Below, piece after piece: positions 1 through 64,000 of a DNA stretch of 64,000 nucleotides (positions within the stretch are counted from its first letter, which is position 1; each line of letters begins with the position of its first letter). The notes beneath the pieces were generated by a model, which was not told where the DNA came from, searched no databases, and saw nothing but the letters and a program-made list of their open reading frames with translations. The translations under genes were made by a program, and so were the position numbers. Source of the DNA: Quercus robur (Eukaryota; Streptophyta; Magnoliopsida; Fagales; Fagaceae); contig NC_065535.1 in the NCBI RefSeq assembly GCF_932294415.1, positions 82,543,862 to 82,607,861 on the forward strand, written 5' to 3'.

Positions 1-605
1 GATTAGTATTTTTTTTTCCTGCTCACCTTGCTTCTCTCAAGTCTCCATCTTGATTCTATTTTTATAGCATTCTTCGTTGTTTGCTAGCTACTCTTCTTTG
101 ATCTTCATTCAGGTTTGCTTCTATTTGCTCTTCCTTTCTTTTTATTCTTCTTGCTACTGAGTTTTATTAATTTTTTTTTTAATTTTTTTTATTTGTTGCT
201 GAGTTTCACTGATTTGGGATTCTCTCTCTCTCTCTCTCTTTTTTGGTTAAGGAATTGGAACTAAACACTCTTTAGTCATAGTCACCACTACAAGTCTTTT
301 TATTAGACTTTTAAAAATTTTAATATTTTTCTCCAAAGTGCAAAGTGTACACGTTTATGGCTAGGAAGCATTCCACCTTTTTCTATGCTATGAGTTATCA
401 TGTCAATCTGCAGGAGTTATCAGAACCCATGTGAATTGCAAACTATATAGTTACACGTTTCTTACAATTAAGCAATTTTTGAAAATTAATTTTTATACAT
501 TTTTTTGTTTTAATTCAAGCTTTAATACTGAGTTGGCCGGTCACTTGTTTTTATTTTAGTGCTTCTATTTGTTCGACCTACATCTAGACTTTGACTATTT
601 AGTAA
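1..605. other. AT-rich non-coding DNA left of the Helitron
   Basis: No coding signal is visible. The first 180 bases are pyrimidine-rich, and a (TC)n run lies at about 221-239. A CACTACAA string at about 286 resembles a CACTA end but has no subterminal repeats or partner. Confidence 0.5.
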
Positions 606-1982
606 TCTATATTATATATATATTATATATAAAACCGAAACTTTTGGAGCTTTCACAATTTTTCACGTCAGCACAATATTTAAATAAAATTATTACTTTA
701 TTTAAATAAAATTATTTTTGTTTAGTCCAAACTTAACAAAGAGTGAAACTCTATCTCTCTAATAAGTCCAACTTAAACTCAAACTCATTATTATCATTTT
801 TTAAAAATAAAAAAAAAATTAAAAAGAATGGTTGTGTATTTTATGCTTAGAAGGTAGAGATCATTATTATATTTGTCATTTATGAACATTAACTCTTATA
901 CGATACCATATGAGAGTTGGAATGTAGCAAAATTAGGATATCAAATTTTGCGTGCCTAATTAGATAAAATATTTTGAAATACAAAAAACATGACTAACGT
1001 TTCTCTTATTATACTAATTAAAAATATTTCAACTTAACGGAGCTTTAGTACTCTTATAATCTTATTGATATTGATGAACATTTATCATGTGTTTAGGTTT
1101 TTTATTTTTATTTTTATAAGTTGATCTGGAATTTAAATTTGAGTAAACTTTAATACACTTAAAAATATTATAATTGTTTATTATTATGTCAAGTGTGTTT
1201 TATATATATAACCGAAATCTCTGAAACTCTCACAATTTTTCACTTCAGCACGATAAAATTATCATTTTATTTAAATAAAAGTATTTTTGTTTAGTCCAAA
1301 CTTAACAAAGAGTGAAACTCTGTCTCTCTAATAAGTCCAACTTAAATTCAAATTCAAATGTTGATAATTTATCTTCAAATTTGCAAGGTTAATCATGAAC
1401 ACTATAAAAGCAATGCAAACCCTAATAATTTTTTTAAAACCGAGTAAAGATATGGGTTATTCTTATGTTATTTTCTTCTCATCTACTTTGTTAAAAAAAC
1501 ATTTTTATTTTATGGTTTTTCATGTATTTTTTTAAAAGTAATTTTCTTACATGAACCACCAAACTCTCTTTAGCCAATTTTTACAAGATAAAAAGCTTGC
1601 AATAGTTGAAATTATTCTTTTAAATGTAACTCATCTTTCTCTTATATTTCTCTATTGTTTAGTCATATATATTTTGTTTATTTCAATAATTTCTAAGTAG
1701 TGAATCATCTGATTTTTTAATATTTTTTGGTCTTTCAAAAGTATTAATATCTGAATTTTTGAGTTATTTTTTTGCAGCATTTGAAACTGTTTGACAAATT
1801 TTTTGTAAGCCATTGCATGTTCAAGCGATGAATTCTTCATCAAATTGTAACACAAATTAAAGTCATACAAGAGCAAATCATGCAATGGTGTAATTTCTTA
1901 ATCAATTTAAGATTTTATAAAATTATTTTAGTCTACCTTACAAATAGGTAGGTTCTCGTGCATAGCACGAGTTAGCGACTAG
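606..1982 (+). mobile_element. Non-autonomous Helitron
   Basis: The element begins with TC (TCTATATTATATATATATTA) followed by AAAACCGAAACTTTT and a CACAATTTTTCACG block, which is the usual left end of plant Helitrons. It ends in CTAG at 1979-1982. Just upstream, 1955-1971, is the palindrome CTCGTGC/GCACGAG, the expected 3' hairpin. The flanks are A at 605 and T at 1983, consistent with insertion between A and T without a target duplication. No Rep/helicase gene is present, so movement would need a helper. A second copy of the left-end sequence lies inside at about 1200-1350, so two Helitrons may be fused or nested. Confidence 0.8.
631..1350 (+). repeat. Duplicated Helitron left-end sequence
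   Basis: About 150 bases at 631-790 recur at about 1207-1350. Both copies carry ACCGAAA, CACAATTTTTCAC, TTTAGTCCAAACTTAACAAA and GAGTGAAACTCT in order. Similarity stops on both sides. The inner copy lacks a clear TC start. Confidence 0.75.
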
Positions 1983-3794
1983 TTATTATTATTATTTGCT
2001 TTTTTTCCCATCCATTTAGAAAGTCATTAATTTGTTATATGTGCGAGTGTTATCTTAATTTAATAAAATTATAAGTTTAGGATAATATATTTTATATTAA
2101 AATTAATTTGTTAAGTTATGTGATAAATAATTTTTTATTTGTACAGGTTTAGAGTGTAAAGTGATCATATTATTTTCTAAGGTTGCAACTGTGTTTTGAT
2201 CAACCAAGTTTTATTATTTTATACTTTAATTTTTGTTTTATTCTAGATAATTTATATTTTTTCTATTATAAATCATGTTTTATTTTAATTATAAATGTTT
2301 ACTAAAAGATTAAGTGATAGTAAAAGGAAATGTTAATGAAACTTGAATGTAAAAATTTAATTAATAATTTTGCATCTCAAAGAGAATGATATATAGATTC
2401 TAAATAAATATATAAAATCAAAATTTAAATAAATATTATTTAATTAATATTTAAATAATTGAAAAAAGCCTCACCTAAATTTTTCGCCTAGCCCCAAATT
2501 TGTTGAGCCGCGCTGTAACTATATATGGAGAAAATAAAAGATATTGAGTGATTTATTAACGTTAGTGTGCACTGTGAGGGGAAGAAATTTCGTTAGAGTA
2601 AAGAAGCATTTTTTCGAAGAAAGTTGTGCCCATCAGAATAAAGCAAACACCGAATATAAAAGCTATTGAATGATTTAACTCGACGTGGATGACACTTTCC
2701 ACAACACATATATTATATTATGGAGAATATAAAAGCTATTGAATGATTTAATGTTAGTGTGCACTGTGCAGAAGGGAGGAAATTTCGTTAGAGTAGAGAA
2801 ACATTTTTTCGAAGAAAGTTGTGCGGTGCCCAGCACAATAAAGCAAATTAACACCGAGAAGAAAAGCAATATTTCTTTATTTTTTTTTTTAAAGATTTTA
2901 TTACTCACACATTCATAAAGTTTTGATATAGTCAGATGATAAAATTCATATTATTCTGCTTTGCATTCCAAAGCTCAGTTCATTGCGCTTCACCCATGCA
3001 TGCACATAATATATATATATTTTTTTTTTGGTGAAAACATGCACATAAAATTGACACTTCGTAGAAATGCACCTACACTTTTGGAAGGATTTTTTCCAGT
3101 ACACCTGACAATTTGATTGTTCAGCTTTAGCAATTAGCATGCAGTTTTTTTTGTAGAATTGTAACATTTAATAGTAAAACTAACTAAACTCCATTTCCAT
3201 TTTAATGATCCTTCAACTTTTAAATTTCGATACAAATAATAACGAATAAAAATAAATTAGAAATTTGATTTGCATCCAAATTAGCAGTCTGTTTAATAAT
3301 AATAATAAAGCTTATGGGCCCACGAAATGGAGGGTCCCTTCTCAGAAGACATCAGTCAATGCTTGTTTTTTGATAACCACTTCACTTGAGTCAATGCTTG
3401 ACCCCGAGTCTTCGATATAATAATGTGCTTTAAAATTTTAAGCATTAACCCCAAAAGCTCGTAAAAAACCTTGAAAGCTGAAAGAAACTCTTATTGCAAT
3501 TGCATCATACAATTAACCTCGATCCTAAACGAAAAATTTTTACATTTTCAACTTTTTTTTTTACTTTAACTTTTTTCTTCTTTTTAAATTTTTTTTATTT
3601 AACGGTTGAGATTGAAAATTACTTATCTTTTTTTTTTTTTTTTTTTTTAAACTCTCAATCTCAACCCTTCATTACATCAGTGCAATACCGACCTAATCTC
3701 AACCCCTCAGATTGCTAATTTGCTATAAATAACCGTGCGATTAGTAGCATTTATATCACAGCCAAATCACAATCAAATTTTTTTCTTTAAAAGC
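1983..3794. other. Decayed flank: hAT-like end and a tandem duplication
   Basis: At about 2465-2515 lies a sequence resembling the right end of the 7.28-13.56 kb hAT (GCCTCACC, then CGCCTAGCCCC, ending GCCGCGCTG); no partner end was found. At 2521-2655 and about 2713-2860 the same block appears twice (GTTAGTGTGCACTGTG, then CATTTTTTCGAAGAAAGTTG). Weaker copies occur near 6180-6260 and 14060-14150, so this is old upstream DNA of the receptor-like-protein family. From about 3340 to 3720 there is a third related flank plus T-rich runs. Confidence 0.5.
3724..3731 (+). promoter_or_regulatory. TATA-box of receptor-like-protein pseudogene
   Basis: TATAAATA sits 71 bases before the ATG of the fragment at 3795. 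The intact gene has TATAAAT at 15498, 75 bases before its ATG. Spacing and surrounding sequence (a TAGCATTT block and AAAAGCATGAT at the start) match, so the promoter was duplicated with the gene. Confidence 0.6.
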
Positions 3795-3935
3795 ATGATC
3801 ATGTACGGTTCTCTCAGATTAATAGCTGTTACTATAACCATTTTTCTTTGGTTGCTCACTATGGACTCTGAGGTTTGTTGCATCGAAACTGAAAACTTGA
3901 ATTTGAAAACTCAAACCTCAAAGTTGGAACCTTGA
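3795..3935 (+). pseudogene. Receptor-like protein, N-terminal fragment
   Basis: The reading frame encodes a start (MIMYGSLRL), a hydrophobic signal-peptide core (IFLWLLT) and then SEVCCIETE. This parallels MMMMKEGSLL, the leader and SEVRCIESE of the intact gene at 15573. Homology stops after that motif, before the conserved LRR N-terminal Cys pair, and the frame ends in TGA after unrelated codons. No LRR sequence follows, only GA-rich DNA. It is the leader and promoter of a lost paralogue, not a working gene. The break fits insertion of the element whose CACTA-like end lies at 4267. Confidence 0.75.
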
Positions 3936-4065
3936 GCCACGCCGCCTCACCAAGTTCGAGCCCTCCATCGACAACAAAATCAAACCCACATGAAACCCAC
4001 GAAACCACCGGAGCACAACTACAAGGCACGGGAGAGAGACAACCACAAGGCGCGCACACGCGCGT

Positions 4066-4067
4066 GC

Positions 4068-4098
<31 letters not shown>

Positions 4099-4110
4099 CA
4101 GAGAACAAGG
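4066..4110. repeat. (GA)n microsatellite
   Basis: A GAGA run, interrupted near its end, preceded by a GCGCACACGCGCGTGC stretch. Confidence 0.85.
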
Positions 4111-4194
4111 AATAGAGAAGTGAGAGAGGAGAGAGAAGATAGAACAAACTTGAGGATAAAAGAGCCATTGGGAGGGAATCAAAAAGTGATTTTT

Positions 4195-4267
4195 ATGTTT
4201 ACCTTCACTATAGCATGAAGGTAAAATATAGCAAAAAATTTTAGCTATAGCAACTTTGTTGTAGTGG
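4195..4267 (-). mobile_element. CACTA-like terminus
   Basis: The plus strand ends GCAACTTTGTTGTAGTG, so the minus strand begins CACTACAACAAAGTTGC followed by TATAGCTAAAA-type subterminal repeats. This is the layout of En/Spm (CACTA) ends. The other end was not located, so the element is partial or lies within the 3.9-4.27 kb stretch. Confidence 0.5.
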
Positions 4268-4283
4268 TTTTTTGTGTGGTTGA

Positions 4284-4317
4284 GATGCTAAAATAACTTT
4301 TGAGTTATTTTAGCATC
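4284..4317. repeat. Perfect 15-bp hairpin
   Basis: GATGCTAAAATAACT and its exact inverse complement flank a 4-base loop (TTTG). It lies 17 bases beyond the CACTA-like end and probably is the core of a small MITE remnant. Confidence 0.75.
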
Positions 4318-5650
4318 TTTACTGTGAATGCTTAGTGTCAATGCTTGGCGCCAAATTCTTAATGCGTGGTAGAAATTGAAAGCATAAGAAAACCGATTAA
4401 GCTCAAACAAACTCTTCCCTCCTTAGCAGTCAACACAATACAATAAGCCGTTCCGTTTCTTATATTATTATATAATTTCAGCATACAAGTAGTGATATTG
4501 TTATCATCTTAAACTTTTTTTCTTTTTCTTTTTTTAGATGAGAGATTATCACTTTAAACATTGTTGTTAAACAATCACTACTATAGTACCGAGAGACATA
4601 AAAGTCATGGTGGGACATATTCTGTTTTAAAGAATGTTGAATTTTGATACAAATAATGAATGACTAACTATTGACCAATCAAATTACCGTCTAAAATGTG
4701 TTGCACTCTTCATAAAGATAGAAACATATAGAGGGTCCCTCCCACAAGACTTACTCGGTCAGTCAATCCCTACCATAATACCTAGAGACTTAAGTCACAA
4801 TGGAACATATTCTATTTTAAAGATTGTTGAAATAATAATAATAATAATAATGCTATGTTCGTGAACAAGCTCGTGAACATGAGGACTTGATTTAATTATA
4901 TATAATATTATATTTTTATATGTATGATTTTATAGAAATATATTTATATAGATTTGAAACTGGATTGTATAAGTTTATCAGTAGGTTCATATGATATAAA
5001 ATTATAATTTGTAACTTATTAGTGATATAAATAGTATATTCCAATGTTGGTAAAAATGAGAGGCACACTTAAGCACAAAGGCCTCTTAGAGCCTAGGCAC
5101 AAAGCGCAAGCGCACACTTGATTGACGTGAAGTGCACACTTTTAAAAATAAATTAATTTAAAATTTTTAAAAATAATTATTAATAAGAAATGCAACAATC
5201 AAATTATCAACATGAAAATTGCAAGTCAAGTCATTTTATTTTTTTGGATTAGCTAGATATGAGTACTTCCCTGTAATATATTTTCTTAAATCTAAAATAT
5301 CCATAATGCCCTATGACTAATTAGCAATATTAGTTAATAATTTAATCACTTAATGATTATAGTTTATAAGAATTAGTTTGCTATGTTCAACATCAACTAC
5401 TAAAAAGTTACTAAACAATTACCACAAATATATTATATCATACTTATTTTTTATGAATGAGCTAAGAATATGAGTACATAGCAATATGGTAATGGTACCA
5501 AGCAGATATCCAAAAAGGAAAAAAATCAAAAAATAAAATAAGAAGAAGAAGCTAGGTGGGTTACTATTTCAAGGAGAAAAAATCAAGAAAAAATATAAAT
5601 AAAAATAGAGAAGAATTGAGAGGATGTGGGTTTCAAGACAAGTTACACAC

Positions 5651-5681
<31 letters not shown>

Positions 5682-7275
5682 AGTAAGTTGCACTAAACAT
5701 ATGTCAAATCAATGGTGTGTATCAATAATATCAAAATCCTATAGTTTTAATTCAGTTTTGGTTTATTTTTATGAAAAATATAAAATAAAAAAACACCAAA
5801 AAGCGTATAAAAATACACATATAGCGCGCTTCTTTGAATGAGCCTACGTTTTGAAGCAACCCTCTGTCTTTGTTCTTCTCCACATACCACAAAATAGTTA
5901 TCACAAATTCTATAAAAAAGTAAACAAATTGGGATTTATCACAAATGAAGAATCACAATCCCTTCTAAAATATGTTGCACTTTTGTGTTAAGTTTAAAAA
6001 ATTGATATAAATCGAAATGAACCTAAGGAACAAAAATATGAAGGGTCCTCGTCTACAAGACTTATAGTCAATGCTTGTTGCCAAATGTGTGGTACGACAT
6101 CAACAAACAAACAAACCCACATTATCCATACGGTAGCAAATTCCAATATCTCCTATTGCATTAATGTAATGTTGAATGTGCATAGGAAGAAATTTTGTCC
6201 CAGTATAGATCTTTTCTGAAAAAGTTGTTCCCAGCATGAGCAAGACTTTCAGTATATAGACACTAACTAGAAAATCAGGGTTTCTTGTTTCTTTTTTTCT
6301 TTTCTTTTCCTTCAGTTTTTGACACTTTAAGATTTATAAACTATAGATTTTCTTGATGATAAAATTAACACTATGCTCCACTGCTCCTGCATTTCAAGAC
6401 TCCATTTGGGTAAAGACATTTTTTTTTTCTTATAATGCATTTTGTTTTTTATCTCAATTTCTTTTTCAAATAATCTAACTTTTAATTTAATTTTTTTTTT
6501 ACAAATAAATTGGCTTTTACTTTTTTGTCACACAATAAACATAAAAATTACCAATAATTATATATAATTTTTTATAATCACTATAAAAGTAAGCACGGAC
6601 ACCAAAGCTCAATGTAATATGCTTGACCCATGCACTATAAATATTGATATCTTTACAAAGACCCCAATATCTAGGACAGAATTTGTTTTGCAACTCCACC
6701 AAATATAAAAATAAATTATCTTTGGGAGCTACAAAATTACTTCAACCCTGTCTAATTTTTATAAGGAAAAATTTGACCGATACTCTAAGAATATTGATTT
6801 AAAAAATATTTTTAAAAATTTTTTATGAGAAAAAGAAAAAAAAAATCCGAAGTGGCAACAATCTCTGCAGGTTGTGGCATGGGCTGTTTATCAAGCTTTA
6901 AGATTTGCAAGTGAGATGGGTCTGCATTGGATGGTGATTGCCAGGAACTTTTCATACTGACATTTGCACAATGGTGTATTTAACTAGACTTAACGGTTAA
7001 TAGAGTGTCCTGCATGTCCCACACTCATTGAACAATCTGATTTACAGATTGTAGTAGTAGTAGCAATACCTATAAAAAAATTGTAATAATAATATAGTTA
7101 TCATTTTGATTCCAAAAAATCTAAGTGATTAGTTTACTATATCATTCAAAACACTTACGAAATTTAGTTTTCATATGGTTACTAAAGAAATTTATCTTTT
7201 ATCATCCTATTTCATTTTAAAGATCCTTGAATTTTGTATACAACTAATAATCAAAGAAATTTCCGTCTAAAATAA
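4318..7275. repeat. Decayed receptor-gene upstream modules
   Basis: No gene is supported. Blocks at about 4560-4760, 4780-4850, 5890-6120 and 7190-7275 match the upstream DNA of the intact receptor gene: a GAGACTTAAGTC-like string, CATATTC(T/C)(A/G)TTTTAAAGA, CAATCAAATTAC and AGGGTCCC. A block at 6180-6290 matches 14060-14160. Between them lie an (AT)n run at about 5657-5681 and low-complexity DNA. The modules point to at least three lost paralogues. Confidence 0.5.
6846..6960 (+). pseudogene. Possible LINE RNase H scrap
   Basis: One frame reads AWAVYQALRFASEMGLHW, which resembles the helix around the second acidic residue of plant LINE RNase H domains. It is short, has no aspartate motifs nearby, and could be chance. 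Confidence 0.25.
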
Positions 7276-7448
7276 GTTGGACTTAGGGCCATTTAAACCA
7301 TGGCCTAAGGCCCCTAACATAGAAAGGACCCCAAAAATATGGGGGTGGTAAGGTTTTTTTTTATAATTAAAGAAAAAAATGTGAGTTATGTGTACATTTT
7401 TTTTTCCCACTTTTTTTTTTTTTTTTGGAAAACGAGGCAGGTATTCAT

Positions 7449-8066
7449 TCATTCATTCAAGAAAGATAAATCCGAGTACAAAGCCTGCAGTGCTGGTGGA
7501 GGAGACTCTTCCATCCAAACCACATCTTTAACTAACTGACTGGCATAACGGGCCAAGCAATGTGCAACAGCGTTGGCATTCCGCTTAATACAATTCACAG
7601 AGAAACTCCTAAAACCCGACGCTAAAGTGCTAATATCATCATAAATGTGTGCTAGTCTAGACCTATTCAGATGAGGAGAGACAATGGCTTTCATTACCGT
7701 GACGTTGTCTCCCTCAACCACCAGGTCCGAGAACCCCGAGTCAAGAGCGAACTCAAGAGCTTTTCTGCACGCTAGCACTTCAGCTTCCTCACTGCTAACC
7801 ACAGACGGACCTCGAGCAGACAGTCCAACCATCACCTCTCCCCTGCAGTTTCGGATAATGGCGCCCACACCAGACGAGTTCTTGTTCACAAAAATTGCGG
7901 CATCGAAATTTAGTTTGAACACCGAACCTGTGGGTGGTCTCCACTGCTGGACAGACTCCGTAGACACCGACGTAGCAAGCAGAGCTTGTTTGTCCTTGTA
8001 CTCGATCAAGAATTCTCTTGCTCGCTTAGTGAGAACAGAAGGGTTTTGTAGTTTTCCTCCATGCAT
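7449..8066 (-). pseudogene. LINE RNase H domain (3' part)
   Basis: The 205-residue frame is the C-terminal RNase H of the same LINE. LNFDAA, SSEEAEVLACRKAL and VVEGDNVTVMKAI carry the acidic residues in the expected spacing, and AVAHCLARYA is the closing helix. The stretch 8067-8242 reads as the tail of the zinc-binding domain (CGVAQDIWAG) but has a TAG at the join, so the LINE was already broken or became so. Separated from the RT by the inserted hAT. Confidence 0.85.
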
Positions 8067-8250
8067 GACCCGGTTCCGTTGATTCGAAATTGTCCAGCAT
8101 TGTACCCAGAACAGCTCCAGCTCCTCCTCAGTCAGTCTTTATGTCAATGTAGCAACCAACTGGTTGAAATCCGAGTGCCCAGTGTTGCTCTTCTGTACCT
8201 TCCTAATACTCCCTGCCCATATGTCTTGCGCTACCCCACACTACCATAAT

Positions 8251-10959
8251 CTAAGTTGCACGGACATGGACACGGACACGAACACGACACAGACACGGAC
8301 ACGGGGATACGACAATTTTTGAAAAATAAGGACACGACACGGCGGTTAAATAATTAATTAAATTTTATATTTAGGCACATTTTTTAATATTTTTAGACAT
8401 AAAATACATTTATGTCTAGAATTCAAATTATGTAGAACTACAAATAAGTAAACTAACACCCAAAGTAATACAATAATACACATAAAATGTTTAGAGTACA
8501 AACCATAAAAGGATAACAAGTTCAACATCAAACTAAAAACATAAAAGGATAACAAGTTCAACATCAAACTAAAAACATAAAAGGATAACAAGTTTTAAAC
8601 TTTCAAGATTATCACAGAACAACAACATCATTGTCATCAACATAGTCATTATTCTCAACAATACTTGTCTCCATCTCCGGCTCATCTAGTGTGAGATAAG
8701 CAATCTCAAGCAACCCAGGTCCTCCAAATGGTTCATCCCAATTATCTCCACCAATGTCCCACTTCTTAGATTCTCCAGTAGTGTACTCGGGCCTCCTCCT
8801 TAAAAGAAGTCGAAGATTAGAATGAACAAACACTAAATCTTCAACACGTTTAGGAGTAATTCTATTCCTCCTCATAGAATGGATGAAGCCATATGTACTC
8901 CAATTCCTCTCAGCACATGATGATGAGCAAGGCTGTTCAAGAAGCTTTAGAGCTAAAGTTTGAAGCAGTGGTAAAGTAGACCCATAAGTTGACCACCAAA
9001 GCATTGGATTGTAGTTCCACCTATCCTCTATGTTATCCTCATCATAAGCCTGTAATGCGTTAAACAAACCAAACTCCACATTAACTTTTTGCCTATCATC
9101 AGGATCAGGAAAGATCCTTTTAAGGCACTTGTTTCTCTCCACTGAAATTTCAACATCCTTATGTGGCGCAACACGGCCTCTGACTTCCTCAATCCATTTA
9201 ATAGTATAATACCTAGTTAAAAGCAAATAAATAAGTACAACTAATGAGTTTAGTTTATTTGTTTGGAAATGCCTAAAGAATATAAACAAAAAGATTAAAG
9301 AGATAGAAAAATTACTTCGGATTCAAGGAGTGGGCTAGGCAATGAAGTGGTGTGCAATTTTTAGTCCACCGTTCAATGAGTATATTGTGTACCACATCAT
9401 AGAATGGAGACTCCTCATAGTCTTCCTTGCCTTCATGTTGGTATATTTCTTTCTTCACATTTTCTATCATGGAATCCCACATTTCATACACCTTATGGAG
9501 AATAGGTGCATCCGTGTCAGCCACTCGAAGCATCTCATAAATAGGTTCTGTGAATCTCAGAATGTATGCGACCTTGTCCCACCACAAATCATTCAAAACA
9601 TAATCCCTCACAGTTTGAGCTTTTCCTACATCATCTTCCTACAAACTTAATTTATTGTAACCCGGAATGGATGTCATATAGAGAAGATGATGTAGGAAAA
9701 GCTCAAACTTAATTTATTGTAACCCGAAGGAACATAGCCCGCTAAATTATTATTAGCTACAAACTTGATCATCTCAATCCAATACGGGTTCTTAGCAAAG
9801 TGAAAGGGTAAACTAGCAGAATAAAATGTCCTAGCAATAAGAGAATCTAATTTCTCTCGACATTGATTGTTAAAAGCCCTCTCCAAAGGAGAATTCCTAA
9901 CCCCTTTTTTTTTTTGGAAAAATGAATGACTTGTAGCTGTACTACTCTCCCTACTATCCAAATTAGGACTAGTAGGAGAATCAGTTGGTAAAGACACTAG
10001 CTTAGGCTTCTTCAATCTACGCGAAGATTCCTCAAACGCATCTTCTAATTTCTGCATTTCATTCTGATACTCATCTCCAACCTTGGCACATGCTTGTATT
10101 CCAAACTTAGGCAGTTTTAACAAGTGTGCCTTCACCCTTGAATAAGACCCCTTGAAAGTTTTTTCACAATAGTTACATTTGAAAGAAGCATTCCCACCAC
10201 CAACACTTGCTTTTTCTAACCTAGTAACATATTTCCATAGAGGAGCAACAGTCTCAGCTGATGATTTCTCACTTTCATTTTCAGTATTCATTTTAATAAA
10301 ATCACCTACAATAAATAAATAAAACTATAGCATGACACACAAAAACAAATTTATAAATTATAAGTTATAACTAATATAAAAAATAAATAAATAAATAAGA
10401 TAGAGGGCACGGCACACCCACAGGCCAGTGAGACCACAATAGCAGTTAAAAAAAAAAAATCAAACAAAACGCATTGTATGTAAGTGCTTAACAGTTAACA
10501 TTACACCCACCCACACCAAAATTAACATTTGAATGAAAGAAAGAAAGAAAAAAAAAACAGAGAGAGAACAGAGAAGAGAATCGGACCTGTTGTCCGCACC
10601 GAGAGAGATGGAGATCGGAAGGGACAGAGGGAATGCCGTCGACGTCAGAGCTCGCCGATTGGCCTGATCTAACTCCGGCGAGGGACAGAGGACAGTGGCA
10701 GCGACAGAGGGACGGTGGGTTTCAACAACATAGAAGAACTTGAGAGTTTTGAGATATGTGGTTCCAACTTTCTAACTCCGACGAGGAACAGAGGGCAGCG
10801 GCAACGACAGAGGGAGGGTGGGTTTCCGGTTTCAGCAACAGAGAAGAACTTGAGAGTTTTGTGGTTTGTACTTTCAATTTTCAGACTCTAAAAATGTTTT
10901 ATGGTTTTAGGGTTATCATAGATCAACGGTAATGGTAAGTCCACCTGTCAAAATCTGTG

Positions 10960-11012
<53 letters not shown>

Positions 11013-11057
11013 GCTGGCGTGTCGGAACCGCATCGACACTGTGTTGGAGAAGTGAAA

Positions 11058-11088
<31 letters not shown>

Positions 11089-11193
11089 GGGACACCGCTG
11101 GACACCGGAATCTGGCGCGTCGTCCCCGTTTCGGTGTCTGACACGTGTCAGACATGGACACGACGCCAAAAATGGCGTGTCCGTGCAACCTAG
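8251..11193 (-). mobile_element. hAT element with BED-type transposase (inner layer)
   Basis: The ends are CTAAGTTGCACGGAC and, inverted, CTAGGTTGCACGGAC (14 of 15 match). The 8-bp duplication ACCATAAT lies at 8243-8250 and 11194-11201. Subterminal GGACACG repeats lie inside both ends. At 2,943 bp it is shorter than autonomous hATs because the transposase lost its middle. The 10560-10910 stretch, upstream of the transposase, holds a roughly 118-bp imperfect tandem duplication (GAAGAACTTGAGAGTTTTG in both copies). Long T and A runs follow at 10963-11009 and 11057-11088. Confidence 0.92.
8612..10291 (-). pseudogene. hAT transposase, internally deleted
   Basis: The N-terminal part (10291-9674) has a BED zinc finger (CNYCEKTFKG, then RVKAHLLKL with the H) and a nuclear-type basic stretch, and reads on to GYVPSGYNKL. 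In relatives that point leads into the RNase-H-like catalytic domain. Here about 250 residues are missing. The frame ends within rearranged filler (about 9615-9720), and coding resumes near TVRDYVLNDLWWDKVAYILR at 9611. A normal intron, 9213-9315, joins AHSLNPK to YYTIKWIEE. The C-terminal hATC dimerisation domain is present (WWSTYGSTLPLLQTLA, SSSCAERNWS). Loss of the first catalytic residues makes it inactive. Confidence 0.85.
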
Positions 11194-11201
11194 ACCATAA
11201 T

Positions 11202-12723
11202 ACATGAGCCACCGATTCGGATTCCATCTTGCAAGCCTCACACCGTCCATCTTCCACTACTTTACAACGAGCCAAGTTTTCTCGGGTTGGCAGAGCATTT
11301 TGACATGCTCTCCACCCAAAAACCTTTATCTTATTTGGAACCTTCATTTTCCACAGATGCTGCCAGATCAACCTATCCAGACCTGCCCTTGAGCTTTCCC
11401 CCTTATTACTTTCCTGTCTTGAGATTTCTCTAGCAACATGGTAACCTGACCTCACAGAGTACTCCCCACTCTTCGTGTGCAGCCAGATAATTAGATTAGA
11501 GGCCTGTCTTCGACTTAATGGCATGCAAAGGATTGCATCCGCATCATCTCTATGGAATTTGGCCTCAATTAATTCTCTATCCCATTCCTTAATTCTCCAG
11601 TCAATAATATCAGACACCCTCCACTCCCATTCCTCCTCCAATGGTGGGTGGATAACCACATTAGTTGGATGGTTTAAAATCCACTTATCTTTGGTTACCC
11701 TTATTGAAGAACCATCTCCCACCCGCCAACAACAACCTTTTTTAAGTAAAGGTTGAGCCGCCATTAAACTTTTCCACACAAAAGAGCTGTTTGGGACATC
11801 CGAAGCTTCTAAAAAGTTGCAACGTGGGAAGTAACGTGCCTTGAAACATCTATACATTAATGAGTCTTGTTCTTGTAGCAATCTCCACCCTTGCTTTGCT
11901 AGCATTGCCAAGTTGAAATTCCTCAAATCTCTAAAGCCCATACCCCCTTCCTTCTTAGGTTGAGACAACACATTCCAACCCTTCCAATGGATTTTTTTCT
12001 CATTCCCAATTTGACCCCACCAAAACTTTGCACACATTGCATTTAATTCATTACATAGCTTGACTGGCAATTGGAAAACCCCTATTGTATAGGTTGGGAT
12101 GGATTGAGCCACCGCCTTAATCAATACTTCCTTTCCTGCTCTAGAGAGTAGTTTCCTCTTCCACCCTTGAATTTTCTTCCAAACCCTATCCTTTATGAAG
12201 GAAAAGGTACGATATTTTGCATGTCCCACCAATGTAGGTAGTCCCAAATAAGACTCGAAACGATCTACTTCCTTCACCCCCAGCTCACTTTTGATAGCCT
12301 CTCTTTGTAACCCCACTGTGTTGCTGCTAAAATAAACCAAAGACTTCTCAAAATTGATGCATTGACTGGAAGATGCTGCATACAATTGTAGGATGTCTGA
12401 AATACACCGCACCTCCTCTTGTGTAGCTCGGCAAAACAACAATGAATCATTAGCAAATAAAACATGGGAAATCGTAGGTGTACTCCTTCTAATAGCAGCC
12501 CCATGGATTCTCCCTTTCGCCTCTACTTTAGCTAGCAAAGCAGTGAACCCTTCTGCACATAGGAGGAATAAATATGGAGATAAAGGGTCTCCTTGACGAA
12601 GCCCCCTTGATGGTGTGATATTACCAAATGCCTTGCCATTTATACAGACAGAATAGGATGGGGTAGAAACACAGGTCATAACCCGCTCAATCCATGCATC
12701 CGGAAACCCCAATTTAGCCATCA
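11202..12723 (-). pseudogene. LINE reverse transcriptase plus zf-RVT (5' part)
   Basis: The open frame holds about 507 LINE codons. It starts just before the RT palm (KLGFPDAW), then has RGLRQGDPLSPYLF and the active-site region LFANDSLLF. It continues through the connection region (WWGQIGNEKKIHWKGW) into the zinc-binding domain (CEACKMESESVAHVLW). The catalytic YADD/FADD motif reads FAND, so the first metal-binding Asp is replaced by Asn. The frame stays open past 11202 only by running into the inserted hAT, where residues become poly-Lys and other nonsense. The N-terminal endonuclease is absent. A degenerate, inactive copy. Confidence 0.85.
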
Positions 12724-12802
12724 TTTTTCCCACTTTTAAGAAGGCCTAAAATATTAGATTTATGCTAGCATATTACAAATTTTATTAAATAGGTCCTATA
12801 AA

Positions 12803-13235
12803 TTGATATGTCACCAATCACAAGAAGTAATTCAATAATCATTTGTAGTTGAAGTGAAACCTCATTGCCACATCTGTTTGTAAGCTTTTCGTAATAAAAT
12901 TTGTAGTAAGTTTAGCATTTTCTTCACAAAAAAATATATATGAATTAATAGAAATACAACCCAATAACCATTAAGTGAACGAAAAATGTTAAAGCTAATA
13001 CAAATTTTACTAATGCTAAATTGATATGTCACCAATCACAAGAAGTAATTTCATAATCATTTGTAGTTGAAGTGACACCTCATTGCCACATCCGTTTGTA
13101 AGCTTTTCGTAATAAAATTTGTAGTAAGTTTAGCATTTTCTTCACAAAAAAATATATATGAATTAATAGAAATACAACCCAATAACCATTAAGTGAACGA
13201 AAAATGCTAAAGCTAATACAAATTTTACTACTAAA
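12803..13235. repeat. Tandem duplication, 218-bp unit
   Basis: Two near-identical copies start TTGATATGTCACCAATCAC at 12803 and 13021. They differ by a few substitutions and a small indel. The duplication is internal to the outer hAT. Confidence 0.9.
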
Positions 13236-13565
13236 AACTTACGAACTGATGTGACAAGAATATGATTGGTGTCATTTAAATAATATAATAAATGAATGTT
13301 TGAATAACCTTTTTTTTTTTATTGGTGATATGCTAGTTTGTAAAACCTATATAGTAAGCATCATTAACTCACTTTATGTGAATTAGTCATATCAATAAGT
13401 AAGAATTACTTTCTCTAAAAAAAGAGAGTAAAAATTAATAATAGCTTTGAAATAAAAAATAAAAAAAACTAAATATTATTTAAGTGATATTTAGATGTAA
13501 AAAATGCCTCTTTAAAATTTTCACCTTAGGCCTCAAACTATCTTAGGACAGCCCTGGTTGGACTT

Positions 13566-15572
13566 TTGGCAATAGGAACTTTAAAGTCAGTGGAACTAGA
13601 AGTTTCAACATACATCTTTTTGGCATGAATTTCAAACAAAACAAAACAATGTTTTCAAATTGTGAAACCTAACATCACAAAATTTTCTCATATCCATGAC
13701 GCGTTCATAAAATGCAGTCTTAATATATAATCTCAATTTTGGTCCTAAAATAATCACAATTTTGATAAATAATTACTTCACATTTTTACTTGAAAGCACA
13801 TGACTTTCGGAACTAGCCATATTAAACTTTTCAATAGCTAGCTAAAACAATTTCACAATATCAAACAAACCCATTGTATACGGCAGGAAACTCCAATGTC
13901 ACCTATTCCATCAAAGGAATGTTGAATTGTTCATACTTCCCATACTTCACACTAGTATTGATTAGGAAAGATTTTGGGCCAAAGCATCACACTTTCAATT
14001 AACTTGGATGACAATTTTCAAAATATATCATCTGATGGAGAAAAAAAATAGAGTATATTCAACGTTAGTGTATATGGGAAGAAATCTGTTCCTAGATAAA
14101 TCTTTTTTGAGAAAGTCGTATCAAGCACGAGGAAGACTTCCAAGATACAGGCACTAATAAGAAAATACTTGTGTCAAAATATTTGGACACTTGCACATTC
14201 ATGAACTTTTGATTTTCTTGTTAATAAAATTAACATTGTGCTCCGGCATTTCAAAACTAAATAATGCAATATGCTTGACCCCTTAATGCAATAAATTTGT
14301 TTTTCAGTTGTAGGTGAAAGCAAGAAACGCAGCCAATTAATCAGTTAAGTTAATGATGATTCACTTTTGGAGATTTAGAATTAGTTCAATCCAGCCTAAT
14401 TTTGTGATTTCAATAAGTAGTATTTGTCTACGAATCTACAACATCATAAAACTTTTGTTCTCTTTACTCTTTGCAACATTTCAAAGTAAGATTCAGGTAA
14501 ACCCCACACGATATCCTATTATTATTATATTATTACTATTATTATTTAATTTATGCATACTATATGTTCTATGGTTCCATTGTTCCAAGCAGTGATAATA
14601 CCCAGAGACTTAAGTCCCAGTGGGGCATATTCCATTTTAAAGATTGTTGAAATTTTGAATTTTTGACACAAGTAATGGAACCAATCAAATTACGTTGCAG
14701 TTTTCACAAGTTAGAAAATTGATATGTAAATCCAAATGCACCATAGGGCCCACAAATTCACTTTGCACAAGTTAGAAAATTGATTTCAACCAAATGAAGG
14801 GTCCCATCATTTGTGGGGTAAAAATTACCTTGTTTGGTACACCCACTCAAACACATGTTTTCAGTTTTTAAACAATATTACATGTATTTTCACACATTTT
14901 TTCACTTACACGTATTTCCACATTTGTTTTCAAACACATATTTTCAATTTTTAAGTGCATGTACCAAACATCCTCTAAAGCATCAAAAAACCGATTAAGC
15001 TCAAACAAACAAACTCAAACTCATAGTGATAATACCCAGAGACTTAAGTCCCAGTGGGGCATATTCCATTTTAAAGATTGTTGAATTTTTGAATTTTTGA
15101 CACAAGTAATGAAACCAATCAAATTACGTTGCAGTTTTCACAAGTTAGAAAATTGATATGTAAATCCAAATGCACCATAGGGCCCACAAATTCACTTTGC
15201 ACAAGTTAGAAAATTGAGTTCAACCAAATGAAGGGTCCTATCATTTGTGGGGTAAAAATTACCCTGTTCGGTACACCCACTCAAACACATGTTTTCAGTT
15301 TTTAAATAATATTACATGTATTTTCACACATTTTCTCATCCACACGTATTTCCACATTTGTTTTCAAACACATATTTTCAATTTTTAAGTGCATGTACCA
15401 AACATCCTCTAAAGCATCAAAAAACGAATTAAGCTCAAACAAACAAACTCAAACTCGTAGTCAACATAACGCAATAAGATAAAGACAATCCATTTCCTAT
15501 AAATTAGCATGCCATTATTAGCATTTCGTATTACATAACAAAATCATAAACCAATTTTATTTTTATAAAAGC
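13566..15572. repeat. Upstream region of the receptor-like-protein gene
   Basis: Contains the right half of the module split by the hAT (13566-13700), a copy of the 2.5/6.2-kb block at about 13900-14290, and a 434-bp tandem duplication. The duplication starts AGTGATAATACCCAGAGACT at 14591 and again at 15025, running to about 15460. The copies are nearly identical. Each contains repeated ACATGTTTTCAGTTTTTAAA-type strings and ends with AAGCTCAAACAAACAAACTC. Confidence 0.8.
15498..15504 (+). promoter_or_regulatory. Putative TATA box of the receptor-like protein gene
   Basis: TATAAAT, 75 bases before the ATG, at the same place as in the paralogous fragment at 3724. The conservation between paralogues is the evidence. 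Confidence 0.6.
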
Positions 15573-18500
15573 ATGATGATGATGAAGGAGGGTTCCTTGT
15601 TGAGAATTACTTTAAGCCTTCTCCTTTGTTTGCTTTCTATTCATCCTCCTAACTTCTGCACTGCCCACTCCCACTCTGAGGTTCGTTGCATTGAAAGCGA
15701 GCGACACGCCCTTTTCAACTTCAAGCAACACCTTACAGATCCTTCTAACCGCCTTGCCTCTTGGGCATCTGACGTGGATTGTTGTCACTGGGTCGGTGTT
15801 GTCTGCCACAACCGCACCGGTCATGTCCTCCAACTCCATCTCAGAACCTTTTATCCTCCGTATGACGAGCTTACTACTTTTGAACAACGGAGAGCCCAAT
15901 TTGAAGCCTATGATAGGTCAGTGTTCGGCGGTAAGATAAATCCTTCTCTGCTTGATTTGAAGCATTTGATTTACTTAGACCTTAGCTACAATTATTTCGA
16001 TCATACTCCAATTCCCAAATTCCTCTGTTCTATGGGGAGCTTAAGATATCTTAATCTCTCCAATGCGGGATTTGGGGGATTGATTCCTCATCAACTTGGG
16101 AATCTCTCTAATTTGCACTATCTCGATCTTGGAGAAAATAATTTATATGTGATGAACCTTCAATGGCTCTCTCGTCTTTCTTTACTACAACACCTTGATT
16201 TGAGTTATGCAAACCTTAGCCAAGCCTCTGATTGGCTACAGGAGATAAACAAACTCCCTTCCTTGTCAGAGTTGCGATTGTCATCTTGCCACCTTTCTAC
16301 TTCCATCCTACCGATGCACAATATTAACTTCTCATCTCTCACAACCCTTGATCTTTCATCCAACAGTTTTGAAAACACTTCAATTCTATTTTGGGTCTTT
16401 GGTCTTCACAACCTGGTTTCTCTTGATCTATATGACAATGAGTTTCAAGGTCCAATCCCTGTTCATCTCCAGAACTTGACTTCACTTAGGCAACTTGATC
16501 TATCTGTCAACACTTTCAACTCTTCAATTCCTAATTGGCTATACAGTTTTAGTCATCTTGAGTTCCTCAACCTCAATTACAATCACTTGCAAGGTACAAT
16601 CTCTAGTGCCATTGAAAACCTAACATCTACCATTAGCATAGACTTGTCATACAATGAACTTAATGGAAAGGTACCAAGATCTTTGGGTAATCTCTGCAAG
16701 TTAAGGGAAATTAGATTGTCAAGCAACAAATGGAGTTGTGAGATGTCTGAAATCTTTGAAAGTTTATTAGGATGTGTTTCAAATAGACTAGAGATCTTAA
16801 AAATGGACAGTGCTCATTTGTATGGGCAGTTGATTGATGAACTTGGGCAATATAAAAATCTAGTCATCCTTTCTTTGAGGAATAATTCAATTTCAGGTCC
16901 AATTCCATTGTCTATAGGAAATCTTTCCTCTTTGAGATCCTTAAACCTTCAGAGTAATCAAATTAACGGTACTCTCCCTCAAAGTTTTGGACTGCACTCC
17001 AAATTAGAGTATCTGAATATTGGTTTAAATAAGTTGGAGGGTGTGGTGTTAGAAGTTCATTTTGCCAATTTAATGAGATTAAAAACACTTGTTGCATCTC
17101 AGAACCAACTAACTTTAGAAATAAGTGACACTTGGACCCCTCCTTTTCAACTCAACACCTTAGTTTTGAGATCATGGAATTTAGGGTCAAAATTTCCTCC
17201 GTGGCTCTATTCACAAAAGCAACTTCTGAGCTTGGACATATCCAACACAAGGATTAAAGATGCAGTTCCTCCTTGGTTTTGGAACTTGTCTTCTCAGTTT
17301 ACTTATCTAAATATCTCTCACAATCAAATCTATGGAGAGATTCCACATATCCCTTTGATTTTGTCCTTTCCTTCAATAATTGATGTGAGTTCAAATAACT
17401 TCACAGGTCCATTACCTTGTATATCCTCGAATGTGACCTTTCTTGATCTTTCTAACAATTCACTATCAGGATCTATTTCTCACTTTTTGTGTTACAAGAA
17501 GAATGAGCCCAAAAATATGGAATTTCTCAATCTTGGAAAAAATCTTTTATCAGGGAAAATAAGTAATTGTTGGATGAAGTGGCAAAGCTTGTTTGCCTTA
17601 AATTTGGGGAACAACAATTTCACTGGTAAAATTCCAGCATCCATTGGATCTTTAATTTATCTTGAGTCTTTGCATCTTTACAACAACAAATTCTCCGGAA
17701 AACTTCTATCCTTGTTGAAAAATTGTAAAGACTTGTTTACTATTGATATTGGCAAAAATGAATTTGATGGGAGCATACCTAAGTGGATTGGACATAGACT
17801 TTCAAGCTTGATGATTCTCAGCCTTCACTCCAATAATTTCTATGGTCAAATACCGGATGAACTTTGTGCTCTAACTTCACTACAAATCCTTGACCTTTCA
17901 CATAATAAGCTGTTTGGAAGCATACCTAAATGTGTTAACAATTTCAGTATGATGGCCAGAGATAACAATTCAAATTATCCCCTTTTTTTGTCTCTTCTGT
18001 CAGTGGCTTATAGTTCTACCCCTTTTGAAAGTGAATTGCTTGTGATTAAGGGAAATTCTCTTGAGTATTCCACAACACTTCGACTGGTAAATATGATAGA
18101 TCTTTCCAACAACAATTTGTCAGGAGAGATTCCTAAAGAAGTGGCTAGTCTCCAAGGACTACAATCATTGAATTTGTCATTTAATATCTTGACTGGAAAA
18201 ATTCCGGAGAATATAGGTGATATGGGATCACTAGAATCTATTGATTTCTCTGTAAACCAACTTTCAGGTCAAATTCCTCAAAGTATGTCAAGTTTGACAT
18301 TTTTGAGCCAGTTGAACTTGTCAAACAACAATTTGATTGGGAGAATCCCTTCAAGCACTCAGCTACAAAGCCTTAGCGCATCCAATTTTTTTGGAAACAA
18401 GCTTTGTGGACCTCCACTTACTGATAATTGCACTATAAATTATGTAAAACCAAACATTGAAAACAAAAGGAGCAAGGGTTTTGGTGGGCATATGGTGGAT

Positions 18501-18692
18501 TGGTTTTTTGTAAGTAAGGCACTTGGATTTGTGGTTGGGTTTTGGGTTGTATTGGGTCCTTTACTATGGAACAAGCAATGGAGAATTTTGTATTTTCAAT
18601 TCCTAGATCACATAGGGTACAAGCTTAGTGGTGTAGTGGTACAAACTTGGTATAGCATTGTAAGTAAATGTTGTAAGATTCTTAATATTTAA
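15573..18692 (+). CDS. LRR receptor-like protein, EIX2/Cf type
   Basis: A 1,039-residue single-exon cell-surface receptor without a kinase. In order: signal peptide (about 1-32), LRR N-terminal cap with paired cysteines (VRCIESERHALFNF, DCCHWVGVVC) at about 36-75, then a long row of plant LRRs with LxxLxLxxNxLxGxIP repeats. A non-LRR island with CVNNFSMMARDNN and SELLVIKGNSLEYSTT follows, then four more LRRs, a C-terminal cap (NKLCGPPLTDNC), a membrane segment (977-999, GFVVGFWVVLGPLLW) and a 40-residue tail. Family members bind microbial or peptide ligands outside the cell and signal through partner kinases such as SOBIR1 and BAK1. The ligand here is unknown. The first of four N-terminal methionines was taken as the start because AAAAGCATGATG matches the paralogue. 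No frame damage is visible, so probably functional. Confidence 0.95.
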   Translation: MMMMKEGSLLRITLSLLLCLLSIHPPNFCTAHSHSEVRCIESERHALFNFKQHLTDPSNRLASWASDVDCCHWVGVVCHNRTGHVLQLHLRTFYPPYDELTTFEQRRAQFEAYDRSVFGGKINPSLLDLKHLIYLDLSYNYFDHTPIPKFLCSMGSLRYLNLSNAGFGGLIPHQLGNLSNLHYLDLGENNLYVMNLQWLSRLSLLQHLDLSYANLSQASDWLQEINKLPSLSELRLSSCHLSTSILPMHNINFSSLTTLDLSSNSFENTSILFWVFGLHNLVSLDLYDNEFQGPIPVHLQNLTSLRQLDLSVNTFNSSIPNWLYSFSHLEFLNLNYNHLQGTISSAIENLTSTISIDLSYNELNGKVPRSLGNLCKLREIRLSSNKWSCEMSEIFESLLGCVSNRLEILKMDSAHLYGQLIDELGQYKNLVILSLRNNSISGPIPLSIGNLSSLRSLNLQSNQINGTLPQSFGLHSKLEYLNIGLNKLEGVVLEVHFANLMRLKTLVASQNQLTLEISDTWTPPFQLNTLVLRSWNLGSKFPPWLYSQKQLLSLDISNTRIKDAVPPWFWNLSSQFTYLNISHNQIYGEIPHIPLILSFPSIIDVSSNNFTGPLPCISSNVTFLDLSNNSLSGSISHFLCYKKNEPKNMEFLNLGKNLLSGKISNCWMKWQSLFALNLGNNNFTGKIPASIGSLIYLESLHLYNNKFSGKLLSLLKNCKDLFTIDIGKNEFDGSIPKWIGHRLSSLMILSLHSNNFYGQIPDELCALTSLQILDLSHNKLFGSIPKCVNNFSMMARDNNSNYPLFLSLLSVAYSSTPFESELLVIKGNSLEYSTTLRLVNMIDLSNNNLSGEIPKEVASLQGLQSLNLSFNILTGKIPENIGDMGSLESIDFSVNQLSGQIPQSMSSLTFLSQLNLSNNNLIGRIPSSTQLQSLSASNFFGNKLCGPPLTDNCTINYVKPNIENKRSKGFGGHMVDWFFVSKALGFVVGFWVVLGPLLWNKQWRILYFQFLDHIGYKLSGVVVQTWYSIVSKCCKILNI

Positions 18693-20578
18693 TCCAAGTA
18701 TCATGTGATCATATTAATCAAAATTTTGATAATTTCTATATGATCTTCGACCTGGTTAATACTTCTATGATCATCTATTTACTATATTAACACGTATGAA
18801 TAGGATATTTCTTATGAACGTACACCGTAGTCCAATTTTTGTTTTATTATTCCTATAGATTAGTGGTGAAAAACCACATTTCAGTTCATACAAGCAATTA
18901 ATTTGTTAGAAGTAACATCCAATACCTTGCAATGATGCCCACTTTCTCTGTAGAATATCTTAGTGATCACTTTGTAAAGTCTCAATGAAAGACAACAAGT
19001 TTATGCTAATTTGGGCAAAATAAGCAAGCTCTTTGTATCAAATTCGAAGGCTATTTTGGTAGATTCCTTGCAACCACTATAATGAAGCTTAAGCAGTTAA
19101 GCTATAAAAGAGCGAGTCTACCAAGTCTACTTTGTCCTGTGGAAGAATTGAAGGGGCTATGAGTCAAGCTCCATGGCACGACTCTCATGTCCTGCCAGCC
19201 CAATCAAGTACAACAACCCATAATCTATCTCAATTCTAAATTCTAAAAATTGACTTGATAAAAAGAATATGTTATTGGTTGTTAATTTTGAATTTTGTGT
19301 CTCTACAGAGGTGGGTAGATACAAATACATGGCTTATTTGTGATTTTTGAAATGAAATTTTGCTGAATTGGTGATTCACCCAATTGGGGTATGTAGAAGT
19401 TGTGGGGCAAATTTAATTCTCTGTGGTGTTTTGTTGGGAATCTAATATTGTTTGCAATGAGTTAACAACGATTTTGTTTCAAATCTATTTGGCATTGTAG
19501 AAGATAGTCAACTAAAAAAAAGAAAATATTGCAATTAAAGGTAGCACTCTCTCTCTCAACATTAGGGTCAATAACATGTGTACTTTTATATACATGAAAC
19601 TCACAGCGGCAATTAGCTCCACACAAACAAACAAAAAAAAAAAAATTGGAGATTAACAAATTAGAAGGTTTTTTTTTTTTTTTTTTTGGGAGGAAATCGC
19701 ACCCTAGAAGTTGAATAAGGGTTTTGAATTTTTTGCTTTTTTTTGCTAGGTAAATAGCAAGAAAAGGACTAGCGGGATTCAAACCCTAGTGTCAAGCACA
19801 ACAAGAGGGGTTTTTGTTGTGTGAGATTTTCTTTAATTTAATTTGCACGTGTCTCATCTTTTAAGCTATAGTTTTGTTTAGGTTGCTCTTGATAATATTA
19901 GGTGTGATTTTATCATTTACTGAAGATATGTATATGATGCTGAGACACAAACAGTGAAAATGATGTTGAGATTGCATTTGAATATAGTTGAGTGATTTTG
20001 GAAAGTCTTTTCTTAAAACTTTTCTTGCATATAATTTTTAGACCCCTTTTGTAGAAATTTAGGAAGTCTTGTTTTTGTGATATATTGCGTAACCCAAAAG
20101 CTAAAGGAAATGGGTTTTGAAAATTGAGCCCAATAATGTTATATTAATTTTTTCTTCGTTTCTTGTCATATGGAACTTCCACTCACATGTGTATATGCAA
20201 CAATTTTTTTGCTTCTTAAAATTTTGATTAGTGTCTTTTTTCTTCTTTTTGGTAAGATGTTTCTCTAAACATGTAGGATTTGGTTGGACAGCTATCATTC
20301 GACCCACAGTTTTGTTCTAATTGTTGTGCAGCATGATCAATTCTTCACTCAACACAATTTGAGTATGAGAAGCTTTGTATTTTTTGTATCTAAAAGTGTA
20401 ATTGTTAATTATCTTTCACCACCAGAGGTTGCTTTCCTAAGAAGAATTACAACGCGATTTAATCCAAAAATGACAAAACTGGTCTTTTGGTTTCTTGGAC
20501 AAGATGAGATTGAGTCTTCAACCAACCCGACTTATGATCCCTCTTAAAGAATCTTACATTTGTCAAGACATTTGCCTG
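18693..20578. other. Intergenic, 3' flank of the receptor gene
   Basis: The first 120 bases match the 3' flank of the pseudogene at 46984 (ATTTTGATGATTTCTATA-like string), so the duplication extended past the stop codon. The remainder is A/T-rich with long T runs at about 19670-19687. A frame at 20284-20547 (PPEVAFLRRI) may be a decayed exon continuing beyond the MULE at 27024; I do not recognise it. Confidence 0.4.
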
Positions 20579-20587
20579 TAGATGAAA

Positions 20588-20818
20588 GGCGAAAATGCAC
20601 TTTTGGTCCCTACATTTTGGGCCTTGTTACAATTTGGTCCCTAAATTGATTTAGGTCCTAGGTCAGTCTCTGATTTTCAAAAATCGTTTTTAAAATAGTC
20701 CCTACCGTTAACCCAGTGACAGAAAATGCTGAGGTGGCAAACGGAGGTCCTAGCTGTCAAACCCATTTATTAAAATAATAATTAAAAAGTCAACGTGTCC
20801 CACTTACACCCACGTGAC
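20588..20818 (+). repeat. MULE left terminal inverted repeat
   Basis: About 230 bases matching the inverse of 26785-27014 with roughly 15 differences by eye. The outer 30 bases match exactly. Confidence 0.88.
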
Positions 20819-21556
20819 CTTGCCACCTCATCTCCCGCGAACTTAACCCTCAGATGACCCTCACCTGTTCATGCCACGTCATTTTCCCGCCCACTTAGCC
20901 CACACGTGACCCTCTCGTGACTGACTGAACTCATAAACGACCTTCAGTCTTCACTATTCACTCTTCACTCCTTCACTGAAAATCCCCAAACAATCCTAAA
21001 TCGTGTTCACCTAGAAACGAAACGAAACCCTAACAATCCCAAATCGTGTTCTTCCCCAACAGTCCGTGTCATCTTATCCTCGTGTTCTTCCCTAAAATCC
21101 AACTTGAAACCCATTCCCCTGAAACTGAAAACCCATAATCTGAGAAATCATAGTGAGTTAGAACAACAGAGCTAATAATCTGCGAGGTGCAAATCTATTT
21201 CTTTGTGTGTTTCTATTTATGTGTGTATTTATGTGTATCTGACTCTCTTCGAAAAGGTGTGAATGTGTGTATATCTGTCTCTGTCTCTGTCTCTGTCATA
21301 CTTTTAACACTTTCTGTCTCTTTCATCGATTATGGACCATAGTTTGAGTGCTTTATTATGCTTTTATTTGTATTTTTCTGTTTGGCCTTTAAGGATCATG
21401 GTGGACCATGTGTGTTCCCTGTTATCAGTAAATGATATATGTTTTGCCATTGTTTTATGTTTAGAATATATAGAGTCAATGCATGTTTGACTGTTTGGTT
21501 TAGTTTTGTCATTATTGAAATAAAATATTCTGTAGATAATTTTTCATGCATGCAGG

Positions 21557-24500
21557 ATGGACGAGTATTTTACTATATATGTGCATCATGGTGGAAATTT
21601 TGATGAAAATTATTAGAAGTATGTGGGGGGTGATGTGGGGATAGTAGATTCCTAATAAGTGGTCTAAGGTGGAAATTGAGTCTATTTGTAAAGAGTTTGG
21701 GTACACGTGTGTGCGTAGGTTGTGGTACACAATACCTGGGGAGGATAATCAGGAGGGTAGGATGTTCCACTTGATCAAGGATGGCAAGGATGCAATGTTC
21801 ATGACTACTTTGGTGGGGGGTCATGGACATATTCATGTATATGTCCAGCATCCAATACATGACCCTATACTGGTTAATAATGGTAATGGTGTGACATTGG
21901 ACCTTGTTGTAGAGCCTGAGCATAAGTGTGAGCGTGAGCCTGAGCCTGAGTGGTACAGTTCTAGTGATGGAAAACTTGCTTATGAGGATAGAGATGACTT
22001 CTATAATGGTGATGATGATTTTGATGGTCAGTACTTCTATAGGGGTGATGAGGATGATAGGGATGATAGGGGTAGGGATGATTCTGATTCTGATGTTGAA
22101 ATACTTGGATGTAGGAGACCTAGTAAGGAACCAGTTGTTGAGGAACCACAAGGGGATAGGGCTGTCACTACTGATAGTAATGAGAGTTCTAGTGATGCTG
22201 AAATGGAAGGGACTAGAGAAATGAACCCCAACCAACGGTATGTGGATGAAGATAGTAGTGATAGCTGGGACAATGATGGTGAGGCAACATTGCCAGAACA
22301 AATGGGGGTTGGTGTAGTGAACTCAAATTACACCAGTGAGGAGCTGTTAAGTCTAACTGAGTCATCATCTAGTGGTGATGAAGGGGTTGATGATAGTGAC
22401 AGTGAGGGTGATGGTGATACTGCTCATGGACATGTGGATAATGTCACTAGGAGGAAGAAGTTTCCAGTGTTTAAACCAGTTTCTAATCCTAAACACATGA
22501 GGTTTGAGAAGAATATGTTGTTTGTTTCCCCTAATCAGTTCAAGGATGCTATCATTGAGTATGCAGTGAATGGTGGATAGGGGGTGAAGTTTGTGAAGAA
22601 TGATAAAATAAGGGTTAGAGCCAAGTGTCAACCTCCCTGCAAGTTTACAACTTACCTAGCAAAGCTGCCAAGGGAGATGAGTTACCGATTTATGACCTTG
22701 AACTTGGAGCACACATGTACCAGGAGCTACAAAAATCCAAAGTGCACTACCAAGTTCCTTACTAGGAAGTTGATGAAAAAGGTGAGGAGACAACCTAATA
22801 TAAAACTGAAGGATATTCAAGAAGCAGTGCATGAGAAGTATGTGGTGAATATCAGTGCTGGGAAGGTCAGTAGGGCTAGGGAAAAGGCTCAAGACTTTGT
22901 TGATGGGTCTTACATAGAGCAATACAATCAGCCCTGGGATTATTGTGCAGAACTAAGGAGATCTAGTCCTGATAGTACAGTTATGATGAAGACTCACAGC
23001 TATAGTGAGGGAGACTTGGCAACTGAAATGGATTTACAGATAGGAGTGCCATACTTTGAGAGATTGTACATTTGCTAGACTGGGTGTAAGAAGGGATTCT
23101 TGGTAGGATGCAGGCCAATAATTGGATTGGATGCTTGCCATCTTAAAACCAAGTTGGAGGAGTAGCTGATTGTTGCAATTGCAAGGGACCTCAATGAAGA
23201 ATATTTCCCTTTGGCTGTGGCAGTAGGGGAAGCTGAAACCAAGGACTCATGGACTTGGTTTATAAACCTATTGCTAGCTGACATTGGTGATAGCAAGAGG
23301 TGGACATTCATATCCGACCAACAGAAGGTATTTCCATATTTTATGTTTGTTTATAACATGAGAAATATGAACAACAATTGTATGTGATGTATATATACTT
23401 ATTTCTTGTTGTTTGCATTTGGCAGAGATTAGTGCAGTCATTTGCAGATAACTGGTCTCTTTATGAACATAGGTGTTGTTGTAGACATTTGTACAACAAT
23501 TTGAGGAAGCAACATTCTGGTCTCCTAATTAGAGAATTGTTTTGGAGAGCAACAAAAGCAACTTATGCACATGAATTTGAGAAGGCAATGAATGAGATGA
23601 AAGATATTGATGAGGGTGCATACTTTTGGCTAAAAGGACACACCACAACAATATGGGCTAGACACATGTTCAAGGGTGATGGGCTAAGTGATACTGTCCT
23701 CAACAATATGTGTGAAAGCTTCAACAGTAGGATAATAAAATTCAGAGGGAAACCCATTATTAACATGGTATGCAAATTTCCTATACTTTATGTATGTTGG
23801 TCTGAGTTATATATTTTTTAGCATGCACTAATACGTGGGTTGTTTATGTATGCAGCTTGAAGACATTAAGTTGTATTTGATGAATATGTCTCAACAAAAT
23901 AGATTGAGTATTTTGAAGGTAAAGTCTGAGTTGTGCCCTAAAGTTTGTAAAAGATTGCATAGGGAGAAGATGAGTAGCAGTAAATGATTGGCTTGTTGGT
24001 CTTCTGACACAAAATTTGAGGTTAAGAGTGGGCTACAAAGTTTCATTGTGGGCCTAGAGAAGAGGACATGTACCTGTAGGAAATGGGACATCACTGGTAT
24101 TCCATGCTGCCATGCAATTTCATGCATATTCTTCAACAGAGAAGCAACTGAGAAATACACCAATGACTGCTACAAAGTTAGCACATACAAGGCATGCTAT
24201 GAGCCCATCATTGATCCCATTAATGGTCAGAATATGTGGACCCTAACTGGACTCCCACCTGTGCAGCCTCCAATAAAGAGAAGGCCACTTGGCAGGCCCA
24301 AGAAGAAGAGAACAAGGGAACCCAATGAACCAAAAAGGGGTCATAGCAAGGGGTTGGGTATTGCTAAGAGGTGCAAGTCATGTGGGAAGATAGGTCACAA
24401 TAAAAGAAGTTGCAAAGGTGAGGTTGGAGGGAATTCTTCACTGCCTACAGCTGGTGGTGGTGGTCCAAACAGCAGGATTTCTAGGCAAAAACAGGTATAA

Positions 24501-24860
24501 TACTTGTTTGTGCATTAATTTTTTTTGTTTGCACTTGTTTCAATTTTTTAATGTTAACTTGAGTGTATGTGTTGTTTGTAGACAACTAATGAGCCAAGTG
24601 GAGGAGTGGCCATCAATGAGCCAAATCCACCAAGGGCACCACCTACCACGAGAGTTGGAAGCAATGCAGCAACTACCAGACAAGCTACAAGTAGTGCACC
24701 CCCCAATAATACAACATCCAATCCAAGCAGCAACACACATGGAAATCCAAAGAAGAGAAAGAAGGGGAGTGTCACAAGTGAGACTTTGAATGCATCAAGA
24801 AATGCATCTAGGTACAGAGAAGCATTGAGCCAGTCATCTATGCATGGGCCAATGGGATAA
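21557..24860 (+). pseudogene. mudrA-type MULE transposase, broken
   Basis: Coding starts near MDEYFTIYVHHGG, then an acidic region rich in D/E/S (to about 22430). The plant MuDR N-terminal domain follows (FVSPNQFKDAIIEYAVNG, then a TAG). The MULE catalytic domain has GLDACHLKTK and RWTFISDQQK around 23110-23337. The SWIM zinc finger is CTCRKWDITGIPCCHA (about 24067-24115), the CCHC knuckle is CKSCGKIGHNKRSC, and a Pro/Asn/Ser-rich tail ends at 24860. Three GT-AG introns fit the frame: 23338-23425, 23768-23855, 24495-24581. In-frame stops lie at about 22578, 23076, 23163 and 23983, and the first 110 bases are frame-shifted with stops. It no longer encodes a transposase, though ends and TSDs are intact. 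Confidence 0.85.
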
Positions 24861-25790
24861 GCTGGTGGAGACTGAGCAATATCCATTTCTTTGTTTTTTG
24901 TATCTTTGAACTTTTTTGTGGTAGTCAGTGTGAAAGGTTGTACTTATGGCTGAATTATGTACATTTTGGTAGTGTTGAACAATGACAGCTAAGTACTGCA
25001 CAATGGCCTTTTTGGTCTTTTTTGTTTTTGTTGCCCGAACAATGGCTAAATTATGGAAAAGAAGTTTTTGTGTATGGCAGCTAAGGTTTTTGTGTATTGT
25101 GATTTGTGTATGGCAACTAAGGTTTTTGTGCATTGTGATTTGTGTATAGCAGCTTGGGTATTGTCAATGAATTGTGTATTGTGATCTGTGTATTATGGCA
25201 GGGAATTGTATTTTGGACAAATTCATGTCTGCCATGTATATAGTGTTGTCTGGCTTATGTATTGTGTTTGCACACAATGGTGCAGTTGCAGCTCATTATT
25301 TTCCAGATAATAATGTGTTGTGTTTGCACACACATAATGTGTATTGTGTATTGTGAAACTAGTAACATCATGGTTGCAGGTGCAGCTCATTATTTTCCAG
25401 ATAATAACAGATAAGTGCAATCATGCCAGTTCATTATTTACCTGTGCATGTGAAACTAGTAACATCAGTTCAGTATTTTCCAGATAAGTTCAGTTCAAAT
25501 GTGCAGGTCATGCTAGATTAGTGCAGTCATTTTCCAGTGGGCAGTTTGCACACAATGACTGAATTGGTAACTTCAGTTCAGTAAGTTACACACAGTGACC
25601 TTTAAGTTCATTCATTCATTACAAAACCAGATAACATTGAACAAAATTACATTTCATTTCATTGAACCAGATAACATTGAACAAAACCATGATAATTTCA
25701 TTTCATTCAAACAGAAATTACAAAGGTAATTGGGATATAGTTTTCCACAAAATTCTTTACAAAATGCTCCATAAAATGCTTCATCAACAA

Positions 25791-25985
25791 TGCCACAATC
25801 AGCACAACTAAAATCACCATCTAACCCGTCCATCTAAACCACCAAAACTAAAATTACACAAAGTCAGAACCCACACATCAGCAATGCCACAATCAACACA
25901 ACTAAAATCACCATCTAACCCACCCATCTAAACCACCAAAACAAAAATTACACAAAGGTAGATCCCACACATCAGCAATGCAAAA
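25791..25985. repeat. 94-bp tandem duplication in the MULE
   Basis: TGCCACAATCA(G/A)CACAACTA starts at 25791 and 25885; both copies continue through ATCACCATCTAACCC and ACACATCAGCAATGC. Confidence 0.85.
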
Positions 25986-26784
25986 ATCAGAGACACTGCC
26001 AAACACTTCTCCCTCTTTTTGCAAGTTGAAACTTCAGCCTGGAGTCTGAGAATGGTCTGCCTCTATTCTAGGATAAGGACCTTACCACACGGACAAATCT
26101 CATCATCAATCCATTAAAAATATTTGCATTTCCGTCCAACCTGAAATTCAAACCAAATCAATCAATTCAAACCAAATCAATCAACCCACTAAAAAAACGA
26201 ACTAAAGAAAAAAAAAATTGAAATTAGGACACCCATAGAACCTTCTTCCTGGATTGTTCTCCATCCAGGAAACTACTAGAACTGGTTTACCAGGCTGGGG
26301 CAATAACACGTGGGTGATGCTCTCCTCTTTAGGCTTGCCAAGGATGATGAGCTTGATTCCATCTCTTCAATGTGGTTTTGATGAGTGGGTGAAGTAGAGT
26401 TTTTGTCTGTGAGTGATTTTCTCAGGGAATGTTACGGTGTTACGATTTTGGTCTGTGAGTGATTTACCTAGTTTTTGTCTATGAGTGATTTAGAGTTTTT
26501 CTCAATGGAATGTTACGGTTTCAAGGAAATGGATGAAGAACATGAGGATGAAATGTTATGGTTTCAAGTTTCAGGGGATTGGGTTTTCAAGTTTCAGTTT
26601 TTTTTTTTAAGTTTCAGGGGGAATGGGTTTTTTTTCAATTTCAGGGGGAATGGGTTTTGGGTTGGATGTTGGGGAAGAACACGAGGATGAAGACAACACG
26701 GGTTAGGGTTTCGTTTCCAGGTTTGGGGATTTTCGGTGAAGGAGTGAAGACTGAAGGTAGTTATGAGTTCAGTCACGAGAAGGT

Positions 26785-27014
26785 TACGTGTGGGCTAAGT
26801 GGGACATGTTGGCTTTTTAATTATTATTTTAATAAATGGGTTTGACAGCTAGGACCTCCGTTTGCCACCTCAACATTTTCTATCACTGGATTGACGATAG
26901 GGACTATTTTAAAAACAATTTTTGAAAATCAGGGACTGACCTAGGACCTAAATCAATTTAGGGACCAAATTGTAACAAGGCCTAAAATGTAGGGACCAAA
27001 AGTGCATTTTCGCC
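26785..27014 (-). repeat. MULE right terminal inverted repeat
   Basis: The inverse of the left arm, ending AAAAGTGCATTTTCGCC directly before the second TAGATGAAA. Confidence 0.88.
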
Positions 27015-27023
27015 TAGATGAAA

Positions 27024-27769
27024 CTGATTACTTACAAGCTCATTAAGAAGAGCTAGAAGTTTTTGCATCAATTTTGCGAATGGTGTTCCACTGAGCTTCA
27101 GTTACAGTTATGATCCAATAACTCTGTTCTTGAATTACATTGACAATGGCAACTTCTATGATGTGTTGGCTAATGTCCCACTTATACTCCATCAGAGGCT
27201 ATAGGTTAATTTTTGTCTTTTTTCCCCCCCGTCAAGAAAAGTGTTCACCTAAAATCATCCATACCTAAAAACTTTATTGAGTTGGTTCATTTTAAATTTC
27301 AAGCTGTTTTGATTTCTACACATTCTCTTAAAAAATTAAATTGCTCTGCCTACCTGAATCCTCTGACAGATGTATTGGATTTCTAACAATCAAATCAATA
27401 AAGCTTCTAATTGCAATTTACTTGGATTTGGCTGCCAAGACTCCTTGATAAATTTCTCCTTTGCTCATTTCTTGACCTTGTAGCATATTCAATGTGAACT
27501 GATTTACTATTTGTTAGTGGATTCACGTGGACATCTGTTTGCATTTCCAGATAACCTTAACAACTTTCCTACATTTTCTTAACCAGTGCTATTTCTAACT
27601 TTGTATAGTCACGTTCATGATTCATCTTGCCCTTCATATGAAGTTAATTGTTTAATAAATTTAAAGAAAAAAAATTACTCTGACTCGAAATCATTACTTT
27701 TTGGAGACTTTTCAATTTCATTCTTAGTTGAAAGCTTGAAATTGTCTAAAAACACAAGAGCTATTTAGA
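27024..27769. other. Unrecognised exon-like DNA right of the MULE
   Basis: Right after the duplication, one frame reads ANGVPLSFSYSYDPITLF and another EELEVFASILRMVFH. This continues the possible exon seen left of the MULE at 20284-20578. I recognise no family, and stops occur in every frame. Confidence 0.3.
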
Positions 27770-30170
27770 CCCCCAAATTAAATATTACGGCTCGATTGAT
27801 TTTACTCTAACTTAAACTAAGTGCGAAATAAAGTAAATGCGAGCAAACAAACAATAAAACTACTCTAAGCCATATTCATCAAATCACAGTAATAAAATGA
27901 AAGCTAAAAGAGTAGAGAAGAAGAATGCAAATACAAGATAACACGCCAATGTGTTATCGAAGAGGAAACCAAAATACTCGGCGAAAAACCTCTCTGCCGT
28001 CCTGATGGAAATATGAGTGTACGCAGCGGAAAAAATAAAAATAATGGATCTACTTCATTCGCAATTTATAACATGTATTATGTAAGTTTCAGAATTCAAG
28101 AATAAGAGAGTGTACCTTGGTGTGGTGAATTTCAAAACTGAAGATCAGAAGTTCTTAAGAATACTTTCAATCTTCACTTCAATTCCACTTATGCCCAAGA
28201 AGTGTGTTCTCTCAATCAGTTTGTTCTAGGGAGAATGAGAATAGTGTCTCTTTTACCACATACAAACCTTTTCATATCCTATATAAATTCTGTATGTTTC
28301 TCTTTTTAAAACTGATTATCTAATTGGGCTAGCCTTTTGGGCCTTTCCAATTGGGTTTTATTATGTGGCTTGAAGTGGGACTAAAAGGGAACAAATAAGA
28401 CACTAGCTCCAATAGGCCTTAGGCTTTTCTGTCAACTCTTGACAAGTCCAAAGTTGCCATTAATTATATTTAATACCACTATATAAATATAATTGCACTC
28501 TAAACTTTATTAATAAATTATATCCCAAGACTTTATTATACATGCAACCCCTTCATAAAATATTCGTAGTAATACAAAGTCATGAATGTAAACTGTCACT
28601 TTGTAAATTACTACATCTTAATCATTGAGTACCTGGTTTAATCCTTTTAAGTTATTCTTCATATATTTATGAAATCCAATTTCATAAATATATACTTTAG
28701 TAATTTCTTACAAAAGTGGTTAGACCTAACTCTCTGAATAACAAATCCATTAAACTTATCTCAAGGGAATATTTTGTATCTCCATTAAGAGACTATGAAT
28801 TCCATCTTGAGAATATATGTTCCATCAACACTAAATGTGGTTGTCCAACATACTGAGATTTTGACCATTAATATAGATCTCACTCCTAATATATCAAAAC
28901 AACCTACACTTCATGATTAGGTCCATTATTCTCTCAGGATTAAGAGTTTATGTAAATAGAAGTCGTGAGATTTATTATTCAATTAACAGTCATTAGCAGA
29001 ATAATAAATCTCACAGCGGTCTAATTCAATATGTCTTAACTCTTAAAACATATCAACATATCAACTAGAAGTCTCCACTTCCATGATTAAGACAAATCAT
29101 CTTAGTTGATATGTTATAGTTTTCGCAAATGAAATGCCCAATTTCATCACCGACTATGAACTATAATTTTGAGTTCACAAAGAACTTGTGATTTATATCT
29201 TCTATGACTTTTCACATAAATCACATACTATACATCTCATGGACTATATGATAATGTACGAATATTCATGTTACCATTATTTTAGATAATAATAAAACAA
29301 CTTTATTAATCACAATATTAAGTCATACATCATGTCATACATAATGTCATATATAATATCATACATAGCATCATACAATAGAATTTAAGGGCACTAATCC
29401 TAACACGCCCTCCAAGCAGTAAATCGATCCACTAGACAATAAGTTGGGATACACAAATAGCAAGAGACCTTCTAAGCCTAATCCACCCAACGCACCTAAG
29501 CCCTCCAAGCTCCTACTCCAACAAGGCTTCTCGGAATCGTGTCTTGTCTAGCTTTCCAAATCCCGCAATACGCCCGATTGCATCTACCAAACAAATGGCT
29601 TCTTCCAATACTTCCCAGCAGCAACAAAACTTCACTTTACACTTAGAATGGGTGTGGTAAGTGTTTGAGTTATCAACCTTTCAAGGATTTGAAAATGGAG
29701 AGGTAGGAGTTAAGGAAAACCACAATGGATTATGTAGAGGATTGTAGATATAGAAATCTCTAACTCTCAAAGGTTGTGGCTAGGGTTTTCTCTTTGAAAA
29801 GCACTCCTCAATATATATGGTAATGATGGTATATATAGTGTGGGTGAGGATGTAGTAGAGCAGATATGACAAAATAGCAAAACAGAATGTTTTGCGGGTA
29901 TCTCACGGGAAGGCCTTACTCGCGAGACACTTGCGAAAACCAACTGTCACCATCCTGTCATGACTCTTCGCAATCCAGTCATGTGCTAAGCACATGCTTC
30001 ACTTCACGGGAAGGCTACTCGTGAAAACTTCTTTGGTCTTCAATTTGCCTTGAGTCTTCACGCTCTCTCTCACACACATAACCCTTACAAAGAAATCTCA
30101 CATAAAATATAGGGTACATAAGATTGAACAAAATTATAATCAAATTTGGCACGGAATTAAAACCAACACA
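27770..30170. repeat. Unclassified dispersed repeat hosting a solo LTR
   Basis: The left part (27770-28002: ACCCCCAAATTAAATATTAC, later CACGCCAATGTGTTATCGAA and ACTCGGCGAAAAACCTCTC) and the right part (29406 onward: CGCCCTCCAAGCAGTAAATC, GCACCTAAGCCCTCCAAGC) read as one sequence cut by the solo LTR. No gene is present. The class is unclear; from memory it looks like a common non-autonomous retroelement. Confidence 0.4.
28003..29405. mobile_element. Solo LTR, 1,403 bp
   Basis: Begins TGATGGAAATATGAGTGT and ends CACTAATCCTAACA (TG...CA). The flanks are CGTCC (27998-28002) and CGCCC (29406-29410), a 5-bp target duplication with one change. No internal coding region and no second LTR occur nearby, so it is the product of LTR-LTR recombination. 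Lineage is not assignable; Copia is likely by length and style only. Confidence 0.75.
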
Positions 30171-30953
30171 AAATAGTTGTAAATCACAACTTTACATTAG
30201 TCCTAGGACTATCTTTAATGCAGAGCTCCTTGATCTGGTTACTACAGAAATGAAAATGGATTTTGTTCTAGTATTAGTATTTGCATATGATTTTTGTATT
30301 TCACATTATCTCATGCCACAATTGCATTTTAGGAACTGAAGGATTCAAATATCATTTCTTATAGTTGCATTTCATTTAATAGTAATAGCTTGATAATTTT
30401 GACATAATTAGTTAGTTTTCTCTATGATAGATTATTGCCTGTTCATTTCAATAATATTTTCTTTAAGATGCTGATCGCTCCTCACATTGCAGATTGCTTT
30501 GCTCATCTAGGCCAAAATGCTTCTGCACAAGGTATATCACTATTGCATATTGCTTCTAATAAAAGTTAATCTTTTCTCCTCATAACTGATCGATAGGGTT
30601 GTCTAACTGTATGTTTTCATGAAAATATTATTTTTTAGAATATTATTGTTGATCATTTTCCTTCACCTCTCTCACTCCCCAGCGAATCCTTTGGTAATCT
30701 CTAAATATGGAGCAAGCAAAGATTACCTTGGTTGTACGGATTTAGCAAATAGGAAAGCTATTGATGATCGGGTAGATATACTTGACTGTCTTGTTCGATT
30801 GGCAAAGTCTAGGACTCCATTTTGCTTTACTATTAATCTTTTCTAAGCATACCTGTGCTAATAGAATTAGGTTGAATGGTAATTATATTGGTCAAATTTG
30901 GTTTTGGGGGCTCTGGTGTGTAGAACCATCTTCAACTCTTTGCACAGGACATT
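30171..30953 (+). other. Unrecognised exon-like segments
   Basis: Between introns with plausible borders are the readings ELLDLVTTEMKMD (near 30222), IADCFAHLGQNASAQG (30493-30531, between AG and GT) and NPLVISKYGASKDYLG followed by CTDLANRKAIDDRVDILD (30685-30800). The last looks protein-like and conserved, but I cannot name the family. It may be the tail of the gene whose earlier exons surround the MULE. The CACTA end at 30954 cuts the region. Confidence 0.35.
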
Positions 30954-31345
30954 CGCTACAAAAAAAACGTTCTATAGTTGCGTTTTTAAAATGAGGCTAT
31001 AGCTCAGAAAAACGTGGCTATAGGACGATTTGGCCTATAGCCACCTTTTTTTAGACCGCGTTTTCAAAAGTGGCCTAAACCCTGTGACTATAGGCCTGAG
31101 GGGTCTATGGCTGCACTTTTTCAAAGGTGGCTATAGGATCGGACCAATGGCCATGTTTAAAACGTGGCTATTTTTTTTTTTTTTAGCAAAATGTAAGCGA
31201 GATATAGCTATAAGTGAAAGCTATAGCTACGTTTAAAACGTGGCTATAGGTGAAGGCTATAGCCACGTTTTTTAAATGTGGCTATAGGACATATTTTTAG
31301 CCGCGTTTAAAAACGCGGCTATAGCCCCTTTTTTTTTTCTTTTTC
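30954..31345 (+). mobile_element. CACTA-type terminus with subterminal repeats
   Basis: Starts CGCTACAAAAAAAACG, one base from the CACTACAA consensus, followed by at least ten direct and inverted copies of a TATAGCCACGTTT-type unit, including AACGTGGCTATAG facing CTATAGCCACGTT. This crowding of short repeats inside the end is typical of En/Spm elements. The orientation places the interior to the right, toward the captured gene fragments. The opposite end was not found. Confidence 0.65.
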
Positions 31346-32543
31346 CTAGGCCAAATGGCTTAAGAAGGATCTCCACACCTGAGTTTAAGTTAAGCAAGCT
31401 TTAGCTTTGTTTTCTACACAAGAGACTATTATGTGGAAAATTCATTATACTAGTGCAATCACCACAACTTATCTAGAAGAAAATAACCCAGCATATGCAA
31501 CATCAATTGTTTATTAGAACATCTTCAGCAAGAAAGAACATAATATTCCAAATGTATCACTCAAAATAAGCAGTATAAGTAAGATATAGAAATAGGCTGT
31601 GTAACCCACTAGATGAATTAACTAGCATGGCAAAGAGTAGTATTCCAAATCCTATTTTTCATATATCAAACCTAACTACCAAGTATCTAAGAGGTTAGTG
31701 ACTGAGATTAAGGCTTTTTATTAGTTGAGTTGACTAGTTACGTAAACATTAGAATAACACCACATCTGGCTGCACAGAATTAATATATAACTGGCAGCTA
31801 AGAATAAACAAAATATAGATTTATCTAAAGAAAAATTTAGAGTACCCAAGCCTGAAATGCACAATTTATTTATATGAGAATCAACCAAGTCAAAAAGCTA
31901 GAGGGTGTAATCAATTTCCATGCAACCAAATTAACACAACCCAATTGTTAATCACTAACTGGATTAGCTATAGGTCAAGAATAAATTGCAACACCATTAA
32001 TAGCCTTCCTTTGAGGACCAATCAGCACAATGCTGAAGAAAGATATTCACTATCAAATAAATCATCAAATTCTTATCAATGTAACTCTCCTCAAACGAAA
32101 TCCTTGTTTTCAATTTCAATTTACTGTATTCCTTACAAGATCTCCACCCACACAGTAAACAATTAAGTTGGGACTCCTAACCTTTTGCTTAGTAAATCAA
32201 AATAGGCATTTAACCAAACATAACAAAAAAGAAATCCAAATCTGAATATGATGGAAAAGAAACCAAAGAAACAAACTTTAAAATGAAATGAAAGATATTC
32301 ATATATCCACCCCCCCCCCCGGCCCCCCCAAAAAAAAAAGTTCATATGAGTATAAAAGGGGGGAAGAACATAACACAGTAACTATTCTCAAGGACTAAAT
32401 TGTGAAATAAAAAGAAAACTAAAAGAATCTTAGTTTGAGTCACAACTCCATTGCCTAAAATTTTTTGTAATTGCATTAGCCAATTCCAATAGGCCAGAAG
32501 TAATCAAAATTGATATTTACTAAGAGACAAATTCAATGCATAC
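31346..32543. other. Non-coding DNA between CACTA end and CDPK exon
   Basis: A/T-rich, without protein-like frames. On the minus strand it would be the intron following the CDPK exon. A C-rich run lies at about 32311-32329. Confidence 0.4.
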
Positions 32544-32670
32544 ATAGGGCTTGGGCAGCAGTTTGTCTTGCCCGAGGATCCTTCACCAGTAACTTCTTTA
32601 CAAAATCTTTCACACTGTTGCTTATGGTTGGCCATGGTTTGCGGCGAAAATCAAGCTTGTTTCATAAGAC
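32544..32670 (-). pseudogene. CDPK exon fragment (kinase domain C-lobe)
   Basis: The minus strand reads from an AG acceptor (TTTTGTAG) through [18 protein letters not shown] and [19 protein letters not shown] to a GTATGC donor. This is the C-lobe signature of plant calcium-dependent protein kinases of the CPK16/18/28 group. Both splice borders and phase are those of a real exon. Near its start TGA replaces an expected Arg codon, so it cannot encode a product. Neighbouring kinase exons and the EF hands are absent, so this is an isolated captured exon. Confidence 0.8.
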
Positions 32671-32729
32671 CTACAAAAGTGAGACAGTTAGATAAGTATA
32701 CAAAAGGAAACTATGGGGGGGGGGGGGGG

Positions 32730-32882
32730 GGGAAGAAGCAATATTGAAGACACAAACTTTATGGGAGATTGAGATAGATAAGGCTCGACGATTGAACTCA
32801 TTTTCTGCAAATTCACCGAACCGGGTTTTCCACAACTCCATTGCCTCTCTTCCTCTCCCTCACCCCAAGACATCACACACAC
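32730..32882 (-). pseudogene. Possible TBC/RabGAP first-exon fragment
   Basis: The minus strand has a 5'-UTR-like stretch (to about 33000), then MSWGEGEEERQWSCGKPG and SVNLQKMSSIVEPYLSQSP, ending at IKF. I associate this N-terminus with plant TBC-domain Rab GTPase-activating proteins, from memory and with moderate doubt. No TBC catalytic motifs follow; the frame runs into a poly-G run (32714-32732 on the plus strand). It lies just upstream of the CDPK exon on the same strand. Confidence 0.35.
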
Positions 32883-32968
32883 CTCGATTCCGCAAACTCC
32901 TTCGATCCCGCTTCTTCAGCGCTGATTCTAGTAAACGACGACGAAGCAAAGATCGTCAAAGCAAATAG

Positions 32969-33904
32969 AAAAAAGCAAATCAAAACCCTAATCGCAATTG
33001 CAAACAATACAATTATTTGAAATTTGTTGAGTCTTTGGGGACAACAATCCAACCAAGGTTAAAAAAAAGTTCAAAGATTGGAAGGATAAGAACTAATATT
33101 AAAAATTTTCAAGTTTATAGAATCTTTTTAGAGGCTAAGTATTGACAACCAAATTGATAATATGCATCTGGCAAAATATTGATGCCAAGCATGGATAACA
33201 TCTTGGTCGTGTATTTGAGATTGAGATTGAAACGGAAAAGTGAAAGGCCAAAACTCAGAATAGCAAGAGGTAGAAAGCTATGAGTTTGTGTAATTGAGGA
33301 GACGTTTGGATTTTGCAAGAGTAAGAGACATAAAGAGAGAGTTGTGTTATGAGAGGGAACTTCAAAGGCACTACATTGTTCTATGTGCATGGGGTTAATT
33401 GTAGCTATTAATTATTACTTATTAGAGTTTGGCTGGGATAAAAAATGGGCTTGGGCTTGCTATGAACTTTGATCTTGGACAAAATATATTGTTAATTTTA
33501 AATATATTGTTAATTAAAAATGGGCTTGGGCTTGGGCTTGAGCATCATCGATTGTTGTTATACTAAGTCCTAACCTTACTTGTTTGCAAACTAAGAAGAG
33601 GTAATTAATTAGGAAATCAAATTTGTTATTGTCTTTTGATATCATACTAATTAATTGACGGCTTTAATTTTTTATTTGGCTAAATAGTAAATACTGCTTA
33701 TGGAGCATCTTCGATTGTAAAGAGGAAAAACAAGAATCAAAGAAAATAAGAACTATAGAAAGGGATTTTACGAACCATAATCTAAAATTCATATCTTACC
33801 AAGAAATATGCATCATAGATAAATGACTATCTGAAATCGAAAATCTAGAAATTGCAAAACAAGAAGTTAATTCCCTTAATGTTTTACCTAAGGAGTGGAC
33901 AAAC
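32969..33904. other. Non-coding DNA between captured fragments
   Basis: A/T-rich with short direct repeats (AAAATGGGCTTGGGCTTG at about 33443 and 33518). On the minus strand it follows the PIP5K exon donor at 33904, so part is intron. A minus-strand frame at 33115-33390 has no recognisable motif. Confidence 0.35.
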
Positions 33905-34041
33905 CTTTACTTCAGATTTCCTCAAAGTCTTAATCATGAATCGATCATCTTGGGACAGGAAAAAAACACTCCCACTTTTCCCAAGAGAAGAAAGTTCCCG
34001 CAGAGCATTATTCCCACAAATGGACATCATGTAATCAGCAG
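33905..34041 (-). pseudogene. PIP5K exon, 3' part (split by the Gypsy element)
   Basis: The minus strand encodes [35 protein letters not shown] and TLRKSEVK, then a GT donor at 33904. This is the start of the kinase core of plant phosphatidylinositol-4-phosphate 5-kinases, including the glycine-rich loop GKSGS and the ATP-binding lysine in MIKT. The same exon continues at 44142-44175 beyond the retroelement; the 5-bp duplication AGCAG marks the cut within GCTGCT (Ala-Ala). No frame damage apart from the insertion. Confidence 0.88.
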
Positions 34042-34532
34042 TGATGACGTCGAAAATTGTCACCAGTGGGTCACACCGTACTCGCGACTCGAAGCGAACC
34101 TGCACGACAGAAGCAATCGAAAGAAGTCCTTCAAAGAGCACCGGTGTGGTGCCGGCCAAAAGCTCTCCGACGGTCAAGTTAAAATTCTTCTGTTTTACTT
34201 AGAGCGTTAGAGAGGGTCAATTAAAGCGTACCTCGATTTCTGAGGGTGGCAGGCCTTTTATAGTGGCAAAGGGTTGACTTTTCTTCTTGGTTTCCAAATC
34301 TTTTCCATGTGGGACTCTAATACAAATTCCTCTGAGCGTGGTGAGCAAGGATTTCCATTTTTGGCTCTTAAGGCTTTTCTAGGCGATATGGACCTCGGAT
34401 CATGGGCCCTTACTACGTCTGTCAGCAATGGGCCTTCAAAGTGCAGGGGATCATCTTTATACAGGCCCACCAGTTCCGATCCGTCAGGCCCATTAAGGTA
34501 GGCCCATCAGGCTCTATATTTTACCATCTTCA
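34042..34532 (-). repeat. Gypsy 3' LTR
   Basis: TGATGACG...CATCTTCA on the plus strand, 491 bp, identical to 43651-44141 except one base. The polypurine tract lies beside it (34533-34555). Confidence 0.96.
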
Positions 34533-34555
34533 GTTGCCCCCTTCACCCCAATGGT
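34533..34555 (-). promoter_or_regulatory. Polypurine tract
   Basis: The minus strand reads TTGGGGTGAAGGGGGCAAC up to the LTR edge: the purine run that primes plus-strand DNA synthesis, in the expected place. Confidence 0.75.
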
Positions 34556-34827
34556 CCGTCACCTTTTAGGTCAAAGGATCAATGGGGTGACGATCCTTAC
34601 GTATGGGTATGGCGGGCATTTTATGACGGATTCATGCAAGATAGGACGACGGTTCCAGATGGATCAACCCGTCAGAGGAAGATTCATCAAGTTGACGGTT
34701 ACATGACGGGTACAAATCTGTTGGTACGTACTGACAGGTTGTCAGCATTTATTAAGCATGCCACGTGTCACTCTCTGAATGGCCGTTGTATAGGATCGAA
34801 GCGTCGCTTCGTCTTCCGTGCATCTCC

Positions 34828-34840
34828 TATATATATAAGG
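34828..34840 (+). promoter_or_regulatory. TATA box of the antisense gene in the Gypsy element
   Basis: TATATATATAAGG, followed by a pyrimidine-rich leader (about 34850 on) and a GT-AG leader intron from about 34978 to 35095, ending immediately before GAAATG at 35096. Confidence 0.6.
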
Positions 34841-35098
34841 CGCCTCACTCTCTCATTTTTCAATTTTCACTCAGAAATCATTTGTCAGAGCGAAGCCGTC
34901 AACCTTGTCAGAGTAATCCGTCGAGGACGAGCATCTACTGATTACACCAACCGTCACCTCTCCTCTGCTAAGTTTGGTAAGTACTTCTAATATACTATAG
35001 TCAAGTTACATTTCCGTCCATGCATTGTTGTTAGGCTTTCCATGCCCGTCAATACTTTCAAACCTGTCGGTCTTAGGTTTCATTGTCAATTGTAGGAA

Positions 35099-37237
35099 AT
35101 GTCTAGTGCGTCAAGTAACCAGTCGGTGGTTCGTGATGGGACGGAATACGAGGATGTATACCCGTCCGGTCATAAAGACCAAGAGAGCCCCGGCGAAGAT
35201 AGGAGTCCGTCTTCCTCCTCTTCATCCTCAACAAATGAGGATGTGGAGATAGTTGAAATAGAGGGTTCTGATGACGACGGGGATCAAGCACTGGAGTCCG
35301 TTGTAGGTGCTGATGGACTAAGGCAGTTCATCATGTTGCCAGAGTGGACGGTGCATAGGTTTACATCCGTCATCAGGGAGAAACATTTCAGCACCTTCAG
35401 AACCAACTTCCAAATCCCGGACTATGTTTCCATCCGTCTACCATACGTGTCGGAGAAGTGTTACTATGAAGGGGTAGACGGTGTCGGAGTGTACGAGCAG
35501 GCGTTGAAGGCTGGACTTCGATTCTCGCTTTCTACACTTCATAGGGAACTTTTACAGTATCTGGGGTTGTCCGTCACCCAGATATCCCCTAACGCCTGGA
35601 GGGTCTTCATAGCCATGGAGATTCTTTACGGTGCAATGTCGGATGGGGAAAGGAAACTGACGGTCCGTGAATTTCTTCACTGTTACCGTCCAGACGAGAT
35701 TTCTGGATCAAGGGGGATGTATAGTTTTGCTAGTCGGAGCCCCTTGTTGAAGGTGATCTTTGAGACCCCAGACTCAAATAGAGACTGGAAGAGTCGCTAC
35801 TTCTTCCTGGAGGGTGACAGATGGATGAGCCATCCAGGGGAGACGGAGTACATGCCCGTCGACACAACTTGGGCAGTGATAAATCAATCGTGTATGCATC
35901 CGTCTTAATTTTGTAAAGCTTTTCGTATCCGTCCATTTTTATGTGTATATCTTGATCGTCTTTCTCTGCAGGTAGACAGCGCCCACAAGTCAGCCTTGAG
36001 GAGTTTAGTTTCCTTGAAAAGATTTGCAGGAAAACTACGCCGGAGGAAAGGACTTGGGCTAAGTTGGTGAACCCGAGGACCATACATTGGTACTGCGACG
36101 GTCCTGAGCCCACCCAAGAGGCAATTAGATACGACGAGCAAGTTCATAGACGTAAGCCCGTCAACTTTACTTTGCCATTTAACTGACTTTACTTAGTTTT
36201 AATTTCATCCGTCATTATTTGCAGAGATGGAAGACGCAAAAAGGAGAGCTTTGATCAAATCCCAAGCCGTCAAGAAGAGGGAATCCGGCGAAGTGGTGCC
36301 TAAGGTGTCGGCTTCAGCCCCTAAGAGGAAACCGACATCAAAATCCGACCGTCCATTTAAGCAACCAAAGGTCTCTCTTGAACCTGTGGTCGGTTTAATG
36401 GCTGAGGGTAACAAGACCGTCACCCCAGCTAAGTAGGGGACGGGTAAAGGATTGATGACGGCCCCAGACGGTAAGCAAGAGAGACCTCCTTCCCTTCTCC
36501 GCGACGACTCCAAGTATGCATTGGAGAAGCTGTCGTCCATCATCACGGCGGAAGACTATGAAGATCTTGGAAACCACTCGACGGAGGCCATGGGCGAGAC
36601 GGGCCTCTTTGCCGTCGCTCAGGTTGGTTATGTCCGTCAAATAAGTTTATTTTTCTTTTTCGTTGTTATTTACATTATGTGACGGTCTCTTTTCTATTCG
36701 CAGTCCTTGGTCATGATGAAGGGACTACTGGACCGGTGTCTCAACCGTGAGAGTACCTTGGACTAGGTGCGCGCGAAGGCGAAGCAGACGGAGGAAGAGC
36801 TCGGAAAACTCCATAAATGGAGGTCCAAGATGGAGAAGAAGCTGGAGCTTTCTGAGAAGGCAAGGAAGGAGCTGGAGGAGAAGACGGTCTCTGCGCTGAC
36901 GGTCATAGAGAAAAAGGAGGCGGAGATCAAAGAACTCAAGGAAGAGATCCGTCATGTGAAAGAGGTAGCCGTCGAGGAGTACCGAAGCTCAGAGTCCTGC
37001 TTAGGCGAGCTGTCAGATTCTTTCCTTCAAGGCTTCGATGATTCTCTCCGTCAAGTAAAGAAGGCCTATCCAGAGCTGGATTTGTCAATGGTCAAACTTG
37101 AGGACCAAGCCCAGACTTCTGCCCTCCCCGTCGCCTCCGAAAATACGGAGGACCTCTTTGGCAAAGACGCTGCTCAAGGAGACGGAGAGTCCGTCCCGTC
37201 GAAGGATGTCCAAGTCACTGAACAAAAGAAAGATTAA
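35099..37237 (+). pseudogene. Antisense spliced ORF of Tat retrotransposon
   Basis: Four exons fit one frame: 35099-35891, 35972-36151, 36225-36622 and 36704-37237 (GT-AG borders, phases agree), about 634 codons. Exon 1 has an acidic Ser-rich start, then a globular part (LRQFIMLPEWTVHRFTSV, YEQALKAGLRFSLSTLHREL, PNAWRVFIAMEILYG) resembling the 'putative gypsy-type transposon' domain found in plant elements. Exon 4 is a strong coiled coil rich in K/E (EEELGKLHKWRSKMEKKLEL). Antisense ORFs at this place are known in Tat elements such as Grande and Retand; their role is unknown. Two in-frame TAG codons (36434, 36764) interrupt this copy. No catalytic motif is visible. Confidence 0.75.
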
Positions 37238-37564
37238 TGTCTATGTAATTTATTTTGAGAACAATCCGTCCCTTTTTTTTTTTTTTTTTTTTTTTTATTT
37301 ACATTTCAGAACAATCCGTCCTCTTTAATTGTATTAAACACTTGCCTTTGGGGCTTTTGGCTTAATGTTCATATATGCTTTCTATCATTGTTTGGTACTT
37401 TGTTTAAAGGTCCGTCCTCCTTCTTGAGGAAGGATTTTTGTGAGAATATTTGTTTATCTGTGATACTCCGTCCACATTGCAAACTTGTTATCTTGTGTTG
37501 ATTGAGCATTTACATCCGTGAGGATTTTCCTTTTCCGTCTATTTTTAGAGGTTCATTATGAGGA

Positions 37565-38150
37565 CCCGTCCACTTTGTGGCGTTGTACATCACTTTTTTA
37601 AATGTGATGCCTATTTAATGGACCTGTAAAAAATTTTAACGTAGTCAGTGGTCCGTCCACTTCGCTTGCATGTTCTTCCATTATTTCCGTCCACCTTGTG
37701 GACTTGAGTTATCATCCCTGTAGGATGTCATCATCCCTGTGGGATGGCCCGTCGGCCTTGTGGACTTTATTTTATGTCCGTCCATTTAAGGACTCACAGT
37801 GATCGTCCTTGTAGGACGATCCGTCCGTCTTGTGGACTTTCGATTGTATCCGTCCACCTTGTGGACTTGAGTCATCATCCCTGTGGGATGGTCCGTCCAT
37901 CTTGTGAACTTTGGCTACTATCCTTGTAGGATGATCCGTCCATCTTGTGGACTTTATTATGGGTCTGTCCATCAATTTTGTGGATTGAGGGCGATCGTCC
38001 TTGTAGGGCGATCCGTCCATCTTGTGGACTGCATTTATATCCGTCCATCTTGTGGACTTGAATGATTATTCCTGTAGTATCTTATCATCCCCGTAGAATG
38101 ATCCGTCCATCTTGTAGACTGCATTTGTATCCGTCCATCTTGTGGACTTT
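37565..38150 (+). repeat. Array of about 20 short hairpin repeats
   Basis: Degenerate units of two kinds alternate: GTCCA-CCTTG-TGGAC (or TCTTG loops) and CATCC-CTGTA-GGATG. Some units have CGTCC-TTGTA-GGACG stems, extended to 8 bp (GATCGTCC with GGACGATC) near 37803. Most units fold as a 5-bp or longer stem with a 5-base loop, and where one stem arm changes the other usually changes with it. It follows the antisense gene and precedes the end of integrase. Confidence 0.75.
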
Positions 38151-38352
38151 ATTTAGTTTCCGTTAATTTTGTAGACAATTATAATGACATCCAAGTAGAA
38201 GATCAAAGTAATATCTGATTATAGAAATGCGTAAAGGAAAAAAATGCCTGCCCCCTTTGGGCTTAAAAAGGGCACAACAAAATTGTAGCAAAAAGACAGT
38301 TAAAAGAGAAACTTATAAAAAGCTCAAACAAAAACTGGTTGCCGTGTCACTA

Positions 38353-40060
38353 CTACTGGTAGTATTTCCTCAAATGCTCGGCATTCCATGGATGTGGCAG
38401 CTTCTCTCCATCTGTTGTCTCCAGGTGGTACGTTCCTTTCCTTTTCCATGACGTAACTCTATAAGGTCCTTCCCAGTTGGGGCCGAGTTTTCCTGTGCAG
38501 GGTCTTTAGTTGCACCCATGACCTTCCTGAGTACGAGGTCTCCAACTTGGAAGTTTCTATGTCGGACCCGGGTGTTGTAATGTCTGGACATGCGATCATT
38601 GTACCTAGCGATCCTTTGCTCCGCCACCGACCTAACCTCATCTATCAGGTCCAGCTGTAGCCTCAGGGATTCGTCATTCCTGCATTCGTCATGGTTGTGA
38701 ACCCTGTAACTTGTGAGTCCAACTTCTGCTGGGATGACCGCCTCGCTCCCGTATGTCAGTCGAAATGGCGTCTCTCCTGTCGGAGTCCTCGCCGTTGTCC
38801 TGTATGCCCATAGTATGCTCGGCAATTCTTCGGGCCATATGCCCTTTGCCCCCTCGAGCCGAGTCTTGATAATCTTTAACAGGGATCGGTTCGTGACTTC
38901 AACCTGGCCATTAGCCTGAGGATGGGCGGGTGATGAGTAGTGGTTTTTTATTCCTAGCTGAGTGCAGAAATCCCGGAAGTGGCCGTTGTCGAACTGCCTC
39001 CCGTTATCTGAGACAAGAACTCTTGGAATACCGAACCTGCATACGATGCACCGCCAGACAAAACTTCTAATGTTTTTTTCTGTAATGGTGGCCAAGGCTT
39101 CCGCCTCTACCCATTTTGTGAAGTAGTCGATACCCACTACCAAGAACTTCAGCTGCCTTACCGCCGTTGGGAAAGGTCCCATGATATCTAGTCCCCACTG
39201 AGCGAACGGCCATGGAGCCGTTATAGGGGTTAGCTCCTCAGCTGGTTGTCCGATGAAATTGCTGAACCTTTGGCATTTGTCGCAGCTTTTAACGTAAGAC
39301 TCGGCATCCTTCTGCATGGTTGGCCAGTAATACCCAGCTCGTACCAGTTTGTGCACTAACGAGCGCAATCCGGAATGGTTCCCGCATATTCCTTCGTGTA
39401 CTTCCCTCATTACGTAGTCTGCCTCTTCAACCCCGAGACATCTTAGATAAGGACGGGAGAAACCTCTCTTGTAAAGAATGTCTTTTATCAAGACGAACCT
39501 TGCCGCTTGGACTTTTAGCTTTCTCGCTGCCTCCTTCTCTTCTGGCAATATCCCGTCCTTTAAGTATGAAGTTATCTGCGTAGTCCAGTTTCTTTCGGAG
39601 CGTATCTCCTGCATGTTGTCGGGGTCTATTAGCGGAAAGATTTGAATAAAGGAAAGTACATTACCCGGTGTCATCATATGTTCTGCTGAAGCGGCTTTGG
39701 CTAGCCGATCGGCGAGCTCATTTTCTCCCCTGGGGATCTGGACGAACATTGCTTTTAGCCCGTCGACTCTCGCCCTTACTTGATCAAGATATCTCTTCAA
39801 CCTTTCCCCTTTGCATTCATAATCTCCGTTTACTTGATTGGTCACGACTTGAGAGTTGCAATGCACGACCACACTTTCAGCTCCGGCGGCTTTGGCTAGG
39901 TCGAGTCCTACTGCCACCGCTTCGTATTCTGCTTCATTGTTGGTAATGGGGAAGTCGAGACGGACCATACATTCAATCTTGTCTCCTTCAGGTGACAGCA
40001 ATACTATGCCGGCTCCTCCAACTCGCTTATTGGATGATCCGTCGGTGTAGATGTCCCATG
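38353..40060 (-). pseudogene. Gypsy pol, 3' part: second RNase H and integrase
   Basis: The frame carries the archaeal-type RNase H (ITNNEAEYEAVAVGL; ENELADRLAK), the integrase zinc domain (HEGICGNHSGL, KSCDKCQRF) and the DDE core (GLDIMGPF, VSDNGRQF, ANGQVEVTNRS). A C-terminal region with VGDLVLRKVMG follows. It is out of frame with the upstream part: the join is at a run of seven C's (about 40060), where an indel separates the frames. Near 38510 a one-base loss shifts the last 50 codons; the frame shown ends 38370, the natural stop would be 38353. All visible catalytic residues are present. Confidence 0.9.
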
Positions 40061-43000
40061 GGGGGGTTCTTTTGCCCCCTTGTCCGCGTCACGCGTAAAC
40101 TCTGCTATGAAGTCGGCTACAGCTTGTCCTTTAATGGCCACACGTGGACCGTACTTGATGTCAAACTCACTCAATTCTATTGCCCACAGCGTCAGTCGAC
40201 CCGCGGTTTCAGGATTACTCAGTGCCCTTCGCAAGGGTTTGTCGGTCATTACGTTCACAGTATGGGCTTGAAAGTAGGGCTTGAGCTTGCGAGCCGCCGT
40301 GACCAACGCAAAAGCGAGTTTCTCCATAGGTTGGTATCTTTCCTCGGCACCGCGGAGCGCCCGGCTGGCGTAGTACACGGGCTTCTGTGCCCTGTCCTCC
40401 TCTCTAATTAAGGCCCCGCTGACGGCCACCGGAGAGACAGCCAAATAGAGGAAGAGTTCTTCACCTGGTTGCGAGGGGCTCAGTAGAGGTGGTGAAGATA
40501 GATAGGTTTTTAACTCCTCGAAGGCTCGCTGACACTCGTCCGTCCACTCGAATGACTTTTTCAATGTTCCAAAGAAGGGTAAACACTTGTCCGTCGCTCT
40601 CGACACAAATCTATTCAATGCCGCTACCTTGCCGTTAAGGCTCTGTACTTCCTTCACGTTTCTCAGGGGGGCCATCTCCATTATGGCTCGGATTTTGTCC
40701 GGGTTAGCTTCAATCCCCCTTTGAGATACCATGAATCCTAGGAATTTGCCTGCTGTTACACCGAATGCGCACTTTCCCGGATTGAGTTTCATGTTGTAGG
40801 ATCGAAGCGTGCCGAATGTTTCCTTGAGATCTTCCAAGTGGTCTTCCTCCTTCCGGCTCTTCACCAGCATGTCGTCGACATAGACTTGGACATTCCTCCC
40901 GATTTGCTGTGCGAACATCTTGTTCATTAGTCTCTGGTATGTTGCCCCTGCATTCTTCAGGCCGAATGGCATTACTTTGTAACAGAAGAGTCCTTGACTG
41001 GTTACAAACGAAGTCTTCTCCTGATCGTCCTCGTGCATGCGGATCTGGTTATAACCCGAGAAAGCATCCATGAAGCTTAGCAATTGGTGTTGAGCCGTCG
41101 AGTCTACTAGGATGTCGACCCTTGGAAGGGGATAACTATCTTTGGGGCATGCTTTGTTAAGATCGGTGAAGTCCACGCACATCCACCATTTGCCGCTCGT
41201 TTTCTTCACCATTACCACATTCGCCAGCCAATCGGGGTAGTAGACTTCCCTGATGAAGCTTGCCTCTTGGAGTTTGCGGACCTCTTCCGCTATTGCTTGG
41301 TCTCGTTCCGGGGCGAATACTCTCTTCTTTTGTCGGACGGGTGGAAACGAGGGCAACACATTCAACTTATGTACCATGACCGAGGGATCGATTCCTGGCA
41401 TATCGTCATGGCTCCAGGCGAACACATCCTTGTTGCTTCTCAAGAAAGTTACGAGCTCTTGACGGATTGCGGGTTTGGCAAGCGTTCCGATCTTGGTGGT
41501 TCGGTCTGGATTGGAACTGTCGAGAGTTATCTCCTCTAGCTTCTCTGTAGGTTCTGCCGTCGTTCGGTGTTCTTCTATGTTCAAGGCCTGGATCTGGTCT
41601 TCCACCTCCATCATAGCTACGTAGCATTCTCGTGCGGCAATTTGACTTCCGCGTAGCTCTCCTACCCCATACTCCGTTGGGAACTTGATCATCAGGTGGT
41701 AAGTTGATGTTGCCGCCTTCCACGAGTTGAGCGTGGGTCGTCCAATAATAGCATTGTAGGCTGACGAGCAATCGACCACCAAGAATGTTACGTCCTTGGT
41801 GATTTGTTGGGGGTAATCTCCTACTGTCACCGATAACGTGACTGCGCCCAAAGGGAATATTCTACTCCCTCCGAAACCAACGAGCGGGGCGTTTGTCGGT
41901 ATTAGCTGCTCCCTGTCAATCCTCATTTGTTGGAACGCCGGATAATACAAGATGTCAGCCGAACTACCGTTGTCGACCAACACTCGGTGGATATTGTAGT
42001 CGCCTGCCCGCAAGGTGACGACGAGGGCATCGTCGTGTGGATGGTGTAGGCGTCTTGCATCCTCTTCCGAGAACCCGATAATGGGGCATTCCCTTCTTGC
42101 CATCTTTGGCACTGTACCCGCCAACTGGACATTCTGTACCATCCGAAGGTATGTTTTGCGAGCCTTTTTCGACGATCCGGCCGCGGTTGTTCCTCCAATT
42201 ATCATCCTTATGTCCCCCAATGGGGGTCTTGGTCGCTCGTTTTCTCGACGGGGGTGTTGTTCTTGTGGGGGTTGATCCGTTCTCTCCTTGCTGAAGAACT
42301 TCTTCAGCTTCCTTTGTCGGATAAGGGCTTCGATTTGTTGCTTCAAGTCGTAGCAATCGGCCGTGTCGTGACCATGGTCACGATGGAAGCGGCAATATTT
42401 GTCTCTGGACCTTTTGTTGGGATCACTCTTCAGCTTTCCCGGAAACGTCAGGGATCCTTCGTCCTTAATCTGCATTAGGACTTGGTCTATCGGAGCGGTC
42501 AACGGGGTGAAACTTGTGAACCTTGCGCCCATGGGTTTTGGACGTCTCTCCTCCCTTCGATCTCTCATTCTTCCTTTCTTCCGCCCCTGGTCCTGTCGGG
42601 GATCCTCTTGTCTGTCTCTTTTCTTGGGTCTATCTTCTCGGGCTAATAGTGCGTCTTCAGCGTTCATATACTTGGTGGCCCTGTAAAGCACCTCCGACAT
42701 GGTCTTTGGGTCGTTTTTGTATAGGGAGAACAAAAATTTACCCCCCTTCAGTCTGTTCGTGAATGCTGCCACTAGTATCTTGTCGTCGGCTTCGTCGATC
42801 GAGAGCGCTTCTTTATTGAAGCGTGATATGTAGGCCCGTAACGTCTCCTCCTCTCTCTGCTTGATATTCATTAAACAAGCCGTGGATTTCTTATACCGAT
42901 GTCCTCCGATGAAGTGCGTAGTGAATTGAGCGCTCAGCTCCTTGAAGGTGCCGATGGAGTTTGGTGTTAGCCGGCTGAACCAAATCCTTGCTGCGCCCTT

Positions 43001-43585
43001 TAGGGTTGTAGGGAACGCCCTGCACATAATTGCGTCTGCCACTCCCTGAAGGTGCATCAGGGTCTTGAAGGTCTCTAGGTGATCGAGAGGGTCCTTGATT
43101 CCGTCATAACTATCCATACTTGGCATGCGGAATTTACTTGGCAGGGGGAAGGAATTGACGGTTGCCGTAAATGGCGAGTCAGTCCGGTTGACAAGGTCGT
43201 CAAGATCATTGGACAATCGCCCCTTGAGAGCGTTCATCAGTACTTCCATCTGTTCCTTCATCGCCTGCATCTCCACGATGATGGGTTGTGGAGCTGTATC
43301 CGTCACTGAAGGGATGCTAGCGTCCCGTCGCACTTGTTTGCTCGGGGCGTTGCTCTCCTGTGGTCCGTCATGATTCCTCCTTTCAGCGCTGGTTCCTTCT
43401 TGATCCGCTCCTTGGTTATTGACCGCCGCACTCTTTTGGTTTAGCTGCTCTTCTAGGTCGTGGTTTTGTTTGGTGAGGCGCTCCACGGCTGCGGCGAGTG
43501 TCCTGACCTGTCTCTCAAGGGCAGTCGTAGGGGCTTCCTCTTCTTGAGCGTCGTTAGTGGTTGCCATCGAGCGTGTGAGTACCAT
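40004..43585 (-). CDS. Gypsy gag-protease-RT-RNase H polyprotein, 5' part
   Basis: The frame is open from inside the LTR, but the likely start is the ATG at 43585 (MVLTRSMATTNDAQEEE), after the primer site. In order: a coiled coil (ALERQVRTLAAAVERL), the gag core (FRMPSMDSYDGIKDPLDHL), a zinc-knuckle-like CRFHRDHGHDTADC (about residue 395), the protease site VDNGSSADIL (about 535), the reverse transcriptase with CVDFTDLNKACPKDSYPLP and YVDDMLVK (about 900), and RNase H (PVYYASRALRGAEERYQ). It ends at 40004 shortly after the frameshift into the next part. No stop codon interrupts 1,190 codons, consistent with a recent insertion. Confidence 0.92.
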   Translation of the reverse strand: MVLTRSMATTNDAQEEEAPTTALERQVRTLAAAVERLTKQNHDLEEQLNQKSAAVNNQGADQEGTSAERRNHDGPQESNAPSKQVRRDASIPSVTDTAPQPIIVEMQAMKEQMEVLMNALKGRLSNDLDDLVNRTDSPFTATVNSFPLPSKFRMPSMDSYDGIKDPLDHLETFKTLMHLQGVADAIMCRAFPTTLKGAARIWFSRLTPNSIGTFKELSAQFTTHFIGGHRYKKSTACLMNIKQREEETLRAYISRFNKEALSIDEADDKILVAAFTNRLKGGKFLFSLYKNDPKTMSEVLYRATKYMNAEDALLAREDRPKKRDRQEDPRQDQGRKKGRMRDRREERRPKPMGARFTSFTPLTAPIDQVLMQIKDEGSLTFPGKLKSDPNKRSRDKYCRFHRDHGHDTADCYDLKQQIEALIRQRKLKKFFSKERTDQPPQEQHPRRENERPRPPLGDIRMIIGGTTAAGSSKKARKTYLRMVQNVQLAGTVPKMARRECPIIGFSEEDARRLHHPHDDALVVTLRAGDYNIHRVLVDNGSSADILYYPAFQQMRIDREQLIPTNAPLVGFGGSRIFPLGAVTLSVTVGDYPQQITKDVTFLVVDCSSAYNAIIGRPTLNSWKAATSTYHLMIKFPTEYGVGELRGSQIAARECYVAMMEVEDQIQALNIEEHRTTAEPTEKLEEITLDSSNPDRTTKIGTLAKPAIRQELVTFLRSNKDVFAWSHDDMPGIDPSVMVHKLNVLPSFPPVRQKKRVFAPERDQAIAEEVRKLQEASFIREVYYPDWLANVVMVKKTSGKWWMCVDFTDLNKACPKDSYPLPRVDILVDSTAQHQLLSFMDAFSGYNQIRMHEDDQEKTSFVTSQGLFCYKVMPFGLKNAGATYQRLMNKMFAQQIGRNVQVYVDDMLVKSRKEEDHLEDLKETFGTLRSYNMKLNPGKCAFGVTAGKFLGFMVSQRGIEANPDKIRAIMEMAPLRNVKEVQSLNGKVAALNRFVSRATDKCLPFFGTLKKSFEWTDECQRAFEELKTYLSSPPLLSPSQPGEELFLYLAVSPVAVSGALIREEDRAQKPVYYASRALRGAEERYQPMEKLAFALVTAARKLKPYFQAHTVNVMTDKPLRRALSNPETAGRLTLWAIELSEFDIKYGPRVAIKGQAVADFIAEFTRDADKGAKEPPHGTSTPTDHPISELEEPA

Positions 43586-43626
43586 GTAACTCTTTTGTCT
43601 AAGAAGCGATAATGTGTTATGACGAT

Positions 43627-43650
43627 CGTGTTCCCACAGACGGCGCCAAC
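43627..43650 (-). promoter_or_regulatory. Primer-binding site
   Basis: The minus strand after the 5' LTR reads GTTGGCGCCGTCTGTGGGAA, the TGGCGCCG-type site of plant Gypsy elements. I did not verify the matching tRNA. Confidence 0.7.
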
Positions 43651-44141
43651 TGATGACGTCGAAAATTGTCACCAGTGGGTCACACCGTACTCGCGACTCG
43701 AAGCGAACCTGCACGACAGAAGCAATCGAAAGAAGTCCTTCAGAGAGCACCGGTGTGGTGCCGGCCAAAAGCTCTCCGACGGTCAAGTTAAAATTCTTCT
43801 GTTTTACTTAGAGCGTTAGAGAGGGTCAATTAAAGCGTACCTCGATTTCTGAGGGTGGCAGGCCTTTTATAGTGGCAAAGGGTTGACTTTTCTTCTTGGT
43901 TTCCAAATCTTTTCCATGTGGGACTCTAATACAAATTCCTCTGAGCGTGGTGAGCAAGGATTTCCATTTTTGGCTCTTAAGGCTTTTCTAGGCGATATGG
44001 ACCTCGGATCATGGGCCCTTACTACGTCTGTCAGCAATGGGCCTTCAAAGTGCAGGGGATCATCTTTATACAGGCCCACCAGTTCCGATCCGTCAGGCCC
44101 ATTAAGGTAGGCCCATCAGGCTCTATATTTTACCATCTTCA
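43651..44141 (-). repeat. Gypsy 5' LTR
   Basis: 491 bp, the partner of 34042-34532. It would hold the promoter for gag-pol transcription on the minus strand. Confidence 0.96.
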
Positions 44142-44175
44142 AGCAGCATCAATCTTGAACAATTCAATTAAATTC
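44142..44175 (-). pseudogene. PIP5K exon, 5' part (split by the Gypsy element)
   Basis: The minus strand, after an AG acceptor (AATGTAG), encodes NLIELFKIDAA and runs into the retroelement. The reading resumes at 34041 with DYMMSICGN. Phase fits the donor of the preceding exon at 45086. Confidence 0.85.
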
Positions 44176-45085
44176 CTACATTGAATTTTCAGAAGGACAT
44201 GTATATCAACATCATTTTTTTTTCCTTTTCTTTTTCCACCGATGAATATCAACAGCACAAAAGGATAAAAAGAGGCTCCCCTGCTGGGGAGAGGCAGTTT
44301 AAGATCAACACAGAATTATAAGGACACATGATAATGATCTGCATATACATTTTTTACCAACTCATTGACTTAAAAAATCATAGGTAAATGTAGAGTAACC
44401 TCCAAAATAAATGATGATAAGCACAAAGTCAAGAATTCAAATATTCCTAGATTAATAATGACATGATTCGGATGTACAATCTGGATGGTGTGTCAGCATC
44501 CTATAAAAGTGCTCATAGAGTTGAAACAAAAGTATCATAGCTGCCTTCATGCTACAATTCATTCACGTTTAAGCCTTGGGACTTTTAAAAGAAAAAAGAA
44601 AAAAAGTGTTGAGACTAGACACAAGGGCAGTATCAACTGTAGCACAATAGGTCATCCAGGATTTAGCAATTAGCATTCAGGGACACTGGTGTTTCAGAAT
44701 ATAGTGTATTAAGACTGAAGTCACATGGAGGCTTAAGTATTATGCTTCAGAATTCACTATGTATGTATAAGGAAAGAAATAGGACATACAATATAAATCA
44801 AGATTATCCATGTTTGAATGAAAAGAATTTGAATGACATAAGCACTCCACCTATAAGAAACGACCATGCAATACAGCTTTATCAAAACAAATAAGAGGAA
44901 CACTGTATCAAAAAATTTTCTAAATCATATACTTTAGCCTGGCTGTGATCCTAACTGAAACAAAGCAGCTTACCAAGCACTAGGATTAACCATCACAAGC
45001 ATGCCTCATAAACACATCATACAAAATAAATGAGCTGCATAGAAGATTAACCTAAGTAGCAATAACGGGAAGGTCAACTACCAAC

Positions 45086-45200
45086 CTGAAAACCATTGGG
45101 CAATAATCTTTCCACTTTAAATCCACTGATTGATGAGGTGGTGTCAATTGGGACCCTTCTTTAGGAAAATTCATCCAAAAGCTAGCACGGGGAACAAAAT
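45086..45200 (-). pseudogene. PIP5K exon (start of kinase domain)
   Basis: The minus strand encodes [37 protein letters not shown] between a TTTCAG acceptor and a GTTGG donor. This is the conserved entry into the plant PIP5K catalytic domain, B-type isoforms by memory. 44176-45085 is then the intron and contains nothing else I recognise. Upstream PIP5K features (MORN repeats) are absent; instead a 5-phosphatase exon lies 491 bases upstream. Confidence 0.88.
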
Positions 45201-45691
45201 CTGAAACACCAATAAGTGAAATTTATCATTTTTATAGAAAATTGTGCATAATTTCTACCAATAAACTAGTAGTGTGTACAAATAATCATGAAGTCAAAAA
45301 AAACCCAAGGAAGAGATCACCATATTCACATAAGAAAAAGAATAAAGCTCAATAAATTTTATCAAAAGAAGAAAGAAATACCCAGTTCTGTACAATATGC
45401 TACTGATTCATTCAATTTTCATAGGACATCCCAGCATCTGACTATAAAGTTTGTCATTTTTTAAGGTCAGCATTCTACTATTTTCAACATATTCTACCTG
45501 AACTTATTAGTGAGATGGTTTTTAATATAATTTTTTTTTTTTTTTTTTAACTATAAAGTGTTGAAAAACATTGATAGGCACTATTAGCTTTGACAATCAA
45601 ATGTATCTTAGTCAAACACTGAAGTTTACACAAGACACAAATTGACCATCATCAAATGAAGCACCAGTCACAGGGATGAGGAAGTCCTCAC

Positions 45692-45796
45692 CCAAGAATG
45701 TAAATATCTGCTGGCTCTTCTGTACAAAGCCAGTCATCAATCTCAAGATCTTCACATGGAAGTCTTCTAGCAACATTCCAAGTACCAATTGTCACC
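45692..45796 (-). pseudogene. Inositol-polyphosphate 5-phosphatase exon
   Basis: The minus strand encodes VTIGTWNVARRLPCEDLE and IDDWLCTEEPADIYILG between a CTGTAG acceptor and a GTGAGG donor. This is the start of the catalytic domain of plant type I inositol-polyphosphate 5-phosphatases, which remove the 5-phosphate from inositol phosphates or phosphoinositides. Only this exon is present; the following FQEVVPL-type exon and the catalytic residues downstream are missing. GTWNVAGR is the usual motif and here reads GTWNVARR. Confidence 0.85.
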
Positions 45797-45802
45797 CTAC
45801 AG

Positions 45803-46335
45803 TAATTAAGTGTCATTATAAGAATCCAGTGAGAAACAAAATAGTAATACCTATAGAAAAATGGAATTTGATCCTAAGTCTTTAATTAAAACATTCACGC
45901 ATAAGGACTTTTTTTGTTTTTTATTATTCAATCGTTACAACATGGTGAGGGTGACCTCATTCCTCATAATTCATAAAGAAGAGCCAACAATGTCATTAAA
46001 GTAAAAGACTGTTGATCATATTTCTATACATGCCACCATTGGTATTTTATTTTCAGTATTTTTCCTAATTGACAAATTCAACCCAGTTAATTAAGCTATT
46101 AAAACCTGCAATGGTAACTTTAAAATCAGTGGAAATAGTGGTTTGTTCGAATGGCATGATTTGGGCATTTGGATTTGGATTTGAGTGATTAAAATCCAAA
46201 TATTTTGTTTGGAGAGTTTAAAAAATGTTAAGGATTTGGATTTGACAAATCCATCAAGAATTTTAAACCTTTAAAATGCTTGGATTTGAAATAACTCCTA
46301 AAATCAATGCTTGGATTGAGGGTGTCCTCAGCAAT
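45803..46335. other. Non-coding; junction to receptor-gene DNA
   Basis: No gene is seen. From about 46085 the sequence matches 13566-13600 (a GGTAACTTTAAAATCAGTGG-like block), so the boundary of the captured-fragment region lies between about 45850 and 46085. Repeats of an ATTTGGATTTG type occupy 46160-46310. Confidence 0.45.
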
Positions 46336-46984
46336 CACTAGGATATAATTCTATTCCTTTCAAAAGTGAATTGCTTGTATTTAAGGGAAAAGTTCTTGAG
46401 TATTCCACCACTCTTCAAACGGTAAAAATTATAAATTTTTCCAAGAACAATTTATTTGGAGAGATCCCTAGAGAAGTGACTAGTCTCACAGGATTACAAT
46501 CATTGAATTTGTCATTTAATATCTTGATTGGAAGGATTCTTGAGAATATAGGTGATATGAGATCATTAGAATCTATTGTTTTCTCAGTAAACCAACTTTC
46601 AGGTCAAGTTCCTAAATGTATGTCAAGATTGACATATGTCACTTGAACTTGTAAAACAACAATTTAATTGGAAGAATTCCTTCAAGCACTCAGCTACAAA
46701 GCCTCAATGAGTCCAGTTTCTTTGGAAACAAACTTTGTGGACCTCCACTTACTGATAATTATACTATAAAGGTTGTAAAACCCATCTTTGAAAACAAATG
46801 GAGCAAGCATTTCCATCCACTTAAGCTAGATTGGTTTTATGTGAGTACGACACTTGGATTTGTGGTTGGGTTTTGGGTTGTATTGGGTCCCTTACTATTG
46901 TACAAGCAGTGGAGAATCATGTACTTTCAATTCCTTAATCACCTAGGGTACAAGCTTTGGAGTGTTGTGGCACAAACTTGGTAG
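46336..46984 (+). pseudogene. Receptor-like protein, C-terminal pseudogene
   Basis: Parallels residues from the non-LRR island to the end of the gene at 15573: KVLEYSTTLQTVKIINF, then LRRs (LTGLQSLNLSFNIL), the cap NKLCGPPLTDN, the membrane segment GFVVGFWVVLGPLLLYKQWR and a tail ending TAG at 46984. A frameshift near 46640 and a TAA directly after it break it, and the first 80 per cent is missing. The 3' flank also matches that of the intact gene. The loss of the second cap cysteine (DNY for DNC) fits decay without selection. Confidence 0.9.
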
Positions 46985-48283
46985 TAGTGTAACTAAATGT
47001 TGTAAGCTTCTTAATATTTAGTGCAAAAATATGGTAACCATATGAATAAATATTTTGATGATTTCTATACAAGCTTTGAACTAGCTTAATACTTGTATTA
47101 TTAGCTATATTCAATCAATTGATATATGTGAATATCATGTTTCTTCAATGAACGTCAGATGCAATCCAAGTTGAAGTTTTATAAACTGTATGAGGATTAC
47201 AATGTAAAATCAGTTTTCAATTAATAAAAGAAATTGACCACTTAAAACAATGTACAATTCGTTCAGGTAAAGCCCACAAGTTGTTTTTGCTTGGTTATTG
47301 GCTCTTTAGATTGCTACCTGTTATTGTGATTGATAAAGCCCACAAGTTGTTCATTGGATTTGGTAATTTCGATTTTTGTCATATGGTTATATTTTGAACT
47401 TTTGCACTTTGTAACTTTACGAATGAAACAGGAAATTAAATTAACCTCCCCTTCCTACCAAACCGTATCTCCCTGAGTTCAATGGTGATGGGTTAGATCC
47501 ATTTGCAAGCATGGACTACTATTTGGGCCTCCCAATTTGTGCTTATATTTATTCTGCTTTATAACCTATGATGACTTCCACCAGTTTTATTGATTCTATG
47601 GATTTTGTTTTATTGTTTGGGCCATAGTGGAAATTTGCTTGCATTTTCCTTTTTAATATTTTTGGGCCCGTTCGGCCAATATTATCGGTTCGGGCTTTGT
47701 ATAAAAGGTTGTGTAAAAACCTTAAGTTTTGGGTATCAATAACTTTCTCCCAATCAATCATCATAATTTTGATTGGATACCTCTCGTAGACTCCCACTCC
47801 TCTCCTTATTTATTTACCCCTAAAGTCCTAAACACAACAAAATGCACCAAGAGAAGACTTGTTATGTTTTCTTAATGACTGACTTCTCCTCTAAAATTTA
47901 TTTTAATTTGGGATTACAATTCCAATTGATTATTTCTTGAATGAATATTTTCTAACAGACTGAGTCTATAAGAGAAGGCAGATAAATTACTAAATTGGTC
48001 CTAAAATTTTCAAAATGAAAATTTCATTTTGATTATTTTCTACCTAATCTACCAATTGGATTGATTTGCTTTGCTATTAACATACTCAATTGAAATTTTA
48101 AAATAAGTGGGATTGAAAGTGTGATCAGTATTTGGATGAATTTTAAAAAGAACAAAAAATTATTGTAAAACGTTTTAAGGTTTTTTTTTTTTTTTTTTTT
48201 ATTTGCATAAGACCACAAAAAAGCTTAGGCAAAAATGCAAAAACGCCTATCTAACTTTGGGTCACTTTCACGCAAACTCTAGT
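46985..48283. other. Intergenic DNA
   Basis: The first 120 bases are paralogous to the 3' flank of the intact receptor gene. The rest is A/T-rich, with a T run at 48181-48200 and nothing recognised. Confidence 0.45.
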
Positions 48284-48895
48284 TGTAAGGACACGATTTG
48301 TAACGACCCCAAATGATATTGGGTTCGCACGTAAATAGGCCCAAACAATATCATTTATAGAGCGTGGGTTTGAAAGGCTAGGCCTTAGTCACCAGATAGT
48401 GGATTTTTCGTGGTGTTCATACATAGTTAAATCGTGTTCGCTCTAGGAGTCTTTCTCCAAGAGGCGAACTGGGAAGCTCTGGTTTTTGGCCATTTTTCCC
48501 AGCCCCTTTATCCGGATTGCTTGTTCCTCTTTTTATATTAGTCTGCACTCCTTCTCCTTCGTCCACGTGTAGGATCAATTTTTCCATGACTGATACTTGT
48601 CCCATCAGCCCATACCCAAAGTGGTTGGGGGTGATTGTAAAAGTTGAAGAGCATGACTCTGTCAGGTGCAGAATGCTTTATTGCAATTCTAGCAGCCTTT
48701 TACTCGTGCTGTTCCGCACTGTGATCACCCTTCCTTTTAGGGGCATTTATGGCATACCGAGCAGGAGCTCGTCCTCGGCCATTTCCTTAAACCGTCCTCG
48801 ACTCTCATGGTGCGTCCTCTGTCCTGTATCTCCTCGGTGCAGGCCTTGGGCCTTAACATGAAATGGGCTGGGGTCACAATCTTTCTGGCCCCACA
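48284..48895. mobile_element. Solo LTR, 612 bp
   Basis: Starts TGTAAGGACACGATTTG, ends CTTTCTGGCCCCACA. The flanks CTAGT (48279-48283) and CTGGT (48896-48900) make a 5-bp duplication with one change. No internal region. It shares TGTAAGG and a CCCGATTT/ACGATTT start with the solo LTR at 54473, so they may be related families. Confidence 0.75.
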
Positions 48896-48984
48896 CTGGT
48901 AATTCCAATTTGATGTTATTTTACTCAACTGGATTAATGAAATTTTCAACCAAAAAAGAACCTCCATAGAGCTGTATATTGTTT

Positions 48985-49208
48985 GTGTGGGTTTGGATCC
49001 GCATTTCCAAACCCATGTTTGCCTTTTTTTTTTTTTTTTTTAATGACCAGCGCTTGGTGCACTGTTCATGGGATATGAACAATGCACCAAGGCATATGAA
49101 TAGTAAAAAAAAGAGTGAACAATACTTTTTCACACATTTAAAAATTATTTTGTTACAGTGCTTTCAGTTTTCAGTTTCAGCAAAAATAAATTGTATCCAA
49201 ACGAACCC
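48985..49208. mobile_element. MITE, PIF/Harbinger-like
   Basis: Imperfect inverted ends GTGTGGGTTTGGATCC and GGGTTCGTTTGGATAC share GTTTGGAT. The 3-bp flanks are TTT. The core holds an inverted pair, CTTGGTGCACTGTTCAT with ATGAACAATGCACCAAG, around 49053-49092. Part of it (ACATTTAAAAATTATTTT, then ACAGTG) recurs in the MITE at 55650. Confidence 0.6.
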
Positions 49209-49849
49209 TTTATGTGCATGGTTTGTGTTTAATAATAGGTATATGGGCCTATTAGTTTCTGTTCAAATAACACATATTTTAATTTTTCTTCAGAAATTAT
49301 CAAAAGCTAAAATATTATGCGCGCACAAGAATTTAAATGTTTTTAGCTTTTCTTGAATTCAAAAATGTTATTTGGAATTCGAATAAATTTTCCATATTTT
49401 TAATTAGTGTACGCTTTGTTGTGGATCAAATTTTAAGTTTATATGTAGTAGTAATAATCAATGACAAAGATTTTTAGATTTATTGGTATATTAATTTATT
49501 TTTCTTTTCCAATCTTTTCTGCAACTTATAATGAGGATTTTAAATTCAAAAAATTAATCTCTTTTACTTTTCTTTATTCCCTCGGCATCTTGACTGATCT
49601 AAATCGTTTTCATACAAATTTGTTTCGCTGTAGGAAAATTACCAGCAAGCCAATAGTACAAATTGTTGGCTTGAGTTTACCAAAAAAATTGTTAGCTTGA
49701 AAAAGAATAAAAAATATTGTCCGATGTTTTAACCATGTTTTATGTGAGTAAACTATGACAAAATGCAAAGACCCTCCAACTTAGGGTCACTTTCACACAT
49801 ACTCCGTTTGAAGCTAAGGTTTTTTTTTTTTTTTTTTTTTAGGTCTGGG

Positions 49850-51073
49850 GTTTTAGATTCCACTTAAGCCACTTGATAACTCATTTTTGCCTCACGACGC
49901 CTCTTTGATCAAAGCCATCCCTCTAAGCCTTGAAAGCTGTGAGGATAAGCTATTTTGGCCTAGGAATTCTAATGGACTTTATTCCGTCAAATCCGGATAC
50001 AAGCTGCTCATGGAGTGTGAAATGATAGACAGTCCTTCTTCCTCTGATTTGTCACTAACTAAAAAAGTTTGGAAGGGTATTTGGAACCTTAGAATTCCAA
50101 ATAGAGTGAAAACTCTCTTATGGAGAGCTGGTTCGGAGGCCTTACCCACCAGAGTGAACCTCAGGAAGAGAAAAATTTTGATTGATGACTCCTGCCCTCA
50201 CTGTAATCTCGACAAAGAATCCTCTTTCCGTGCACTTTGGTCTTGCTCAAGCTTGTATCCTGTGTGGAAAGTTCATTTTAGTTGGTTAATCAAGTTAGCT
50301 GCGAAGTGCACTTCTCTGCTGGATATCATTCAGCTCTGCCAAGACCAAAGCAACCTATCGGAATTACTTGCCATGACAGTAGCACTGATTTGGGCGCGTC
50401 GGAATCAGATCCGAGCTAGTGAAAATACACTTCCAATCGAGAAAATCAACTCAATGGCCCTTGAAAACCTCCAGGAATTCCAGCTTGCTTCCTCCACTCC
50501 CCATCGTGCTCCTCCCACGGTCAGGCCAGCTAATTGGTCTCCTCCACCTCTGGGTTGACTGAAGGTTAACTTTGACGGTGCAACTTTCGCCTCCAAAGGC
50601 CTTGCTGGTTTGGGAGCCATTATCTGGAACGACCAAGGTCTAGTTATGGCTGCCTATACACATCCTATTCCTCTGCCTACTTCTGTAGAGACAGTGGAAG
50701 TGTTGGCAGCGCGTAGTGCAATCAGCCTGGCAAGGGAACTGAACTTTGACAAGGTAATCTTCGAAGGCGACTCGGAGATCATCATCAAAGCCATTAACAA
50801 TGGGGACCTTTCGGCTTCAAGCTTTGGTCACATTCTTAAAGACATTAATCTCCTATCCAATGCCTTTCACAAGGTGTCTTTTTGCCACACCCGCCGACAA
50901 GAGAATAGAGTAGCGCATGATTTGGCTCGATTGGCTTGTAATTTTTCTTCTTATCAAGTCTGGATGGAGGATGTTCCTCCAAACTTATCCTCTGTGTATT
51001 GTTCTGACTTCCCTGAATGAATTGCTCCCCCCTATTCTTGGGGTGGTTTCTCAAAAAAAAAAAAAAAAAAAAA
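49850..51073 (+). pseudogene. LINE 3' part: zf-RVT and RNase H with poly(A)
   Basis: One frame from 49887 carries the zinc-binding RT-associated domain (NRVKTLLWRAGSEALPTR, CPHCNLDKESSFRALWSC), and after a single TGA (50556-50558, where Trp is usual) the RNase H domain. RNase H residues are visible: KVNFDGATF, TVEVLAARSAI, IFEGDSEIIIKAI and HDLARLACN. It ends at 51018-51020 and is followed by a poly(A) run at 51055-51073, so this is the 3' end of a 5'-truncated LINE. RT and endonuclease are absent. The clean frame with one stop suggests moderate age. Confidence 0.88.
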
Positions 51074-51344
51074 GAAAGGCAAAGTAGTGGAGTATTGGGA
51101 AGGAGGGTACATCAGTCATTTTATTTGAAGGAGGGTAATTACGGTAAAAAAAAAAATTTGAAAGAGGAAATAATAGTATAGTGCAGCAGACAACAGTACA
51201 AATTAGTAACAAAATAAAGCAAGGCCAAATTTATTCATTTATCTCGTTTAATAACACATTAATTTGTATCGTTTTTTTTTTTTTCCTTTCTTTTTTTCTT
51301 TTTATAAACAAATTTTAGAGACCTACAACGTCACAGATCTAGAA

Positions 51345-51650
51345 ACTCAAGAAATAAACTAAATGAATTGAAGTGGATTGAAAATAACTAAAATGGACCG
51401 AATGGACAAAAATTGACTGAAGTAGACTAAAATATATCAAAGTGAATCAAAATGGACGGAGTGGACCGAAGTAGATCGAAAGTGGAAGTGGTCCAAAATT
51501 TACCAAAGTGTACCAAAATGGACTGAAGTGGACCGAAATGAAACAAAATAGACCAAAATGAACCTAATGGAACAAAGTGAATTGAATGGACCGTAATGGA
51601 AAGAAGTAGACCGAAATGGACCTAATGGAACGAAGTGGACCGAATGGATT
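51345..51650. repeat. Minisatellite, about 11-bp unit
   Basis: Degenerate repeats of an AAATGGACCGA-type unit (variants AAGTGGACCGA, AAATGAACCTA), about 25 copies. No coding. Confidence 0.85.
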
Positions 51651-52000
51651 ACCTAAGTTTCTGCTTCTTCCGCAAGAAACTAACCAAAAATCTTGAGCTT
51701 GGCAATTGTTTTACCTTTTGGGTCAAGAATATGCAAAGAACATCTGATCCCAATGCATTTACTCTTAAAACCATAAAAATCTTAGATATCCATAAAGACC
51801 CACACAAAATAAGAAATTGTTAAAAACTAAAATAAAAAAGACTCCTCGTCATTTAAAAAAAAAAAAAAAAAATCAAATGGGATGGGGAAAGAGAGAGTGA
51901 GAAGACAAAACTTATTATACCAATAGTTACAAAAGGACCTAACCTTTGTAAGTACTAGTCAAGCTTATAAACCGAAAACTCATTCACTAACTGACCAATG

Positions 52001-52201
52001 TGGTACTTTAAACCACTTATCTTTTTTTGAGATAATATAGATAAAAGACATAAGAGATGTGAAAAGATGGTACTTTAAACCACTTATCTTTTTTTGAGAT
52101 AATATAGATAAAAGACATAAGAGATGTGAAAAGATGGTACTTTAAACCACTTATCTTTTTTTGAGATAATATAGATAAAAGACATAAGAGATGTGAAAAG
52201 A
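52001..52201. repeat. Three tandem copies of a 67-bp unit
   Basis: Starts at 52001, 52068 and 52135 with TGGTACTTTAAACCACTTAT and ends GAGATGTGAAAAG. The array sits between two copies of a longer block (about 51900-52000 and 52203-52325, sharing GGACCTAACCTTTGTAAGT or GGGCCTAACCTTTGTAAGT and CTGACCAATGTGGTACT). Confidence 0.92.
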
Positions 52202-52329
52202 AGGAGTGGGAAGATAAGACTTACAACACTAGCACTTAGCACTTACAAAAGGGCCTAACCTTTGTAAGTGCTAAGGAGACTTATAAACCGAAGACTCACT
52301 CACTAACTGACCAATGTGGTACTAGCGAG

Positions 52330-53459
52330 ACTTATTAATAACTAATCTTGAATACACGACTTGTAGCTGAACTACATACCAAAACCATGACTTGTCGTGA
52401 AGCTATGATAAATTTGACTATGACATGTTTTTCTGAATTCTGGAAATATATTCAGTGGCAATTATTTTTAATAATATTTTTGAGAAGGGATTGTTTTGGA
52501 GACAATGATTTTTTTTTTCTTTAAAAAAATGGATTCTAACTTCAATGTTTATTAGGGAAACATATTTTTGTGATATTTTTTTAAAAGAAGGATCATCTAG
52601 TTCCATACTTGTACCATAACGTACAATAGCTATATCTCTTTGTTATTGATTAATGCAACTAGACCGAAATAAACTAAAAATAGGCCGATTTTTTTTTTTT
52701 TTTTTTTTAGATAACTATGGCTGCAAGTTTTTCTGTTTAAATTTGGGGGGTGTTCTAATGTTTTTCATTTTGGAAAATTAAAATCCTCTTGCTGCGCATA
52801 TTTTTTGAAAATTTTTATTCAATTCTCAATCTTATTTCTTTTTTTCTCTTTCTATATATATATATATATATATATATATTCTTTTTGAGGAATTGTAGGC
52901 TATGATTGAAATTCTCAATGACAATTATTTTAATTCTCCCTTGGAATTTATATATATATATATATATAAATTTATTATTAACGCAGAAGAATGTTAAGGT
53001 TTTTGAGCTTTCTTGAATTCAAAAATGTTATTTGGAATTTGAATAAAATTTTTGGATTTTTAATTAGTGTACAAATGAACAATTGGGAGAATGTAATCGT
53101 AATTCTCATTGATTCTGTGAAATAACACCTCTCTCTTTTATATACAAGAAAACAAACTAAGAAATTAGCTAACTAACATAACGGAAAGAATAACAAAAAA
53201 ATCCCGCCAACTCTAACAGCCTATCAGTAAACAACACCTGGTAATTAATAAGTAGTCTAAACGACGCTTAGTTTAGTTTACAGAGAAATTATTTACACGA
53301 CAAGTAGCATAACAATAGCTTAGAACTAAGCAACAAAAGCACACTGAGATGTTTAATTGCTTCAATCTTTAATATATACTTTGTTGCGGAGCAAATTTCA
53401 GTTAAGTTTATATATAGTAATAATTAATCAATGACCAGCAGCAAAAAATAATAATAATA
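52330..53459. other. Intergenic, low-complexity
   Basis: (TA)n runs at about 52853-52879 and 52950-52968, a T run at 52688-52708, and a string TTTTGAGCTTTCTTGAATTC at about 52999 that recurs near 49340. No gene. Confidence 0.5.
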
Positions 53460-53955
53460 ATCATGGAGAAAATGGGCAAATGCCCTTTTCTCCCAAACTA
53501 AGCAGCGTTTTGCCCAATTTTCCAAACTAATTAAGAAAATGCCCATCTTTTGTAACTCGATTTGAGATAAATCGAGTTAAAAAAAAAAAAAAAAATTCTG
53601 GAGCCCTATAGCGGCATTTTTAAGAACCTATAGTGCCGTTTTGTAACTCGACCTCCATAAAATCGAGTTATAGGCAATTTTTTTTTTTTTTTTTTTACCT
53701 ATAACTCGATTTCATGGAGGTCGAGTTATAGGCAATTTTTTTTTTTTTTTTTTAACCTATAACTCGATTTCATAGAGGTCGAGTTACAAAACGCCACTAT
53801 AGATCCTAAAAACATCACTATAGGCTTCTTAAAAATGCTACTATAGGGCCTAACTCGATTTATCACAAATCGAGTTTCAAAAGAGGAGTATTTCCTTAAA
53901 TAGTTTAGGAAATGGGGCAAAGAGCAGCTATTTTTGCCCGAAAAAGGCATTTGGC
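53460..53955. mobile_element. Foldback (long inverted repeat) element
   Basis: The two arms, about 53460-53690 and 53700-53955, are inverse copies. On the left are TTGTAACTCGATTTGAGATA, AAATCGAGTTA, CCCTATAGCGGCATTTTTAA and TAACTCGACCTCCATAAAAT; on the right, in inverse order, ATTTCATAGAGGTCGAGTTA, TTAAAAATGCTACTATAGGG and TAACTCGATTTATCACAAAT. T runs separate the units in the middle. Such elements make long RNA hairpins. No coding. Confidence 0.75.
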
Positions 53956-54404
53956 AATTTTTTCTACCCATTCGACATGGCAATGGTTTTTTAGAATTGC
54001 AAATGTTCAATAGGATTGTAAAGACTAGAAGATAGAAAAATTTTCAAGCAAAAAGGTAATAGATTAAATTCTATTAGCAATAGCTTACTATCTTAACAAA
54101 AAAAAAAAAAAAAAAAATTAAAAACCCAAAAGTTTAATATAAATAAAATTTAATTTTCTAAATTCTAAGAAAATTTATACACTACACACTGTATTTGCAC
54201 AAAAAAAAAAACTCAATACATGTATATATTACATGTCATAAAATTATATATTTTTTATCATATGGCGCACAATTTATTACTGTAATTAATTTTTTATTTG
54301 ATATCTTAGATAAGAATTCTAAAATTATTTAGTAATAACTATTCATGTATTAATAGATCTCAAATAAATCATATATTATATTAGTTTATGGGCAAACCAT
54401 GCAA

Positions 54405-54423
54405 CACACAGGAATTCAACTAG
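54405..54423 (+). mobile_element. Possible Helitron 3' end
   Basis: AACACACAGGAATTCAACTAG followed by T is the CTAG-T ending form, with a poor hairpin (CCATGC/ACACAGG). No left end was found. Weak. Confidence 0.25.
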
Positions 54424-54472
54424 TATTTATAAATTTAAAATTAAATAAAATATTTGTTTTAGTTATTTTATT

Positions 54473-55256
54473 TGTAAGGTCCCGATTTATGGCCCAAACC
54501 TAAAGTATATGGAATCTCAGCCCAATGAGTCCAATACAATAAATTTGTAGAGAGTGGATCAAAGAACTAGGCTCTAATGAATTGAACAACGGCTAATATG
54601 GAATTTAAATGACAATCAATCACTAACAAGATGTATTGATATCAATAGACTTTTCGTTCAAGGAGCCATTAATTATGTATATTGATCACGGTTAAATACA
54701 GAGATAGTTTTGATTACTATAGTATTCTCTCCCTCTCCCTTTTTTCGGATCCCTCTCTTACGAAGAATCCTTCCCACTATATATCCTCCTCCGGACCATC
54801 CTCATCCTACACATGTTGATCATTCGAGCCTTCACTTGAATACCTGTCCCATCAGACACCCTCTCTAGTTCCCTGTAAATTGCGGTAGCCAAGGTAGCAC
54901 TGTTCAGGGGTCTTCTCCACATAAATGCGGCCAGAAAAGTAATTGCATTGCATTTAATGCGGTGGTGGCAGCTTTCCCTTAAATATTTTTAAGTTTCCTT
55001 CCTTCTCATATGTTTATGAGGCACATCCCTATCATTGAAACTTCTTGGAAGGTCACTTTAATTGCTGGATTACATACTTTGAACCATGTTCATCAAATCC
55101 GAGGAGGATGTACTCCTCGAACAACCTTTCATCTGCTCCCTACTTATGGGACCTGGTCTGGGAATATCTAATAATTATTTGCTCCTCCTTGGACCCATTT
55201 ATATCCTCGGATAAAGCCCAAGGCCCAATATACAATCTTGGGCCCTTGCCCCTACA
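54473..55256. mobile_element. Solo LTR, 784 bp
   Basis: TGTAAGGTCCCGATTT at the start and GGGCCCTTGCCCCTACA at the end. An exact 5-bp duplication TTATT lies at 54468-54472 and 55257-55261. No internal region is present. A plus-strand open frame in its 3' half has no motif. Confidence 0.88.
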
Positions 55257-55367
55257 TTATTCATCTATCATAATTATGTATTTCAATATGATAACACTTA
55301 CATATTTAGTGTTGTCCCTTCATCATTGGCTCAATATATGTATCTATTTTAGAGCATGCAAAAAAAT

Positions 55368-56030
55368 GCACTTTGCTTTCCCAAAGTATTATTTTATCTA
55401 TTTTACATTCTCACTGAACAATACGCCATGCATCTCATTCTTTGTTTTGCATTCCATCACATTAAATCATATATTTTCTACCAACACCAACAGTAAAAAC
55501 TAAACCCAAACAACAAAATCAGCCACTAGTTTTCCCCAAATCCATCGCCCACCCACCTCCCCAAATACGCACTTTGCTTTCCCAAAGTATTATTTTATCT
55601 ATTTTACATTCTCGCATCTCATTCTTTATTTTGCATTCCATCACATTAAGTACCCATTTGGGTACTAATGAAAAGGCAGTGTCTTACGTCTGCGTTTTCT
55701 CTTTTCTTTTTCTTTTTTTTTTTCTTTTTTTTTTTAAGATGCGAGTTCCATGGTTGTGGTGTGTTTTTAGTGGGTCTTGTGCACTATTCACGAGACCCAC
55801 AAATATCTTTTTTTCAACAAAACTTTCATTAAAAATGGGTCACACGACACTATTCATACATTTAAAAATTATTTTTCTACAGTGTTTTCAATTTTCAGCT
55901 TTTAGCAAAATAAGCGGTATCTAAACACACCCTAAATCATATATTTTCTACCAACACCAACAGTAAAAACTAAACCCAAACAGCAAAATCAACTGCCACT
56001 TTTCCCCAAATCCATCTCCCATCCACCTCC
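55368..56030. repeat. 201-bp tandem duplication, second copy split by a MITE
   Basis: Copy 1 begins GCACTTTGCTTTCCCAAAGT at 55368, copy 2 at 55569. In copy 1 CATCACATTAAATCATATAT is continuous; in copy 2 the MITE lies exactly in that string. Confidence 0.88.
55650..55932. mobile_element. MITE, PIF/Harbinger-like
   Basis: Flanked by TAA at 55647-55649 and 55933-55935, the Harbinger target duplication. The right end inverts to GGGTGTGTTTAGATACCGC; the left end TTTGGGTAC is a degraded match. The neighbouring tandem copy gives the empty site. Confidence 0.75.
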
Positions 56031-57110
56031 CAACCACCACCGCCCATTGCAAAATCAAACCCATCAACCCAAACCTAAACTCGATTAGCAGCATAATAAC
56101 CCACCAGTCTTTGAGAACCAAACCCAAGTCGATTTGAGTCCAAACCCAAACCCAACAATGGTGGAGCATTCACACTTGGCGCCTTTGACTTTGTCCTTAT
56201 CCAACAATGATGAGCTCCGACAGAGAGAAAAAGAGAGATCTTCGAATTTCTAATGAGAGAGAGAGAGAGAGAAAGAGTTAGGATAAGAGGAGAGATGAAG
56301 AGTCATGGAATAGCAAGTTCAAATGAGAGAGACCTCAAAGGAGGGAGAGAGGTGTTGAATAAAGTAAGAGTTTTTTTTTTTTTTTTTTTTTTTTTGAGAA
56401 GAAAAAAAATAAAGTTTTTAAGTTTTAAAGGTTGTCTTATTTTAGATGTTACTTTACTAATTTGTATTAAAAAAAAAATGCATTTTGACTCCATATATGG
56501 TATTTTTTGCATTTTTTTTTTTGAGAGTACGAGCTATGTCACATCTTTGGAATTTTTGCATTCAAGTTGCTCACTAATTATCAAGATAGTAAAAATTCAT
56601 GAATTTTTTTGTTTACATAAATTTTTTAATTAGTCTGTATATCTCACGTACTACTAGACTACAAGTCGTACTAAACAACTTAATTATCTAAAAGTCTAAA
56701 CGACACAAGGAAATGACCTCATACATAACATCACTACTCCCAATTCCCATAACCTCCCAAACACGCCTCTAAAAAGGAAGGGACGACCCCCTTTCCCCAC
56801 TGATATTTTTCCACAATCCCCGACCAAGCATGAAACAACAACAACAACAACAACAAATACTAGAGATTTCTCCAATTTTTAATCTCTCTCTGTCTTTCTC
56901 CAAATGAAACCCTATTTGGTCAATTTTTCCTTTACTCTAACTCACTGATAAAACATCCCCACCTCGCTTCCATCTGTAACCTCAATTTCTCTCTTCCATT
57001 ATTTTCAATCCACTCCAATTTCTAATCCTTCGATTTCACTTTTTTTTTCGCAAATTCAAAATCCCCAAAAAAAAAATTTCTAGGGTTTTCGGTTTTTTCT
57101 TAATTGGAAA
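56031..57110. other. Upstream region and leader of the J-protein gene
   Basis: Contains (GA)n at about 56254-56275, a T run at 56371-56395, then from about 56700 a C-rich, CT-rich stretch with (ACA)n at 56834-56856 and many CTCTCT motifs up to the ATG. These look like a plant core promoter and 5' leader; I find no clear TATA box. Confidence 0.5.
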
Positions 57111-58217
57111 ATGGAAGGGAACAAAGACGACGCTTTGAAATGCTTGAGAATCGGTAAACAAGCTATGGAAGCTGGAGATCGAAGCCGAGCCTTGAAATTC
57201 ATCTCCAAAGCTCGTCGTCTCGATCCCACTCTTCCGGTCGATGATCTCTTATCGGAGATTGAGAAAGAATCCAATGGTCCCGGCGATCCACAACCTCATG
57301 GCTCTTCGGGGCCGACCAATAACGGCACATCGGAGCCATCGAAACCGTCCGATCAGCCATCGGTCCGCCACCGAGGTCCGTCTTCATCGTCGGCCTCATC
57401 GGCATCCGCATCGGCCTCGTACACGGAGGAGCAAATCGCGATCGTGAGGCAGATTAAGAAGAAGAAAGACTACTACGAGATTTTGGGGATGGAGAGGAGT
57501 TGCACGGTCGAGGATGTGCGAAAAGCGTATCGGAAACTGTCTTTGAAGGTTCATCCCGATAAGAACAAGGCCCCGGGCGCCGAGGAAGCCTTCAAGGCTG
57601 TTTCCAAAGCGTTTCAGTGTCTCAGCAACGAGGAGAGCAAGCGGAAATACGACGTTTCGGGGTCTGATGAGCCCGTTTACGAGCGTCGTCCTGCGCGGCG
57701 TGCTCACAGCTATAATGGTGGATACTACGAAGCTGATTTTGACGCGGAGGAGATATTTAGGAACTTCTTCTTCGGTGGTGGAATGGCTCCAACTGCGGCT
57801 ACGCAGTTTAACGGGTTTAGTTTTGGGCAAGGAATGGGGCATAGGGGTGGTGGTGATAATGGGTCCGGTGGGTTCAATCTTCGGATGCTAATTCAATTGC
57901 TGCCAGTTCTGCTCATTCTGCTTCTGAGTTTTTTGCCGTCTTCTGATCCCATTTATGCTCTTTCGAGGTCTTATCCTTATGAGTATCGGTTTACCACCCA
58001 AAAGGGTGTTAATTATTATGTGAAGACTACCAAGTTTGAGCAGGAGTACCCGCCGGATAGCGCGCAACGGGTGTCACTGGAAGGGAAAGTTGAGAGGGAG
58101 TATTTTACTATACTTGCACAGAATTGTCGGCTCGAGATGCAGCGGCGCCAGTGGGGATTTATTCGTGAGACGCCTCATTGTGACATGCTACAAAAGTTTG
58201 AATCTGTGGGGGCTTGA
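57111..58217 (+). CDS. DnaJ (HSP40) ER-membrane co-chaperone, DNAJ49/B12-B14 type
   Basis: A 368-residue single-exon J-protein that stimulates HSP70 ATPase; family members sit in the ER membrane with the J domain in the cytosol. The N-terminal helical region (1-52, DALKCLRIGKQAMEAGD) is typical of the family. A Ser-rich linker (84-104) precedes the J domain at 119-181 (KDYYEILGMERSCTVEDV; HPD at 148-150; KAFQCLSNEESKRKYD). A Gly/Phe-rich region (215-255, FFFGGGM), one membrane segment (257-276, LRMLIQLLPVLLILLLSFLP) and the DUF1977 luminal domain to the end follow. Length and order match plant 'chaperone protein dnaJ 49'. GC-richer than its surroundings, no damage, start preceded by a CT-rich leader. 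Probably expressed. Confidence 0.95.
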   Translation: MEGNKDDALKCLRIGKQAMEAGDRSRALKFISKARRLDPTLPVDDLLSEIEKESNGPGDPQPHGSSGPTNNGTSEPSKPSDQPSVRHRGPSSSSASSASASASYTEEQIAIVRQIKKKKDYYEILGMERSCTVEDVRKAYRKLSLKVHPDKNKAPGAEEAFKAVSKAFQCLSNEESKRKYDVSGSDEPVYERRPARRAHSYNGGYYEADFDAEEIFRNFFFGGGMAPTAATQFNGFSFGQGMGHRGGGDNGSGGFNLRMLIQLLPVLLILLLSFLPSSDPIYALSRSYPYEYRFTTQKGVNYYVKTTKFEQEYPPDSAQRVSLEGKVEREYFTILAQNCRLEMQRRQWGFIRETPHCDMLQKFESVGA

Positions 58218-58655
58218 CGATTTGGATCAAGGTTTTTAACTTTTCAATTTATCTCCTGTGTTTTTGTTTAAGATTTTACTGTATTATGAAGGTTACTTTT
58301 GGATCACTCTTTACAGAATATTAGTTAAGCAATGCTGAATAAGTTATTTTGTTCCTCTTCTCTCTAGGTAGGGACTATATAGGCAGGAAACTTTTGATTA
58401 CATAATTCACTAGATGTGGTTTTGTATTGTGAAATATTTGTTATGAGACATACAAACATTGTTACTTTTAGTATTCTGCTATTTAACTTTACACATGTTT
58501 AGATAACAACAACCATTAAAACTTAGTTGGCTATGGATCCTCAATAGAGTAGTCAAGGTTGGTCACATGCTTGTATTCTTTTCCAACACGTGTTTAGAAT
58601 CTTGATTAATTGTTGGGAGTGGTTTGATTGCAACTAATAAGCAATGGCCTTAAAT
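58218..58655. other. 3' side of the J-protein gene
   Basis: The stop is followed by a possible donor (CAAG/GTTTTT at 58231). The sequence is A/T-rich with no gene. If the 3' UTR is spliced, this is the start of an intron reaching 61980. Confidence 0.35.
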
Positions 58656-58706
58656 ATGCTGTGCTGGGTTGACATATTCACTTTGAAGGTTCTAAACTTG
58701 GCTGGA

Positions 58707-58762
<56 letters not shown>

Positions 58763-58922
58763 AATTGTTAAATACCAGTTAAGAATTTTTTTTTTGTGTG
58801 GGTAAAAAGGGGAAATTTATATAATAATTAAAGAACACATTACATCAAGTATGTCCAGTAGACACCTGTAGATGCTGTGCTGGGATGACATATTCACTTT
58901 GAAGGTTCTAAACTTGGCTGGA

Positions 58923-58962
<40 letters not shown>

Positions 58963-59072
58963 TAAATTGTTAAATACCAGTTAAGATTTTTTTTTTGTGT
59001 GGGTAAAAAGGGGAAATTTATATAATAATTAAAGAACACATTGCATCAAGTATGTCCAGTAGACACCTGTAG
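58656..59072. repeat. 216-bp tandem duplication including (TA)n(GA)n
   Basis: ATGCTGTGCTGGG starts at 58656 and 58872; both copies end AGTAGACACCTGTAG. They differ mainly in the lengths of the TA and GA runs and a few bases. Each contains a T run and GTGTGGGTAAAAAGGGGAAA, the 3' end of the minus-strand LINE beside it. Confidence 0.9.
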
Positions 59073-61150
59073 TTGGTGTCTATTTACAAAATGAACCATG
59101 GAGCACTCTCTAGGAGTACACTTCTGCAAACGGGCCCATATATGACTACAAGGTACAAAAGATGGACAGTGTGAATAGATTTTTCAGTTGGCTGCTTTGC
59201 TCCCTTCCCCTTTTTGCAAGCCTGTCCGCCACTCTGTTTACCTCATGGTATGTATGATGCAGACAAACCATCCATTTTCTGTCTAGGAGGATCCTGCAAT
59301 CACAAATTAAAGGGGCCAAGGCCAGAGCCATATCCCCAGGAGAAGTTAGGCAACTTATAACTAAAGTAGAGTCCTTATGGGGTTAGCTTGTGGAGATACA
59401 TTAGAAGTGGCTGGTTGAACTTCTCTAAACTCCTAGTATATGATGTGGGGGATGGTACTAGAGTGAAATTTTGGAAGCATGCGTGGTGCGGGGATTGTAC
59501 TCTCCAAGAGGCCTTTCTAGAGCTTTATTGTATTAGTAGGTCGAAGGATTCCTTGTTGGCTGAAATTATGGGTTGGTCTGCTGGGAGGTTTCACTTGAAT
59601 GTGCAATTTTGTCGTCCACCCCAAGATTGGGAAGAAGAAGCCTTTGATTGGTTTATGGGGTTGGTCTATTCTTCGACAATGCAGGGGTTTGGCCCAGATA
59701 AGGTTTGTTAGAAGCTTGCAAGGAATAGAGGTTTTGAGGTTAGAGGATATTATAGTTCCTTCTATCCTCCTACTGTTGTTTCCTTCCCATGGAAAATGAT
59801 ATGGCAATCGAAAGTTCCTCCACGGGTGGCTTTCTTTTCTTGGTTTGCTTCCTTAGGTAAGATCTTAACCACAGACAACCTTCATAAAAGATGTGTGAAA
59901 GTACTTGATTGATGCTATATGTGTTAGAGACGTGGGGAGTCGGTGGATCATCTTTTACTTCATTGCTCCATAGCTTGGGAGTTGTGGTCTTTGGTTTTTT
60001 GCTTGTTTGGTATTCAATGGGTTATGCCTCATACTGTTCTTGAGTTTTTTGAGGCTTGGCAAGGAAAGTTTACGCGACATCGTCACATTGATTTTTGGAG
60101 ATTAGTGCCTCATTGCTTGATTTGGTGCATTTGGCGTGAAAGGAATGCTAGAAGCTTTGAGGGTTGTGAACGTTCTTTGATAGAGATTAAGTCTTTTTTC
60201 TTGCTTACTCTCTTTGATTGGAGTGTGGTCTTTTCTCATTTTTCTTGTTCTTCTTTTCCTATTTTTCTTTATCGTTGTTCTTTTGTTTCCTGATTCGTGC
60301 CCCCATAGTACATCCCCAATGTACTCGGCTTGGCACTTTTTCTATTATTATTAATATTCTTACGTTACTTATCAAAAAAAAAAAAAAAAAAAAAACTAAA
60401 GTAGAGTCTACCTCTATATTTAAAATTATTATGCCTGCATCCCATGCCATGTATAACCTTTGCCGAACTGCCCAAAGCTCAGCTATATTGTTGGTTGTTA
60501 AACCTATGTGAGGGGGAAATCCAACGATTCATCTCCCTTGAGAGTCTCTTATCACTCCCCCACCTCCAGCATATCCTGGATTGCCTAAGGTACTTCCATC
60601 GATATTTAGAGTAACAAATGGATCAACAGGAGGTTGCCAAGAGATGTTTAAGATGCATTTGGGAATGCTAGATTTGCGAGGATGAATAAGTAGAAAATAC
60701 TGCGAAGATAAGTGAAGGGTTCTGTGCAGCATTTGATTACGGGTGTCAGATGGGTTAAAAATCCTTTTTTTGAAAGATAACCAAAGTTGCCAAATCCCAT
60801 ATGCAAAAATAATATTCCAAGGGGTATAATTAGAGGTAACTGGAAGAAATTGATGTCTGTCCAGGAAGAGCAATACAAAATTCTATGGCTCACATAGAAT
60901 CCCTTATAGCATGCAAAGTGGTTTCAGGAATATTACATCTAGGACAATCATGAGTAAATCCAGGGAAATTGGCCAGAATTTGAATAGGGAAGTTGTATGT
61001 GAGTTTGGTAAAAAGGTTCCTGTGAATTCATGGGCTGTGACTTGCTGCATCCAAGTTTGTCAGTTGATATTTATGTGAAGGAGCTATTTTCCATGAGATA
61101 AAACAAAGGCAGTGGTATCTTGTTGGGTATGTGGGATATTGTTCACAAGT
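59073..61150 (-). pseudogene. LINE remnant (zf-RVT and RNase H), minus strand, interrupted
   Basis: The minus strand reads the end of the zinc-binding domain (HDCPRCNIPETTLHAIRD, about 60910-60960) and then RNase H: VTLNIDGSTLGNPGYAGGGG and VIRDSQGR. Past the insertion it continues with HHTYHEVNRVADRLAKRG at 59200-59270. Several stops and shifts break it. The plus-strand LINE at 59374-60393 lies within the RNase H, between two copies of a 15-bp duplication. The left border, near the duplicated poly(T), is approximate. Confidence 0.75.
59374..60393 (+). mobile_element. 5'-truncated LINE inserted in another LINE
   Basis: The duplication AACTAAAGTAGAGTC at 59359-59373 and 60394-60408 flanks it, and a poly(A) run closes it (60373-60393). 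The frames read GDGTRVKFWKHAWCGD, then with stops WQSKVPPRVAFFSWFASL, GESVDHLLLHCSIAWELW and HCLIWCIWRERNARSFEG. This is the zinc-binding RT-associated region of a different plant LINE family that lacks RNase H. At least three stops; a dead copy. Confidence 0.88.
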
Positions 61151-61980
61151 GGTTCAAGGCAGTTAGTTGGGGGCAAGTTTGGACCTCCAAAACTTAAGCG
61201 AAGTAAAGCTGTGAATTTGGTACTTAAAACAATAATTAATGTTTCTAATTTTTAAATTGTACTGATCTGGACTGGCTACTGCCTGGTGCAATTGTGAAAT
61301 TCTTAACTGTCAAGATAATATGGGTTAGATTCTTCAATCTTGACAGCAGCTACTTCATTCCAAAATGCTGAGAATGTGGCAAAGACTATAATGGAGTGTG
61401 GCTAACTGTAATGGGTTATATGTTTACCCAAGTGATAGATAATGTTTAAAATATATTAGATGTGTGCAACAAAGTGCACAGCTTTGCAATTACTAGACGG
61501 TTTTTCATGTATGAATTATAATTTTCAATATATATATAAAGCTTTCAAAAAGATTGTTAAGTGCCATTATTGTACCTTTGGCATTTGTGTTTAGTTATCC
61601 TTATACTTGTAAATATTGCATGTAAAATTATATGAAAAGGCTAGAGCTACAAGCTTTTTTTACAAAATGCTGATGTGGTGAGTAGTTATTAGTAAGGAAA
61701 AAAGTAATGTTAGCGGTGAGGCCAAATGAGAATGAGTAATAGTTTGCCGCATTAACCGTTTGTAAAAATATTGTAAAAAAAATGTGCCTGTAGCATTACT
61801 CAAAATCATATAGTTTATGGATTAGCTGCAAAGGTTGCCACATTGGCTTGCCAACAATTGACTTCCCCCCACCCCCCTTCCACACACCCCACAAAAAAAA
61901 AAAATTCCAGGAGTTATTGTTGTTTTTGTATATGGTAAAACATAGCAACTTTTATCTAGAGTAATTTGTTTCTTCTTTGC
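61151..61980. other. Non-coding; probable 3' UTR intron of the J-protein gene
   Basis: A/T-rich, ending in a TTTCTTCTTTGCAG acceptor at 61980. No coding signal. Confidence 0.4.
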
Positions 61981-62530
61981 AGATTGCTTGTTCAGTGCCA
62001 CTGGCCCACCGTCTTAGCATTACCTATTCTGAAGAATGCACGGAGACTGGGGAATCTGCACAAGAGTAAAGGGTTATAGCACCTTTAGCTTTATATCTAG
62101 TAGACTAGTACTACACTGCGCCATGATGTTGTAAAATTATTGCCTTTAACTATGTGAATGCTTGCTGCAGTTTGGATGCATCGGGCAAGTTAAATCATTT
62201 TTCAGGCTATATGCTATGTTGAATATAGTATTCTTTGTATGTGTTTGTTAAATGAGCGGCTTTTTCTCCCAACCCGCAACATCTATTCATGCTCAGTGCA
62301 TAGTTAAGAGGTGGATTAGATATGTACGGTTATTAAGCTTGCAAAATACTGGGGTTTTCTTTAAATTATATCCTGTTTTGGCATCGTTGACAAAGCTTTT
62401 AAGATGATCATAATGTTAGAAGTGTAGAGTCGAAAGTCTTGTATTTTAATCATGTTACAATGGATTGAACAGGTAACCCTTTTCTGTATGTTAATCTTGA
62501 GGTAGTTTTGATTATTAATAAAACTATGGT
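61981..62530 (+). other. Possible 3' UTR exon of the J-protein gene
   Basis: After the TTTGCAG acceptor the sequence is less A/T-rich for 90 bases (TTGTTCAGTGCCACTGGCCC) and a possible poly(A) signal AATAAA lies near 62517. No open frame. The link to 57111-58217 is inference from orientation and the lack of another gene. Confidence 0.3.
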
Positions 62531-64000
62531 ACAGTTCTTTAGGTAAAGTACATTATGTTCCCAAATTAATCCATTTTTAAACAAATAGCACCATTGAAGC
62601 TATTATCGTTGAGAAAGAACATTGGTTGATTACCTATCAAAAAGAAAAGAAACAAAATTAGTTGTGTTTTATCAGTCAACACAACTATGTGTTTAAATTT
62701 ATTTAGAGAATCTAATGTATTGCATCTAAGCAAGTGTTTACATACTTTGCTCTTATATAGTTCTACACTCCGTTTTGTTTTGAAATAAAATATTTTTTGA
62801 AAAAATATTTATCTTTATTTAGGTGTTTGTTTGCATGTAAAATGTGGTCAAACTTGTAAAATATTTTCAGTTGATTGTAAAATCCTTTATAAAAAGTAGT
62901 AAAATGTGATAGAACGATAGTGTGACGAAAAATTATGACAATGATATGGTAATAGTAGAAGAATAGTGTGATGGAAATATCTAATTTAATATGGAGGAAG
63001 TTCATTTTATGGTTACATTTTTTTTAATCTGAATTTATTTGTTTTCAAATAGAGATAATCATTTTATGTTAGATGTTGGTTGCGATGGGTGGTAGTGATA
63101 GCAATATGTGGTATTGATGGTAATGGTGACAGTAATAATAGTGGGTGGTAGTGGTGGCGGTGTGTGTTAATTTGAAGAGTAATCAAAGTAGTCAATATCA
63201 TATTGGTACCAATTGGTATCTACCATACTGGTTACTAGATTGGTGCCAATATTCTTTTGAAACATTTGGGTAAAATTTTGTTATTAAAAAAATGGTCATA
63301 AAAAAAAAAATTTATACAGCTAATATATTAAGTTAATATAGTTAGTTGAATATATATATATATATATAGTTTTTTTTTAAGAAAGTAATTAGTTGAATAC
63401 TTGGGCTCATAAAATGTGTGTTCTATATTTTATTTTTATAAACATAAATAAGGGGAGATTAGACTTAACCCAACTGTGGTTAAGTTGGTTTTGATTTTGC
63501 CATTTGTGGTTTGAAAATTATCATTTTACTCATCAGAGATGTCCTCCATTAAGTCTCCGTAACTCACTTTTGTGAAAAAACAAGGATAAATGTGTCTTTT
63601 GATTTTCTTTTATGACTCTTTCCTCCCTATCACAGTTAATATCAAAAAACATCTAACAAAAAAACTAGAGGAGGCTCAAAGTTGAATTATATGGCTTCAA
63701 CCACTTTGCTACTATCAAAATCGCACAGAAAAAAGTTTTATATTCTTCTAAAGGACTTCGTCGTTTGAAGTCGAGTTCCATGCTTCCAGGAAGCACACCT
63801 GCCATAACAAATAAGCCTGAAAGAGATTGCCAAAAAAAAAAATGTCATCTCCAAAAACTAAAAACAAACGAATCATTCATTTAGGGTTAAAGCCAAGAAA
63901 CCATATCGTGGTAGTAAATACCCAAATAAAGATAGAAAACCTGACGAGAAAGCTAGGGACAAGTGAAAGGCTCGTTATTCAGGGAGAAATCCAAGAAGCC
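62531..64000. other. Intergenic DNA at the right edge
   Basis: Holds a GGTAGTGGTGG-type degenerate run (63088-63170), an (AT)n run at 63350-63368 and a block around 63455-63570 (TTAACCCAACTGTGGTTAAG) that looks like a dispersed repeat. No gene is supported. Confidence 0.4.

Follow-up and report, generated by a model that had tools for sequence, protein, structure and literature searches.

How did exons of several genes, all on the minus strand, come to lie side by side in a 64-kb stretch of the Quercus robur genome (the whole of which is called the window here)? A preliminary description had taken them for the cargo of a gene-capturing transposon, with Pack-CACTA as the first candidate. Our analysis indicates that 30954–45857 is very probably what remains of a Pack-CACTA, a non-autonomous CACTA transposon, which holds DNA from about nine places, no longer has its right end and is interrupted by a Gypsy element. 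Five gene pieces are aboard, from a CDPK, a TBC/RabGAP, a protein disulfide isomerase, a PIP5K and a 5-phosphatase gene, together with four other blocks. The host gene pieces were captured as DNA, with introns present.

The left end and a sibling element

The left terminus, CGCTACAAAAAAAACG at 30954, has one mismatch to CACTACAAAA. It opens a CACTA-type end with subterminal repeats of about 390 bases (30954–31345, plus strand) from a multi-copy end family that matches many genome loci; no other occurrence of these repeats was found in the 64-kb window. The preliminary description had seen this end but left it outside, starting at 31346, and we correct the element to include it. Target site duplications of CACTA elements are 3 bp long as a rule, and the candidate on the left side is ATT (30951–30953). 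Homology to host sequence ends at 30953 in four places, three of which were fetched and realigned (L039, L040, L042), and ends earlier, at 30827 and 30659, in two other fetched loci. A further left part of the element itself, 31346–31467 (plus strand), is common to a complete CACTA element on C38 (L024) and to L025 on C35. A self-contained 400-bp MITE at 30954–31349 was considered and rejected, as no second end was recognised and both of these loci extend past 31349 to 31467.

The class of the element is best seen in a sibling at C39:1661655–1666009 (4,355 bp), which has both CACTA ends, with terminal inverted repeats CACTACAAAA (the right one ending at L019:8010) and a 3-bp target site duplication, AAT/AAT. 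Its identity to the window copy is 92.8% over 31999–32882 and 85.7% over 33051–33666, and the junctions between the C38 block and the CDPK piece and between the CDPK and TBC pieces are in the same place in both copies. The choice of Pack-CACTA as first candidate was therefore a good one: an element with two CACTA ends and a 3-bp duplication contains some of the patchwork seen here, joined at identical points. Pack-CACTA is supported as the right class for the cargo common to the two copies; the sibling is the member, and the window copy is filed as a Pack-CACTA remnant. When aligned to the window copy, the sibling lacks the C6 block and the PIP5K, 5-phosphatase and protein disulfide isomerase pieces, and it contains just two frames of at least 80 aa (80 and 92 aa). 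The left terminal region of the window copy is only 71% identical to that of the sibling but 79–82% identical to C6 elements, so the ends and the cargo do not share one simple history.

The captured blocks and their sources

Blocks that match other loci cover 4,155 of the 4,290 interior bases. The matches of the gene pieces are far above chance (genome-wide E ≤4.4e-41 each), and the sibling aside, the best match of every one of the five is a single locus on a different contig. The comparison with parent loci that had been proposed thus gave a source for all five, at 90.7–98.5% identity, and bears out the claim of real gene fragments on a single strand.

The first block, 31461–32310, comes from C38:45553153–45553994 (95.2% over 855 columns, 23 of 837 aligned bases being different), and the sibling holds just 31999–32310 of it. 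It is followed by the CDPK piece (32337–32754, minus strand), which derives from C6:21024568–21024976 and is 90.7% identical over 418 columns. Its exon, 32544–32670 (minus), contains a TGA stop in place of the AGA of the source; the stretch beyond the stop matches CDPK3 in the PDB (E 1.4e-6), and the source locus has two parts of a kinase domain, both under the Pfam cut-off. The TBC/RabGAP 5′ piece (32752–32880, minus) comes from C39:9291085–9291213 (98.5% over 129 bp) and we infer that it is a first exon; the source locus has a RabGAP-TBC domain (PF00566) above the cut-off 3.7 kb downstream on the same strand (L027:8944–9258). The preliminary description had named four of the genes correctly (CDPK, TBC, PIP5K and 5-phosphatase) but missed the fifth, the N-terminal protein disulfide isomerase piece at 32893–33001 (minus), taken from C38:34230448–34230556 (95.4% over 109 bp). 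The source ORF matches protein disulfide isomerase structures, mostly just past the captured piece (best E 1.2e-10), and a Pfam thioredoxin match is weak, under the cut-off. With this gene among the pieces, the theme of phosphoinositide and calcium signalling, which had been offered as maybe chance, is unsupported.

Next comes a block with matches to several loci (32994–33503; C5, C4 and other copies), at 87% and 76% against C5:54188616–54190048, and then a block with three pieces of C41:36742584–36743076 in changed order (33540–33718; 89–91%), common to the sibling as far as 33666. Family scans of ORFs gave no gene identity for the C38 block or for either of these two. Altogether 30 ORFs of source loci or elements were scanned, 20 of which had no family at the threshold used; reverse-transcriptase families appeared in two, both at the C6:27470 kb locus.

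That locus is the source of a 70-bp block (C6:27470250–27470319; 33719–33788, 94.3%) that leads into the PIP5K piece. The latter lies on both sides of the Gypsy element on the minus strand, at 33783–34041 (96.2% against C35 from 6696052 on; PIP5K domain, E 2.9e-14) and 44142–45204 (92.4% and 95.2% against C35:6696309–6697438), and its source locus contains more of the PIP5K domain as well as six MORN repeats. One PIP5K exon is split by the Gypsy element (33905–34041 and 44142–44175, minus) and another lies at 45086–45204 (minus). The last piece, 45263–45857 (minus), is 94.5% identical over 595 columns to C41:37546416–37547004, and has an exon at 45692–45796 (minus). Since a PDB search with this exon alone gave a chance-level match only, its identity as a 5-phosphatase rests on the source gene, where PF22669 (Exo_endo_phos2) is above the cut-off (E 6.3e-9).

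Splice sites had been described as kept throughout. When exon edges are deduced from AG/GT and from comparison with the source, this applies to the CDPK and 5-phosphatase exons, to the PIP5K exon that the Gypsy element splits and to one side of the second PIP5K exon, but not to two further edges. The far edge of 45086–45204 is where the capture cut through an exon; since the source ORF continues past this point, the TTTCAG found there is not a splice site of the source gene. In the TBC piece the presumed donor of the source, AAAG/GTT, has become AAAG/TTT. Because the CDPK exon has a stop and a PIP5K exon is cut mid-exon, the gene pieces look dead as proteins.

The Gypsy insertion and the right flank

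The nested Gypsy LTR retrotransposon occupies 34042–44141 (minus strand), with LTRs at 34042–34532 and 43651–44141 that are identical at 490 of 491 positions. It has a 5-bp target site duplication, AGCAG, read from the flanks, and reverse transcriptase upstream of integrase on the minus strand, as the Gypsy order demands. This retrotransposon is young and is inserted within a PIP5K exon. Elsewhere in the area (31340–34041 and 44142–46700, where the right end is missing) the longest listed non-Gypsy frame is 115 aa.

A paired second end had been hoped for, yet no CACTA right end was found in the window, up to 64000, and that of the window copy has probably been deleted. The right breakpoint is at 45858–45867, about 10 unmatched bases separating the 5-phosphatase piece from a flank (45868–46144) that is common to LRR-cluster loci (81–87% against four loci). 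Three of the four matches are in LRR clusters (C39, C37) and one, on C4, is inside a CACTA element; the assignment of the flank from 45868 to the host rests on the three. An LRR frame follows from 46320 on, and the window copy adjoins LRR-receptor genes.

Host sequence beyond 30953 is alike in L039, L040 and L042 and is absent from the window save for a weak 44-bp match at 46035–46078. The sequence that precedes the 45868 match in the four loci matches other parts of the window (mainly 3632–7284) and CACTA repeats; it was not found adjoining the insertion, and L035 alone adds a 37-bp match (45868–45904). Of 336 candidates for a paralogue that joins both flanks directly, 40 were scored, and none of these showed such a join.

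Divergence from the sources

The pieces differ from their sources by 1.6% to 7.3%. The CDPK and PIP5K pieces differ from each other in divergence (p = 0.012, in a comparison picked after the data were seen), and because divergence varies among the pieces we claim no order of capture from it. For the CDPK, PIP5K and 5-phosphatase pieces only, with located exons, 16 of 517 exon positions and 95 of 1792 intron positions differ from the source (p = 0.046); an earlier test with rough exon limits gave 19/536 and 122/2850 (p = 0.48). Constraint on the source genes alone could explain the lower divergence of exons, which does not demonstrate free evolution of the captured copies.

Discussion

We propose the following course of events. 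While the element was intact, a CACTA transposase from elsewhere would have bound its ends and subterminal repeats and moved it. The pieces, which were added as DNA including introns, were most likely acquired during repair of a gap in the element, the polymerase switching to unrelated templates where a few bases matched. An early set, namely part of the C38 block, the CDPK and TBC pieces and most of 33051–33666, was present before the window copy and the sibling split; for C38, CDPK and TBC this is shown by the junctions common to both. Separate arrival of each piece, which had been named as a finding that would speak against a capturing transposon, was accordingly dropped for these three, whose two junctions recur in the sibling and which moved together; for the other pieces it may still apply. 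The C6 block and the PIP5K, 5-phosphatase and disulfide isomerase pieces may have been captured later here or lost in the sibling. A deletion would then have taken the right end and adjacent host DNA, and the Gypsy insertion cut the copy in two. Movement by means of its two ends is no longer open to the copy, and nothing in the gene pieces points to a working protein.

The pieces past ~33670 are absent from the sibling and could thus be later captures or repair filler. The most serious rival to a single Pack-CACTA origin, although a good deal less probable, is therefore that only the left part (to ~33670) is transposon cargo and that break repair at the lost right end brought in the C6 block and the PIP5K and 5-phosphatase pieces as filler. 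Besides their absence from the sibling, it is consistent with this that they end nearly at the flank, from which about 10 unmatched bases separate them, and that no CACTA end follows. At about 1.3 kb the PIP5K block is longer than filler DNA would be expected to be; the pieces also share the strand of the earlier ones, yet a common strand for all five would arise by chance in ~6% of cases and proves little. We regard as slightly less likely again that the right half is a repair patchwork, the right end having been lost in an immune-receptor cluster and the break sealed with copies of 70 bp to 1.3 kb of genes from other chromosomes. If this were true, mosaics of gene fragments that are put down to capture by transposons would in part be products of break repair seeded by dying transposons.

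A fusion of neighbouring Pack-CACTA copies with complementary terminal deletions, taking the intervening DNA, seems improbable to us. This model of Catoni et al. takes local DNA, as far as it is described in PMC8903248 and PMC13317346. It requires intermediates that have lost one end, of the kind that the window copy represents, and left-end relatives are common in the genome; on the other hand, no remnants of subterminal repeats were found between the captured pieces, the sources lie on six contigs and some pieces are merely 70–129 bp. Short overlaps without internal end remnants, as found, are what template switching predicts, whereas local fusion predicts remnants, and the comparison of shared with unshared cargo is a small test of the capture mechanism. 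Helitrons, which typically carry same-strand gene pieces with introns, and Pack-MULEs had been kept in play by the preliminary description. For the shared part both are removed by the CACTA ends and 3-bp duplication that bound this cargo in the sibling, and we consider either very unlikely. Least credible of all is that real genes in decay, or signalling genes in a tandem cluster, are present: some splice sites are intact, but every gene piece has its source on a different contig, at a locus that contains more of the gene, and the refutation named beforehand, the remaining exons in order nearby, fails on this.

The preferred reading, a Pack-CACTA remnant, involves ordinary Pack-CACTA/Tgm-Express biology and a known kind of element. 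As far as the account in PMC1947982 goes, Tgm-Express1 of soybean is a CACTA element bounded by inverted repeats that lies inside an intron and has its exons spliced into transcripts; like the element described here it spans several kb and holds exons as well as introns from five host genes that are unrelated to one another, whereas the window copy has no right end, is beside LRR-receptor genes and is split by a Gypsy element. With the Pack-CACTA or Pack-TYPE elements of Arabidopsis, rice and maize, as portrayed in PMC8903248, it shares gene pieces from several loci, and the sibling shares CACTACAA ends and target site duplications; no transposase was found in what is left of the window copy. 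Unlike in those elements, the junctions of the window copy are mostly short overlaps or short unmatched stretches without internal end remnants, a pattern closer to template switching than to the local-fusion model as that article presents it. The Chenopodium CACTA elements covered by PMC8978399 likewise combine subterminal repeats with captured host fragments, but the examples given there have element coding domains beside the fragments, and none were found in the window copy.

The locus documents gene capture by a CACTA element in the Quercus robur genome: the sources are located, a complete sibling is known and the events can be put partly in order. We point out to annotators that exons captured in this way may end up among the gene models or pseudogenes.

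A genome search for Transposase_21 returned 292 candidates, of which the 150 scored were all over the cut-off and dozens were without internal stops; none of these 150 could be tied to the ends of the window copy's subfamily. At C4:56377600–56395000 a transposase is found 12 kb away from a match to the right end, which makes this region a candidate for the autonomous partner. C6:45815800–45820825 is a possible third member, with the left end and some sibling cargo present and no right end found within the fetched sequence. Two more complete CACTA elements were recognised among the fetched loci, L024 (TTG/TTG) and L033 (AGT/AGT), one of which contains a stretch that is 93.6% identical over 1,149 columns to a C37 locus in an LRR cluster.

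Structure of the Element and Its Captured Blocks

The genome (785.7 Mb in 42 contigs, designated here by C numbers, with the window at C2:82543862-82607861) was searched with the element in two halves (31346-34000 and 44144-46700) and with its left (30200-31600) and right (45860-46345) flanks, and the best-scoring loci were then retrieved and aligned to the window. As only the top candidates of the genome search receive a score, "source" here stands for the best match found.

Host homology reaches 30953, the base up to which four places match in the left-flank search. Three of these, when aligned (L039, L040 and L042), are 80–87% identical to the host sequence of the window, and in two further aligned loci (L041 and L046) the match ends before 30953. 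The C39 places and the one at C37:8602 kb have LRR matches 3.6–3.7 kb away on their contig. At 30954 starts a CACTA-type end that reads CGCTACAAAAAAAACG, the relatives of which, e.g., in loci L019 and L044, read CACTACAAAAAAAA. Subterminal repeats occupy the stretch from this end to about 31345; the sequence from there to 31467 also belongs to the element and is common to other CACTA elements.

Nine blocks follow the element's left part, each with a match at another locus: a block matching C38 (31461-32310), a CDPK piece matching C6 (32337-32754, minus strand), a TBC piece matching C39 (32752-32880, minus), a protein disulfide isomerase piece matching C38 (32893-33001, minus), a multi-locus sequence (32994-33503), a C41 match with changed order (33540-33718), a C6 match (33719-33788), a PIP5K piece matching C35 (33783-34041 and 44142-45204, minus) and a 5-phosphatase piece matching C41 (45263-45857, minus). 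Gaps between blocks account for 135 of 4,290 interior bases. The five gene pieces share the minus strand of the window; such an arrangement would arise by chance in about 6% of cases and is thus suggestive at most.

A PIP5K exon is interrupted by a Gypsy element (34042-44141; target site duplication AGCAG) with reverse transcriptase preceding integrase, the LTRs of which differ at 1 of 491 bases. Its insertion is a later event than the assembly of the patchwork.

Source Genes and State of the Captured Pieces

Separate ORFs of the C35 source encode six MORN repeats and pieces of the PIP5K domain. In the C6 source both ends of the kinase domain are matched, each below the Pfam cut-off, and in the window the portion of the CDPK exon past the stop gives a PDB match to CDPK3 (E 1.4e-6). 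Exo_endo_phos2 is above cut-off in the C41 5-phosphatase source. In the C39 source a RabGAP-TBC domain, likewise above cut-off, lies 3.7 kb downstream of the TBC piece; we infer that this piece and the domain belong to one gene. The source ORF at C38:34230448 begins like protein disulfide isomerase (PDB E 1.2e-10).

The introns align to the sources, which shows capture at the DNA level. The stop in the CDPK exon is without counterpart in the source, the presumed TBC donor site is changed in the window piece, and a capture junction cuts through the middle of the 45086-45204 PIP5K exon. Exons of the CDPK, PIP5K and 5-phosphatase pieces differ from the sources at 16 of 517 bases vs. 95 of 1792 in the remainder (Fisher p = 0.046); a previous count, based on approximate exon limits and covering the C38 block and every gene-linked block, gave 19/536 vs. 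122/2850 (p = 0.48). The ratio neither demonstrates nor rules out selection on the captured copies; with constraint on the source genes, a value of roughly one half is expected of freely evolving copies too.

Relation to Other CACTA Elements

A related complete element, the sibling at C39:1661655-1666009, is 4,355 bp long and has inverted CACTACAAAA ends flanked by AAT on both sides. It is 70.9% identical to the left terminal region of the window element, 92.8% to 31999-32882 and 85.7% to 33051-33666. The C38/CDPK and CDPK/TBC junctions are placed identically in both copies, with a poly-C tract of varying length at the former. Window–source, sibling–source and window–sibling differences number 9, 12 and 10 in the C38 block (n = 312), 30, 26 and 27 in CDPK (n = 409) and 2, 6 and 5 in TBC (n = 129). 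From these counts and the common junctions, it is most likely that the three blocks were captured once and that the two copies parted soon after. Of the C38 block, 31461-31998 is missing from the sibling, which has an AC repeat in place of the disulfide isomerase piece; past 33666 it diverges from the window, its following sequence matching C6, C3, C4 and other loci.

Two further complete CACTA elements were retrieved, L024 for its end match (target site duplication TTG/TTG) and L033:4239-8435 (C4:51147738-51151934; AGT/AGT) for its right-flank match. Within the latter lies LRR-cluster sequence of about 1.1 kb (1,149 columns, 93.6% to locus L032 on C37), which seems to be a separate capture event in this genome. 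L048 and L044 (C6:45815800-45822326) have a CACTA left end preceded by CAT and, farther in, 1,083 and 312 columns of the sibling's cargo at 94% and 90%; no right end was found in this retrieved stretch. In two other C6 loci, L045 and L047, the left end with its flank is 96–97% alike. A right-end match to the CACTA family of the window element at C4:56377899-56378070, with a Transposase_21 match 12 kb away (C4:56389886-56390506), marks a possible autonomous partner.

Right Side and Mechanism of Capture

From about 45865-45868 the window matches four other loci, three of them in LRR clusters (C39, C37) and one, on C4, within a complete CACTA element; farther on, at 46320, the window has an LRR frame. 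The paired right end hoped for at 45800-46085 was not found there or anywhere else in the window, nor were additional subterminal repeats. The host sequence that continues past 30953 in three loci was likewise not found in the window, except for a weak 44-bp match at 46035-46078, and the sequence preceding the 45868 match in the other loci matches elsewhere in the window, not at the insertion. The simplest reading is that one deletion removed the right end together with adjoining host DNA. Alternatively, the later blocks could have been copied in while a break at the lost right end was repaired.

Four junctions show an overlap that both sources match: 31461-31467 (about 7 bp, one mismatch), 32752-32754 (3 bp), 32994-33001 (8 bp, with mismatches) and 33783-33788 (6 bp). 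Another, 33718/33719, is blunt, and five more contain 3, 12, 26, 36 or 58 unmatched bases. The neighbour-fusion model of capture is described in PMC8903248 and PMC13317346; no end remnants were found between the captured blocks. Given this absence and the short overlaps and unmatched stretches, template switching would fit the sequence better than neighbour fusion, with few junctions to judge from.

Soybean Tgm-Express1, also a CACTA element, holds pieces of five unrelated host genes, the exons of which are still spliced (PMC1947982), and is almost the same sort of object. The class proposed earlier, Pack-CACTA, was right, and the element is a damaged further example of an already known kind. 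Our literature search found no report of it, and we make no claim that it is unpublished. Its value is moderate, as a worked case for the order and mechanism of capture.

Neighbouring Features

Just right of the insertion, 46130-46313 holds a repeat of about 170 bp that looks like a MITE, matched at 85–91% in 35 of the 40 right-flank places scored (the best 40 of 336 candidates). An open LRR-receptor-like frame of 1,056 aa, with LRRNT_2 and many LRRs, lies in the element's neighbourhood at 15522-18692 (plus strand). Pieces at 10919-12745 (minus) and 49857-51017 (plus) with matches to reverse transcriptase, zf-RVT and RNase H-like domains are probably LINE remnants, and at 57084-58217 (plus) a 377-aa open frame carries DnaJ and DUF1977 domains.
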